Source: Quercus robur (taxonomy: Eukaryota > Streptophyta > Magnoliopsida > Fagales > Fagaceae). From it: 64,000 bases of DNA. Location of the stretch: positions 50,282,354-50,346,353 of the forward strand of contig NC_065536.1 in the NCBI RefSeq assembly GCF_932294415.1, in the 5' to 3' direction. The position numbers and the translations under genes are program-made. Of the stretch, positions 1-64,000 are shown piece after piece. Numbering within the stretch: the stretch's first letter is position 1; every line of letters starts with the position of its first letter. The notes under the pieces are model-generated. The model saw only the letters and a list, made by a program, of their open reading frames with translations, was not told the origin of the DNA and ran no database searches.

Positions 1-1620
1 GGTATTACTATTACAAGCAGAGTAATGGTATCGTAAACCTATTTATGAGAAAGTCTAGAGGTACAAATAGTGTGACACATGTTGATGTGGCAAACTATTA
101 GTAATAGGTAATAAGTGATATTAGTGGTGGACCTATATGAGAATCAAAAAATACTTAGCAACTCAACTGGAGTAAAAAATTGTTATTTATTATTTATTTA
201 TTTATTTTGTATGTAGCATTACTCCCACTTTATAGCCAAACCTCTCGTACAAAATTTCCCATGGAGGCTGTATTGGTAGAATTTACTAGCATTATCATAA
301 ACCTTTATAGCATCGTCAACTTGCATTACTAGCACTTAATAAAAGAAAACCTGTAGGTATGCTCAAAGCATCTCCAACACACTTCGATTCTTTTTCTCCA
401 AAATTTAGAGGGTGAAACTACAAGATCTCTCTCCAACAGCCTCTCTACTTGGGTGCTTTTTGGAAAAATAAAAAATAAAAAGCCGGGGGGGGGGGGGGGT
501 GGGTGGGGGAATCTATAGTGACTCTACACACCTGGAGAGCACTGTAACTCTCTAACCCATTATTTTATTAATCCAAATCAAATAATTTCTCTCTAATTGC
601 GTGTTTGGGTCCATTGGGAAAGAATGCAGAAATGAAGAATTAATATTTCAACGGAATAGAGAAAGATAGTCTGTTGGAGTTCATCTGAAAAAAGGCAAGT
701 ATAATTTTTTTTTTTAAAAGACTTTTTTCCCTCCAAATTTGAGTGGAAAATGAAAAAGAAAAAAAAAAGATGCTCAAGTGCAAAACACAACAATTAGTGT
801 CTCTATACCCTTTTGTTTATTGGCATTTGACAATCGGAAAAAAGTTTGGCTCTAGCTTGGTTTGGAGCTATTTCCCTCTAACCTACTATGTCGCAATTGA
901 AAAGACCATCTATGTGTAATTTTAGTTGCACGACTTTTTTAATGAGTCGTGACTTTTTAAAATAATACACATGGATAGTCTTACAAATCGCCACATAAAA
1001 GATTGGAAAATATAGCTCCAATTTGGTTTGGAGCCAAACTTTGTCCTTGACAATCAATTTTTCAATGCACTATTGGTCACTCACTATGCAACAGAAAATC
1101 TATTATAACCATGACTTGGGGTTTCTAGCATCTGCATAGCAGAACTTGTTGGCATTTGACAATCATTTTTTCAGTGCACTATATGCCACTCACTAACTTT
1201 GCAACTGAAAATCTAACAAAACCATGACTGGGGCCTTTGCCACCACAAAACCCACCTTGAGGGACCAGCACTAAGTGATGACCTTTTTCTACTGTGGGGG
1301 CCCTATAGCATCTGCAGCTCTCAATAACAACATCCAGATATGCATTCTAGTATAAATCCAGGACTAGGGAGCTATGCATTACCATAGCCTTCTTCAGATG
1401 TAAAAAAGCAGCATTCTATAAATCAAAAACTAGAGGAAGAGAGTTGCTATTTTTAACAGAAACTAAGGATTAATACTTGACCAAAAACACATCCTTTAAA
1501 ATCACTTAAATATAAAGAGAAATAAATATTAAAAGTTAAGTAAGTTTTTCCAGACCGATCATAAACAGCATTTCTCATGCCTATTTTGTACTGTCAAGCA
1601 CAACATATAAATGAAAGAAC
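1..1620. other. Intergenic, repeat-rich, no gene seen
   Basis: AT-rich sequence with no convincing coding frame. It holds a guanine run near 486-506, a small inverted-repeat element at about 840-1043, and a diverged direct repeat (about 1049-1121 and 1159-1233) just to its right. Short open frames here are low complexity and look like chance. Confidence 0.6.
840..1043. mobile_element. MITE-like inverted-repeat element
   Basis: The two ends are imperfect inverted repeats of about 32 bases: the left begins AAAGTTTGGCTC and the right ends GGAGCCAAACTTT. There is no coding capacity. The phrase TTGACAATC occurs on both sides, which may be a remnant of the duplicated host sequence rather than a target-site duplication. 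Family not assigned. Confidence 0.5.
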
Positions 1621-1639
1621 AGGATAGACCACCTGGCAG

Positions 1640-2017
1640 TGCAATCACCTTGAAGATAGGTTTGTCCTTCTTGTCATAGTTTTCTGTCTAAAAAGAAAAA
1701 CCAAACTGTCTTAGCTGCCTGCCAAACAAAAATTGTCACATCAATCATCCATGTTAAGACCCATCTCCACATAGAAATGAAATAATAGGATATGACATGG
1801 TTAACTCCTCACCGCTAGATTCTATATTTTCATAGAACTTGATCTTAATGAATCTCAGAATGGGGCCATCACTGATATTGCTTGATACACATTTTGTGCT
1901 TTCCTGTAGCTCCATCAAAGTTGGACCTAAATCAATTCTCTGAGTTTCTGGACTACAAAAAGAAAACCCATCTTGAGTGAAATGGTTTCCCCTAATATGA
2001 ATGAAGCAAAGTATCAA
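1640..2017 (-). other. Possible coding exons of an unrecognised gene
   Basis: On the minus strand, a stretch after a pyrimidine-rich acceptor (ending CCAG near 1952) reads as protein-like text containing LGPTLMELQEST and DGPILRFIKIKFYEN. A second short frame, after an acceptor ending TTTTTAG near 1690, reads ENYDKKDKPIFK and is followed by a GT donor. The composition looks coding and the splice signals are plausible. I do not recognise the protein, find no start or stop, and cannot extend it leftwards convincingly. It could be the 5' part of a gene, a fragment, or chance. Confidence 0.3.
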
Positions 2018-2377
2018 TCATTTTTTGTTCAAAATATGCAATGGTAGCATGTTTGAACCACCATAGTCCAGAAAATCAAATAAATATAAGGAAGAAAGAA
2101 TCTTAAATCTAGCTTTCCCATTTATTGATGAGTATGTTTGGATGAGCTTATTTTTGTTGGATTCTCCTATTAAAATATGTGTAAAAATACAGTTTTACCT
2201 AAAATAAGTGAGTATTTTAAAAGCTGTACATAGGTTGATGACGAAAATAAACTGGGATTTACGCTAAAACAAATAGACCTATACTGAGCCATGGTCTCAC
2301 AATATGACACACCAACACAAGAAATATATCATGTTTGAACAACCAAGAGACTAAATTCTCCAGAGAAATTTCCAATT

Positions 2378-2535
2378 TATGCATTTTGCCCATTTGGAAT
2401 TAGGTACTTGAAGCCTAGTACTGGCACCGTACAAAAACTCCCTTCCCAACAGAATAAATTCAAGCATTTTGCCCATTTGCAATTTTGGAGTCAGGTACTT
2501 GAAGCCTAGTACTAGCACTGTCAAAAACATTTCCC
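2378..2535. repeat. Tandem direct repeat, two diverged copies of about 75-85 bp
   Basis: GCATTTTGCCCATTTG followed by TACTTGAAGCCTAGTACT occurs twice, starting near 2378 and 2463, with differing 3' ends. It explains the repeated amino-acid text in the antisense open frame here. Confidence 0.75.
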
Positions 2536-2545
2536 ATACCAATGA

Positions 2546-2665
2546 GCTCTAGCTCAACTGGCAATTCCTCCCTTTATAAGAGCTAGGTGGAGGGTCATCA
2601 TGAGTTCAAATCTTATCGGGTGTGTGTTTGTGACTTGCTAAGGGGCACCGCGCGGGCGGGGGTGG
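2546..2665 (+). mobile_element. tRNA-derived SINE
   Basis: It has a tRNA-like internal promoter: an A-box-like TAGCTCAACTGGCA near 2550-2563 and a B-box-like GAGTTCAAATC near 2600, spaced as in plant SINEs. It lies just downstream of POP4. The 3' end is unclear because a GC-rich run follows. Confidence 0.5.
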
Positions 2666-2856
2666 GGACTATTTTCAGACAAACATGAAAGTTATGCAAA
2701 AAATGGAAAATCTTGGGTGTGCCACCAACAAATAGCACATCTTAACCGTATTCACAGCCAAAGATCTAAGTAAGAATACAAGTTCTTGATAATTTGTGGC
2801 AAAATCCTATCTAATGAAAAAAAAAATCACCTTGGATGCAATGATGAATATCAAGA

Positions 2857-5800
2857 TCACAAGCCCAAATTTCTTGAAGTGAGTTTGTCCCCATGCAATG
2901 TAACTTTCCAGCAATCAACTTGGAAAATAAAGACAGAAATCTTTTTGGGCACAACTGCAAAATATATTAAAAAATTAAGCTTTAACCATCAGCATCCCCC
3001 AATATGAAGTCAGATGATAAGAAGAGAATGTAAATACACGTAGAGCAATTATTGATCCAATAAATATAGAAATAGGGTCTCTTTAGTTTCAGATGTCTTT
3101 TACAGCTTCTACCTCAGGGGCACACTCAGTTTGTTTTGCTTTCTACTATGCATTTAAGTGTTAGGCTCTTGTGAAGCATGGAAATTAAACTCTAATTTAG
3201 ATGTGGTGTAAATGAACCACCCAGAATCCAGTGACTTTCATCACATATTTAGACTTTAAAATATACTTGTGTTTCCTTTTTCTTTTTTGTTTGGGGGGGG
3301 GGGGTTTAGATAGTGGGGGCCTTGGTGCGATGGCAAGTAACTTCCACCAAAGGCAAGAAGTAGTGGGTTTGAGTAAGGAAATCAGCCTCCAAAAAAAAAT
3401 TGGGGATAAAGGCTGCCTACCTTCACCGTTTCAAGACCCCCGCAAAAGTAGGAGCTTTGTGTACTGGATACAACCTTTTAGATAGTTGGGGAGATGAGAG
3501 ATGGAGTTTCAACCACAAACATGGAGCACCACAAAGGATACCATTACTACTGAACTATCACTTGAACCCTCTGCGTTTCTTAGTTTTACTAAATAGTAAG
3601 GCATGCTCCTTCAGTTTTGCTAAATAGTAAGAGATTTCCCTGATTAAGATAATTATTTCACTACCCTGTCAATTTACAAATACTAGAAAAGCATGGACAG
3701 AAAATATACTAGTAAAACTTTTTATTTTGCCAGCTGCAAAGCTCCATTACTTCATATAAGAAAAATTGTATAAAAGGCTACACGAGCATAGACAAAATGC
3801 ATTCAATTTAAATCTTCCTCGTGCATACATATTTAGTATGAGACTATAAGAATATCAAAACTATAAATAATTATGGTAAAATTAGTTTGAAGTTGGGGCT
3901 GGTGGATGAATTACCTCGGAATACACCATCTTGTGTAATTATCCCAAATGTTTCTGCAGTTTCACGAATCATAATGCCGCTTACTCCTGTGAAAGAAGTT
4001 GCTTTACACTCAGCAACTGCAAGAAATTTGAAAGGAAACTGTAGTAAGTAATTAAATATAAAAAACAAAAAATAATAATAATATAAAAAAATAAAAAATA
4101 ATAGAGAGAGAGAAAGAGAGAAGTGCAGGAATTTTGAGCATATATTTAGTTTTTTTTTTTGGTGGAAAGGTGGGGGGGGGGGGGTACTTTCATTTATTAA
4201 TCTCTTTTACTGCAGTTGACACTGCTGATTAGTGCGCAGATTAAGTCTATGTGCGCATCAATCCATATAATTTAATAAGTTGGTGAACATTTTAATAGAC
4301 TATCCATGGCCCTCAGATTACAAGATATCATTGAACATTCCTTTCTAAGTAAAATGACTCAAAGGAAAAAAGATAAAAGGCAGGAGGGGGCGACTTAAAG
4401 GCTTGTGCCCTTTCAGTAAGGAGGTTTCAAAACACACCTTTTCAACTACAAATTTACTAAACTTCACTTTTTTGTAGGTATAGGTTTCTCAAACAACCCT
4501 GTTATCAAAAAGGCTGAAAAATAAGCTATACCAAATGGGAAAAAAGGATATCTCCATGAACTTGAAGGGTAATAAAGTATACCTCTCTGTGAATTTTGGA
4601 CTTCTTGCCAGTAACAACTCATTAAGGGACACTGGTGGGGGAACTACCCGTGTATCTTTTTCCAACCAGGGTTTGCTTTTATATTCTCACTATCTTATAA
4701 TTGTTCCATAGGACAATTTTTGCAGTTCTTTTCAAAGGCATAGTACTGATCACACAGGTAAATGTTTAGTGTATCCATTGGGTTATGCCGTGTAAAGTTA
4801 TTGAGCTGTTAGATTCTAGGCAGGGCAAGTTCGGTAGACATCAAAATATAGATTTATGGAGGTCTGCTATATGCTTTGGTTCTTATGGCAGGAGTAGAAT
4901 GCTAGATGCTTTAAGGATTGTGAACAGTCTATCCTTGATATAAAGTCTTTCTTCGTCTGTACTCTCCTTGATTGAAGCTTAGTTTTACCATTTTGTTCTT
5001 GTTTGTCCCTCCTTGATCTTATTGATCCTTGTAATCTGGGTTCTTGATTCTTGCCACTATAGTACATTTCCAGTGTACTTGGTTGGCTTTTTATTCTTAA
5101 TAAAATTTCTTATGGTGTTTATCAAAAAAAAAAGTCTCCCACAAGTGACTGGATATTTACAAGCAACCCAGCAATAACACAAGTAGTAGGCTGTTGCCAT
5201 TGTAGACCAATCCATCATGGCATGATGTAGAAAGTAATAGGGACAGTAAAAGGAAGATAACAAGATTACACACCAAAATTACTTCTACGTTCTCTAGAAG
5301 CAAATAGCTACTATAGGTTCCACAAGCACTCTTTTGCAAAGATTGCTGTAAAAAGAGTATAGCATTACCTAGAATGAAAGCACCATGTAGATCTGCGTTG
5401 AGAAGACACTGAGCCAACTGATTTTTCCTGTAAGATAAAAAAAAAAATTATAAACCTGTATACTGAATGACAATAAGCACATAAAAGAAAGATAAACACA
5501 TCCGAAAAAAATTATAATAATAACGAAGGATAAGAAACTGCATGATTGCAATATCAGCATAGAAGGAAAATATTCCCACCCGACAGTTTCAAGCAGTTGC
5601 ATCATGTAGCCTTTCCACATTTCATGCATAGGCCTAAAAACATCATACCTGTTATCCAAACACATCCGATAATAATTAGAACAACCTGTTTGAGAAAATT
5701 TAAAGGAAGAATCAACTTTGAAATGCATAAAAACAATTATTCTTCGGAGTACATCATACATAGAAGTAAACTTTAATTTCCATCTGTATTCTCTCATCAT

Positions 5801-7752
5801 CTAAACATTCAAGAGTAAGTCGATTGTTATTTTCCAAATCTCTTCCTCCAAATTGTTGGACAAACTACAGCCGAAAGTTCAAAACAGTTGGCAAGCATCA
5901 AACTAGTCAAGAGTGGAACGGTGAAAAACAGATCCCTCACAGAAAGCCTCTCATGAAACATCAACCCTCTGAAGAGTATAACCAGTTCAACCAGCAGGAT
6001 GGGATTATGTCTAGAAAATTATTGCTTACCTAGGTTTGACCCAACTACTTATAGGATAAAGTCATGGTACCAGTTCAAACAACAACTGCAGTGCAAATTA
6101 CAAGCTTGCAACTCAACTGTCTGAGTGAGCAGTTTTGGCTCAACATTAGGTAGAGATAGATGATCAACTTGATACAGTCTTCCCCAGATTCCCAGTCCCG
6201 CTTAGTATGCTTTCCAAAAAATGAGGCTATGTCCTTTTGAGAAGGTTAGCCTAAATACTTAGTTGTTCGTGAAATAAAGTAGCCACCGGATATACAGTGA
6301 GAATAATAATATCTAGAGTGCAAGTATAGAAGAAGAAAAGGACCACAAAGTCACAACCATGAACAAAGAAGAGAAGCATTAAATTAACTTAGAAGAAGAA
6401 GGAGAAAAATTATTAAGTCACAACCATGAAAAAATCAGAGAAGTATTTAAACTCACTTATGAAGCTCTTGGGGCAAATCAAATGATCCACATTTTTTATG
6501 TTGTTTCACGGACATGTGCTTTTTAGAACGCTTTGAATGCATCCGCAAAGCCCTGATATGAGAACCAGTAGATACACCACGTCCTTGTACATAATTATCA
6601 AGAAGGACGAAATGGTCAATATTTATTTTTCTGGACTTCTGCATGTACTTCTGAGCCATATCACCATTCTGAAGAAGCTCGTGTAAAATCTTATCGACCA
6701 TGTCTCCTTTTCTACTAGAAAGCTGCACAATGCCAGGCAGACGTGAGCCAAGGAGCTCAGAATATATCATCTCTTAATAATGTAAAGTCAACTCACCAAT
6801 TGAAGCAGCTCCAATGGTCAAAGGCTCATGGTTCAGAAAGAAAAGGTGTACCTTAATATTGGTTGACAGCAGATTCTCATGTACAGCTTGAGAGAGCTGC
6901 AAATATGCTGGAGCATTTTCTTCAGGATCTGCATAAAACAAAAAAACAAAAAATTTGACTTCCATCTAATTAATTAGAATATATATAAGCACAAGGATAT
7001 ATGTACACATTACATTCCTTTTTAAAAATAAATTTTACTTACAAAACTAAAACAAGTATATGCATGCCTAATGCAATACCTTGTGAGTTGTGACACAGTA
7101 CATATAGAACCACGTTGCATTCCTTTTTTTAATACAATTCATAAAACTAAAACTATATGCAATTTTGCATGCCTAGAGCAGTACCTTGTTAAGCAGGGTG
7201 ACTCTAGAAAGAACAAATGCATTCCTTTATAACAGAACTACAAAGTTTAGTTCTAGAACAACTAACCAGACAAAAACCAAAAAAGTCTACGGTATTAAAA
7301 AGAAAATGGGAGCCAATCTGGACACCCGAGTAGGCAAACCATTTATAACAGTTGTCTGTTGGACATTGGACATACAAAAATGAAGAATTTGAGACTGTTC
7401 TGAGACAGCCTTACAAGAAGATATTTATTTCTTAATGAATAATTTTTTTTTTTTTTTTTTTTTTTTTTAACGAATAAAAGGGAGATCCTCAAAACCAAAG
7501 TTAGGCATACAAGAATTTTTGTTTTTAATTATAAAAAAAACCTCTCTTGTGTTGAGCACCAAATGAGGGAGTGACTGCTGCATCAGTTTTACCTGCTAAA
7601 GAAGTTGTCCTATGAGGTTCTTTTCCATCTCCTTCTTTTATACTCTTTTTGTTCTTTTGTTGTAGCAGATCAGCCTCGACAAAGGCAAACCTCCGCTTCA
7701 ATGCCTCCAAAGCATGTTTTCTTGGATCTTGAATAGCTGTTTCAGTAGCCAT
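2857..7752 (-). CDS. POP4: RNase P/MRP protein subunit POP4 (RPP29), seven coding exons
   Basis: Encodes the p29/Rpp29 protein of nuclear RNase P and RNase MRP, which act in tRNA 5'-end and pre-rRNA processing. Coding exons (minus): 7542-7752, 6852-6928, 6457-6722, 5580-5648, 5369-5427, 3915-4016, 2857-2954. They total 882 nt, giving 293 residues, close to the plant orthologue as I recall it. All junctions have GT/AG borders and the phases agree. The protein starts MATETAIQDPRKHALEALKR; then come SSRKGDMVDKILHELLQNGD, RPMHEMWKGYM, and the C-terminal Rpp29 core with TSFTGVSGIMIRET, ETFGIITQ and FQVDCWKVTLHGDKLT. The core is the Sm-like RNA-binding barrel typical of UPF0086/Rpp29. No disruption is seen. 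The last intron holds a SINE. A 5'UTR intron is likely: donor near 8274, acceptor TTTTAG near 7810. Recognition of the family is strong; function is taken from the family. Confidence 0.93.
3313..3480 (+). mobile_element. SINE-like repeat in the last POP4 intron
   Basis: A diverged copy of a common plant dispersed repeat. A-box-like text (GGTGCGATGGCAAGT) is followed by GTGGGTTTGAGT as B-box, then GGGGATAAAGGCTGCCTAC and CAAGACCCCCGCA. It is antisense to POP4 and inside its intron. A guanine run precedes it. Confidence 0.5.
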
Positions 7753-8274
7753 GGAAACTAGAATAGTTCACAGCCTTCCGCCTCACTATATGAAGAAAAA
7801 GGAGCCACCTAAAAGGATGTGGAAAATGAGCTTGTTCAGAAACTTAAAAATTAAAGATTTGAAAAATTAAAAAATTTCAAGATTTGAACAATGTAGTTAT
7901 GGGTCTCTCTCTCTTGTAAGAAAGCTACCATCTCAACCTATAGACACAATCACGAATCTCAATAACAATCTTCTATCATCAATGGCTCTAGTCATTGGTT
8001 CAAATTACTCTCGAAGCCAGAGCCAATCTAGAGCTAAGCATGACCTGATAGCTCCTTGTGTTTAGAATTTACCGGTTTATGGTGAAAGAATATCATCACT
8101 AAATCTATTATAATTTTAAACACAAAGAATACTACAAATTTCAAAGTCAGATGAAAATCATTGCATTATCACTGAAATTTTTATCAAACATCTTCACACA
8201 TACTCAGATCAAGTCTAAGAGAGAGAGAGAGAAACTCACAGTCACATAGACAAACACTTAAGAGGGACACTCAC

Positions 8275-8400
8275 CGAAACTCTTGGCAACTTTGGATTAT
8301 GCCTAAGCCACATTGCAAAGTTGGGTTATGGTTTTTGAGGTGAAATTGCTAGAGAAGACGTTTGAACTGTGAATAGGGACTTCTTCAGCAAATTTTTATT
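8275..8400 (-). other. Probable non-coding 5' exon of POP4
   Basis: On the minus strand a strong donor (TTTCGGTGAGTG, cut after 8275) lies about 520 bases upstream of the POP4 start codon. An acceptor-like TTTTAG with pyrimidine context sits near 7810. This would make a 5'UTR exon and intron. The transcription start is not visible. Confidence 0.4.
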
Positions 8401-8940
8401 TTTATTTTTATAAATCAAATCCTAAAAGTAACCACTTTTGAAACATATTGGCAAACAATTGGTCACTAACATTAAATTAGCCAATAGCCTTCTAAATCTC
8501 AAACACATACGCAAAGTCTAACAATGGTGAAATCAACAAGGTCCCCAACTTACAACTAATACATAAATAAGTTCGGTGAATTTTATTGGTACCCAGTAAA
8601 GAATTTGGTCTAAAAACCACGAAAATCAACGAATTTTAGAGCATTATCACACGAGAGGTTAAACTCTATGCTGAAGCAACACAGTATAGAATGAAGCAAA
8701 GGAGTAGAATCCCCAAAAAAAAAAAAAAAAAAAAAAAAAAAAGATTCACAGCAACTACATGAAATTTAATTTTCTTGCCTAACAGAAGAGCTGGGCGGAA
8801 AACCCCGAAAAGAAATCTGCTCCCAATGAAATCACCGCCGCTGCCGTTGCCTCTATAGACTACAGGACGTATCGTCTGAAGAGAGAGCAGGGGTGGCGGG
8901 TACGTACAGACGATTAAACGGTTGTTTAAAGGTTTTCCCA

Positions 8941-9830
8941 TTAAGGTGCTAAAATATCTAAAATGCTATTTTAGCACCCAAAAGTCAAAACACTAAAAAA
9001 CTAACTCCATTAAGGATTCAAAGGTGTCAAAAGTTAATTTTTATTATTGTAGATAGATGGTAAACACAAAAAACATCATTTAAATGAAAATTAGAGAGGA
9101 AGAGAGCCTAGAGTGGTAAAAGAACGAATATATTAAATGAATTGGTAAAAGTGAGTATTTGATGTTGGGTGAGCAGGTGTATTGTAAAGTGAGGTGATAA
9201 AATAAATAAAATAGTTTCTTGAGTTGCTAAAAATTAAAAATTTTGAATGGTTTGATAACTGTGAAGTCCTAAATAGCTAAGGGGTTGTTTGATTTTTTGA
9301 AAACTATCACTCCTCATTTAATTTTCGTTACTCGTCACTTATTACTTATCACTTAAAATACTCAAATTTCCCAAACCTCACCTGTTTGGCACCTAACTTA
9401 GATATGTTTTTCAACTTTAAAAACTTAAAAATGTGGGACCCATTTTTAAAAATTAAAAAACTTAAAAGTCTAACAGTGGATTTGTTTCAAAAAATAAAAA
9501 TAAAATAAAAGTTAAAAGTTGCTGTTGGAGGGTTTCGTGGTTTTGTTTCCAAAAAAAAAAAAACTTAAAAGTCAAAAGTTGGGGTTGGACCTCTAACCTT
9601 GGGTCCCTCAATGTGTGTATTTACAAAAATGTCATTATTACTTTGTTTTCATAACTTGAAAATACCTAAAATACGTTTTTAATTTCCATAACTCATTACT
9701 CAAAAAATAAAGAATTGAGTGATGGAAACAAAACTTGAAAACAAATCTAAACAAGCTTTTTCTCCGTGGGTCTGATCATTTTTGAGTTATAGGTGATGGA
9801 AACACAAAAACCAAACAGCCCCTAAGTTCC
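8941..9830. mobile_element. Two adjacent non-autonomous elements (MITE-like)
   Basis: Positions 8941-9278 resemble a repeat that recurs near 17950-18100 and 20070-20350, with the shared phrase GGTAAAATAGATAAAATAG or close to it. Positions 9278-9826 begin GGGGTTGTTTGATTTT and end AACCAAACAGCCCC, terminal inverted repeats of the hAT-like style common in plants. No coding potential. Confidence 0.45.
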
Positions 9831-9894
9831 AAATTCACCTAAGCCGTCCACGTGTTCAAACTAAATAAATAATCCTAAAAAGGTCAGACAAGAA

Positions 9895-9967
9895 GCCCGT
9901 CTAGCTCAGTTGGTAGAGCGCAAGGCTCTTAACCTTGTGGTCGTGGGTTCGAGCCCCACGGTGGGCG
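9895..9967 (+). tRNA. tRNA-Lys (anticodon CTT)
   Basis: A complete 73-base cloverleaf. Acceptor stem GCCCGTC pairs with GGTGGGC (two G-T wobbles) and is followed by a discriminator G. The D arm carries TAGCTCAGTTGGTAGAGC. The anticodon stem CAAGG/CCTTG closes the loop CTCTTAA, with anticodon CTT at 9928-9930. The T arm is TGGGTTCGAGCCCCA. There is no intron. The CCA end is not encoded, as expected for a nuclear gene. Internal A and B boxes would drive RNA polymerase III; a T-run terminator follows at about 9974. Confidence 0.97.
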
Positions 9968-9973
9968 TGTAAG

Positions 9974-9980
9974 TCTTTTT
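9974..9980 (+). terminator. Pol III T-run terminator of tRNA-Lys
   Basis: A run of T (CTTTTTTG) starts seven bases after the tRNA 3' end, as expected for RNA polymerase III termination. Confidence 0.7.
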
Positions 9981-10129
9981 TGTTTCCATTTTCTCCTCTC
10001 CAAAACTCTGTAGCCAATAGCCATAAATCTGAAAATCATTCTTTTCACATTTCCTGCTTGTGCATTTAAATTTTAATTTGTCATTCTTTTCACACTTTGG
10101 AGGTGGTATTTCCATTTAACATGCCACGT

Positions 10130-10231
10130 ACAAGTGAAAGTTATACTACTGTCTTTTTTTTTTTTTTTTTGAGTTATGATATTAGGTGGGATGGATAACA
10201 TGTGATGATAGATGGTCAAATCTCTATTCCT

Positions 10232-10279
<48 letters not shown>

Positions 10280-11960
10280 CCAAATTTCTTTTTTAGATTG
10301 AAAACCATGATGTTAGGTTCAGCTTCACTTCAGTTCAGGTATAAACGTGAGCAGGAGACATGGCTAACAACATTCACAACCGAAAATGTCATCCTATTCT
10401 ATTTTACTATTTTAAAAAGTTACTTTATCAATTATACCATACCATTTTACAATACAACTAACATCCTAACTTTTATTTATATTACCCACTAAAATAATAT
10501 AACACAACTTCCAATACAAGTCTCTCTCTTTCTTCTCCCCAATCTCTCTTCCACTTTATTAATTAAAAAATATTATAATTTTTACTAAAGTGCTATTGTG
10601 CCATCCTAAATGTAGGATGACACTGTAGAACAATTGCAAAAAAAATTGCAATTGTAAGATTTTACAAGTCAGGCTATTGGGCTCTTTTTGTGTCTTTATG
10701 CTAAAATTTTCCTATGCATGCCATTTACAATTGCCAATGAGAATGCTTTAATGGAACTGGACCCACTTGGGCTGAGCCATCGGTTGTGTTGGCATTGGAT
10801 CGATAAGAGTTTACTCCCTCCACTACTAATACACACATTTTTTTTTTTTTTTTTGGGTCATAAATAAACTCATAAGTCATAATAAGTAAGAACTTCTAGA
10901 GATTTTGTTTTGAGTGAAAATTGTTTGATAAATAGCTTTTATTGTATTTTAGATAGAAGTCATGCTCCTCTTGCTAGAGGGAGATCTTCAAAATTCCTGC
11001 CGAAATTAGCATTATGCTACTTAAAAAAACTTGTCAATATTAGATTTTTCATCACTAGTAGCAGTACTAGTAGAGTAAATTCCACGTAATTGTGTTTGGG
11101 AAATTGAATTTTTAAATCAAAAGGGTTGAAATGTCTCGATTTCAACTTTATTGATTTTAGATATTATTTCAAATTTAGGATTTTAAAGGTTGATAATTTT
11201 TAGCTGATTTCGTTAAATTAAAAATTTTGATATTAAATTTTTTTTAAATAAGATATTTTGATTTTAATCACTCAAATCCAAATTCACATGTCCAAATCTT
11301 ACAATTCAAAAGTATCAGATTTTACAAAAAAAAAAAAAAAAAAAAAAAAAAAAACACTTCTCCCGAGCTATGAATGAAGTGACAATGTATAAAGACAATA
11401 AATAAATACATTTCTCTCACACAGTAACTTCTCTAATAGAATATTCTATTATAAAAAAAGTTATGCTCAATTTTTTTTTAATTTCTTTAAACTGTGTCAC
11501 TTATTTCAATTTATCCCTCTATTTTCCCAAAAAAAAAAGATTTATCCCTCTATTTTCTTTACGAAACATATGTCAACATTTTTTCGACAGTATCTTAAAC
11601 CCTATGCTATGAATGTCATGGAAGAGAGCAATTGATTGAGCGCAAGTATCTTAAAATCATGAAGTGAATATCATCCCAAAAATATATATTAATTTTCAGG
11701 GTCTATTTGGTAATGTTGTTCTAGTAACATTATTAAAGTGTTATGAAAATATATGTGGATATACATCACACATATATATATATTTTTTTTTGATAAGTAC
11801 ATCACACATATTTCGGATATACACAACTGTAAGTTTTTTTTAAAATATTTTTCCTTCCCTTTATATGTGTCAAAAATATTTAGTATTCTAAAAAAAAAAA
11901 TTATAATTTCCGTGTAGTGAAGCCCAACACGCCTATCTCACCCAGTTATTCTTATTTATA
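10130..11960. other. Intergenic AT-rich stretch, no gene seen
   Basis: Contains long homopolymers (about 44 A at 10233-10276, another A run near 11323-11354) and T runs near 10156 and 10840. Nothing reads as coding; the open frame at 10202 is made by the A run. Confidence 0.6.
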
Positions 11961-11965
11961 AACTA

Positions 11966-11976
11966 ATCCCACATCG
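11966..11976 (+). promoter_or_regulatory. Plant snRNA upstream sequence element (USE)
   Basis: ATCCCACATCG is an exact match to the plant USE consensus RTCCCACATCG. It lies 35 bases before the TATA box, the spacing of RNA polymerase II-type plant snRNA genes; polymerase III types are about ten bases closer. Confidence 0.93.
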
Positions 11977-12011
11977 AAATGAGCAAGGGCAACAAAGCGA
12001 GTGCATTGTTG

Positions 12012-12018
12012 TATAAAA
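12012..12018 (+). promoter_or_regulatory. TATA box of the U1 snRNA gene
   Basis: TATAAAA about 30 bases before the predicted first base of U1, paired with the USE upstream. Confidence 0.9.
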
Positions 12019-12041
12019 GAAAACACGGGTTACCTCTCAAC

Positions 12042-12200
12042 TCACTTACCTGGACGGGGTCAATGGGCGATCAACAAGGCCCATGGCCTAGGACAGTGAC
12101 TTCCATTGCACCTTGGAGGGTGCTGTCCTAAGGTCTGTCCAAGTGACAGAGCCTACGTCATAATTTGTGGTAGTGAGGGCCTGCGTTCGCGCGGCCCTCG
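12042..12200 (+). ncRNA. U1 spliceosomal snRNA gene
   Basis: U1 snRNA recognises 5' splice sites in pre-mRNA. The 5' end holds ACTTACCTG, the 5'-splice-site pairing sequence. Stem-loop I is an exact ATGGGC/GCCCAT stem. Stem-loop II contains CCATTGCACC. Stem-loop III is TCTGTC/GACAGA around CAAGT. The Sm site ATAATTTGTGG is intact. Stem-loop IV is GAGGGCC and TGCG closed by TTCG with CGC and GGCCCTC, perfectly paired. The length of about 159 nt fits plant U1. The stem-loop I loop reads GATCAACAAGG, whereas the U1-70K-binding consensus I recall is GATCAYGAAGG; I cannot say whether this is usual in its plant lineage. All stems and the promoter are intact, which supports a working gene. A truncated second copy lies near 13972-14002. 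Confidence 0.93.
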
Positions 12201-12205
12201 TTCCA

Positions 12206-12220
12206 ATTCAGTACGAAAGG
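12206..12220 (+). terminator. snRNA 3' box (partial match)
   Basis: CAATTCAGTACGAAA, a few bases after the U1 3' end, approximates the plant snRNA 3'-end signal CA-N(3-10)-AGTNNAA. The match is imperfect in its last bases. Confidence 0.5.
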
Positions 12221-12689
12221 TTTTCACACTTTGACCGGCAGGTGTTTGATAAAATGATTCAATGAAGTTTGTGAAAGGTTGCACAAGTACTTATTTGCCT
12301 GCATTGAAGGTATTTTCACTTCGATGTTATTGGTTTTTGCTCATTCAGAGACGGAAGTTTTATTTGTATTTTGGCCTTTTAGGTGTTTGATTCACTCTCT
12401 CTTATTGTTTAGCTCTTGTCATACTAATATTGGCCATTTATAGGAAACTGATGATTGTTATTATATGGTACCAAAGAGAGTGAAAATCTTCATCACCTCG
12501 ATAGTCATTGCGTAAGAAGATTTTCTAGTTATTATTTGAAAGCAACGGAGATCCTTTATTGCTTGGGAATATGGGTGTTTCCAATATGGGAATAATTTTT
12601 GGGACATACTTAAATTTGCAATAATGAAAACTAATTTATATTATGAATTTTGATTCAAAATGCTAAGTATGCAGGCATAGGCTCGCAGC

Positions 12690-13470
12690 GAGAGATGATA
12701 GAAAAATCATGTAGATTACGCCCTTTCATTGCCTGCTTTTACCCATTCTGGCTTTCTTCCTCTTGCTTTCCTCAACTTCCTTCTTCTCACCATCTTCATT
12801 GATTTTTTAGAGCTTTGTTCGTTGACCTTTTCTCCTTCAGATTTGGATTCTTAAGCACAATTCATCTGCTGTGCTTCTTCATCTGTTGAAGAAATGCAAC
12901 CAGTCCTTCAAGGGCAATGTCAGGGTCTTCAATTTTCATAAGCCCTTTCTGCAACCTCTGCTGGGGTGGCCACGAACTCCTTAATGAATTATTCTTTTTC
13001 AGTGAAGAGGCAGTGACTTTCAATTCTTAGGTAGTTTAAAGCAATGATCTTGAACCTGTCTGCAGCGTAATAGGACATGTGGATGTGCATGTCTATGCGG
13101 CCAGGTCTCAACAATGCAGGGTCTAGTCTATCTTTATATAGGTTGTGAACACCATTATTCTCTCATCCGCACAGCTTGTCCATAGCCCATCTATAAAATT
13201 TAGCAACCCGGATAATGTTAACTGTCAACGAGAGAACAGTTTATTATTTACAGCTAATCTCACATGTTGGGTTGGGCTAATCATCTTTACTTTTATCAAC
13301 TGACTGTAAATGGTGCAAATTAGTGCAATGCAGAGGTGTTGCAATCTATGAACTCACCTGGCTGTTATTTTGGTTGTATCCTCCATATTGTCTGTCTTGC
13401 AGCTGAATGGTACAATCAGTATCCTCAATTACAAGGATAGATCAATTTGCAGTAGACAGTTGTACGTAGT
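12690..13470 (-). pseudogene. Truncated copy of the neighbouring AAA-ATPase gene
   Basis: Minus-strand sequence matching the 3' exon (about 12690-13222) and the end of the preceding exon (about 13353-13470) of the AAA-ATPase at 14904-17763. It includes the shared intron border GAACTCACCTGG (plus-strand reading). Text equivalent to the exon-3 start, pore region and lysine-rich tail is present but with many differences, small indels and broken frames. It ends abruptly near 13470 and lacks the 5' two thirds. The intron here is short and lacks the insertion found in the longer copy. It belongs to a tandem duplication that also includes the U1 3' end. Confidence 0.8.
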
Positions 13471-13479
13471 ATTTTAATT

Positions 13480-13960
13480 GGAGTCTAGTTTGAAACTGTT
13501 GATTGCTAATTTGTTAAATTATTACCTACCGATACATTTGGGCGCCATCACCCATAGGTTAATGGCTGAACAATGGTGGTCAGTGGCGTGTTATAGAAAA
13601 TACTGAGAAACTAAGCATGCAAGACTCGCTGATTTATGTGGAAAACCTCTTAGATATGATTAGGGGGTAAAAAACCAAGGAGAACTCTACTCTTAGGCAC
13701 CATATTGCTACTTGAATGATGCAGGTATACAAGCCTCCTAACTATTGTTCTCTGTTTTTCTGTGTTTTGTGAAGGTCAGCCCATCTCCTTTTATAGACCA
13801 ATGGAGGGACTGATTCCTTTTACAAATGTTAGTAACAATGGTTTTGGAGTCTATTGCCATGCCATTCTGCCTAGCTGGCCAGCAATGCAGATAGTGGAGC
13901 TCCTATGTGCCATAATCCTCTGATTCCCTTGTTTGTATTGTAGCAGTGCAGCCAATGGGA
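13480..13960. other. Unassigned stretch between the two duplicated blocks
   Basis: No coding frame. Part of it (13610-13700) resembles internal text of dispersed plant repeats, with GTGGAAAACCTC followed by GGGGGTAAAAAACC. Possible transposon debris; family not determined. Confidence 0.35.
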
Positions 13961-13971
13961 TTTCATTGTGT

Positions 13972-14002
13972 TGTGGGGCCCTTTAAGTTCGTGCGGCCCT
14001 TG
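13972..14002 (+). pseudogene. 3' remnant of a second U1 snRNA gene
   Basis: GTGGGGCC, then TTCGTGCGGCCCTTG and a 3' flank TTCCAAATCAATATGAA, matches U1 stem-loop IV and the 3' flank of the gene at 12042-12200. Nothing upstream matches U1, so it is a 5'-truncated copy. It marks the left part of the duplicated block. Confidence 0.7.
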
Positions 14003-14903
14003 TTCCAAATCAATATGAAGTTTTCCATTTTTTTCCAGTCTAATTATAAAGAGAAATGCTATTGGTTGTTATTGGTTGTTACAAATGGTAAAAAAGCAAT
14101 TTAAGTTTTGAATTTAAATTAGAACTAATAACAATTTTTCACTTATGATTTGTTGTGAAAATGTTGTGGAGTTAACACCTCTCATTTATAAATGTCTTGT
14201 ACCTTTCAACTTTCGATGTTCACTGCAATTGCAAGTGTAATTTCAGGATTTTGGCATGGAGATTTATTTGGAAATAATTGAGAATACGACTTTAGATAGA
14301 ATATAATGGATGATAAGTTAAGAATATATATAGCTGACCCTAACTAATTTGTTGAGGATCTATAGCTAACCCAATAATTTGGGATTAAGGCTTGTTGTTA
14401 CTAGCATGAAGTCGTATTTGTTTTTGCTTGCATGGAAGGTGTTTGATAAAACGCTTTATTTTCTTCGTTTGAGAAGTCACATCCATTTTGCTTACATGGA
14501 ATGTAAAAATGCTTAAGTGGGTATGGTTGAGTTTGACGAGATGGCTTCTTAATTTGTGTTTGATTCATTTTCTTGTTTGAAAAGTTTGCTCATGTCATGC
14601 GAATATTGGCCATTTACAATATAGGATACTGATGACTGTTATTATATGGTTCCAAAAGAGAGTGAAAATTTTCATCACCTCAATATTCAGTGTAAGAAGA
14701 TTTTGTAGACATTATTGAAAGCAACGGATACCCTTTGTTGCTTGGAAATATGGGTGCTTCCTATGTAGGACTAATTTTGAGGACAACTTGCTAAAACAAA
14801 AACTTGATTCATATTATAAAATTTGATTATTTCCTTCATTAAAATACTAGTATGTTGGCATAGGCTCGTGAGAGATGGTATAAATCATGCAGACTATGCC
14901 CTT

Positions 14904-17763
14904 TCATCGCCTGCTTTTACCACCTCTAGCTTTCTTCCTCTTGCTTTCCTTGACTTTCTTCTTCCCCGGGCTTTGTTTACTTTGTTCATTGACCTTTTCT
15001 ACTTCAGATTTGGATTCTTCAGAACATTTCATCTGCTTCTTCTTCTGTTGGAGGAATGCAACCAGTCCTGCAAGGGCAATATCGGGGTCTTCACTTTTCA
15101 TAAGCTCTTCTGCAACCTCTGCTGGGGTGACCTCCACCTCTTTAATGAGTCCTTCTATTTCAGTGAAAAGGCAGTGGCTTTCAATTCTTAGGTAATTGGA
15201 AGCAAGGATCTTGAACCCGCTTGGAGTGCAATAGGACATGTGGATGTGCATGTCCATGCGGCCTGGTCTCAACAATGCAGGGTCCAGTCTGTCTTTGTGG
15301 TTGGTTGTGAAGACAATTATCCTCTCGTCCCCACAGCTTGTCCATAGCCCATCGATAAAATTTAGCAATCCGGATAATGTCAACTGTCAATAAGAGAGAA
15401 CAATTTATCATTACAGCTGATCTCACAAGTTAGGTTGGGCTAATCATCTTTACTTCTATTGATTAACCGAAAAAATATGGTTTTAAAAACTGGACTGGAT
15501 CATCCGGTTCGACCGGTTCTAATCCAGTCCGGTTATGCTTAAAAACTGGAAGTAGCATAAAAAGCAAAAAAACCGAAAACCAGCGGTTTAATTGGAAAAA
15601 CCAAAAGACGGTGTGGTTGGACTGGTTTTTGAACAGTTAAGCTAAATGTTAAAAAACAGTATTTTCTATATATATATAAAAAATCAAATATAAACAAAAC
15701 AAAAAACCACATGTTTGCAAAGAGACAGAGGTAAAAATTAGAGAGTGATCTTGATCATGTTTTAAGATGAACTACCTTTACATGACCGTTTTTAACTTCG
15801 CTGATTCTTGAAATTTTCATGGTAGAGAGTGCTGAGAGAGACGAAGAACAGAAGACTGAAAAGGCAGCAGCAAATCTGAAATTTAAGAGAGAGCTTAAGG
15901 TATGTTTGGTGGGGTGATTTTGGGAGGATGAAAAAAGAAAAAAGAAAAAAAAGGAAAATAGGAGAAAAAATGATTAGGTGGGGGAATTTTTATTTTATTT
16001 TATTTTTTAGGCTGAATGGTGGAGGAATTTAATGACTGCTTAGGTATTAGGTCAATACTTTTTTTTTCCTTTTCTTTTCTTCCTTCTCTGTCGATTCCTG
16101 TTTTTCTTTCACTCTCTCCATTCAATGTAACTATTTTTGTGATAAACTCCTAAAGCTATGTATTACTATAATTTATAAAAGAAAAAAACCAAATAATAAA
16201 TAATAGCCATGTTTTGTTTGCTGAAAAAGATAGTCATTTTATAGTGAATAGTGATACAACACAAACATTGATTGACATAAATATAATAGATGCATAATTC
16301 TTTTAATGTATAACATTACCTATAAAATTATAAAGAACCAAACAATTATATATTATTTAAATAATAATAATATATTATATAAGTGATAAATATACTATAA
16401 TATCTAATATATAAATAAAATAATAAATGAACTTTAGTATAACTTTGTTATTATGTGTTGTGATTTATTTTTAAAATTTTTAAAAATATATCTTTAAACT
16501 AAATATGAGTTATAAAATTTAAAATATATACATCTTATTATTTATTTTTATAATTCTAAAATTATTAATTAATTATATATGACGTCACTAGTTGGACCAT
16601 CTATCTGACTTCGGTCGAACCAAAAAACTATTAACTACTCTCTTTTTCGATTCTTCGATGGGTTCGGTTTTTAAAACCATAAAATAGCCTTTGAAACGGG
16701 TGTTTTAAGATGAAAAAGACTGTAAATAGTGTAAATAAGTTCAATGTAGTGGTGTTACAATCTATGAACTCACCTGGTTGTCACTTTTATTGTATCCTCC
16801 ATGTTGCCTATCTTGCAGATCAATGGTACAATCAATATCCTCAATTACAAGAATAGATCTATTTGCAGTAGAGGCTATCAGCCTCCTGAGGTCTGCATTG
16901 CTATGTAGATTCGAAAGCTCCAAATCATAGATGTCAAATTTCAAGTAATTAGCCATTGCTGCTATCAAGCTTGACTTACCTGTACCAGGAGGGCCATACA
17001 AAAGATACCCACGTTTCCATGCCTTCCCTACTCTCCTATAGAACTCTCTTCTCTTCAGAAATCTATCCAAGTCATCCATCAACTCTTTCTTGAGCTTTGG
17101 ATCCATTGCCAGTGTGTCAAAAGTGGATGGGTGGTCAAGATTGACATCTTGATAGCAGTTTCCAAGTGAATAAAGTTTCACCACCTTGTTTTCTTCTTTT
17201 ATGGCCTTTGATCTGTCTACCACATATGGCAGGTAAGTACTGAGCACAATCTCCTTGTATTTCTTGTGGAAACTGAGATGAATTGATCTTTGTTCAGATG
17301 TTTCTGTTGAGTGGAGAGAGGTTTAATAGTCAAAATATGATTTCTGTTTTTCAGTAGAAATGAATTCCCAAATTAAACGTATTCCCTCGAATACATCAAT
17401 AATCTTTTCTCCTTTGTCGATCGTGATGGAGAGGTTCTTCTCACGCGGGGCCTTGGAAACCTTGAGGTGTTTGACTGAGGGGGTGATTATTGTGCTTAAA
17501 TAGATGTCAGAAGCCTGGTAAATTTCATTGATGGAAAGCCCATTGTGTTCATCAATGATGAGAGTAATTTGGGAAGAGAAATTATTAACGAATAGGCCTC
17601 CAAGCTTGGAAGATAATTTTTCTTGGAGTTGTTGAGGTATGAGCTGAGTGGTCATGGTCTGGACCTCACTGATCACTGTCCGGAGCAGCATTGCGGATGC
17701 AGCGAAGGAAGTATATGTTGATAGAACTGATGTTGTTGAAGGAATGCTTGTAAAGGAAAACAT
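14904..17763 (-). pseudogene. AAA-ATPase (BCS1/AATP1-like plant family), long copy with one in-frame stop
   Basis: A plant AAA-ATPase of the BCS1-like group (stress-related ATPases of mitochondria or ER, by family knowledge). Segments (minus): 17763 down to 16774, then 14904-15383, with a GT/AG intron of about 1.4 kb between. The first part starts MFSFTSIPST and carries the N-terminal domain. It then reads through one TAA (17323-17325) into FHKKYKEIVLSTYLPYV. Walker A is GPPGTGKSSLIAAMANYL; Walker B is SILVIEDIDCTIDL. The last exon reads LTLSGLLNFIDGLW, TTNHKDRLDPALLRPGRMD, then a lysine-rich tail ending KARGGKSRR. Total length of about 489 residues is normal for the family. Apart from the one stop, all motifs are intact, and I see no intron that would remove it. 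Options: a young pseudogene, a sequencing error or a null allele. Confidence 0.8.
15465..16720. mobile_element. TIR element inserted in the AAA-ATPase intron
   Basis: It begins ATGGTTTTAAAAACTGGACT near 15478 and ends GGTTCGGTTTTTAAAACCAT near 16680, terminal inverted repeats of about 20 bases. The interior is AT-rich without a transposase. The short duplicate of this gene at 12690-13470 has the same intron without the element (around 13300), which works as an empty site. The exact target duplication is not resolved; bounds are approximate. Confidence 0.6.
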
Positions 17764-17779
17764 GCTTGATGTAATCGAT

Positions 17780-18380
17780 TTGGGGGGAAGCTGATGGTTT
17801 TGGAATTAAGGAAGCTTGTTTGTGGACTTGATTGCTTGGAGAGTTACAATTCTGGCGGGGGCTTTTTATTGTAAGAAAATAAGGGCTGTAGGAACTAGGC
17901 AGCTTCTATTGGAAGCTATCTTAAAGCAACCCAGAATAGCATCACGTTTGGTGGAACTATTTTTTTAGCTATCTGGCACCACAAAAAGCTATTTTATCTA
18001 TTTTACTTATTCATTTTACAAAAACATCTAGCATCAGTGGATCTATTTTAGCTTTAAACACAATAAAATAATATAAACATTACAATAAAATAATATATCT
18101 ACTACAATAAAATAATTATTCAAATAAAAAACTGTGAACATACAAATAAAAAAATATTAGCGTGAACACAAATGAGTAAAATAATCCAAAATAGTATGAA
18201 CGTATAAATGATTTTTTTTTTTTTTTTTTTTACCTTTTAGCTTCCGTGCACAGTCAAAAGTCAAAAGTAACCTTGCACTATAGTTATAGAGCCAAAAAAT
18301 ATTGTAAGACATATTTTGGTATTTGATGGTATTAAAAATAGCAATATAATTATTTAGCACTACCAATATGAATGCTCTAA
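17780..18380. other. Upstream region of the AAA-ATPase copy; AT-rich repeat
   Basis: No gene seen. Positions 17945-18100 hold a dispersed AT-rich repeat (AGCTATTTTATCTATTTTAC) related to those near 8950 and 20080. Confidence 0.45.
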
Positions 18381-18383
18381 TGG

Positions 18384-18534
18384 CTTGAAATATTATAAAG
18401 CTTGCACTGGAATTTTCAAGCCTAGTCAACTAGGCATGAACAGATAAATGAATAAAAACTTGAAATATTATAAAGCTTGCACTGGAATTTTCAAGCCTAG
18501 TCAACCTAGACATGAACAGATAAATGAATAAAAA
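18384..18534. repeat. Tandem duplication, 2 x about 75 bp
   Basis: Unit 1 is 18384-18458 and unit 2 is 18459-18534. Both begin CTTGAAATATTATAAAGC and end AATGAATAAAAA. They differ by about two positions, so the duplication is recent. Confidence 0.9.
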
Positions 18535-18620
18535 CTTGATGTTGGTCTAATCACGTGGCAAGGACAAACACATGGTGGAAGAAGAAACAATCTTCTCCAG
18601 CAATTCTTACAAAGAATAAG

Positions 18621-18716
18621 CTACTTGACCTTTTAAACAAACGCAGTGTCTGTTTGCCACTAATGTCTCTACTTGACCTTTTAAACAAACGCAGTGTCTG
18701 TTTGCCACTAATGTCT
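18621..18716. repeat. Perfect tandem duplication, 2 x 48 bp
   Basis: CTACTTGACCTTTTAAACAA starts at 18621 and again at 18669, and the two 48-base units appear identical. It creates a repeated peptide in a chance open frame. Confidence 0.92.
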
Positions 18717-18739
18717 CCAGTTTATTTGACACCTTTTTA

Positions 18740-18775
18740 ACTTTTATTTACAGTTTTTTAAAATTGAATTATAAA

Positions 18776-18808
<33 letters not shown>

Positions 18809-19969
18809 TCAAAATATAAATATACTTTAATACACTTATAGCAAGAAAAAAAAAAATCAGCAAAATACTGAATAAGGCAATTCCAAATTGGGGTGTAAAA
18901 CCCCCCAAATTGCTATATTACAAACCCTTAAAAACATGTAACATTTGGGTTGCCATATGTAAAAAATCATATTAACTTGCTACAATAAGTGTATCAATAC
19001 CAACTTGAGCATTAACATTGGGATTTTTTGTTTTTTTTTTTTTTGTGGGGGGGGAGGCCCCCAACCAAAAAAAAAAAAAAAATCCCTAGTAAAAGAAGGC
19101 CCCATTGGCCCAAAATTTTATAAAAATACAACATTTTTTAAATAATTGAGCATTTTTTTTTAAAAAGTGATAATAAGGATATCACAAATTTTACTACAGG
19201 CTTACAAACTAACATGTCACCAATTATATAAAAAAGTAATTCAAACACTTATAAAATAGATTGTCAAAATTCATCAATTACAGTCATTATCACATTATAT
19301 TGTGATCATTTTGTAATATTTTTAGTATTTTTTTTTCATTTCTAATAAGGCTTCCAAAATAGGAGACCAATAGAAATTTAACCAAATTGAAACTCTAAAA
19401 TTTTTATACAAAAAGTTGCAAATGTGATAGATCATCAATGATGACTAATCTCTCCTAATAGTTTGAGACTTTAATTTTTGTAAACTGATCTCCTACAAAA
19501 CTACACACCAAATAATTTCTATTTATCTCTTCCTCTTAAAAGGAAGATATAAAATTAAAATTTAGATTACAACTTTACTTAATTATGCATAGTTATATAT
19601 CCAAGTTAAAGTAAGTTTCTTTTTTTAAAAATAATATATATTTTAGTTCTTTTTGTTTAAATTTATGGTTCAATTATGATATTCAATTCTCTATATGAAA
19701 TTATCCTTAGTTTAGTTATTCATCAATTTCTGTATTTACACCAAATTAGTCTTAATTTAATTAGTAGTATTATATAATTTTATTTAATTAATGTTTACAT
19801 ATAAAGGCCCCCATATAATTTTTTTGCCTTAGGCCATAAATTATGTTAGGCTAGCCTTGTTGGGGGTGTAAGGGTATGTATTGCTATTTTTTTTTCTACA
19901 ATTGTGAATAGTGACTTCTCAAATATACAATCTACTATTCATGTGTTGTAAACGTAAAAAATATATTAT

Positions 19970-20021
<52 letters not shown>

Positions 20022-21400
20022 TTTTTAATATATTATTTGATTGAGTTGTATGTAAAAATAAGAATTGGATGTTAGGTATATTGTTAAATGGGTTGGTAAA
20101 ATAGATAAAATAGTGTTTGAATATGTAATAATGTAGCAGGTTGCTAAAAATTAAATAATATTTTTTATTGTCACAGTGGAGAGAGAGAAAGAGATAGAGA
20201 GGAAGAAAGGGAAGAGAGAGAAGAGTAATTTATTTTTATTTTATTGTGTAGTTTATATTATTTTATTTGCTTGTAAGTAAAAATAAGAATTGAGATGTTA
20301 GGTGTAATGTTAAATGAGTTGGTAAAATAGATAAAATAGTTTTTTTAAAGATGAAAAATATGTATTTTTTTACAAACCCGGATATTAACGTTTTCAGGGA
20401 GGTCATAGGTAGCCTTACCCCAATTTTTTTTGAACATCTTTAATAAATTAAAAATAAATTGATTGTCTGGGATCTGTGCCTAGTTACATGGAGTAGCTGG
20501 GACAGATTCTGCTGGCTCAACAAAATGGGTATAGAGAATCGTTGATCATTCCTTTAAAATAGAAGGTTTAAAAATTAAAATGACTTATGAAACATGCTTA
20601 GCGATACAGAAGTGGCCATTGAATGAAGGTGAAATAAATAAGAAGTTTGGTCTCATTTTGCCTTCGCTGTTCTTTTGTTAACTAAGACAAAACTAAGGCC
20701 AGTACCATCACCAATACATGCTACAGATTCCTCTACCAAACTGTAGACTAACATATATATATATATATATGTATAACTTTTTTTCTCTATTGGTTTTTCT
20801 TTCTTTTCTTTTCTTTTGGGTGGGGGGTTCTACGCACACAAAAATTGGTCGTGTAACTATGGTCATGTAACTATGTATGTATGTTTTCAACACTTGTGCG
20901 ACAGACAAAGTTCATGCAACTATATATAAGATACAGAAGCATAGATTAGGGCTAGTAAATCAATAAAATGTTGGAGAAAATGGAGTTGGATGAGAAAATA
21001 CTTCTGAAAAAACAAGACAGTAGAAACGTGTAGCTCTGTTTTGACAACAAATCTTTATTTATGGCATCTGTCCATCTATTGCAAAATAACATTTTTTTGC
21101 ATGTTCAAATCATTCTCTACCATGTTTGATAACTTCATCTATTTTGAAAACCAGAATTTGCAAGAAACATAAATACAGAAAACAATGCAATATTTCTTCA
21201 ACATTATTGAAAACAAGGAAACTACACCATACTCCATCAAGCATTCTCTGTGACAGCACTAGTGTGAAGTGTGAACTCACTTCAAAAGTAGTGTGCATAG
21301 AATTCAGCTAGCATGACAGACTTTTGAGTTGTGAATAATATTGACCTCCAAATCACCCTACTGTGATGTAGAAATTTGCTCAAATATCTACAATAGACAT
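18740..21400. other. Intergenic AT-rich stretch, no gene seen
   Basis: Contains T runs (18777-18802), a (GA)n microsatellite at about 19973-20014, a second purine-rich patch near 20180, and two diverged copies of an AT-rich repeat (about 20030-20160 and 20265-20345). No convincing coding or RNA gene. Confidence 0.6.
19973..20014. repeat. (GA)n microsatellite
   Basis: About 20 uninterrupted GA dinucleotides followed by a T run. Confidence 0.95.
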
Positions 21401-21451
21401 TAAAATGTAAATGCTACCAACTGCCATGCTTGCTTGTTTCTGGTTTTCACT

Positions 21452-23133
21452 TCACGCATATGAACTAGAACGTGACTCTGCATACCTTTTAGCCCCACTT
21501 CCAGGGTTCATGAGCCATGCTGATTCGAACAATTCTATAATTGGATCATCGTTCAGAAGGCTTTGATTGCTTTCATCTTCATTATGCTCTTCTCCTTTCT
21601 CAGCTTCTTCCTTGTCGACATTAATTTTCTCATTCTTCTCCATCTTTTCAATGTGTTCTTCTCCTGCTTTCTTTTCCATGATTTCCTTTGTCCCCTTCTC
21701 TAGTACCTCCTTGTATGTCCCTTTTGTAACGCCGACTGCTTTATCAACTGTCTCAGTTTCAGCTTGTGGGATTTCAGAATTGGGAGGAAGGCTTTCCTTC
21801 TTCTCACTGTCAACATTGGCTTGCAATTTTTCAGGCTTCTGTGCTTCATCAACAAAAGCTTGTTCATTATTTTGCTTCTCACAGTTTATATCGACGACAA
21901 TCTCCTTTTCCCGTGCACTTCCATTTTCCCAGTGACTCAACTTAGTGATAAAAAAGTTCAACAAGAAAATAACTTGGACCAGTGCACAATCAAAGCGAAA
22001 TTGGTGGACAATTGTAGGAATTTTGTCGAAAGCATAATCAAATTTTTCTGGCAAAGTTTCTGCAACTTGGACAAGGTAGTCAATCTTATTGAATACATGG
22101 TTTGATCTAGGAAAAACTTTCTCTATCATGTTTTCTACTGCTAGTATTTGATCATCGGCAAAAGAGAGGATTGCTAACCATTGATATTGCATTGCATACG
22201 CTAATGGACCGGCAAATGGGGCTAATTTGGCTACCTTTCTTGCCGTTGAGCCTATTAGTCCATTAAATTCTTGAGCTTTTGTGTAAGCAATATGAACAAT
22301 CGCCAAGATTGAAACTCCACAAGTGTGCAATGGACGATGCCGGGAACTCATTCTGGTAGGTGCTCTTGGTTCCTGAGCAATTCATGTCAAAACTCAAAAC
22401 ATGAGCATAAGATATATGGCAACCAATATATGATCAACTAATGCTATAATCCAATATATGAGTTTTACAAATTTACTATTTCTATTTGCTTAAATAATAT
22501 TCTCTAATTGTTGATCACTTAGATGTCCAATATAAAATTAGTATGATTATATGATTGGCACTGTCCTAGCTAAAAAACCAAAATAAGAATATTCATCAAT
22601 AAAGAGTAGGGAATCAATTATGTATCTAATCTTATTTGAATTTTGATACACTATTTTTTTTTCTATCCTATCTATATATATATATATAAATTTTTTTTTC
22701 TACCCTATCTATATATATATATATATATATAAAGTATATTCTTATTTTGGTTTTTTAAACTAGGACAGAGGCAATCATATAATCATTCGCATGTACTACT
22801 TTTTAAAGAAAGATATCTTTTTTTTTAAAATAATATTTATTTAGTAGGTTGCTGATAAATCTGAGGGAATTTTTTGGCCTAGATGTCCTGCATATCCAGA
22901 ATATATATGAAAGCTTATAATTATATGAAACACAAAAGTGTGGAAATTTTGTTTTATTGGGGCAGTAATCACTTTAATTACAAAGAAATTGAATGAGAAA
23001 TAATGTTAAACCAAAAACATTAACATAAACCAAAAAAAAAAAAAAAATCCTATTGCATATATTTTATCATTGCTTTGGAGAATCGGACAATTTTTATAAG
23101 TGTTAAAGCTCATACCTTGTTGGCAAAAGACAT
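21452..23133 (-). CDS. Unrecognised plant protein with Lys/Glu-rich C-terminal tail, two exons
   Basis: Exon 1 coding 23116-23133 reads MSFANK and ends in donor GTATGAGC. Exon 2 is 21452-22372, after acceptor GCTCAG. The splice joins in frame as MSFANKEPRAPTRMSSRHRP, giving 312 residues; starting at the internal Met at 22351 would give 299. Residues of about 15-150 look globular (AKLAPFAGPLAYAMQYQWLA, FPRSNHVFNKIDYLVQVAE, LPEKFDYAFDKIPTIVHQF). A hydrophobic stretch, ALVQVIFLLNFFITKL, follows. The tail of about 140 residues is highly charged (EKGTKEIMEKKAGEEHIEK) and probably coiled or disordered. The frame stays open upstream of MSFANK for about 30 codons without another ATG. It resembles an uncharacterised plant-specific family I half remember; a distant link to lipid-droplet REF/SRPP proteins is only a guess. 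No disruption is seen. Confidence 0.75.
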
Positions 23134-23459
23134 GAGAAATGAGAATCCACAATAGTACTCTAAAGCTCGTTGCAGAAACTGATACAAGAATTTGTGGTCA
23201 ATTATATATGTTGGTACCTTTTAAGTTCGATTTAATATTAAAGGTGGAAAAGATCAAACGTTAGTGGTGGAAAAATGAACGGCTGGAACAGATTTTTTAG
23301 CGGGAGAATCTGGTTAGCGGTTTTGACTTTAGAGTTACATTGCTTTAATTGCTTGGTACTGATTCCCACTGTAAGATTTTGACACGTGTTAGTCACTATA
23401 AACAAATCAAGCAACAGACTCGGAAATCTTTTTTGTCCAGACAAACTCAAACCCCCATT

Positions 23460-23469
23460 TGAGGTTTAT

Positions 23470-23519
<50 letters not shown>

Positions 23520-23520
23520 C
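23460..23520. repeat. Poly(A) run of about 47 bases
   Basis: A long A homopolymer from about 23470 to 23517, perhaps the tail of a retroposed sequence; nothing identifiable is attached. Confidence 0.85.
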
Positions 23521-23689
23521 TTTGAGTATATATAATTCTTTTAGAGTAATAATTAATAATAGATATTAGTTCATGTGAATTTGTAGATAAGGTTTTGTTT
23601 ACTATTTCAAAATTCATTGTAAAAAATTATTTATATATATAAATATAAATTATATATAAAAAATATATATATACATACTTATCACTTTT

Positions 23690-23730
<41 letters not shown>

Positions 23731-23749
23731 TTCAGAAATGAAAGATTAC

Positions 23750-23922
23750 TATTTTTTTTTTTAGAGAAAATTTCAATCTATGGCATTCGCTCCTGATAAT
23801 AACTCTTTATTATCAGACCAAGATACCAATCAGTTTTGGTGTAGGCGGAGATTGAATCACAGATCTCTTATACAACTATCAGAGATTTTACTAGTTGAAC
23901 TAACTGGAACTCACAAGATTAC
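23750..23922 (-). mobile_element. tRNA-derived SINE (minus strand)
   Basis: Read on the minus strand: GTGAGTTCCAGTTAGTTCAA with A-box text, B-box GTGATTCAATC, then CGCCTACACC and GATAATAAAGAG, ending in an A-rich tail near 23750-23765. This is the layout of a widespread plant SINE I recall, diverged here. Confidence 0.65.
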
Positions 23923-23929
23923 TCTATTT

Positions 23930-24255
23930 ATTTGACTTTATCTGCTCTTAATTATAAATTAATAGTAAACTTAAATTTATTATTGGGTGTAATTAAAATT
24001 CAAATCATAAACCATGATATAAATTTTACATAGGGAGAGAATGACTTAACAAATAATTTGTGAATTATCTTGAGCTTATTCATAAACTAAATAGTTAAAT
24101 TGAAAAATATACACACAAATCATGTGTTTTATCCATAAAACACATATTCTATGAAATTTTGAATATCACTTAAACCTTTTATGAGAGAGAGAGAGATATA
24201 TATATATATATATATATATTTAATGTATAAACCATTAAATATACATTTAGCTATA
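23930..24255. other. AT-rich spacer, no gene seen
   Basis: Contains (GA)n and (TA)n microsatellites near 24185-24220. No coding signal. Confidence 0.6.
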
Positions 24256-24261
24256 TATATA

Positions 24262-25457
24262 TATATATAAAACCGAAGCCTTTGCTGGTACCACAATTTT
24301 CCACGTCAGCACAATATTTAAAAAATAAAAAATAAATAAAAATTATAACTTCTTAAAACCCTAGCAACCTTACCCCTCTCTCAAGTTAAGTTAAGAAATA
24401 TAAAGCCACAGTTTCTGCAAATTCTCTCTTTCTCCAGACGTAGGAAGCCCCAAAGCATTCAAGATCTACAAAACCCTAGCAACCTTACCCCTCTCTCAAG
24501 TTAAGAAATATAAAGCCACGGTTTCTGCAAACTCTCTCTCTCTAGACGTAGGGAGTCCTAGAGCATTCAAGATCTACAACGCACGGTATAGATTTTAGCT
24601 TATAAAGTTCAGCTTTTGTAAGGTTAGTTTTGTTTATATATTAATTAATACATAGTACTTTGTTCACCATTGAATACTCATATAATCAATTTCCAATTCA
24701 GTGTTTAAGAATTAAACCAAAATTCTAACTGTGCTATCATAAAATATTATTATTAGTATAAATTTTATGGAGTTGCGGTGTTAAAAAATTAAACCAAAAT
24801 TCTTTTAAATTATCTATAATATTTTGTCATCTGAAAATTTTATCTTTTTTATTTTAGTATATTGTATTTCTTAAGCTATAGAGAGATTTTCTTTGGTTTC
24901 TGCAAACTCTCTCTCTCTCCAGATGTAGGAAGTCCTAAACGTACGGTATAGCGTTCAAGATTTACAACTCACGGTATAGATTTTAGCTTATAAAGTTTAG
25001 CTTTTGTAAGGTTAGTTTGTTTATATATTTAGTCCTTACGTTTAGGTTTAGGTTTTAAGAGATTTATATATTACTACTATGTGGCTGAATTTCCCGTGAC
25101 ATCAGTTTTATGTTTTTAACCAAATACATCAGGAAAGCAAGAGAAGGCGCATAAATATTTAGTCCTTATGTTTAGGTTTAGGTTTAGGTTTTAAGAGATT
25201 TATATATTACTACTATGTGGCTGAATTTCCCGTGACATCAGTTTTATGTTTTTTTTTTTTTTTTTAATTTGTTTTATGTAAGGTTAGTTTGTTTACATCA
25301 GTTCTTTATCTTAAAGATAAGGTTTTTATTTCTACCGCAAGAACTATTTAAGTATGTATCCCTTGCAAGCACACATGAACTTAAATTGTCTTTTAATATA
25401 TGCATGCTTTATTATTTTCTAATAGTTTTCCCGTGCATCGCACGGGTTAGCAACTAG
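24262..25457 (+). mobile_element. Non-autonomous Helitron A
   Basis: The 3' end is diagnostic: hairpin CCCGTGC-ATC-GCACGGG (25430-25446), then TTAGCAA and CTAG (25454-25457), followed by T. The 5' end (AAAACCGAAGCC near 24269) resembles plant Helitron starts that follow a TATA-rich tract. There is no Rep/helicase frame. Internal tandem repeats are present (24357-24580, a partial third at 24890-25000, and a doubled block within 25020-25255). Confidence 0.75.
24357..24580. repeat. Tandem repeat of about 112 bp inside Helitron A
   Basis: Two units begin AACCCTAGCAACCTTACCCC (24358 and 24472) and continue to GCATTCAAGATCTACAA. A third, partial unit lacking the start is at about 24895-24985. Confidence 0.85.
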
Positions 25458-25458
25458 T

Positions 25459-25929
25459 ATATATCTAAAAACTGAAGCATAGCATTTATTATTGCTACCC
25501 TCCTGTTGAGCCACATCAACAGCCATATCATCTACTTATTTCTAACATTTTCTCTCTTATTTTTAATTATTTTTCTTCTTATTAATTTATCATCTATATT
25601 ATCTAAAAACTGAAGCGTAACATTTATTATTACTATACTCCTATTGAGCCATATCAGCGGCCACATCAACTACTTATTTCTAACATTTTCTCTTTTTTTT
25701 TTAAATTATTTTTCTTCTTATTAATTTATCACCTTATAATAACTCTTCCTCTAACATTTCCCCCATTTTTACCTTTTTATCTCCCCACTACTCTATACCT
25801 TAACCATACAATTCCTCCATCCTTTCATATTCCTTTTATTTTGACTCTTCTTCTCCCCATTTTTTTTACTATAAATATTTGTTTTTCTCTATTCCATTCT
25901 ATCTATATTTTGCCCACACAAATAGGTGG

Positions 25930-25996
<67 letters not shown>

Positions 25997-26861
25997 TCTT
26001 TCTTACAACTCTATTTTAGGTTGATGCATTTTGGTGGTATGTTTTGTGAGTTTCTCATCATATATACACTCTCTCCTTCTTATAGTTTTGGTTTAAGTTA
26101 ATTCTAAGATATTTTGGAAGTGAGAATTTAACAATTTTATTTACTTGAATTTAAGAAAAATATTATATGTTAAATCTTTAAAAATAAAAAGGAGAGAAAA
26201 TATAAATAATTTAATGATATGGAAGATGTGGTTGAATTTAAATGTTGAATAATAGGATGAGAAGAAGAAAATATAAAAATAAAAGATATAATAATAAATA
26301 TCAAATTATCCAAATCATGTTATGTGATAGAATAATATTATATTCTTATATACCATTTTTAATTCTTTATAATAGAATAGGATAACATTTTATTAACAAT
26401 CAAAGAGAACAAAAAAATTTATTATACACTATTTTTAATTCTTTCTATTGCAATAGGATAACATTTAACAATCAAAGAGAACAATTGTAATATTTGAATG
26501 TGCCTATAATTTATTTGAGTAATATCAATTGTAAATTTGTGATGAGATTTGATTAAAATGACAATCTCCTTAAGAGAATGAGAAAATTAAATAATTAATT
26601 TGAAACTAAAAAAAGAAAAGAATAATATCAATTAAACACACCCAATCCCCCCATTCCCCCACCAAAAAAAAAAAAAAAAAAAAACTCAAAATAATAGAAT
26701 GATATATTTATAGAGACAGGGAAATGGAAAATACTTTTAGAAATTATTCAATATTTAAGGAAAACAAATTATTTTCAATAAATTTTAGAGAATTAATTAT
26801 ATATTATATTACATTACAATGTAATTATATATTCCCACACATAGCATGGGTTTGCGACTAG
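25459..26861 (+). mobile_element. Non-autonomous Helitron B, abutting A
   Basis: The 5' end ATATCTAAAAACTGAAGC begins within a few bases of the A terminus. The 3' end is CCCACACATAGCATGGG (26834-26850), a decayed hairpin of the same design, then TTTGCGA and CTAG (26858-26861), then T. The first 148 bases are duplicated (second start at 25613). A (CT)n tract followed by (TA)n occupies 25935-25996. No helicase frame is present. Confidence 0.7.
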
Positions 26862-27095
26862 TTAAAATAAAAAACAAGTTTCGCATGTAATCGCACATAT
26901 ATTTAAATTACATTTCACATAAAATAAAGGGGTTAAATGTATACTCAAAACCCAGCGTTTTTGCTCATCTTTTTATTATTATTAATTTTTTTTTATTTTA
27001 TAAATTATAATTTAAATATTATTCGACTTGAAAGTGGATTCTTCCCTCCGAAGTGCAATCCAAGCCTCTCTATAAAAAGACTGGGAATCGATTCT

Positions 27096-27157
27096 ATGAT
27101 GGTGGCTTTTACACCACAACTCAAAAGGTTTGGACCAGTGGTACTCTATCAATCAAA
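27096..27157 (+). CDS. Possible first coding exon of the OTU gene
   Basis: ATGATGGTGGC opens a frame MMVAFTPQLKRFGPVVLYQS that ends at a good donor (AAAGTAAGAA, cut after 27157). Plant OTU proteins of this group begin with a similar hydrophobic and basic leader, as I recall. The exon or exons linking it to 28360 were not identified, and the phase requirement (one base carried into 28360) is not met by this exon alone. Confidence 0.35.
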
Positions 27158-28359
27158 GTAAGAAACATTTCAGACGTAATTTTTGTGCTTTTACACATCG
27201 TTTTATATACAAGAACCCGTGTATAATCTTCTAACATGGGTTTTCTCCTTATCATATGAGGCATATTATGCGGAAACGGGCAATTTCACTTGGTAACGAC
27301 CGGCCTCAGTTTCGAATAATTTGTATGTGTTGTCTGATAAGGTTTCATGTTCATGTTTCCTTCTCTACTCATATATGTTAAACCCCCCATCGAAGTAACG
27401 AGAAGAAAAAACAAAAGGCTTAAACAACTAAGTGGACAAGTAATTTATATGCTTTTCTTCTTACGTGTGGCTTTGTTTTGGTACTTTTCTTGCAGCTTAT
27501 GCTTTCTTTACTTGGTTATGATCTTGCTTTATGGTTATTGAAAGTGGATTTTCTTTTGTCATTTTTGCCATCTGAGAAGTTTAATTTGGTGATTAGTATG
27601 GACTATGGCCTTGGTTTGTTTCTTTCTCTCTCTTCTGTTTTCAAATTCTTTTCTTTTTTCTTCCTTAATTTCGAGAATCATTGCAAATGTGATTGTCATT
27701 TTAGTTCCAAAGATAGTTAATTTTTTTTATTTCCTTATTATGTACTTTTGTCGATGCATATTATATAGGTGATAAGTTGGATATCAAAGCTTATAGCTTA
27801 GTAATTATATCTCTTTTTGATGAGCTGGCTCATCCATTAGATTTTCTTATTTCCCTTAAAGTTTATTTCATTTTTCATGGAAACAGAAGTAGCATGAAAG
27901 AATAGAAATTTAAAGTGAATCAAGTTGTTAGATTTAAATTTAAGTTGCAGATTCCTACTTACCATATGAATGTATGTTCTTGATCGAAGAGATAACTAAC
28001 GAATTCTTAACCTCTTTTTCATGAGGTGCAAACTGCAAATCATGAAAAAAAGGGTGTACTATTTGCTGTTGGATACGGCTCATGTAAATCTGAATAAATA
28101 TTGTTGTTCTGTATCATTAAATTACTTGTTTATTATGAGATGAACAAGACGTGCATAGCCATCTTTGGAAAGTGGCATATCAACTCTCAATAAGGGTGGC
28201 ATGAAATCTGTCTTTTTGTGCTGAAAACAATGAATCACCAACTTTTCTGTAATTTTGTATAAGCAGCATATATGTATGTTGTAGTGAGTGCATCTTTCTA
28301 TTCAATTTATTGCTTATCTTAATAAACACATTGAGATGCTATATGTTTGGTTGGTTTAG

Positions 28360-29801
28360 GCATACCTGGAGATGGAAGATGTTTGTTCCGGTCTGTTGTT
28401 CATGGTGCTAGCTTGAGAGAAGGGAAGCCATCTCCGTCGGAGAGCTGTCAGAAAGAACTTGCAGATGAGCTCAGAGCTAAAGTACACAACAAACTTCATT
28501 GATTTCAATAAGAGACTTACGCTTTGTTGCCATGTTTCAACTTCAGAACTTTTAATTCCTTTTCGTTTGTTGTTGAAATGTTTAATATGGATTGGTGTTT
28601 AGGGAACTATAAAGTTCACATAACACATATTGTTAACTAGTTTGACTTAAAATTAATTGCTGAGCATAATTTTCTGAAACTGGTTGCAGACCATCTTGCT
28701 TAAATTTGAAAAGAGAAAAAAGTTTTCATTAAATTTTTTTTTTCCTCTGTTTTTAATACAGTCTGTCAGTTTGTGTCACTTGCGTTGTCTTGCCTGCCTA
28801 ATCACTTTCTTTCAGTGCTCAAACACCTGAATTCAATTTTTTTGTGTGGCTTATAACTTTGTTCTGGCCAATTATTTATGTTCATTCTGGTACATCTTTC
28901 CTACTAAATGGTTGGCAGGTGGCAGATGAATTCATTAGGAGGCGAGCAGACACTGAATGGTAGGTTGTCTTGAGAATACTCTGGTGTGGATTACAATGTT
29001 GCTTCGTTTTGAATTGCTTTAAAATCCATTGGGGGAGGTTTGATTATTTGAGGTTGTTGAAGAGGACTGCCATGTTAATAAAATACTATAAATTTTTGTT
29101 GAAGACTTGTACATTATAGAATTAGCCAAAACTCTGATGAGTTCACTTGGAGTTGTAATTGAAATGAAGCAAGATTTCAAGTCTTTATTCACTGGCAGGT
29201 TTCTTGAAGGTGATTTTGACACGTATGTTAAACAGATGCGACAGCCCCACATGTGGGGAGGAGAGCCTGAGTTGCTAATGGCCTCCCATGTCCTACAGTA
29301 AGTCCTTTTTCTTCTAAAAAGAGTAACGCACACTGACTATCGCACACATTTCCTACATTGAAAACACAATTTCACAATTTTAACTGAAATACTCCATCCA
29401 CTGAAAACAATTTCACAATTTTAGCAATAGTGAGTGTCTAACAAGATTTAACCCTCTGAAAATCATCCTCACAGTAGTTTGCTTAGGTTTAGTTTCTTAC
29501 TTGCTAGAATTCTCATGACTATAATGTGGCTAGGAGTTCTCTTAGAGGCACATAAAAGATGATATGAAACAGATTGCCCTGTGTATATGGGTTTGGCATT
29601 ACATTTATCATGATACAATTTTCCATTTCCAGGTCGCCAATCACGGTTTCCATGTGGGATAAGAGTTCTGGTAACCTCAAAATTATAGCTGAATATGGTC
29701 AAGAGTATGGTAAGGAGAACCCCATACGGGTGCTTTATCACGGTTATGGACATTATGACGCATTAAGGAGTCCAATTAGTAGTGCAGAATCAAAGTTGTA
29801 A
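28360..29801 (+). CDS. OTU-family deubiquitinase, C-terminal catalytic domain (four exons)
   Basis: A cysteine protease domain of the ovarian-tumour family, removing ubiquitin from proteins. Exons 28360-28481, 28919-28959, 29199-29297, 29633-29801; all borders are GT/AG with matching phases, and the stop is TAA at 29799-29801. The exons encode 142 residues. The catalytic block is GIPGDGRCLFRSVVHGAS (Asp and Cys of the OTU triad). Then come RRRADTEWFLEGDFDTYVKQ, MWGGEPELLMASHVLQ, IAEYGQEYGKENPIRVLYHG and YGHYDALRS (catalytic His). This matches plant OTU proteins of the Arabidopsis OTU3/4 type. The upstream part is incomplete: the first base of the codon at 28360 must come from an exon I could not identify. 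No disruption is seen. Confidence 0.87.
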
Positions 29802-30027
29802 GATCTCTTGCTTCCTTGTGAGATATGTTTTCCAGCATAACTGCATGCATCAGAAATGCTTACATGATACTCATTAATTGCTAGTTTGAGGTCACTGCTA
29901 GTGTTGCCTTGCTAACATGAAAAACTTTTTTTATTGTTCATCAATTTTCTTAGTACCATCCATCTCTGGTCCACCTCACACGGTTGGTTCATGCATGTGT
30001 GTGTAGGCCTTTTATGGGGAGAAAATA

Positions 30028-30239
30028 TTAGGTCCACTGGGAAGATTGCTGAAGTAATTCTCTCAACCAATGAAACACTGCCACCTATGCAAGTGTGGGA
30101 GTTAGCTTTCTAATAAGCACAAGGGGAAAAACAAAAAACAAAAAACTACCAAGAAATGTCACATATGCATAGGTGACACTGTTTTATTGCTTGGAAGGGC
30201 CAAGGAGGACCACGTCATCGGTCTTCTTGGTGGACCTAA
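30028..30239. mobile_element. MITE with long terminal inverted repeats
   Basis: It begins TTAGGTCCACTGGGAAG and ends CTTCTTGGTGGACCTAA. The inverted similarity extends inward for roughly 90 bases (CACCTATGCAAGTGTG against CACATATGCATAGGTG), so it folds back on itself. No coding potential. It lies 230 bases downstream of the OTU stop, possibly in its 3'UTR. Confidence 0.7.
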
Positions 30240-30419
30240 CAATTTCTACTTTATAGGTATGTTTCTAATTTAGATATTATGAGTACAGATATTGAAATAG
30301 TATTGTTGTCTCATGAGTTCCTTGGGGGTATTGGCAGGCACAAGAAAAGATGAAGGGATAGCTGCAAAGGAGTATAGTCATCTTTGAAATCTTTAAGTGT
30401 ACTTTGTTGTAACATGTTA

Positions 30420-32900
30420 TAAACAAATCACACCGCCCTCCCCCAAAAAAGTTATAAATGAATAGTAGTTTTATTTGGTGTAGTAAATTGATGATATCGT
30501 TTCTTCATGGATTTGAAATCACCTTTTATCAAATTCTAATGTTTGTTCTGGAAATTAAAATGCCCATTGTCACTCTCCTATTTGGTTGGAGGGTCTACTA
30601 GTTAGAGTAACAATGACCAAATTAGGATGATTGTCAATATCTATATGATCCTCTTTGAAGTGTAAGTAATACACTATGAAATGCACTTATGGATATATTG
30701 TTTACAGCTAGAGCAACATTAGCACCACCAGGAGAAGTAGTTATTTAAATGTTTACTTGCACAAAGGCTAGTTTAATAAGAGAGAATGGTAAATAAAGTC
30801 TGTAAAGATGAAAATGAGTATGGGAATTGAAGCTATAATTGAAGAGATAGACCATTGTCCATATTATATTGAAAAAAATCGCGCTTCAAGGTTGCTTTCC
30901 ATTTGGGCCATAGAGATCTGTACTCTATAGTGCTTGTTGATATCACGAGCTATCCCACCATATCAGAATTCAGAGATAAGAGTGTCATTGTAAAGCCCAT
31001 TGAAGAGAAGGGATTAGGGGCTACAATACCTACAAAGTTTCCATCTTTATTTCCAAAGGTACATCTCAAAGAATTCATTTGATTTGATGTTTTCTCCTTA
31101 AAAAGGTTTTTCTTAGGTCTTTTTAATGATCATCGAACTTGGGATACCTTGACACCATCGATGTAAACTTCCATGAATTTGCCAATGATATTCATATCAT
31201 GGAAGATTAAGGTCATGGCTGATGTAGCCAATGACTACAATTCCCATTATAAAAAAATTAACATAACTAAATAATTTGAAAAATTAACATTTAGATTGCA
31301 TGTTCTTTGTGTCAAATATCATGTTAATTAGATGTCATTTACTATTTGATTCGTAAACTGATTTTTTATGCATAATTTTAGATGACAAAAAATTGAAATT
31401 TAAAATTTTGATTGATGACATAGTCATTAATTTTTGACATAGTCATTAATTTTTGACATAGTCATTAATTTTTGATTTTCTAGAAATTTTGCAAGCATTA
31501 ACAATATAAGAAAAAGAAATGTAATTCAATGATGAATTTATCAAAATTCACATCTAATAAAAAAATATTGAGTAATGTTGTAACTAATGGCTACAACTAC
31601 ATTCTCAAAAAAAAAAAAATAATGGCTACAACTAAGTTTGTAGCCAAACTTTGTGTACATTCATACATACACACATATATATATATATACCTATATTTAG
31701 TTTGGACCAAAGAAAAATAAGAGTTTTTTTTTAATAAAAAATTAAAATTAAAATTAAAACCTAACCCAAACAATAACATTACTATCTAAATATTAACCCA
31801 AACAACAACAATCATGTCTTCTTTGTATTTTCTCCGGTCTTTGTCTTCTTTGCTTATTTTGATTTTCATCTTTGCATTTTCTCCAATCTTCTTCTTCATG
31901 TTTCTTTTTCTTCATTTGCCTTAGTTTTCATTTGCGTCATCATCTTTCTCTGTTTCTTGCTATTTGTGATTGTGTTTTTTAAAATTTTTCACCTCTTTCT
32001 CTCTCTCAAAAGTCTAATCTCTAGACTCACTTTTTGAAGTTCTTATTTTACATAAGAGTTATGTTAGTGCCACATAAAGTGGTACAACTTATGCCACAAC
32101 TCGTCCATATGCTGAGTTGTGAATGGTAGACAAGTGATGATAGGTCCATATGGAAACATCCTTTTACCATTCACAATTTGCCACGTGGACAAGTTGTGGC
32201 ACAAAATGACTAAAGTTTTATTTTAATCATAACTCTTTAAATGACTTATGAGTAATCACTAAACGACTGAAGTTTAATCAAATCCCGCCCACTATTTACT
32301 ATTTAATTTTTCAATTTTCCACCTACCAGGCCGCGTTGCTACTTTTATTTTATCATATGTCTCAAAAAATTTTAAAAGCGTTTGTTGATTTATTTTTTTC
32401 CCATTTCTTAAAATTAATTGGAGTATTATTATTATTATTATTATTATTGTTATTATTATTATTATTATTATTAGGTTAATGTATTGAGTTAAAGATTAAT
32501 ATATTATATTGTGACAGTTAACAAATGATAGAATTTAACCAATAAATTAATATTTATTTCAAGTTTTTATTCTATTTCTCTCTTTCTCTCTTCAAAACCT
32601 AATTGATATGATCTTTTTCTCTTTCTCTCCCTCTCCCTCTTCCATACAGTTATGATTTATGTGATACAGTGATAAGGTTGTGATTGTGTTTTTTGTGGGT
32701 TTATGATTTTAATTTTGTGATTGTGATTTGTGAGTCTCTGTTTCAGAGACCGTTGTTTTTGGCATTTTTGCTAGATGCAAGTAAGAGATGAGAATGAGAT
32801 ATTAGTGAAGTAAAATTATGTTGGTAGATGAATGCATTATAATGTATCAAGAAACAATGATTTAGAGTCTGTTTTTATTTTTTATATTTTTTATTGTTTA
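30420..32900. other. Intergenic, no gene seen
   Basis: AT-rich. Contains a MITE copy at about 31217-31660, a thrice-repeated phrase GACATAGTCATTAATTTTT near 31420-31475, a (TTA)n tract at about 32424-32474 and pyrimidine-rich patches. No conserved coding text. Confidence 0.55.
31217..31660 (-). mobile_element. Copy of an AT-rich MITE family (reverse)
   Basis: Shares, in reverse orientation, text with the copies at about 57430-57870, 58220-58500 and 60477-60890: TTTTGCAAGC, AAAATTCACATCTAATAAAAA and GTAGCCAAACTTTGT at the end. A chance open frame in it (SKFTSNKKILS) resembles one in the 60.4 kb copy (SKFLPNKKILS), which confirms common origin. Confidence 0.6.
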
Positions 32901-32949
32901 TAGTTTCTTAATATTAAATGGATGCTTATTCAAAATTTCACAATTTATA

Positions 32950-33640
32950 TATACATGTGCGTACCCAAAATATGGCTATTGGGGTCAACTTTTACTTGGG
33001 CTCACAATCTACTTGTATTGTGGGTTTTGAATTTCCTGCTATGGGTGGTCCTATACTCGGCAACCTAAGTACACTCTTGTTTCCTCAAACTCTTCTCTTT
33101 ATCTCACAGAGTTGCTCCCCTTCTTTTTTCGAGTGGTTGATCTTTTCTCTCAATGTTCTCTCTAGAATTACCAACCCCCTCTTCCTTATTCTCTTCTCCT
33201 ATTTATAGGCTAGGATAAGTGAAGGTGCTATGATTACCCCCCTCACTAGTGCGAATAAGGGTCCAATTCCATCATCTCAAAGCAGACGCTCCGTCGAGAA
33301 AGGTGGAAGTGGCATTGGAACTGATTCTCACCTTTAGAAGCCCGCTTGGAAGCGATGTTCTCAAAGGCACTATTGGGCAGCCAAGTGTAGGGTGTTTCCG
33401 AGCAATAACGCTCTCGACCAGGTTAGAAGTGATTGGGGGGGGGGGGGGGGGGGGGGCTTGCTTGAGGTATTCAAGTTAGTGCGCTCTTATTTTAGCTCTT
33501 AGGCCCAAATTGGGCTTTAAGGTCTCCGGGTTGAGGCTAAAGGTCCAAGAATGGGGATAGGGTCATATAATGTGCAACGAGGCTTGGGGCTGAGGCCTGT
33601 GAGGCCTAGGGCCCAGCTCCGTACAATACACACACACATA
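32950..33640 (+). mobile_element. LTR-like fossil (solo LTR or fragment)
   Basis: The composition and layout are LTR-like: a TATA-type motif in CCTATTTATAGG near 33200 and a GC-richer part (33270-33640) ending GGGCCCAGCTCCGTACAATA, unlike the AT-rich surroundings. A guanine run interrupts it near 33438. No internal coding region is seen. It looks old and decayed; the family is not assigned. Confidence 0.4.
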
Positions 33641-33708
33641 TATATTTTGCTTATACTCTGGCCCTAGCTTGTATGTCTTCTTCTGCAATAAAGATTTGAC
33701 TGTACTCG

Positions 33709-34068
33709 AAATTGCAAACTATACCCCTAAAGTTTGGGGGTGATTAGATTTTACATCCTGAAGTTTCAGAATTTGGATTTTAGTCCCTGAAGTTTGGTGA
33801 GATTTAGATTTTATGTCTTGATATTTCAGAATTTGGATTTTACCCCCTATATGTTAGGAGTGTTTAGATTTTACTCCCTAAAGTTTTGAGTAGTTTGAAT
33901 TTTATTTCCTAAAGTTTTAGAATTTAGGGGGTAAAATCTAAGTTCTGAAACGTCAAGGTGTAAAATTTAAACAATCTAAACTCTATGAGATAAAATCTAA
34001 AATTTGAAATTTTAAGGTGTAAAATTTAAACACCCCCAAACTTTGTTGGAGGTGTAATTTGCAATTTA
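33709..34068. mobile_element. Fold-back element with TTGCAA-type ends
   Basis: Left end AAATTGCAAACTATACCCCT and right end GGTGTAATTTGCAATTT are inverted repeats. The interior alternates forms of TTTAGATTTTA and CCTGAAGTTT in both orientations. A related, truncated copy is at about 60897-61130. A long A run follows at 34070. Confidence 0.6.
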
Positions 34069-34106
<38 letters not shown>

Positions 34107-34129
34107 AAAGAAAAAGAAAAAGAAAAAAG

Positions 34130-35280
34130 AGGTGGTTTTCACGCTTCTGTGCCTATGGTTTCTTCTTCTCTCTCAGTTTCTTCTCTCCCAACCTTTTCTC
34201 TTCCAAATCAACCACAAGAACCTAGAGCCATGACTATTAAACAAAACCCTAAGCGAAACCCAAAAAAGAAGAAACAGAATTGCTTTAGGGTATTTCTCCG
34301 TTCTAGTCGCCTAACTGAAGAAACATAGTGCTTTAATTCCAGCCACCTAACAAGTATTTATCTGCCTGGTGACAATATTAGCCTAGAGGGTTGAGTTTGT
34401 CTAAAAGGTCCGTTTTCTCCGACTAAATTGATTTGGGTGTTTTTTTTATATGAGATTTGGGTATTGTTTGTTAACCTTGTTTTGATTTTCTTTTTAAAAT
34501 TTTTTATAACAACCTTGTTTTAAAAGTTGATTTGGAATTTTCTCCCATTTGGCACTAACGGACACTTAGTGACCAACCATATTTTATTTATTTTTTCTGA
34601 TAGGGTCACCAGCCAAATTTGATTGCTTTGCCATCCTAGCTCTTTTTTTTGGGTTCAACCCATCCCAACTCTTCTTCGGCATTCTTTGTTCATGCTTTTG
34701 TTAGATCATGCATATAATATGCTTGATAAATTACCCCAATAATTGTGTTGTGTAAGGGACTTACTGTTGTGCAATTTAAATTACTGGCTTGGGACATATG
34801 TTGATTCTATGTTTGACTATGTTGGGCCGGGATAGATAACACACAAAATTTTCAAACACAAGTATACATTTTAATTCTGTTGATATGATGGAGATGTATG
34901 ATTAGTATGTCTTACAGGTTATATATTTATGTTTCTTTGAACCATTTTAGAGAACTACTATTATGTTTCCTTGGATGGTTTTAATGATTTTCTCCCTCCT
35001 CGTTCGTGGTATCCATTCTACCCCATTGGATAGTTAGAGAACTAATGTGATGCAGTCTCTCTCATTATTTGAGTTCCATAAGAGAGGATATGTGCTACAG
35101 GAATGAGAATTATTAATGCTCAGTCATTACTTGGGTTTTGAGTTCTGCTAAGTTTTTTATACTATAAAAATATCTGTTTATTGTTTTTAAACTAGAGAAA
35201 TGAGTGTGATGTTCAATTACATACTATACCCCATTGTTAAATAGTTGTTTGAGTTCCATTGGTTATAATGTGTTACCTGC
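34130..35280. other. Gene-like leader at 34.13-34.33 kb, then nothing recognised
   Basis: At 34213-34328 a frame reads AMTIKQNPKRNPKKKKQN and stops at TAG. It is similar to 36065-36130 (MTTTKQNPKQDPQKKKQ), including the pyrimidine-rich leader. The rest to 35280 is AT-rich without coding text. It may be the 5' end of a duplicated, decayed gene. Not assigned to a family. Confidence 0.35.
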
Positions 35281-35582
35281 TGGTTTGTTGGTTGTAGGGA
35301 AAGAAAGTTCCAAGCTTCACTAGGAAAAAGGCTGGGAGGTCTGAATAGGGCATTCTTTGTTGGTCTGAACAAAGTAATATGTCGACTACAAGAAAACAAG
35401 CAGATGAGGATTGCATTGTTATGGTGGAATGCATTTGTAATTATTGTAACTGTTATGATTTGGTGCAATAGGGCTAGAGTGGAGCAATAAAAGATTTTGC
35501 CATAAGTTTAGCTAGTTTGGACCAAATTTATCACCATTTTAATGTTATTGTTATGGTTTGTAATGTGGCACTCCGTTCTTGA

Positions 35583-35675
35583 AATCTTAAATTGTAACAA
35601 TCCATGACTAAAGAAACAATGATCTCTAAACTTATGGATTGTTTCTTTAGTCATGGATTGTTACAATTTAAGATT
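35583..35675. repeat. Perfect 38-bp inverted repeat with 17-base loop
   Basis: Left arm 35583-35620 and right arm 35638-35675 are exact reverse complements (each arm contains CCATGACTAAAGAAACAAT or its complement). The loop is GATCTCTAAACTTATGG. A transcript would form a long perfect hairpin on either strand. Perfect arms mean recent origin or maintained pairing. Confidence 0.9.
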
Positions 35676-35989
35676 AGCTTAAAACAGGTTAGGTTAAAGT
35701 AGTCACTAGCAAAAAAAACAAAGCATGATATAAGTTTCATAAAGTTAAATTAAATAATTGCGATAGAAGTTTCATAAAATTAAATTAAATAATTACGTAA
35801 TATGGTCATTCTATCATACTCCCATTTTTTTTGGGGGGGAGGGGGGTATGGTACCCACCTAAATCTAGATTTAGGTTTAAACCATTAAATTAGTGTTGTT
35901 TTGATCTTGACCATTATTTTAATTTGCGGGAATACTTGTTACTATAAACAAAGAAAAAAAATCCCTACGAATTAGTCTCTGACTCTCCC

Positions 35990-36733
35990 TCTCTACACTT
36001 CTGTCTCTTTGCCTCTCTACACTTCTTCTGCCTGAAGCTTCTTCTCTATCAACTTATTCTCTTCCAAAGTCATGACTACTACTAAACAAAACCCTAAGCA
36101 AGACCCACAAAAGAAGAAACAGAGTATTTCAATTCCAATCGCTCTCTTTTTTGGAGATGGTGAGGTTTTAACGCTAAGTTCTTCAGTTTTAGTTATATGA
36201 TAAATTCATATTTTGCAAGTCCAAGTTGTTCCTAAAAACAAAAATATTATAATATAGTATAAAATAATTTATAATAAATAATGAAACTTTCTTTTAATGT
36301 TTTGAAGACATCATCAATGATGAGGAAAATTTGGTTAGACTTGGACATGTTACCCCTAACAATATAGATGCAGAACCTTTGAAGAATGCTAAAGAAAAAG
36401 AAATAATTGAATCTTTGTCATCACAAGTTTCAATATGTGAAGATAGTCCAATACTCACTGAAAGGAGAAATACAAGTATTGAACCATTGTCTTGAGGTTC
36501 AGTAAATGCAATCATCAGCAATTACTGAAACATTCAATCCAAAGGTAATTTATCATGAGGTTGCATGTTTATCCTCTTGGATGTTGGGCCTTTTCACTTT
36601 TAAGCATAAGTTTTCCTTTGATCATGTGATATGATGGGTCCTTCGCTATTTTATGGTGTCGGACATGGAAGCTACAATACTATCTTGAATGCCTTTTAGT
36701 TTCTTCTAAGTATTTTCTTAAACCCCCCCCCCC

Positions 36734-36789
<56 letters not shown>

Positions 36790-37340
36790 TAGATTGAGAT
36801 ATTTAGAACAAATGTTATTGTACCACAATTGTGTTTGTTTGGTAGGTGAAATGGTGTACAAAATTTACTAGACATCTATCATGTGTTCTTATAATCCATG
36901 TGTTGTATTTAGTGTGCAGATAAGGAAGCCCTCAATCTTCTACGGTGGCTAGTCACATCTTAGGCTGCTAAAGATATAAATTATGAGTCCTTTGTTGCCT
37001 CCCATTGATAGGGTGCTCGGGAAGGCTAAAATGGATTATAAGAGCAAGTCTAAGGAGCGTCATGACTTTCTTGATTCAATTGTTGACTTGATTGACTTTA
37101 AGGGCTTGAGAATCTTGCGGGCACAAATTCCCTAACTGACTCAATGGATCTACAAAATTAGAATTGTGTTTGTGGAAAACAAGGAGGGGATTTTGTTTTA
37201 TCTGGGCTTGGCAGCTCAGAATCTGTAGTCGTCAACACTCATGAAAAATGTATAGAACTAATTGGCATGACCTTTTGCAAGGAACCCCCCATTGCAAACT
37301 AGACAGATGGGGCATCTGAAATTGCTTCAGTTACACTTAC
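35990..37340 (+). pseudogene. Decayed gene-like stretch of unknown family
   Basis: Several pieces read as protein-like text on the plus strand: MTTTKQNPKQDPQKKKQ (36073), DIINDEENLVRLGHVTPNNI (about 36307), then EKEIIESLSSQVSICEDSP, KSKSKERHDFLDSIVDLIDF (about 37040) and GGDFVLSGLGSSESVVV (about 37183). They lie in different frames, each ending in stops, with AT-rich gaps that could be introns. I do not recognise the protein. A decayed gene is the simplest reading. Confidence 0.35.
36736..36785. repeat. (CT)n microsatellite after a C run
   Basis: About 25 CT units, preceded by a run of C at 36724-36735. Confidence 0.95.
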
Positions 37341-37344
37341 CATC

Positions 37345-40300
37345 TTTAATTTTGATAGATCATTAGGTATCACCTTTTATTTCTAGATTGCATGCAATTT
37401 CTCCAAATTCTTTTCTTACTGATCCTTTGGTAGAGAGGAAAAGAAGAAGAAGAAGAAGAAGAAGAAGCTCATTTTCTACTTTTTATGTTTCTTTTGGGGG
37501 TGTAGGGGAGGGGGGAGGGGGGAGGGGGGAGGGTTGGTGGTGATTGATCTCATCTTGTAGTGCATGTTTTGATAATATGTTTGACCAACTTTAGTCTTTT
37601 TCTTATTAGGGAAAATTTTGGACGATATTCTCCTTTTCTTTTATGGGGACTGTCGGGAAGCAAAAGTCATGGACATTCATGCTAGAATTGGTGGCTCTGA
37701 TTTCAATCATTTGTCTTGGGCATTCTTACTCATTGTCAAAATGTTGGCTCTTACTTGTACCTCTTAACACCAATATTATCACCTCCTTCTACAGATAGTG
37801 TATACATATGACTTTCCTGTGATGACAAAGGTTACCTAGAACTAGTATTTTTTTTTTTTTTTTTTTTAAATTTATCTGTTAAAGACTTTAATTAAATGTA
37901 TTCACTTCCAATTATTTATTCTTCAAAATTTCCAATGTATTACCTTTTGGTTTTGGATTTTCATGCTTCTCATGGGAACAATGTAGCATCAGTGAAGCCA
38001 TAACTTTTGAAAGGAAGTATTATTTATGTGATTTATATGATTTCTAAACTATCTATTGAGTTTCATATGTCCCCTGTAAACAGAGCAACCAACCTCCGAA
38101 CATCACTCAAAATTCCAAATATCTAGTTGTTGTTCTAATTTTCATCAAAGTAGGAGCAAATTATTGTATCACTCCCCACCCTCTGGGGCCAAAAAAACAG
38201 AAGAAGAAGATACAACCAAAGCTCTCTTCACTCTTCAGCTTTTTCTCCTTCTTAGGTTCATTAATTTGTTGTTAATTCAATGATAATTATAAATGGTAAG
38301 GCGTTTTCTGAAGTTTCAGTGAGATTAGGGGTTTGCTTGCTCAGTTCTAAACTTTAGGAAGATATTGTAAATTTAGGGTGAATGTTTGCAAGCTACCCAT
38401 GTTATTTTGGGGGAAGAATAACATTTGCATTTGCAAATGAGAAAGTTCTTATCTATTCTATGACACTTTGCTGGTTCAGCTAGAAGTTTGATTAGTTCAC
38501 AAAGTTCTTTGCTTGATCATTGTGAGAAGACATAAAGCTTTTTCCCTGATGATTCCAACAATGATATGCCTGAATTTGGTTCTGGATCTCATGTAAAACC
38601 TATATTGGAGCATTTGTATCATGAAAACCCTAGAAACCCCCAGAAACCTTAATGCAGAAAGGAGTGCATTTGGTGATGGGGTGATAGCAATAATCCAAGG
38701 TGGAGGAGGCATTGCTTAATAAATATCATGCACTAATTCCTCACACAACATGTCTCAGATTTCAGGACCTCACAGTAAATCAAAGCCTACTCCACTTAGT
38801 CAAAGTGGGTTACAGGACCCTATAGGCATTGGTGGTGGACAACAATTGATATGGTTATGTATAGAGGTATTAGACTACTTTTTTTTATATTTGATATTTT
38901 TGCAAAACCAAATGTACTTTTTAAAATTATTTTCAAAAGATATGTTATCTCAAACCTAAATTCCCCTGGCTATTTTTATTTTTTGCTTTATGTTTTTTGG
39001 AGAACATTCCTATGGGTTTGTATGCTTAATGTTTTCCATGATTATTCAAAATACTCTTCCATATTTCTATACCCATAAATATTTACAATATGATTTTGAT
39101 ATACTTTGCATTTGAAGGTTGTTCTTTTTAAGTAAGGAATTCGTACTTTCTCATACTTAGCACTTGGAAATTCAGTCGTTATGAAGATAAATATTAGAGT
39201 TTATCCGGAATCAGCTTAGTTTGTATTGGTATAGCACCATCCTACCTTTACCAATGTCAACACTGTTAAGTCAACTTGATAGTATTTCAAGATCAGGGAG
39301 AGTTAGAGAGAAAATCTTTGGCTTCTTGGTCTTTTCTAGGAAAATGATAGATTGATAGTAAATTTTCTTTTCCTTCTGAAGTTGTTTGGTGATGAATTCA
39401 CTACCTCTAATTTTAAACTAGTAGTTTCTTATCAAATTATGTATTGTCAAATATTTAGGAATTAGTTGTTTTTATTTTTTATAATTGGTATAACTTATGT
39501 GTATCATTGGGATAAGAAAATTTTCAATACCTGCTTATAAAATTAATCATGGTCTCTTTCTTTCCTTAGGGAATGTATTGGATTATGAATCCATTGTGGT
39601 ATGTCTTGGTATACTGAGACTTATATTGTAGGAGGAGATTAGTGATTATTCATATGATTAAAAATCATTTCTTCCCACTTTTGTTGCTTTCTAGAACTAG
39701 ATAATTAGAATTCGAACTTTATTTATGCTTGTCATTACTTTTGGATCAAATGATCTTTCAATAAATTCTCTCTTAAAATTTTATAATTCAAGCAGAATCT
39801 AGAGGAGATCTCGATTTTTCTTTCCACTGCTAGTTTTGTGTTGAGTGTGACTTGATGTTTTAAAACTTTTTGTAATGTGAGCGCAATTGCTAATGGGTCT
39901 AGCCTGGAAATGGAAAAATCTACTCATATGTGAATGTCACTTTTATTTTGTTACTATCAGGTGAAATTGAGAATGGGGGGTGACCATGTGAATGTCACAT
40001 GGCCACTAAAGGCACTTAAGGGTAATGCCCATGCCCTTACCCTTAAGGAAATTAAAAGTTTTCCCTAAATATTGGTGAAAGTTGGGTGGGTGTTGGTGCA
40101 TTTCAGAAAATCATCTTCATGTTTATTGCAATGGACATAAATATCGAGAAAGAAGAATTTTTTTATTTTATTTTTTATAAATATTGGAAAGAGATAAGAA
40201 GATAACTTCTAACACCACAACAAAGTGTGTTTTGTTTGTTGCTTCTCTTTAATTTGAAGGCTAGGGGTTGGGGTTGCTTTAGCTTGGTATCTTCACTCTT

Positions 40301-40780
40301 ATTCTTTTGATGAAGATCGATTTTCTTCCTCTCCTTTCAATTCCTTTTCTTTGGCTTACTAAAATTATTATCTATTTGTAAAAGAAGGGGAAAAGTGGGC
40401 AATGCTTCTTTCTTATGTATCACCCTGCTTGAATGTCGCTTATATAACATTCATGGTACTGTGTGTGTGTACACTTGTGATTTTTACTAGTTGGTCGCTT
40501 TTGGTTTTTGAGTTACATTTAGGTGGGCGGGCTATTCTTACACATTTTTTAATCTCTTATATTCATAACATTTTGTAATATAAAATTGGAATAACTTGTT
40601 CAAATGTTGTGTTGTGAACCTGACTATGTATGTTGCTGGCTCTTGGAATGTTACAGTTGGTTTGGACAACTTTGAGACCTATGCCATAAACATTGTTTGA
40701 TGCCTTCATTATTTTCTCTGTTATGGAAGATCACTATTTCTAATTGCTTTTCATAATTTTCATTTATTTATAGGACTCTA
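37345..40780. other. Intergenic, no recognised gene
   Basis: Contains (GAA)n near 37437-37467, a G-rich GGGGGA repeat near 37500-37533 and a T run near 37850. Short stretches look weakly coding (around 38580-38720) but give no recognisable protein. Confidence 0.5.
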
Positions 40781-40799
40781 GATGGAATATCTAGTTGCA

Positions 40800-41191
40800 A
40801 GATGTTGGTTTTCTTTGAGGAGAAGTACATGTTGAGTCACTTTATGAAGATTGTCTGTTCATCTGACCTAGAAATAATAATGGGTTGGGGTATTCAAGGT
40901 GGTTCTCTTGGTTTTTTGGCAAAAAATGCTTCAGTTTCCACTTTTGAGGGAAACTTGGGATTATGTGACTCTCTATTGTTAAAAAAATGTGGAAATATTG
41001 AGCCACCAACTTATGAAACAAGGCAAGAATGATTAATAGTAGAAGGATTTGATTGGAAAGTGATTGTGATAGGATATGCTTGTGGATTGATAATTGGACT
41101 AGTTATTGCGTATTTCGCCACCTCAAGAAGGACAAATTGGTTTGTGAGAAATTTGGAGTGCACTTATGTAGGTGATGATGAGGACAAGTAG
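40800..41191 (+). pseudogene. C-terminal fragment of an LRR receptor-like protein (Cf-9/RLP type)
   Basis: The end of a plant receptor-like protein, a cell-surface immune or developmental receptor with LRRs, one membrane span and a short tail. The last LRR cap reads STFEGNLGLCDSLLLKKCG; this is followed by acidic linker text, then FDWKVIVIGYACGLIIGLVI (membrane span) and YFATSRRTNWFVRN. The coding text ends at TAG (41189-41191). A TGA separates the cap from the membrane part, and the LRR domain upstream is missing, so this is a truncated relic. No other RLP piece is in the window. Confidence 0.8.
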
Positions 41192-41679
41192 AGGCACTTA
41201 TTCTAGATTTACTTACAGTGATTGTAATAATTATATTTATTTGCGTAATAATACAAGCCTTATTGAGTATAATGAAATAATTTTAGTGATTGATACAAAT
41301 ATACAATTATATGTAAGTGTACAATAAATAACATAAACTTGCACACTATTATTAATGATTGCCACACGCAAGTCCCTTTTTTTTCTCAAAAAATATATAT
41401 GTTTGTGTGTGTGTATAGCATTCAAGACTGTCACCATAGTATAATACAAATCACTAAATCATTTCTACAAATAAGGAAATAAGCTACAAGGAACAATCTT
41501 GAGTGGTGAATGTTGTTAGAATCTTAGCATATTGTATATGCTAAGCCTTCAATTTGAATCCCTCTATTTTTATCCCATCAGGTCTTGTCTTCCTAACCTT
41601 ATCCTTGTTATTCAATTCCAAGAAGATGGGTAAATTACAATAACTTCTAGAATATATCTAAAAATTGTATTCTTAAGTA

Positions 41680-41910
41680 GACCAAAATGGACCAAAGTTG
41701 GCTGAAATAGACTAAAGTTGATCGAAATGAACCAAAATGAACCAAAGTGAGCTGATATTGACTAAATTGGACTGAAGTAGACCAAATGGACCAAAATGGA
41801 CTAAATTAGGCCGAATTGGATTGAATAGATCAAAGTGGACCAAATAGATCGAAATGGACCAACATGTACCAAATTATACCAAAATGGACTAAAGTAGAGA
41901 AGAATGTATT
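41680..41910. repeat. Degenerate short tandem array, unit about 10-11 bp
   Basis: Over 20 variants of GACCAAAATGG / GACTAAAGTTG in succession, in one orientation. The unit mutates but the spacing is kept. No coding or known satellite match comes to mind. Confidence 0.85.
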
Positions 41911-41919
41911 GAATGTCAA

Positions 41920-43676
41920 ATCGTGATCAGTAAACATAACTCACAAAATTAATAATAATTAGGGTAAATTATGAATTTGGATCCTAACCTTTAGCATTTT
42001 GTCAAAATGGTCCCTACTATTAAGTAATGGATGAAAAATGCTAATGTGGACAATAGCCAAAAACGAGGAAGGTGTTAGCATGGAGGCAAGAAATGAGGGT
42101 ATCATAAGAAACGTTAAGGAGAGGAGATTCAAGAGTCAGGTGATTAGGTCAAAGATGCAAAAGGAGACTACTCTATAGTTTAGGGTATAGAGAAGTGCAT
42201 GGGAGATAGGTTGTTTTTTAGGCACTGTTTACTTAAGGAGAACGAGACTATATGTCTCGGGATTACAAGCAAGATCAATATTAAAATTTTGTTCGCCCCT
42301 TAATGCTCTTAAAAAAAAATTGGTCTAATAGTTATAGAGATATAACTTTATTTTTCCCAATTCTATTTTTATTGTAAAATGTGCTCTCATATTTGTTAAA
42401 AATTTGATAAAATTTGGCACCAAACATGTTTGAATCTATCTTTTTCAACCTGTTATGTGGTGATTAACAAGTTATTGACTCATTAAAAAAAAAAAATTGT
42501 TACTAAAAATACACATGAAATGTCTCTTTAGTTGTCACATAATGAGTTAGAGTAAGATAATAGTAAATATGTTCGAAACTTAACTTATTCCTCCAAGTTT
42601 TGGATCATTCATGTTTTTGAAAATTTCATTCGTTCAATTAAAAGATTTAATTACTTACTTTAATATAAAGGGAAATGCTAACGAGTGCTCTTAAGGCACT
42701 GGTTAAGAATCCAGTTAAAGAAAGTTTTATAGGAAAAGGAAAAAAAAACAATTAATATTTTGACAACTTTTTTCTTTTCCCATAAAAGTGATGTCAAAAT
42801 TTTCCTAAAATGGATTCTTAACCAGTGCCCTTAGGGCACTCGATAACATGACCTAATATAAAATTTAATAATTTGTATTGAAAATGAAACTTTTTAAGAA
42901 TTTTACCATGAAAATGGTAAAAATGAATTTTATTTTATGAAAGATTGCCACCAAACATAATTTTGATTGAAAATACTATATATATATATATATATTTTTT
43001 TTTTGTTGGGTGTGTGTATATATGTAACTTATCAAATAAAAAAGTGTTTATACTTTTCTATAACATTTTTTACAAATTTTTGGGGTAGTAAAATTTTATT
43101 ACTTTGCATTTGGAGCCATCATTTACATCACATTTTTACTTATTAATAACCACTCACCACATCAATAATTTATAAATTTTTTTTTGTAATTCTAGCTTTT
43201 TTCTCATTTTAAATGCAAAATCTAGAATCTAAAGCAAAATAAACAAGCCCAAAAAAATTATTCGACAACAAAAATGACCAATAGTAAAGATAAAAACAAT
43301 TAAACTTAATCAACCAATTTTACTCAAAACAAACAACCTGACCCTTTAAAAAATTTTAAACAAAATAATTTTGTCCATACTTGGATGCACAAAAAAAAAA
43401 AAAAAAATTAGTTGTTAAGCAACTGAGCCGGAAGTTAGAGCTACCACACGCAACCAATAGCAAGGTTGCCCCCCTTAACTTCAAGTCCTGCCTTCGTCCC
43501 TAAGGGGTGTTGTCTTGATATATATATTAGTGCCATAACTTGACCTCCAAACAAAAATTCTTAGCTCCGCCCCTAACTTTATAACAACTTCTAGAATAAT
43601 CTAAATATATGTATTTTTCATTTTTTTGAAAAAAGATAGTATTTTCATATTAAATTCTCCTGTAGAATGATCTTTA

Positions 43677-43725
<49 letters not shown>

Positions 43726-44000
43726 CTAACCAGATTGATTATATAATAAGAAATTAAAAATTTTTTTTTTTGAGAAATCAAATAAGAATAATAATCACAC
43801 AAGGTTAAAATGTCATTTTCAAATATAGAAGGGGATTCTTTTGACATTTCCTAAAATCTCATAAGGTGTTAGTGTAATTTAGTTTTACTATTAAACAAAA
43901 TATTCTAACAGAGTAACAGTGGACTATCCAGGATTTTTTTTTTTTTTGATAACTGGACTATCCAGAATTTAACAAAAGAATTGGGGGGAAAATTGCTATG
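41920..44000. other. Intergenic with MITEs, no gene seen
   Basis: AT-rich. Contains the inverted-repeat element at 42675-42849, a poly(A) run at about 43681-43720 and unrelated AT repeats. Text at 43430-43510 may be tRNA- or SINE-derived but is too diverged to call. Confidence 0.5.
42675..42849. mobile_element. MITE with about 38-bp terminal inverted repeats
   Basis: It begins ATGCTAACGAGTGCTCTTAA and ends TTAGGGCACTCGATAACAT. The arms share GGCACTGGTTAAGAATCCA, found reversed as TGGATTCTTAACCAGTGCC. The interior is short and AT-rich. Confidence 0.8.
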
Positions 44001-46858
44001 TTGACATTCTCTGGGATTACAAATCTGCAATAGTGTGCCACAGAAGCTTTCAAGGTTACTTATAAATTTTCAATTTCCCTCGAAACTCCCAAAATTCAAA
44101 ACCTTCCCTCTTTCTTCCTATTCCATACCCAGAAGCAAAATTTCATGGCATTCCCGTAAATTCGAAGCCAATCAATGGCAGATTCGCAGTCGGATTCAAA
44201 CGTCTTAAGTGTTCGGATCGTCTCCATCGATCACTACATGGCTCCGCCGACCCATGGCCTTGATATCTCTTACAGTTCCTTCCAAGGTACTCTCTACTTT
44301 CACTCTCAAACGACGCCGTTTAATTCCTTTTTTTTTTTCCTTGTTTTTCGTAATATTTTTTAAATGTTTGATTTTAGAAATAGAATTCTCAATTGAAAAG
44401 AAAGTGAAACTCATTTCACAATTTTCGAAATATATATTATGAAATTACTTTTTTTTGGGGGCAAAAATACAATTACCAAGTTGAAATTTTGTCAGCTTTT
44501 ACAAAACTATCATTTTAGTTTCTCTGTCCATTGTTAACTGTTACAATTGCAAAACGTGTTTTTAAAGCTCAAGATGCTGTTTGCGACAGCAACTTCTGGT
44601 ATCGTTTTTCACAAATGCTCATTTTAAACCCAAAACAGTGTTTCGCATCCTAAAATGACAACTTAAACGGAATAATATATATATCACAAAATTAATTCTA
44701 GGGGTGTAATTGTATTTTTTCACCTTTTTGTTTTTAAAATGAATTTATTCTTAAACTTACTATTAGAGATGTTATGGGAAAAAAAGGTTTATATTTATTG
44801 TCCCTGCATTTACTTGTAGAGCAAGCATAAAAATTTTAGTCTAGGGTTAACTTAAAATTGGGTTCTCTAGTATATAAGCTTTACATTGGCTTCTTCATTT
44901 CGTTAAGTTGAATAAACAAGATGTAGTTGTCAAGGGCGAGGCCAAACTACGTTAAATTCTTGCTTCCGCTTTTTCCTTTTTTTTTTTTTTTTCTTCCAAT
45001 CGCTTGACAACTTTAACACTTACTATTGTAAAGAGAGTAAGATTTGGTTTTTTCAAATTTTGATTTACCTAAAAAGTCCTTGTTAAATAGTTCGAAACAG
45101 GTGGGTAATATTAAAATATTTATAACTGCACAGATTGTAGGTATAATAGAATTTTACTTAATTATTTTTATTATTAAAAAAAAGTCTTTGAGAATCCGTG
45201 AAGACTCTTGCACACTTTGCTGTGGTGAAAAAATGTTCAAGTTAAAATGTAGTTATTTATTTTTCCAGGGAACCAAACATAGAGCTAGGAAAATGGTATT
45301 CATAGAAATGTACATTGCGTGTTAAGTGGTATTTGAATTCTTGAAGGTGGCAAAGTGAATGAGGTTCCTGTAATAAGAATATATGGTTCTACGCTGGCTG
45401 GTCAGAAGACTGGCTTGCACGTCCATGGGGTAAGATCATTCCTGTTTTTCTGGCTTCTTATTGAATGTTATCAAAAGCTTGGATTCGTCAATTTTCCTTG
45501 AATGCAGTAGTTTAAATAGGCATATCAAAGTTTATGAAGTTATATATTTCTGCTTTTGGTTATGTTGAGAAAATGGAGGGAAAATTAGGACACGCATTTT
45601 CTTCTTAAATATCAAAATTTAAGTCCTGCCTACTTTGAAGTGAAATTTGGTGGGACTTAAAAGGATATTCCAAATCCACCTTTCATTTTTTTCTCTCTTT
45701 TCAATTGCACATTGGAAAAATTTATTTCTAAAAAATTATCTTCTTTTCTATTTTCTGGTGGTGAATCAACATTGTGCTAAAGGTGAGTCCCAAAGGTTCT
45801 TCTTTAAAAAGGTTCCCTATGTTATCAAGAAAAAAAATGTTTGAAATAACAGATACTACATGCTATGTAAAGCAATAATTCATGTATAGAGTACTTTAAG
45901 CATATGAAAAGTGTTTGAAAATTACTCTTCCTTTCTTTCTTTATTAGTACATTGTTATTCTTGACTAAATTATCCATATTTTTTGCAGGTATTACCCTAT
46001 TTATATGTGCCTTGTGCAGATATATCGCTTCAACCACATGAGGAAGGTAGATAATATTTTTTGAATTAAGCCAATGGAATAAAAATTGGATTTATGTAGC
46101 CGCTCCTAGTTAGTTAGGGTCAATTTTTTTTTAGTTGATATTGTGAATTTGTGCTATATATATATATAATTTTTTTTTTTAATTTATCTCTTAATTTCAT
46201 TTCGGATGTGATATCTTCTTCCATCCTAATGTGAAATTAAGTTTGTCTGTCCTGATGTTAAGATGTACTGTGATTTTTGCTGTCTAGTTTTCTGCTCTAT
46301 ATATGCTTTAGATATGATTCCTATTTAAAATTTCTGAGTTTATCCTTTTTCTTGTTAATATGCATAGGTGATGCATACACATGCTATTTCTCTTGCTCTT
46401 GAGAAAGCTTTGAAGGTATGCTTGGTTGCAACAGGTTTTGTTCTAACCTCTGTGTTGTTTGTTAATTGGTGTTTCTGCAATTTGTCCTTTGCATTGCTGA
46501 TCCTGCAGGCATCATATGTTTTTGCTTTGGTTTGAACTCTTACAGCTTAAAGGTAATGCTGGTTCAAAGTGACAGCATGTACATGGTTGCAGCCTTGTAT
46601 GAGCAAGGAAATTTTATGGTTACCATTCATCTGAAGAGCTTTTTGTGAAAATACATCTGTATCCAAACATTATACTATCTTTCTTAGAGTTCTCTTATAT
46701 TCATATAATAGTCTAAGAGTATGTTTATTGAACACCTTGACAAAGATATAGCTATTATCCGCATGATGTCTCCCGTGCTACCAAACTTCTTTTGGTACAC
46801 TTCTTGAACCTTTGACTGATGCTCAATTGTTTTTTGGAATCCTTTTGTGGTTTGTAAC

Positions 46859-46882
<24 letters not shown>
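46859..46882. repeat. Poly(T) run in a REV3-copy intron
   Basis: A T homopolymer of about 24 bases in intronic sequence. Confidence 0.9.
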
Positions 46883-46890
<8 letters not shown>

Positions 46891-47586
46891 AAAAAAACTA
46901 CTTTATCTTTGCTTGCTTACTTAGTTGAGCCTTTTTCCTTTGCCTTGGCTATTTCTTGTCAATTTCTTTTTTTGATAAGTTCTATATGGTATTTTCTTCT
47001 TATGTACTTTACTGAGATTCCTTTACTTATAAGCTCTATTTGTTTCAATGGAAAACTTTGTGTAAAGATAGTTTTCCTTGTTTTCTAGTATTTGGTAGCA
47101 TTAGAAAAAAATGATTAAAAGGAAAACTATTTTTGTTAAACAAAAATGTATGACTTATTTTTAGAGATTCTCTTCAACTAATTGGAAAACAACTCTATCT
47201 CACAACAAGCTAAATAAAATAAATTAGGAGATTGTTTTTCAACTCATTTTAGATTGTTACCAAACATAAGAAAATGAGATTGTTTTATAGAAAATACTTT
47301 TTGGAAAATGACTCATTTTCTAGAAAATATTATCACGGAAATGAACAAAGTGATAATTTATAATTGTACATTTAAGGTTTGTGTTTTAGATGATTTTTCA
47401 TCAAAGCATATAGGATGCCATCCTTTATGGTTAATGTGCATGATTTGGAGTACTTTCAAAAATAATTTCTTTAAGAGTGATGTACATTAATCAATGCCCT
47501 CCTTTCAAATGTTGTGACCAATTGGTTGGAATTTGCTGTGACTTTTGCAAGTTAGATTAAGAGAATTATTGTTTGTAGAAGTTTTT

Positions 47587-47727
47587 GGGCCCGTTTGGTA
47601 TGTGTGTTTAAATAACAGTTTTCATTTTTTTTTGGAAATACGTGTGAGTGAAAAAGTATGTGGAAATGCGTGTAATATTGTTTAAAAACTGAAAACATGT
47701 GTTTAAAATGATGTACCAAACAGCCCC
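47587..47727. mobile_element. hAT-like MITE in a REV3-copy intron
   Basis: Starts GGGCCCGTTTGGTATGTG and ends GATGTACCAAACAGCCCC. These are the terminal inverted repeats of a very common plant hAT-type MITE style. Total length 141 bases. Confidence 0.7.
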
Positions 47728-49761
47728 TTTGTCGCCCAAGCATTTACATTTTTTAGTCAGGTGATCTCTAGCAATATATCTGTTTAGTGTTCAGCATACA
47801 AATGCATCACTTATTTTATTGTTTGTAGACATTGCATGGACATTGTCACCTATGTTTGTTTAAACCTTTTTTATGGCCTCTAAATTTTAATTAAAGGTGA
47901 ATTTTGTTTAGATTCATCGTTTTATTTTCTTTTTGCAGATGTGTTAGAATGCCTGCTTTTTAAAATAGTAATACTTTCTTTTCAGGGTGGTACAGTTCTT
48001 GATGGAAGTTTACAGCCCTATGAATCGCATATTCCCTTTATTCTCTAGTTTCTGGTAAATGCTTCCCTATGTTTGAATCATTGATTTAATTTTGTTTTTG
48101 GGGGCTGTCTAAAATTGAAAACTGTGGTTCCAAAATGATTCTTAGTTTGTAAGATACTTACAATATCATTATTTTATGTTGAGGAATGCTAACATAGTCA
48201 CCCACTAGGCAATTGGCAATGAGGTGCCGGTGGGTTGGCAACATGTGTACTCTTGGGAACCACTATTTTTGTGCTCCTCATAAGACATTTATGAGGTGGG
48301 TCCCATTGTGATGCATTTTTCTGACTCACAATTAATATTCATTCTTGTGCAATGTTGACATACTTTAATTCAATTTTTGTATTGTTTTACATTTTATGAG
48401 ATCTAAGCTTTTCTAATTGTCAGATTGATTATAACTTGTACGGGATGGGCCATATGCATTTATTAAAGATGAAGTTCTGTCATCCAATACCAGACATTTT
48501 CTCACCAAGGAAATCTAATCATATTGGTTTGCATAAACAGCATATGGATAAGTTGACCTGCATGCCTACTGATTTCCAGGTTATCTTTTTCTCTCTTTTC
48601 TGCTCCAAATGCTTTTGGGATGAATGTAAATGTTTGTCTGCCATAATTATGTGATAATCATTAATGATGTGTGAATTTACCATTAGGCAGACCCAAGTTG
48701 TGATGCATCGTTTAGTTCACCAATTTGGATATCGTCGACAATTCTAGCTGATTGGATATGGCAATTGCCTAGAGAGTTTGAGGCTTCCTCACGCCAGGAT
48801 ATTTATTGCAATAAACGTCGAAGTGTCTGTGAACTTGAGGGGGATGCTTCCATAGATGGTTTGTTTGACTTTTGCAGTTATATCACATTAGTTTTTTAAG
48901 ATTCTCTTTATAGTTTAATGTGAGAATTGTTCTTTTGGGTTTTGCAGACGTTCTTAACCAGCAGTTTAAAAATTATTCATCCCTCTCACAAACCCGTTCA
49001 GAAGTGAAAATGGTTCAGTCACTTGTGCCAATATGGGAGGTCTGTTTTAGTCACATCCATTTTCTTCCTTTTGAGGGTGATCCCAAGAAGCAGATTTTGA
49101 CTTACACTGAGGCAGTGAGGACAATTGATCCTATGAAAGCTGTGGGGAAACCTCATACATTGTGGGTTAACTTTGCTAGGCTTTATGAGAAGCACAGTGA
49201 TCTTGTCAATGCCAGAGTTATATTCGATAAAGCAGTTCAAGTCAACTACAAGGCTGTGGATAATCTGGCTAGTGTTTGGTGTGAGTGGGCAGAGATGGAA
49301 TTGAGGCATCAAAATTTCAAAGAAGCATTAGAGTTGATGAGGCGAGCCACAGCAGAGCCGTCAGTGGAGGTCAAACAAAAAGGTGATTCTAATCCTTCCT
49401 CATCTAATGTTTCGTTCCTTTTGTTACTGTATATTTCATGTTTTGTAGTTATTGATAGAGCAGGGAATTGTTTTTGGGCTTATATATTATTGCTTTGGGT
49501 CTATTTAAGTTTATTGGGCATTTAGAGTTAAGTTTTTGGACCAATTTAACATTGGTGTGGTTATTTTGGGTCCATGTTTTTAGTCCATAAAATCATGTTG
49601 ACTCTTGATTCTCCTGATTTTACGATCCTATAAACATTCCATTTTTGTGATGGTTTGAATCTTATAAATGATTTTAGCTTGTAGGGGTTCCAAGGAATTT
49701 TTTTTCTAAATAACAATAAATATTAAAAAATTTAGTTAATTGTCAAGTTTCAAAACAATAT

Positions 49762-50121
49762 TGAAAACTAGCATCTCAAGTGTCTAAAACTCGAGTTCCA
49801 AGATAAGACTTGAGTTTTTAAGTCTCGATTTGTAAGTGGCTTAGGGTAAGGTGGGAAAAAATCAAGCTGAAAATCGAGTTTTAAAGACCCGATTTCCACA
49901 AATTGAATAAAAACGCCGCTATAGGTCTACAAAACGTCACTATAGGGCTTAAAAACGCCACTATAGGACCCCCTAAACCTGTACTTAAAAAGATTTTTGC
50001 AGGAAAACGCCGCTATAGGGATTTAAAACGTCACTGTAAGACTTTAAAAACGCCATTATAGGTGAAATTTTTTTTGATAAAACTTGAGATCGAGTTTCTA
50101 AAACTCGAGATGCTATTTTCC
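49762..50121. mobile_element. Fold-back element carrying a CGCCGCTATAGG-type array, in a SYF1-copy intron
   Basis: The ends are inverted repeats: TGAAAACTAGCATCTCAAG on the left and CTCGAGATGCTATTTTCC on the right, with ACTCGAG motifs in both arms. Between them, variants of AACGCCGCTATAGG occur about six times (49910-50062). No coding potential. Confidence 0.7.
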
Positions 50122-50174
50122 TTTATTATTTCAAATGTTGTCTAACTAACTATATACAATCCTTTTGCATTGCT

Positions 50175-50300
50175 ATTTTGCACATTACCTCGGGTTCCAA
50201 GTGATAGCCCAATCATAATGGCATTCTTTGTTGTGCCCCATGTCTGTGGTTCGAAGTTCAAGCCCTCTCTTCCCCACTATTTACCTATCAAGAGAAAGGA
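50175..50300 (+). mobile_element. Possible SINE fragment
   Basis: tRNA-like internal promoter text: GTGATAGCCCAATCATAATG (A-box region) and TGTGGTTCGAAGTTCAAG (B-box region). No clear tail. Low-confidence family call. Confidence 0.35.
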
Positions 50301-52974
50301 TTTTCGATTTTATGATCCCAATTTTAACAACCATGCTTACATTCTATATTGGTGATTTCATCCAACACTTTAAAGTTCGCACTTCAAGAGAAAAGAAAAG
50401 AAAAGAAAACGATTGTAGTCGCAGAGTATTGTGGAACCTAACTAATATTTGAGCTTGTTTGTTTTTATTTGCAGTGGCTGCTAATGGGAATGAACCAGTG
50501 CAGATTAAGCTCTACAGATCCTCGAAACTCTGGACCTTCTATGTTGACTTAGAAGAGAGCCTGGGTACCTTGGAGTCCACAAGGATAGTGTATGAGTGGA
50601 TATGGGATCTAAGAATAGCCACGCCTCAAATTATTCTCAATTATGCATTTCTGTTGGAGGTATGGGCTTTCCACCAATGGTTCTGCTGTTATGTTCCTTT
50701 AGTTTTTAGTTTTTACTTTTAGTGGTTTCAATCAATTAACAAAATTTTGCTGTTAATGTGTGGAGGAACATAAATACTTTGAAGATGCATTCAAGGTATA
50801 TGAAAGAGGTGTGAAGATTTTTAAGTATCCACATGTAATGGGTCACATACCTCTCAAAGTTCGTAAAGAGATATGGAAAGGCAAAACTAGAACAGGCAAG
50901 AGAGCTGTTTGAGCATGCTGTTGAAATGGTATGCACCTATTATGAGTTCAGATTAGGTTTATTCTGGTAAATATTTATGGTGGGGTGTTGAACTGAGTTT
51001 ATGATCATGTCTGTATTCAATTACCAATTTGCTAAATAATGATGATGGGCTGGAGGAATAAAGTTGGATCAAGAGCAAAAATGTGGGAGCAGAGGGGTTA
51101 GTTATGATCGTCAAAATAATTACATCTTATTGGCTTTAAGTTATTTTGAAATGCTTATAGGGATTCTTTTAAGTAATGTAGACTGCATCACATCCATTTA
51201 TTAGAAGGATTTGCTTTTAATAAATGCAATATTAGTTTTGAGTTAGGGGAGTTAATCTAGCTCATAGGGGGTTTGGATCTATAACAAAAATTTACAGGTG
51301 CATTTTTAATGCTTTTTCTTTTTCAGAGTCAAGAAAAAGATTAAAATACTAGATGTTGTGAAAAAATATCTTACCTTGGATTTATGTATAACAATACCTG
51401 TTTTGAGGAGTTGTTTAAATATGGATTATATATTCTTTCTTGTTGCCACTTTTGGATTATTCCTCCTGGATCACTGATGTTATGCCTATTATATACTGAG
51501 TAGTGAATTTAGTTTATATTATTATTTTGAATGGTTCTAAAATGTGGTCTATCACAATTAATGTTATTAACATTGTTTGATTCTGACCTTCATCATGTTC
51601 TTTTCTCTTGAATATCAGGCGCCTGCTGATGCAGTAAAGCCTTTGTATCTTCAATATGCAAAACTGGAGGAGGATTATGGTCTGGCCAAGCAAGCTATGA
51701 AGGTCTATGATCAAGCAACAAAGGCTGTTCCAAACAATGAGAAATTGTGCATGTATGAAATTTATATTGCTCGAGCGGCAGAAATTTTTGGTGTCCCAAA
51801 AACTAGGGAAATATATAAGCAAGCAATAGAATCCGGTCTTCCAGACAAAGATGTGAAGACCATGTGCTTGAAGTATGCTGAGCTTGAGAAGAGTCTAGGA
51901 GAAATTGATCATGCTCGTGCAATATATGTATTTGTGTCTCAATTTGCAGATCCGCGATTTGATGTGGATTTCTGGAATAAGTGGCATGAGTTTGAGGTGC
52001 AACATGGAAATGAAGACACTTTCAGAGAAATGCTTCGAACTAAAAGAAGTGTTTCTGCAAGCTATAGCCAGGTAATTCAATTATTGTTAATTCCCTTCAC
52101 CCCACCCCATTTTACCTGCACTAGTAGTGGCTTCAAATAGTGTTAGTTTTACTAATATTCCTATTCACAAACAATATCACAAAATGAATTTTTCTCTAGA
52201 CGCACACTTACCACTAGTCATAAATTGGATGAAATTCCTAGCAACAATCTATAACTAATGTCAGTAGACTTAGGAATAGCTTTTCGATGGGGTAGTTACT
52301 GCATTGTGTTAGGAAATGGATAGATCTTCTGATTTAGCTCATCATTTCTTTGGTTTAATTAATTCATCCAGAGTCCTCTTTTCTTTTTACTGAAACATTC
52401 TTATTAGTTTAAAGAGGAAGTTGAAAGGGCAGAGAGAGGATGGGAGGCAAGAGACATGTTCAATTTACACACAAAAACACTCATCATTTTTAATTCTCAC
52501 TTTGATCGTTTTTGCAGACACTATATCTTGCCGGAGTATCTGATGTAAAAGGATCAGAGATTGAACCTTGATGATGCAAGAGACAAATTGAAACAGGCTG
52601 GGGTTGCTGAAGATGAAATGGCTGCTCTCGAAAGGCAGTTAGTTCCTGTGGTTGACAATGGTGCTGCTAAAGATAAGAACAGAAGAGTTGGCTTTGTCAG
52701 TGCAGGTGTGGAATCACAATCCGAAGGAGGTATAAAAGTTACTGCAAATCATGAAGACATTGAGCTACCAGAAGAAAGTGATTCAGATGATGATGACAAG
52801 GTTGAAATAGCCCAAAAAGACGTTCCTTCAGCTGTTTTTGGAGGCTTGGTTCGTAAGAGAGATGAGGCCGACAATGATGCAGAAGCACAAGATGTCACTG
52901 CTACTAAAGAGAAGGATAGTGACAACCGCCTTCGTGCCCTAGAGAGAATAAAGAGACTAAAGAAAGCGTGATTA

Positions 52975-54720
52975 TTTATGGCCAGAAGCAATCAGTCTGC
53001 ATTTAAAAAATTTGTAGCTTTAGTACTAAACTCCAATTTTATACTTGAGCCGTCCCTTAAAGAAAAATTAGTTGTTATCATCATGGATGAAATGTTTTTC
53101 TTGAAATTAGGGGGATGAGAATTGATGGGTGAACAACTTGTCAAAGAAAAGAAATTAGGGCTAGAAATACTTCCTCTTAACTTTTGTCAAGCAGATTTTA
53201 GTATAAAATCTAGTAAACATGACATTTTCATCAATTTATTGGAAGTGTTTGTTAGTGAGACTTAAATAAGCTAGTCAATTCAACTCCACCTAGCTATCAT
53301 AAGTTTACAACATGATTTATATTTTCTTATTTTATGCTCTCTTTGATAATTAGTCCTTAATATGATGTAGAGTTCTTTTTATTTTATTTTATTTTTTAAT
53401 TTTTAGATTTAGTAGGAAAACCAAGATGAGATGTGGTGTTGACATGGAACCATGGGCATTAGAATGCCACGTATTAGAGTTTGAGAGGGAATTTTCTTTC
53501 TTACTAATTCTCATTAAGAAATGAATAATGAGTGGTTTTTTGCTCACCTAGAGGGCATTCTAGAATTTAGAATCAATCAACACATTTTCAAGTTTTTAAC
53601 TAGTAAATGCTAATCTATATTTATATCTATATATATCTAAAAGCAGAAGTGTAACATTTATTGTTGTTATGTTTATGTTGTGCCACTTCATCCGTCATGT
53701 CATTGGCCACATAATCATTCTTTTTCTTTTATATTTTTTATACATCCATCTTGGGCGTTAGTTGTCCGATTTAATCAAGCTCCATAGACATAGACAAACA
53801 TAGAGAATAAAATCTAGACTTGAGACCTTCAATTTAATCAAGCTCCTTAGACATAGAGAACAAACACATCTGAAAATAATTGATATGTAGGGAAAAAAAT
53901 TCTTTAAAAAAAAAAAAAAAAAACCTTTTTCAATTCAGTAAATTGACACCATATAGTAGGAAACAGATTAACACCTTCACATCTGTGTACGGAAAGAAAT
54001 TCAAGTCAATACTACTGATAGCTCCTACGATTAGATTATATCACTCCTTCCAATTCCAAATAATATATTGACAGCCCCTGAATTGAAATCCAATTATTTG
54101 CAAACCACAATAAATAAAACAAAAATTTAAGATAAACATCCAATTACCTTGGTCCTTCCAAATTGGCACCCACTATTTGCTTTTTATTCTGTATTTTTAT
54201 TGGGCTCTTTGTTCGTTGGAGTGTGATTAACGTAAATTTGCTTATATATTTACACGTTTATTTTTGTGTGCGTGATTTTCCTGAATATTTGTTTTTATTA
54301 GCAAAACGAGCCTGACTTGGGGATATTGTAGATAATGTGATTATACCTACGAATTCATTGTGGTGCATGGAGTATTGTAGGATTTGAATGTAGCACATTA
54401 TCTTTATACGTAATGCATATTGTATTATATGTTTTACAAAACCTTTCAAAATTAAAATTCATTAGATGTTAGCCAAGTTTAACAAGAAAAGTAGTTGATT
54501 ATTCTTGAATATAAGACATATATGAGTTGGAATCACTTATCTTGTTCAACATGAGAAAGGTTATTAGAAATTTAAACAAAAAATTACGTATAGGCTATTT
54601 TATTTATAAGAAAATTTATAATTAAAAAAAAGAAAAAAGAACTGGTATAAGGAATTATTATATGAAGTTATTACGTCCAATATTCCTCTCTTAACGTTGC
54701 AGATGTTAGATACGCATCTA
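52975..54720. other. Intergenic after the SYF1 copy; Helitron 5' fragment
   Basis: Possible 3'UTR to about 53100. Positions 53632-53750 (ATATCTAAAAGCAGAAGTGT, then AACATTTATTGTTG) resemble the 5' end of Helitron B, and no 3' end was found. Parts of 53110-53230 and 54375-54440 resemble 61475-61600 and 61395-61465. No gene seen. Confidence 0.5.
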
Positions 54721-55590
54721 TGAATCTCACTTAATCAAAGAGAGATGGAACAATTGAATGAGATATCACTTCCTTTGGTTCTAGATGGAGGAGGAATGAA
54801 TACTAGTAGTGGGTTTGTGGGAGAAATTATTCTACACAATCCTTTTAGGAGCAAGAATGCCAGACGAATAAAAGGCAATTCCCCAAAACAGGTCCCATGG
54901 AGATCCGAGTTAGCCACTATTACCGAAACTCTTACCCAAGGTAACAAGCATGGTTTGCCCTTCGGTGGATACATAGGGGACCATAGGCAACCGATTCCCT
55001 TTTTTGCCCCGAGATGCCACCAGCCCACAACCATCATATTTGCCTTGGGAAACACCCTGAAAAGATAAGAATCACAAAGGCATTAATGAAAGGTTCTTTA
55101 CTTAATCTTTTCCACATTAAATGCATATAGATTAGCTTGAACAGTGCAGACACTGCCAAAAGTCCTATTTCATGATGGAAGGGGGCAGAACAGAGGAGTA
55201 ATGTGACAAGTATCTTGAAAATCCAGCTAGAAGCAAGCCACCGGGGGAGATAGGGGAAGGAAAAATGTCTATAAAAGGGGAGGAGGGTGCAATAGAGAAG
55301 AGGTAGAGAGATATTAAGAGAAACGTCTAGGAAAGAACAAGAGAGAAAATATTGCTCCAGTTGAAGAGAGATAATAATTTTTTAGCTTTCTATGCAACTC
55401 TTTGTATCTCAGGAGAGCAGTTTATATATCAAAGGATAATCTTGTCATCCCTCCTTTCTTCTTAACAGTTGTTTAGATCTCCCATTGTGGAAATTCTACC
55501 TTGTATTTCTTATAAATAAATTGTGTATGTCAGTTACTTAGTCATTGTACTCAGCTACGTTGTTTGTTTTTTGACCCCCACAGTAAGCAT
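54720..55590. mobile_element. LTR-like fossil
   Basis: GC-richer than its surroundings, with a TATA-type motif (TCTATAAAAGG near 55268), purine-rich leader-like text and an end GACCCCCACAGT near 55575. Frames on both strands at 54735-55068 are open but unrecognised. It is most simply an old LTR-element fragment; the family is not assigned. Confidence 0.4.
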
Positions 55591-55656
55591 ACATAAGAAT
55601 AACATTATATGAAAGGAGGTTGTTATAAGGATTAAAATCTTCTAGTCTACTTTCTC

Positions 55657-55688
<32 letters not shown>

Positions 55689-55764
55689 CTAGTCTAGAGT
55701 TATTGGAGTAACTCTATTATTATGATTAAAATCTTATCCAATACATTTTGAAATGAGTGAATTA

Positions 55765-56460
55765 TTAGTATATACTTCATAGTTAATATTTAAAGAAACA
55801 TTGACAATCATTAATTTAATATTTATTTAAATCATAGACCTGGAACACCACAAAAAGATGCTATTATTGTTGAGCTATTAGCCTATTACTTAAATCTTTA
55901 TTTGGAAATCTAGTTGAAATTACCCCAAGTTTTAAGAGTGTAAAATTCAAAATAAACCCTTAAAATTTATGGTAATTTTAATTTTTCCTTTAAAATCTGA
56001 TAATTTAGATCCTCCCATCCATGCATCATGATGAGGTGTCTACTAAGCACCACCTTAACTCAAAATCATGTAGTTTTGGATCTGCATTTTGAAAATTTAG
56101 GAGACAAAATTAAAATTATCTCAAACTTTAGTAGCATAAATTGCAATTTAGGCAAAATAATATAAGGGATGACTTTAATAGAGAAACAGTGCAATTTTGA
56201 AGTTTGAATGAATAAACATCATTTTGGGCTTAGTTGGCACTTAACAAGCACTGCATCACGGTACATTGACAAAATGACTTAAATGAGTAAAATTGATATT
56301 ACCCCAAATATTAAGAGTGCAAATTACAATCTAATCTTCAACTTATTATTCATGAAAAAATATTAATTTATACAAAGATGAGTGGAGATATGGTGGTGCC
56401 AACTTATTAACGGTGGAGATGTTGTGGTACCGACTTAAATAACAAGCAATTGCGCTTCAC
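55765..56460. repeat. Duplicated block, copy 1 (with 59250-59950)
   Basis: Parallel text with 59250-59950: AACACCACAAAAAGATG against AACACCACAAAAATATGATA, then TTAAATCTTTATTTGGAAAT, TACCCCAAGTTTTAAGAGTG and ACTAAGCACCACCTTAACT. Diverged, with small indels. No gene within either copy. Confidence 0.7.
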
Positions 56461-56539
56461 ATATCCTAATGATTGATTTATTCTTATTGGAATTTTCAGT
56501 ATGAAGTCAAAAGTGGATTTACCGCTTTTCTCAGTTTCT

Positions 56540-56871
56540 GTCAAAAAAAAAAAAAAAAAAAAAAGTGGATTGGCCAATTCGAGAAAAAGTTTTTTTTTTT
56601 TTTTTTTTTTTTTTGAAATTATTAGTCCATTGAGTAAAATTGGTTAATGAGACTTGTCAGTAGTTGATTTGAATGGACTAAACACTAATAGTTGACTATA
56701 AAATGTGACCATTATCGCCGTATTCATTGGTATTGATTCAAGTAGACTATTTTAACTCTTTATTCAGCAAAAAAGAAGAAGAAGAAGAAGAATAATAGTT
56801 GACTATAAAATGTGACCATTATCGCCGTATTCATTGGTATTGATTCAAGTAGACTATTTTAACTCTTTATT

Positions 56872-56911
<40 letters not shown>

Positions 56912-57245
56912 AAAGAAAAGAAGAAGAAGAAGAAAGAGAAAGAGAAAGAGATGAATGGAGATATGATGGTGTGCTTCAAATACCCTCAATTGATTTATTC
57001 TTATTGGAATTTTCAGTACGAAGTGACGTGGATTGGCCAACGAGAAAAACGTTTTTATTTTTTCCTGGAGCTATTAGTCCATTGATTAAAATTGGTTAAT
57101 GGGACTTGTTGGTAGTTTTTTTTTTTTTTTTTTTTGAGAATCAAGTTGGTAGTTGATTTGGATGGACTAAGCACTAATAGTTTACCATAAAATGTAACCA
57201 TTATCGCCGTATTCATTGGTATTGATTCAAGTAGTCTATTTTAAA
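56540..57245. repeat. Nested direct repeats; ACCATTATCGCCGTATTCAT three times
   Basis: The phrase ACCATTATCGCCGTATTCAT and its flanks occur at about 56711, 56812 and 57198. The first two are a tandem duplication of about 100 bases that includes (GAA)n and A-run ends. A larger unit (GATTGGCCAA to the phrase) spans about 56567-56760 and 57031-57240. Confidence 0.85.
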
Positions 57246-57429
57246 ACTTTTGTTTACTAGACCTTTTAGAAAGGCAAGTCTATGGAGCTTGGTCATCTAA
57301 AATTCTAAGAATATAGTTTTATTTATCAATTTTTGAATGAATATATTACAATTTATTAGGCATAACTAAATTTTGATTATTATCATTTTCACATATATAC
57401 ATGCGCATGCATATGCGCCCGCGCGCACA

Positions 57430-57870
57430 TACATATATATATATATGATAAAATTTAATTATAAAATTAGTTATAGTTTAATGTTATAACCATACTCAAT
57501 ATCTTTTTATTGGAAGTGAATTTTGAAAAATCCACTATTACATTATATTTTCTTTTTATTTCCTTCATACTTGCAAAACTTCTAGAAAATTAAAAATCAA
57601 TAGCTATATCATCAATAAATTGTTTGAATTGCAAGTTTTTGTAATTTAAAATTATGCGTAAAATATAATCTTATAGATTATATAGTAAATAATATTTAAT
57701 TGACACAAAATTTGATATGTGTATTAAGAGTGTAAAGAACATGCAATCCAACAATTAAATTTTTGAAATATAAAATAATGTTAATGATATTGAGTAAGGT
57801 TATAGTCTTAGGTTACAACCAATTTTGTAGTTAAACTTTATCCATATATATATATATATATAATTTAACT
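57430..57870 (+). mobile_element. Copy of the AT-rich MITE family (as at 60477)
   Basis: Parallel to 60477-60890: ATCTTTTTATTGGAAGTGAA, CTTGCAAAACTTCTAGAAA, TTAAGAGTGTAAAGAACATG and TACAACCAATTTTGTAG. Ends diverged. Confidence 0.55.
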
Positions 57871-58219
57871 CCATTATTTCATAATGGGTAAATAAAATTT
57901 TAGAAATTACATTGTGAAATCACATGTAAAAAAATCTATAAAGATTCTTAAGGAAATTTTTTTTTCTTCAAACTAATTTGGAGAGAATTCCTTCAAGAGA
58001 AATTTTATGTTTATGTACACAACAATTTCACAACACTTTTAGTCTATCAAAACAAAATCATAAGTGACTAGTTGTTATGGGTGTTATTGGTGGCAAAAAA
58101 AAGTAATTTCAGTGATAGTTAGGTTTAAACTAGAATTAAGAACAACTTACTACCTATTATTTGTTGTAAAAGTGTTGTGAAAATTGTGTGAACATAACAC
58201 TCTCTTCCTTCAAATTCCC

Positions 58220-58500
58220 ACTAAAAATTAACATAGCTATATATTTTTAAAATCTAACTGTTAATTATGTTTTTAATATGTATGTTAGATTTTATTCAAA
58301 TCGGATATTAATTACTATTTGATCCTTAAATGAATTTTTTATCCATAAATATTAAGATTATAAAAACTTAAAATTTAAATATCTGATCATTAATCTTCTT
58401 GAAATTTGAAACAATGGAGGATATAATAATAAAATTCAATTTAATAGTTGATTTTTCAAAATTCACATGTAATAAAAAAAAAATATATAAAGAAGTTTGA
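58220..58500 (-). mobile_element. Reverse, partial copy of the same MITE family
   Basis: Text such as AAAATCTAACTGTTAAT, TTTGATCCTTAAATGAA and CAAAATTCACATGTAATAAA matches the family in reverse orientation, similar to the 31.2-31.66 kb copy. Confidence 0.5.
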
Positions 58501-58800
58501 AAGTCTAGTTTGAAGAGAAAATTTGTCAAAATCTTAGTAAGGACCATGTGTCTTATAATTGATAAGTGTTATTCACGTTACAAATTTACTTTTGTTATAT
58601 ATAAATGTGTGTATATTATCTTTGGCTTCTTTGGCGGGGTACGAATTTTTATGATTTATTTAGTTTAAACACTTAGAATTGATAGTAGAATCCGTTGGTA
58701 GGCACACATAGTCTATGCTTTCACTAAATTGCTACTCACTAGTCACTATTACATCGCAGATTGAAGGGTTCCGTATCTAGCACTAACTAATTCAATAAAA
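58490..58800. repeat. Duplicated block (with 60220-60475)
   Basis: GAAAGTCTAGTTTGAAGAG, TTGATAAGTGTTATTCACGT, GAATTGATAGTAGAATCCG and TTGGTAGGCA all recur with few changes at 60228-60475. This extends the 55.8/59.2 kb duplication. Confidence 0.75.
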
Positions 58801-59250
58801 ATAATAGTATTTAGCCCAAACAGATTATATAACCACCACAAAATCACTATCAACAAAATGAAAATCTAATTGGATAATTTCTCCGGTAAGAGCTATGATT
58901 TTCGCTCAAGAGATTGATCTTACATAGGTATTTCTTAAGGGAGAATGGGAGATTCAAAGGTGATCATCAACTCATTACAAAATAAAGAAAAATCTTTTGC
59001 ATCATCCAGCCACCTGATTGGAGATGCAAAAATCTTTACGAAAACCTTCAAAAACATCAACTCTTCATATGTATGACAATAAAATAATTATGTAGCTCAC
59101 AACCTTACTAGACATGCTAAACGTATCACACAAACACAATTATGGGTTTTTCTGTGTGGACGAATGATGTTTCTTCATGCATTAATATTGTAATCTTAGC
59201 CGATATAACTGTCTTTTTCTTAATAAAGTATAAAGTTTCAATCTTAGAAA
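58800..59250. other. Intergenic, no gene seen
   Basis: AT-rich, no coding text and no clear repeat apart from the start of the duplicated block at about 59250. Confidence 0.5.
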
Positions 59251-59950
59251 AAAAGAGTATATACTTAATTGTTAAAATTGAAAGAAACATTAACTATCAT
59301 CCATTTAATATCTATTTAAATCACAAACATAGGTCACTCTTTAAAAAAAAAAAAAAAACACAAACACAAACAAACAAACAAAGAAATAGAACACCACAAA
59401 AATATGATATTATTTTTGGGCTTCCACTTAAATCTTTATTTACAAATCTAGTTGAAAGGAAACAGCATGAAAAATTCAAGTTCAATTTAGACAAAATTTC
59501 AATATACACCCTTAAAATTTAGGGTAATTTTACTTTTACCTCAAAATTTTATAATTGGATCCGTACATATATATCATTTGAAATTAAGTCTTTCCACCCA
59601 TGCGCTTTGATAAAGCGTCTGTTAAGTGCCACCTCAACTAAAAACCATGAAGTTTTATGGATCCCAAATTTGAAAATTTAGGGACTAATTTCATAATTAT
59701 CCAACTTTAAGGGTGTAAGTTACAATTTAAACCAAATAATATGAGATGACTTTAATAGAGTTCAACACACGTAGTTATTTTTTTTACTTTTGAATGAACA
59801 AACATCATTTTGATCTTAGTTGGCACTTAACAAGAATCTCATCACAGCGCATTGATGGAATGACATAATGAGTAAAACCGAAATTACCCCAAGCATTAAG
59901 GGTGCATCTTACAATCTAGCCTTGAACTCATTATTCTTGAAATATATAAA
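59250..59950. repeat. Duplicated block, copy 2 (with 55765-56460)
   Basis: See copy 1; the order of matching phrases is the same. It is interrupted after 59945 by the element at 59949-60197. Confidence 0.7.
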
Positions 59951-60197
59951 GGGTGCTGTACAGCACCTGTTAATGTGATAAAATTTAAAATAAATTATTC
60001 AAGTTTTTTTAGGGATGTGGAAAAAATTGAATATGTATTAAATGTGTGTCAGTTTATATGGAGAAAGTCAAATCATTTTGTGATACTTTACAGTTGAAAA
60101 GTAAAACTTTACCAATTTTTTATGCAGTGAGATTTGTGATAGATCATAAATGAATCACACCTGGATCATTAACAGGTGCTGGCCGGCACCTGTTAAC
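59949..60197. mobile_element. MITE with palindromic termini
   Basis: Left end GGTGCTGTACAGCACCTGTT and right end AACAGGTGCTGGCCGGCACC. Each terminus is itself a palindrome, and the two are inverted relative to each other (ACAGGTGCT shared). It splits the duplicated block, so it inserted after the duplication or was lost from the other copy. Confidence 0.7.
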
Positions 60198-60476
60198 AAA
60201 GTCCATAAAAAATATAAAGGAAATTTGAAAGTCTAATTTAGAGAAAAATTATGTCTAAATCTTAATAACTATGCGTGTTACACTTGATAAGTGTTATTTA
60301 CGTTGCAAATTTACTATGTGGGGTAAGAATTTTTATGATTTAAAAACTTATCTATTTTAGAATTGATAATAGAATCTGTTGGTAGGCAAGCATGGTATAT
60401 GCTTTCTCTGAATTGCTACTTATTATTACATCAAAGATTGGACCATTTATTTTGCAATTAGCACTAAATAAAGATA

Positions 60477-60890
60477 AAATTTGGCTACAAATTTGGTTGT
60501 AGTTTAAAATTTTAACTTCACTCAATATCTTTTTATTAGGTAAGAATTTTGACAAATCTACCATTGGATTACTTTTTTTTTTTTAATATATATTTTTCAT
60601 GCTTGCAAAACTTTCAAAATATTAAAAATAAATAACTATGTCATCAATCAATTGTTCATATTGCAAGTTTTGGTAGTCTAAAATTATATAAAAAATAAGT
60701 TTATGGATCATGTAGTAAATAAAATCTAATTAACACAAAATTTGGCAAGCATGTTAAGAGTATAGAGAACATACAATCTAACGGTTAGATTTTCAAAATA
60801 TATAGAGATGCTAATTTTTTTTTTTTATATAAAGAAAATTGTAATTTTAGGCTACAACCAAATTTGTAACCAAATTTTGTCCACTAAATA
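60477..60890 (+). mobile_element. MITE with GGCTACAAATTTGGTTGTAG ends
   Basis: The left terminus TTTGGCTACAAATTTGG and the right terminus CCAAATTTGTAACCAAA are inverted repeats. The interior is AT-rich. It is the best preserved of four copies of this family in the window. Confidence 0.7.
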
Positions 60891-60896
60891 ATTGAA

Positions 60897-61130
60897 GAGT
60901 AAATTGCAAATTACACCCCTAAAATTTGGGGGTGTTTGGATTTTTCATTTACACCCTAAAGTTTCAAATTTTGGATATTACCCCTTAATGTTTGGGGTGT
61001 TTGAATTTTACACCCCAAAATTCCAAATGCACTCAAAATTTAAGGAGTAAAATCCAAACATTTTTAAAATTTAGGGGGTAAAATCCAAACTCTAAAAACA
61101 TCATGGTGTAAAATCCAAAATTTCAGGGTG
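60897..61130. mobile_element. Truncated fold-back element (as at 33709)
   Basis: The left end AAATTGCAAATTACACCCCT and internal runs of AAATTTGGGGGTG and its complement match the 33.7 kb element. The right end is missing. Confidence 0.55.
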
Positions 61131-61139
61131 AACTGAGAT

Positions 61140-61204
61140 TGAACCATAGGGTGCCTAGAACACCTCCCACCATTAATGTCCATAAACAGCAATTAATACA
61201 TACA

Positions 61205-61247
<43 letters not shown>

Positions 61248-61820
61248 TTCATACCTTGTAAAGAATTGAAAGGGATGATGAACGATGGCATGCATTTTTT
61301 TCTGAAACTATAAATCTTGAGGTCCTTTTTTATCTTTTACCATTGTTTAATCTCTCAACATTACGGTTATAGCATGGTTTTTTAATTAAAAAAAAAAAGA
61401 TACTAAAGGATTTGAACCTATACTACAGTATCTTCATACGTAATCTATAGCGTGTTATATGTTTTACAACTAGTGGACAACTTGTCAAAGAAACCCAAAT
61501 TAGGGTTAGAAAATTAAGTCCTCTTCACTTTTGTCTTGGAGACTTTGACTATAAAAGCAGAAAGCTAGTTGACACAACATTTTAATCAATTGATTTAAAA
61601 ATGAATGTAAGTGCATATATATTATTGTCCTTGAGAGGTAGAAGAAAAGCTTGACAACCTAGCTTTCATAATGTGATATATGGTAGCGTATATTATAGTC
61701 TGGTTAATGGGCTCTAGCGTTCATTAATAAACATTTAGAACATTTTATATGGGAAATTAAAACAATTGTCAAAATAACCAGTTACTTTTTCATTTTTTTA
61801 TAAAAAAAATTTCTTTAAAT
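61140..61820. other. Intergenic, no gene seen
   Basis: A (TA)n tract at about 61209-61250 and AT-rich text partly similar to 53.1-53.3 and 54.4 kb. Confidence 0.5.
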
Positions 61821-61822
61821 GG

Positions 61823-64000
61823 TGTAAGAGCACAATTTATAGCCCAAACCCTAGATGTATTGGATCTTGGCCCAATGAGCCTAATACAATAGACTTGTAG
61901 AGAGTGGGTGAAAGAACTAGGCCTAATGAATTGGACAATGGTTAGTACTGAATTAAATGACAATCAAACACAAACGAAAGGTTCTGAGATTAATGGACTT
62001 TCAGTCTGAGGAGGTCACACTTGTATAGATTGATCACAGTTGGATACAGAGATAATTTAGATTCCTAGATGTATTGGATCTTGGCCCAATGAGCCTAATA
62101 CAATAGACTTGTAGAGAGTGGGTGAAAGAACTAGGCCTAATGAATTGGACAATGGCTAGTACTGAATTAAATGACAATCAAACACAAATGAAAGGTTCTG
62201 AGATTAATGGACTTTCAGTCCGAGGAGGTCACACTTGTATAGATTGATCACAGTTGGATATAGAGATAATTTAGATTCCTACAGTGTTCTTTCTTTATTT
62301 TTTCAATCCATTTCTCATGGAGGGTCTCTCACATTATATAGCTCTTTTTGGACCATCTTGATCCTATACTTGTTGATCATCTGGGTCTTTTCTTGAGTAC
62401 TTATCCCATCGGACACCTTCTCTGGTTTTCTGTGAGTTACGGTAGCCAAGGCAGCACTGTTCAGAGGTCTTCTCCACATAAATGCTGTCAGAAAAGTAGT
62501 TGCAGTGCATTTAATGTAGTGGTAATAACTTTCCCTTAGATATTTTTGAGTTTCCTTCCTTCTCATATGTTCGTGAGGCAAGTCCCTATCGTTGGAGCTT
62601 CTTGGAGGGTCACTCTAATTACTGGAGTACATACTTGAGTTGCCTTTATCATATCCGAGAAGGAGTTCGTCCTTGGACCACCTTCCATTCGTTCCTTACT
62701 CATAAGACTTTTAATTGGAACTCCTGATAACTATTTATTCCTCCTCAGACAAAGCCCAAGGCCCAATGTATGATTCTGGGCCCTTACCCCTACAATAGCC
62801 CCTCAAAACTTCGATTTTTCTCTCTCATCGGAGGAGAAAAAGTGGGGTTTTGATTTTTAAGAGATAAGACCAATTGATCCCTTGATTCACAAGTGGGGGA
62901 GTGCAGTTTTACGTGCCTCATAATTGCTACTGATGCTTCGTAGCCCACGAGGCGTCATTAATTGCTCCAGTGGCTTTATGTTCCTCACATCCAACGGCGA
63001 GGCGCCAATCCAATGGTTGATATTTTTCCTAGAATTTTGAGCGGGAGTATTCCCACTCATTTCCTCCCTTTATATAAAGCCTTGAGGGAACCCGTTTTCT
63101 TCTTTACTTCACAAATCTTCAAGTACTCCAGAGAATCCCAACGCTCCAACTCACAAAACACTCTAAATTCCTAAGCCTCCGTAACTCTTTCCGTGAGAAA
63201 TTTTCGAAAGATTATTTCTAAAGGACCAAGATTAACACACTTACCTTTGTAAGTTTCTGTCTCTTAAAATTTTTCTTATTCTCCTCGGCCAACTCCTCCA
63301 CCTTCTTTCTCCAAAAAATTTCTTTCGCATCTTCTTAGTTTGTTCAAATGGGTAGATTTAAATATCTAGTTAACTCTCCAGCTGGCATGGAGGGTTTTAG
63401 GGCCAAGTACCATATCCTCCAAGGGGTGGTGTTAGAATATTTTTCTACAGACCGAATACTCACGGACAAAAAAGTGGGTGAAGTTGTTATTCCCATGATT
63501 GCTTTCATAGAGGGAGGAATGACGCTTCCCATGGGTAGGATAACCAAGAATTACCTGATTAATGACAGACTAACTCCCTATTAGTGTGCCCCTAACCTAT
63601 TTAGAGTCTTGGGCTGCGTAGATGCTCTCAACGAGTAGATGGGCTTAGGGCTCACGAGTCATGATGTGGTTCACATGTACGAGTGCCACAAGCTCGCCGA
63701 TGTAGGATACTATCTCAAGTCCCATTTTGACGTTGTCAGATTGATATCGTGCCTTCCTAAGTCGAACTAGGGCATGAAGGATGACTACCTTATTGTCTCT
63801 GAGGAGTGGAATGATGGTCTTCACTGCCCAACTCGAGCAGGAGATCCAGGTGGGGTACCTTAGGATTAGGTCCCATAGCAAGGATATTAGTCATCTTATA
63901 TACTCTATATTTTTTTATAACTATCTTAACATTTCACCTTCTCGGATAGTAGTTCTTATTTTCCTAACCACAATTTCCTCCTCGGATTTTTTGCAGATAA
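61823..64000 (+). mobile_element. LTR retrotransposon fossil, left part, cut by the window edge
   Basis: It starts TGTAAGAGCAC at 61823. An LTR-like leader contains an internal 214-bp tandem duplication (61850-62063 and 62064-62277). A TATA-type motif (TTTATATAAAG) lies near 63067, and a reading frame opens at 63348 (MGRFKYLVNSPAGMEGF, DKKVGEVVIPMIAFIEGG), resembling the putative gypsy-type plant transposon (gag-like) family. The frame is broken, with several breaks. The inner LTR boundary and primer-binding site are not resolved. The element continues past 64000. It looks moderately young from the near-identical internal repeat. Confidence 0.65.
61850..62277. repeat. 214-bp tandem duplication in the LTR-like leader
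   Basis: Two adjacent units begin CCTAGATGTATTGGATCTTG at 61850 and 62064. I count about four differences, so they are roughly 98 percent identical. Confidence 0.93.

Follow-up and report, generated by a model that had tools for sequence, protein, structure and literature searches.

The locus described here, in a 64,000-nucleotide stretch of Quercus robur DNA (the window), is very probably (about 0.85, judging from sequence comparison) an unprocessed, non-functional chimeric pseudogene made of REV3 5′ and SYF1 3′ parts, which would have arisen through array duplication, insertion of a copy from contig C5, deletion and decay. The window lies on C3, the contig that also carries array C3a (C3:10.74-11.03 Mb), and the SYF1 parent is on C5. 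On the + strand, REV3 contributes ten exons (44175-49039) and SYF1, next in line, five (49070-52971), with introns retained (Table 1). The sequence-only reading had proposed ten intron-separated REV3 N-terminal segments and five same-strand SYF1 C-terminal exons, and alignment to intact REV3 of the same genome and to C5 SYF1 confirms them, down to the base.

Both parents, which that reading suggested seeking elsewhere, are present in complete form. REV3 resides at C3:10.73-10.75 Mb with exons 1-10 open, these exons, joined in sequence, matching the PDB ‘DNA polymerase zeta catalytic subunit’ (4.4e-27) and a stop-free catalytic ORF of 615 aa over C3:10734065-10735411. SYF1, at C5:83.66 Mb, has a 930-aa CDS whose sole stop is at the end; its long first-exon ORF matches PDB Syf1 (4.9e-203 at best), and the window ORF 48914-49522 matches Pfam HAT_Syf1_CNRKL1_C (2.6e-37). 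Window DNA matches these parents in long pieces at 92-94% identity, with E near 0, far beyond chance. The REV3 5′ half is nearest to intact REV3 (K2P 0.054-0.089, four blocks) and preserves AG/GT splice borders at all exons 1-10, exon 1 starting at its ATG. Since introns and DNA beyond the exons were copied (REV3 upstream sequence from 43781, DNA 3′ of the SYF1 stop), the two partial copies were joined by genomic rearrangement, as had been claimed; a retrocopy (processed pseudogene) is rejected, introns being kept in both halves. Complete adjacent REV3 and SYF1 genes, named beforehand as evidence against this, are not found at the locus: partial copies of both do follow each other in this order in C3a, but there the two breakpoint positions are 33.8 kb apart, the deletion size implied on the array.

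Table 1. Features of the chimeric locus and its surroundings (window coordinates)
Feature	Position	Strand	Basis or remark
Older REV3 fragment, mid-gene	36307..40933	+	blastn, six main pieces matching R7911-R14921 of intact gene, 78-84% identity; upstream of chimera
3′ remnant of LRR receptor-like protein (RLP) gene	40934..41152	+	tblastn with C1 RLP, 74% over aa 1073-1146; directly after older REV3 fragment
REV3 5′ half	43781..49039	+	~400 bp upstream of ATG, exons 1-10, introns 1-9
REV3 exon 1	44175-44286	+	begins with ATG; aligned to intact REV3, same genome
REV3 exon 2	45347-45429	+	aligned to intact REV3
REV3 exon 3	45989-46046	+	aligned to intact REV3
REV3 exon 4	46368-46415	+	aligned to intact REV3
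2-bp deletion, REV3 exon 4, frameshift	46376..46377	+	also in C3a type-B copy
REV3 exon 5	46546-46658	+	aligned to intact REV3
CGA>TGA stop, REV3 exon 5	46570..46572	+	also in L003
Second CGA>TGA stop, REV3 exon 5	46600..46602	+	also in both type-B copies checked
REV3 exon 6	46752-46794	+	aligned to intact REV3
REV3 exon 7	47986-48054	+	aligned to intact REV3
CAG>TAG stop, REV3 exon 7	48046..48048	+	absent from intact gene and L003
REV3 exon 8	48424-48579	+	aligned to intact REV3
REV3 exon 9	48687-48858	+	aligned to intact REV3
REV3 exon 10	48948-49039	+	aligned to intact REV3
REV3 intron 10, 5′ remnant ending at breakpoint	49040..49072	+	donor GT kept; aligned to intact REV3 and copy L003
Breakpoint, 3-bp microhomology TTT	49070..49072	+	common to REV3 intron 10 and SYF1 exon 1
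SYF1 exon 1, 3′ part, from FEGDPKK...	49070..49382	+	aligned to C5 SYF1
497-bp interspersed element, SYF1 intron 1	49695..50191	+	between 10-bp duplications GGGTTCCAAG (49685-49694 / 50192-50201)
SYF1 exons 2-5 and introns, through stop codon	50475..52971	+	aligned to C5 SYF1
SYF1 exon 2	50475-50659	+	aligned to C5 SYF1
SYF1 exon 3	50766-50928	+	aligned to C5 SYF1
8-bp deletion, SYF1 exon 3	50836..50837	+	against C5 SYF1
SYF1 exon 4	51619-52071	+	aligned to C5 SYF1
SYF1 exon 5, through stop codon	~52518-52971	+	aligned to C5 SYF1; start read by eye
2-bp deletion, start of SYF1 exon 5	52518..52521	+	also in C3a copy
CAA>TAA stop, SYF1 exon 5	52546..52548	+	absent from C3a copy
Array flank common with C3:10.906-10.909 Mb	53107..55973	+	K2P 0.039-0.040; REV3 3′-flank-like pieces within 54437-55835
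Right copy of 32-bp target duplication bounding C5-derived insert	53109..53140	+	sequence comparison

Premature stops at four positions and three indels that shift the frame (2-bp, 8-bp and 2-bp deletions) disable the chimera. Along its own branch, nonsynonymous and synonymous changes number 18:7 in REV3 (stops counted as nonsynonymous) and 12:1 in SYF1, small counts to be set against ratios of nonsynonymous to synonymous sites of 3.6 and 3.8; neither half shows selective constraint there. Pairwise dN/dS against the intact genes is 0.28 (REV3) and 0.24 (SYF1) and not 1, thus part of the divergence arose earlier, under constraint. The sharing of lesions is conflicting, with one exon-5 stop in common with the partial copy L003 and the other exon-5 stop and the exon-4 deletion in common with type-B copies, a pattern that recurrence or conversion would give. 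The designation as an unprocessed chimeric locus stands on both counts, but it took in neither the decay to a pseudogene nor the several ordinary steps behind it. Frame lesions in both halves, the second REV3 fragment at 36307-40933 and the related arrays were likewise absent from the sequence-only reading. The element in SYF1 intron 1 is missing from both other SYF1 copies and may be MULE-like, to judge from its 10-bp duplication.

At the junction, REV3 intron 10 and SYF1 exon 1 would most simply have met by deletion at the 3-bp microhomology. By chance, an open frame crosses the breakpoint from REV3 exon 10 through 30 intron bases into SYF1 exon 1. An active fusion gene is rejected all the same, a frameshift and three stops lying upstream of this open frame and further lesions downstream. 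Exon lengths place the ends of REV3 exons 1-10 in phase 0 and that of SYF1 exon 1 in phase 1, so that a transcript spliced from REV3 exon 10 directly into SYF1 exon 2 would lose the reading frame. The C3a copy, whose SYF1 match starts at 49074, does not share the junction: it runs upstream into SYF1, with a small deletion of its own there. That its SYF1 part still reaches upstream past the breakpoint position places the fusion after the two SYF1 copies had split.

Over the tested exons, REV3 occupies 17 places in the genome, intact gene and window included. Partial copies have multiplied on C3, with one on C1, where one LRR receptor-like protein subfamily also sits; in the array at C3:10.74-11.03 Mb they stand among RLP genes, both on the same strand. 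RLP matches of at least 82% identity (10 of the 135 match rows, from 131 candidates scored out of 3384) fall in eight loci, all in or beside the three REV3-bearing places. The idea that each REV3 copy has an RLP immediately before it was rejected, since among C3a's six type-A copies none has one within 2 kb upstream; two of these upstream regions carry sequence from upstream of REV3, and for the other four no match longer than 150 bases was listed with any compared stretch. Sequence comparison shows the multiplication of the partial copies; duplication of the RLP cluster would have carried the REV3 pieces along.

One type-B REV3 unit of C3a contains a segment copied from C5, flanked on either side by a 32-bp sequence of which sister units have just one copy (filled site: C3 10918011/10908968). 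The C5 source spans ~11.3 kb: it begins ~6.6 kb ahead of the SYF1 ATG and runs beyond the SYF1 stop; the copy now has internal deletions. Of the four other known units of this kind, three have the empty site, and empty sites were located at L047, L048, L049 and C3:50357233. The last was unlisted by our 32-bp scan and found by separate comparison; the best-match mode used can pass over imperfect copies, therefore the scan gives no total copy count. The intact donor SYF1 on C5, the empty site and the short target duplication are features of filler DNA, and the C5 stretch may have been copied into the type-B unit during double-strand-break repair.

At C3:10.91-10.95 Mb, REV3, SYF1 and REV3 3′ flank lie unfused and collinear, in the same order as in the window, 39 Mb away and in opposite orientation. 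By sequence comparison, the right part of the window is a diverged paralogue of this SYF1-bearing stretch. K2P to C3a is 0.022-0.041 for SYF1 and right flank and 0.076-0.079 for left flank; REV3 stands at 0.059-0.097 to L003, which is without exon 1, present in the window. Because of this unequal divergence and the missing exon, the window was not copied from the present C3a stretch, and the difference between halves also makes the exact donor unit uncertain; two different units joined, or gene conversion, are possible causes. In an array organised as at C3:10.91-10.95 Mb, one interstitial deletion sealed by end joining would then have fused REV3 intron 10 to mid-SYF1 exon 1, and decay would have followed.

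The same divergence, the exon missing from L003 and the distance and orientation relative to C3a also lend themselves to an ectopic end joining or template switch linking two separate places, one with a REV3 copy and the other with a SYF1-bearing unit. This variant is a tentative possibility, and we favour it less than the deletion: from type-A end through RLP remnant, REV3 5′ part and SYF1 to right flank, order and orientation are those of C3a on one strand, so that one deletion suffices. Far more doubtful is a wrong fusion at 49.07 kb, during assembly, of separate REV3 and SYF1 pseudogene loci. Both halves do come from repeated, error-prone arrays, and of 24 genome matches to a 1101-base junction query only the window spans both sides, the junction thus occurring once in the assembly. 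However, the window has zero N, the assembly has only 42 contigs for 785.7 Mb, and the REV3 - SYF1 - REV3 3′ flank order recurs at C3:10.91-10.95 Mb. Among the genome matches, no other place is identical to either half; under a misjoin, the sequences that truly continue the two halves would therefore have to be absent as well.

Carriage of the SYF1 segment by a Helitron or Pack-MULE, in place of break repair, is improbable. Helitrons are not known to leave a target duplication, and Pack-MULEs have terminal inverted repeats and a duplication of 9-11 bp. Here the duplication around the insert measures 32 bp, inspection of the insert's edges by eye revealed neither terminal inverted repeats nor a Helitron-like terminus, and the insert tracks one continuous C5 stretch, deletions aside, even if capture of plant gene fragments by such elements is documented, as far as the part of PMC3445842 used here goes. 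Transcription from the retained REV3 upstream region, yielding a putative regulatory RNA or small RNAs directed at REV3 and SYF1, is very unlikely: ~400 bp of upstream sequence, the exon 1-10 splice borders and the SYF1 3′ end are kept, but the locus is unconstrained on its own branch and REV3 matches within any one place all share an orientation, hence no evident hairpin. Highly speculative, finally, is the extension in which one RNA (or small RNAs), still transcribed from there, matches both housekeeping genes; if true, a resistance-type gene cluster would tune mutagenic repair (DNA polymerase) and splicing (spliceosome scaffold) in trans.

We thus retain the chimeric pseudogene produced by duplication, insertion, deletion and decay; with intact working parents elsewhere, it is a well-resolved but ordinary fossil. 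A single genome holds the empty site, the filled site, the unfused relative and the fused product, a clean stepwise record of the way in which chimeric pseudogenes can be built within plant gene clusters. For annotation it is a warning, since gene callers could mistake this locus, and likewise the arrays' other REV3 pieces, for a genuine REV3 or SYF1 paralogue. Literature searched by title, with most subscription papers outside its scope, yielded nothing on REV3 arrays or a REV3-SYF1 chimera.

Movement of genes by filler DNA in double-strand-break repair is reportedly the subject of Wicker et al. 2010. The mechanism is treated in the part of PMC3445842 used here, and the likeness lies in a gene-bearing segment copied elsewhere and bounded by a target duplication, with empty sites known in our case. 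In the portion of PMC4423477 considered, fillers at rice transposon excision sites measure 1-123 bp, whereas the C5-derived insert has a 32-bp target duplication and a source span of ~11.3 kb. Resistance-type gene clusters, including tandem LRR-RLP, are described in the sections drawn on of the oak genome paper (PMC6086335); they resemble our case in local amplification of an LRR-RLP family, and the cluster here differs from what those sections describe in holding partial REV3 copies and one SYF1 copy. With plant unprocessed (duplicated) pseudogenes, the chimera shares kept introns, partial copies, stops and frameshifts and an intact parent elsewhere, but it has two unrelated parents in one unit, joined by duplication, insertion and deletion.

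The chimera joins the 5' half of REV3 to the 3' half of SYF1, and the span proposed by the sequence-only reading proved exact at both ends: the REV3 ATG begins at 44175, and the SYF1 stop codon closes at 52971. Comparison with the intact parents also bore out its ten REV3 exons followed on the same strand by five SYF1 exons, with introns; both identities are based on PDB and Pfam matches. The REV3 half comprises exons 1-10 and nine intervening introns, all splice borders being retained. Exon 10 ends at 49039 and is followed by the initial 30-33 bases of REV3 intron 10, then by a switch into SYF1 exon 1, entered at codons FEGDPKK, after which SYF1 exons 2-5 and their introns continue to the stop codon. 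Microhomology at the junction amounts to three shared bases, TTT. An ORF (48914-49525) runs open through it, which we take as chance. SYF1 intron 1 contains a 497-bp interspersed element with a 10-bp target duplication, in the window copy only, which entered later; it has internal repeats of ~21 bp and is present in many copies genome-wide (1580 candidates at first look, 40 scored).

Both parents are present intact elsewhere in the 785.7-Mb assembly (42 contigs), REV3 on C3, the contig of the window (NC_065536.1, forward strand of 50282354-50346353), and SYF1 on contig C5. Intact REV3 was judged from open exons 1-10 and a 615-aa catalytic ORF. A polymerase-domain search gave 13 rows, one being this gene and one a REV3 copy with a stop (C3:50373826); the remaining 11 lie on C6, C39 and C4, and the REV3 assignment covers the C3 rows only. 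When a 1101-base query spanning the junction was compared with the genome (24 match rows, 23 of 23 candidates scored), both junction sides were covered by the window only. Two matches concerned SYF1 alone (C3:10910711, C5:83663377) and 21 rows concerned REV3; the window aside, they fall at 16 places when five short rows are pooled with longer rows within ~2 kb. Since the window holds a second, older REV3 fragment upstream of the chimera, outside the region used for the tree, there are at least 17 partial REV3 copies beside the intact gene, located at C3:10.74-11.05 Mb, C3:50.318-50.402 Mb and C1:27.61 Mb. In the tree of 17 copies, the window REV3 groups with the intact gene and the near-full copy L003 (support 94/93, under the tool's star), outside both the B and the A/C1 clades. 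L003 and its continuation are 95-96% identical to REV3 (blastn), lack positions 15464-18132 of the intact gene, the site of the catalytic domain, and begin only at position 3628, past exon 1.

The SYF1 half has a counterpart in C3a, an array at C3:10.74-11.03 Mb in which partial REV3 copies lie among LRR receptor-like protein (RLP) genes. There, C3:10917934-10909005 (minus strand) holds DNA copied from C5:83655598-83666900, a source that begins ~6.6 kb upstream of SYF1; the copy has suffered internal deletions, and the SYF1 start was lost in one of them. A 32-bp sequence ends both flanks of this insert, with one mismatch in the right copy, and 48 bases of other origin separate the left copy from C5 DNA. 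In three of the four other known units of type B, a class of partial REV3 copies (L047, L048 and L049), the site is empty, the 32-bp sequence being single and the flanks contiguous; likewise, at C3:50357233 it occurs once and the left flank runs straight into the right. The fourth unit, C3:50383423, agrees at the left junction and over ~46 bases into the insert, is divergent thereafter, and thus resembles a further descendant of the insertion.

On one strand of C3a, the end of a REV3 fragment of type A, another class, is followed by an RLP 3' remnant with flank (10951093-10949041), L003, a type-B REV3 5' piece, the SYF1 copy and REV3 3'-flank-like DNA. The window order is type-A end, RLP remnant and flank, REV3 5' half, SYF1 and right flank as in C3a, and loss of C3a 10944915-10911141 (33.8 kb) would produce it. 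Because the C3a SYF1 copy retains exon-1 sequence absent from the window, the fusion postdates the split of the two SYF1 copies. Several observations speak against a simple single history: K2P between window and C3a is 0.022-0.041 in SYF1 and 0.039-0.040 in the right flank, against 0.059-0.097 between window REV3 and L003 and 0.076-0.079 in the left flank, L003 has lost exon 1, and lesions of the REV3 half are common to other copies in conflicting patterns. Together they point to an older or separately converted lineage for the left half.

RLP genes or remains lie directly 5' of REV3 fragments at three places, and both C3 loci among them scan as LRR proteins. When residues 1-300 of the C1 frame were compared with the whole genome (135 rows, 131 of 3384 candidates scored, a lower bound), at least eight RLP loci (10 of the 135 rows) matched at identities of 82% or above, at C1:27.6, C3:50.37-50.39 and C3:10.78-11.05 Mb. 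Among the matches listed, all eight are in or beside places with REV3 pieces, and rows at 78% or less are mostly elsewhere in the genome. Several RLP genes there have open frames of 1082-1258 aa. None of the six C3a type-A REV3 copies has an RLP within 2 kb upstream. The REV3 pieces thus share an RLP cluster, at variable spacing. Its duplication would have carried along the REV3 pieces, which seem to hitchhike within a resistance-type gene cluster.

Judged from its sequence, the chimera is a pseudogene, and lesions occur in both halves. Polarised with other copies, REV3 shows 18 nonsynonymous (including stops) and 7 synonymous changes on the window branch, and 3 and 6 on the intact branch, 3 of 37 changes being unresolved. 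Across the 988 sites comparable in three SYF1 copies, nonsynonymous and synonymous changes number 12 and 1 in the window, 6 and 3 in C3a, and 6 and 10 in both versus C5. Pairwise dN/dS of the window against the intact gene is 0.28 for REV3 (95% 0.13-0.61) and 0.24 for SYF1 (95% 0.14-0.42, both by codon resampling); some divergence therefore accrued while the copies were constrained. No sign of function was seen in sequence comparison. Elsewhere in the window, two tandem duplications are near-perfect and therefore probably recent.

Features and lesions (window positions unless a contig is given)
Feature	Location	Details
tRNA-Lys (CTT) gene	9895-9967	same strand as U1 gene, ~2 kb apart
U1 spliceosomal RNA gene	12042-12200	137.7 bits, full-length model
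AAA-ATPase gene pieces	14904-17322 (-)	At3g28540 type; two ORFs with Pfam AAA and lid domain matches
Older REV3 fragment	36307-40933	with following RLP 3' remnant, 36307-41152
REV3-half lesion	exon 4	2-bp deletion
REV3-half lesions	exon 5	two CGA>TGA stops
REV3-half lesion	exon 7	CAG>TAG stop
497-bp element	49695-50191
SYF1-half lesion	exon 3	8-bp deletion
SYF1-half lesion	exon 5 start	2-bp deletion
SYF1-half lesion	exon 5	CAA>TAA stop
Tandem duplication	56686-56881	107 bp, 100%, 1.8 copies
Tandem duplication	61850-62281	214 bp, 98%
Intact REV3	C3:10.73-10.75 Mb (-)
Intact SYF1	C5:83662162-83666788	930 aa
L003 and continuation	C3:10947092-10935296
L003 and neighbours	C3:10935296-10948959	long recent REV3 copy, K2P ~0.02 to intact gene
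Long open frames	C3:10928005-10934205; C3:50401839-50407920	judged by eye to resemble reverse transcriptase and endonuclease of LINE type
RLP 5' of REV3 fragment	C1:27609243-27612701
RLP 5' of REV3 fragment	C3:50368214-50371534
RLP 5' of REV3 fragment	C3:50389032-50392362

Among the titles listed in literature searches, none dealt with this REV3-SYF1 chimera or with REV3 arrays. The chimera is real, and its history, reconstructed in unusual detail, is made of known steps. Wicker and colleagues reportedly described gene movement through break repair in 2010. Excerpts of two papers present copied genomic segments that insert with target duplication as gene movement by break repair (PMC3445842, PMC4423477).
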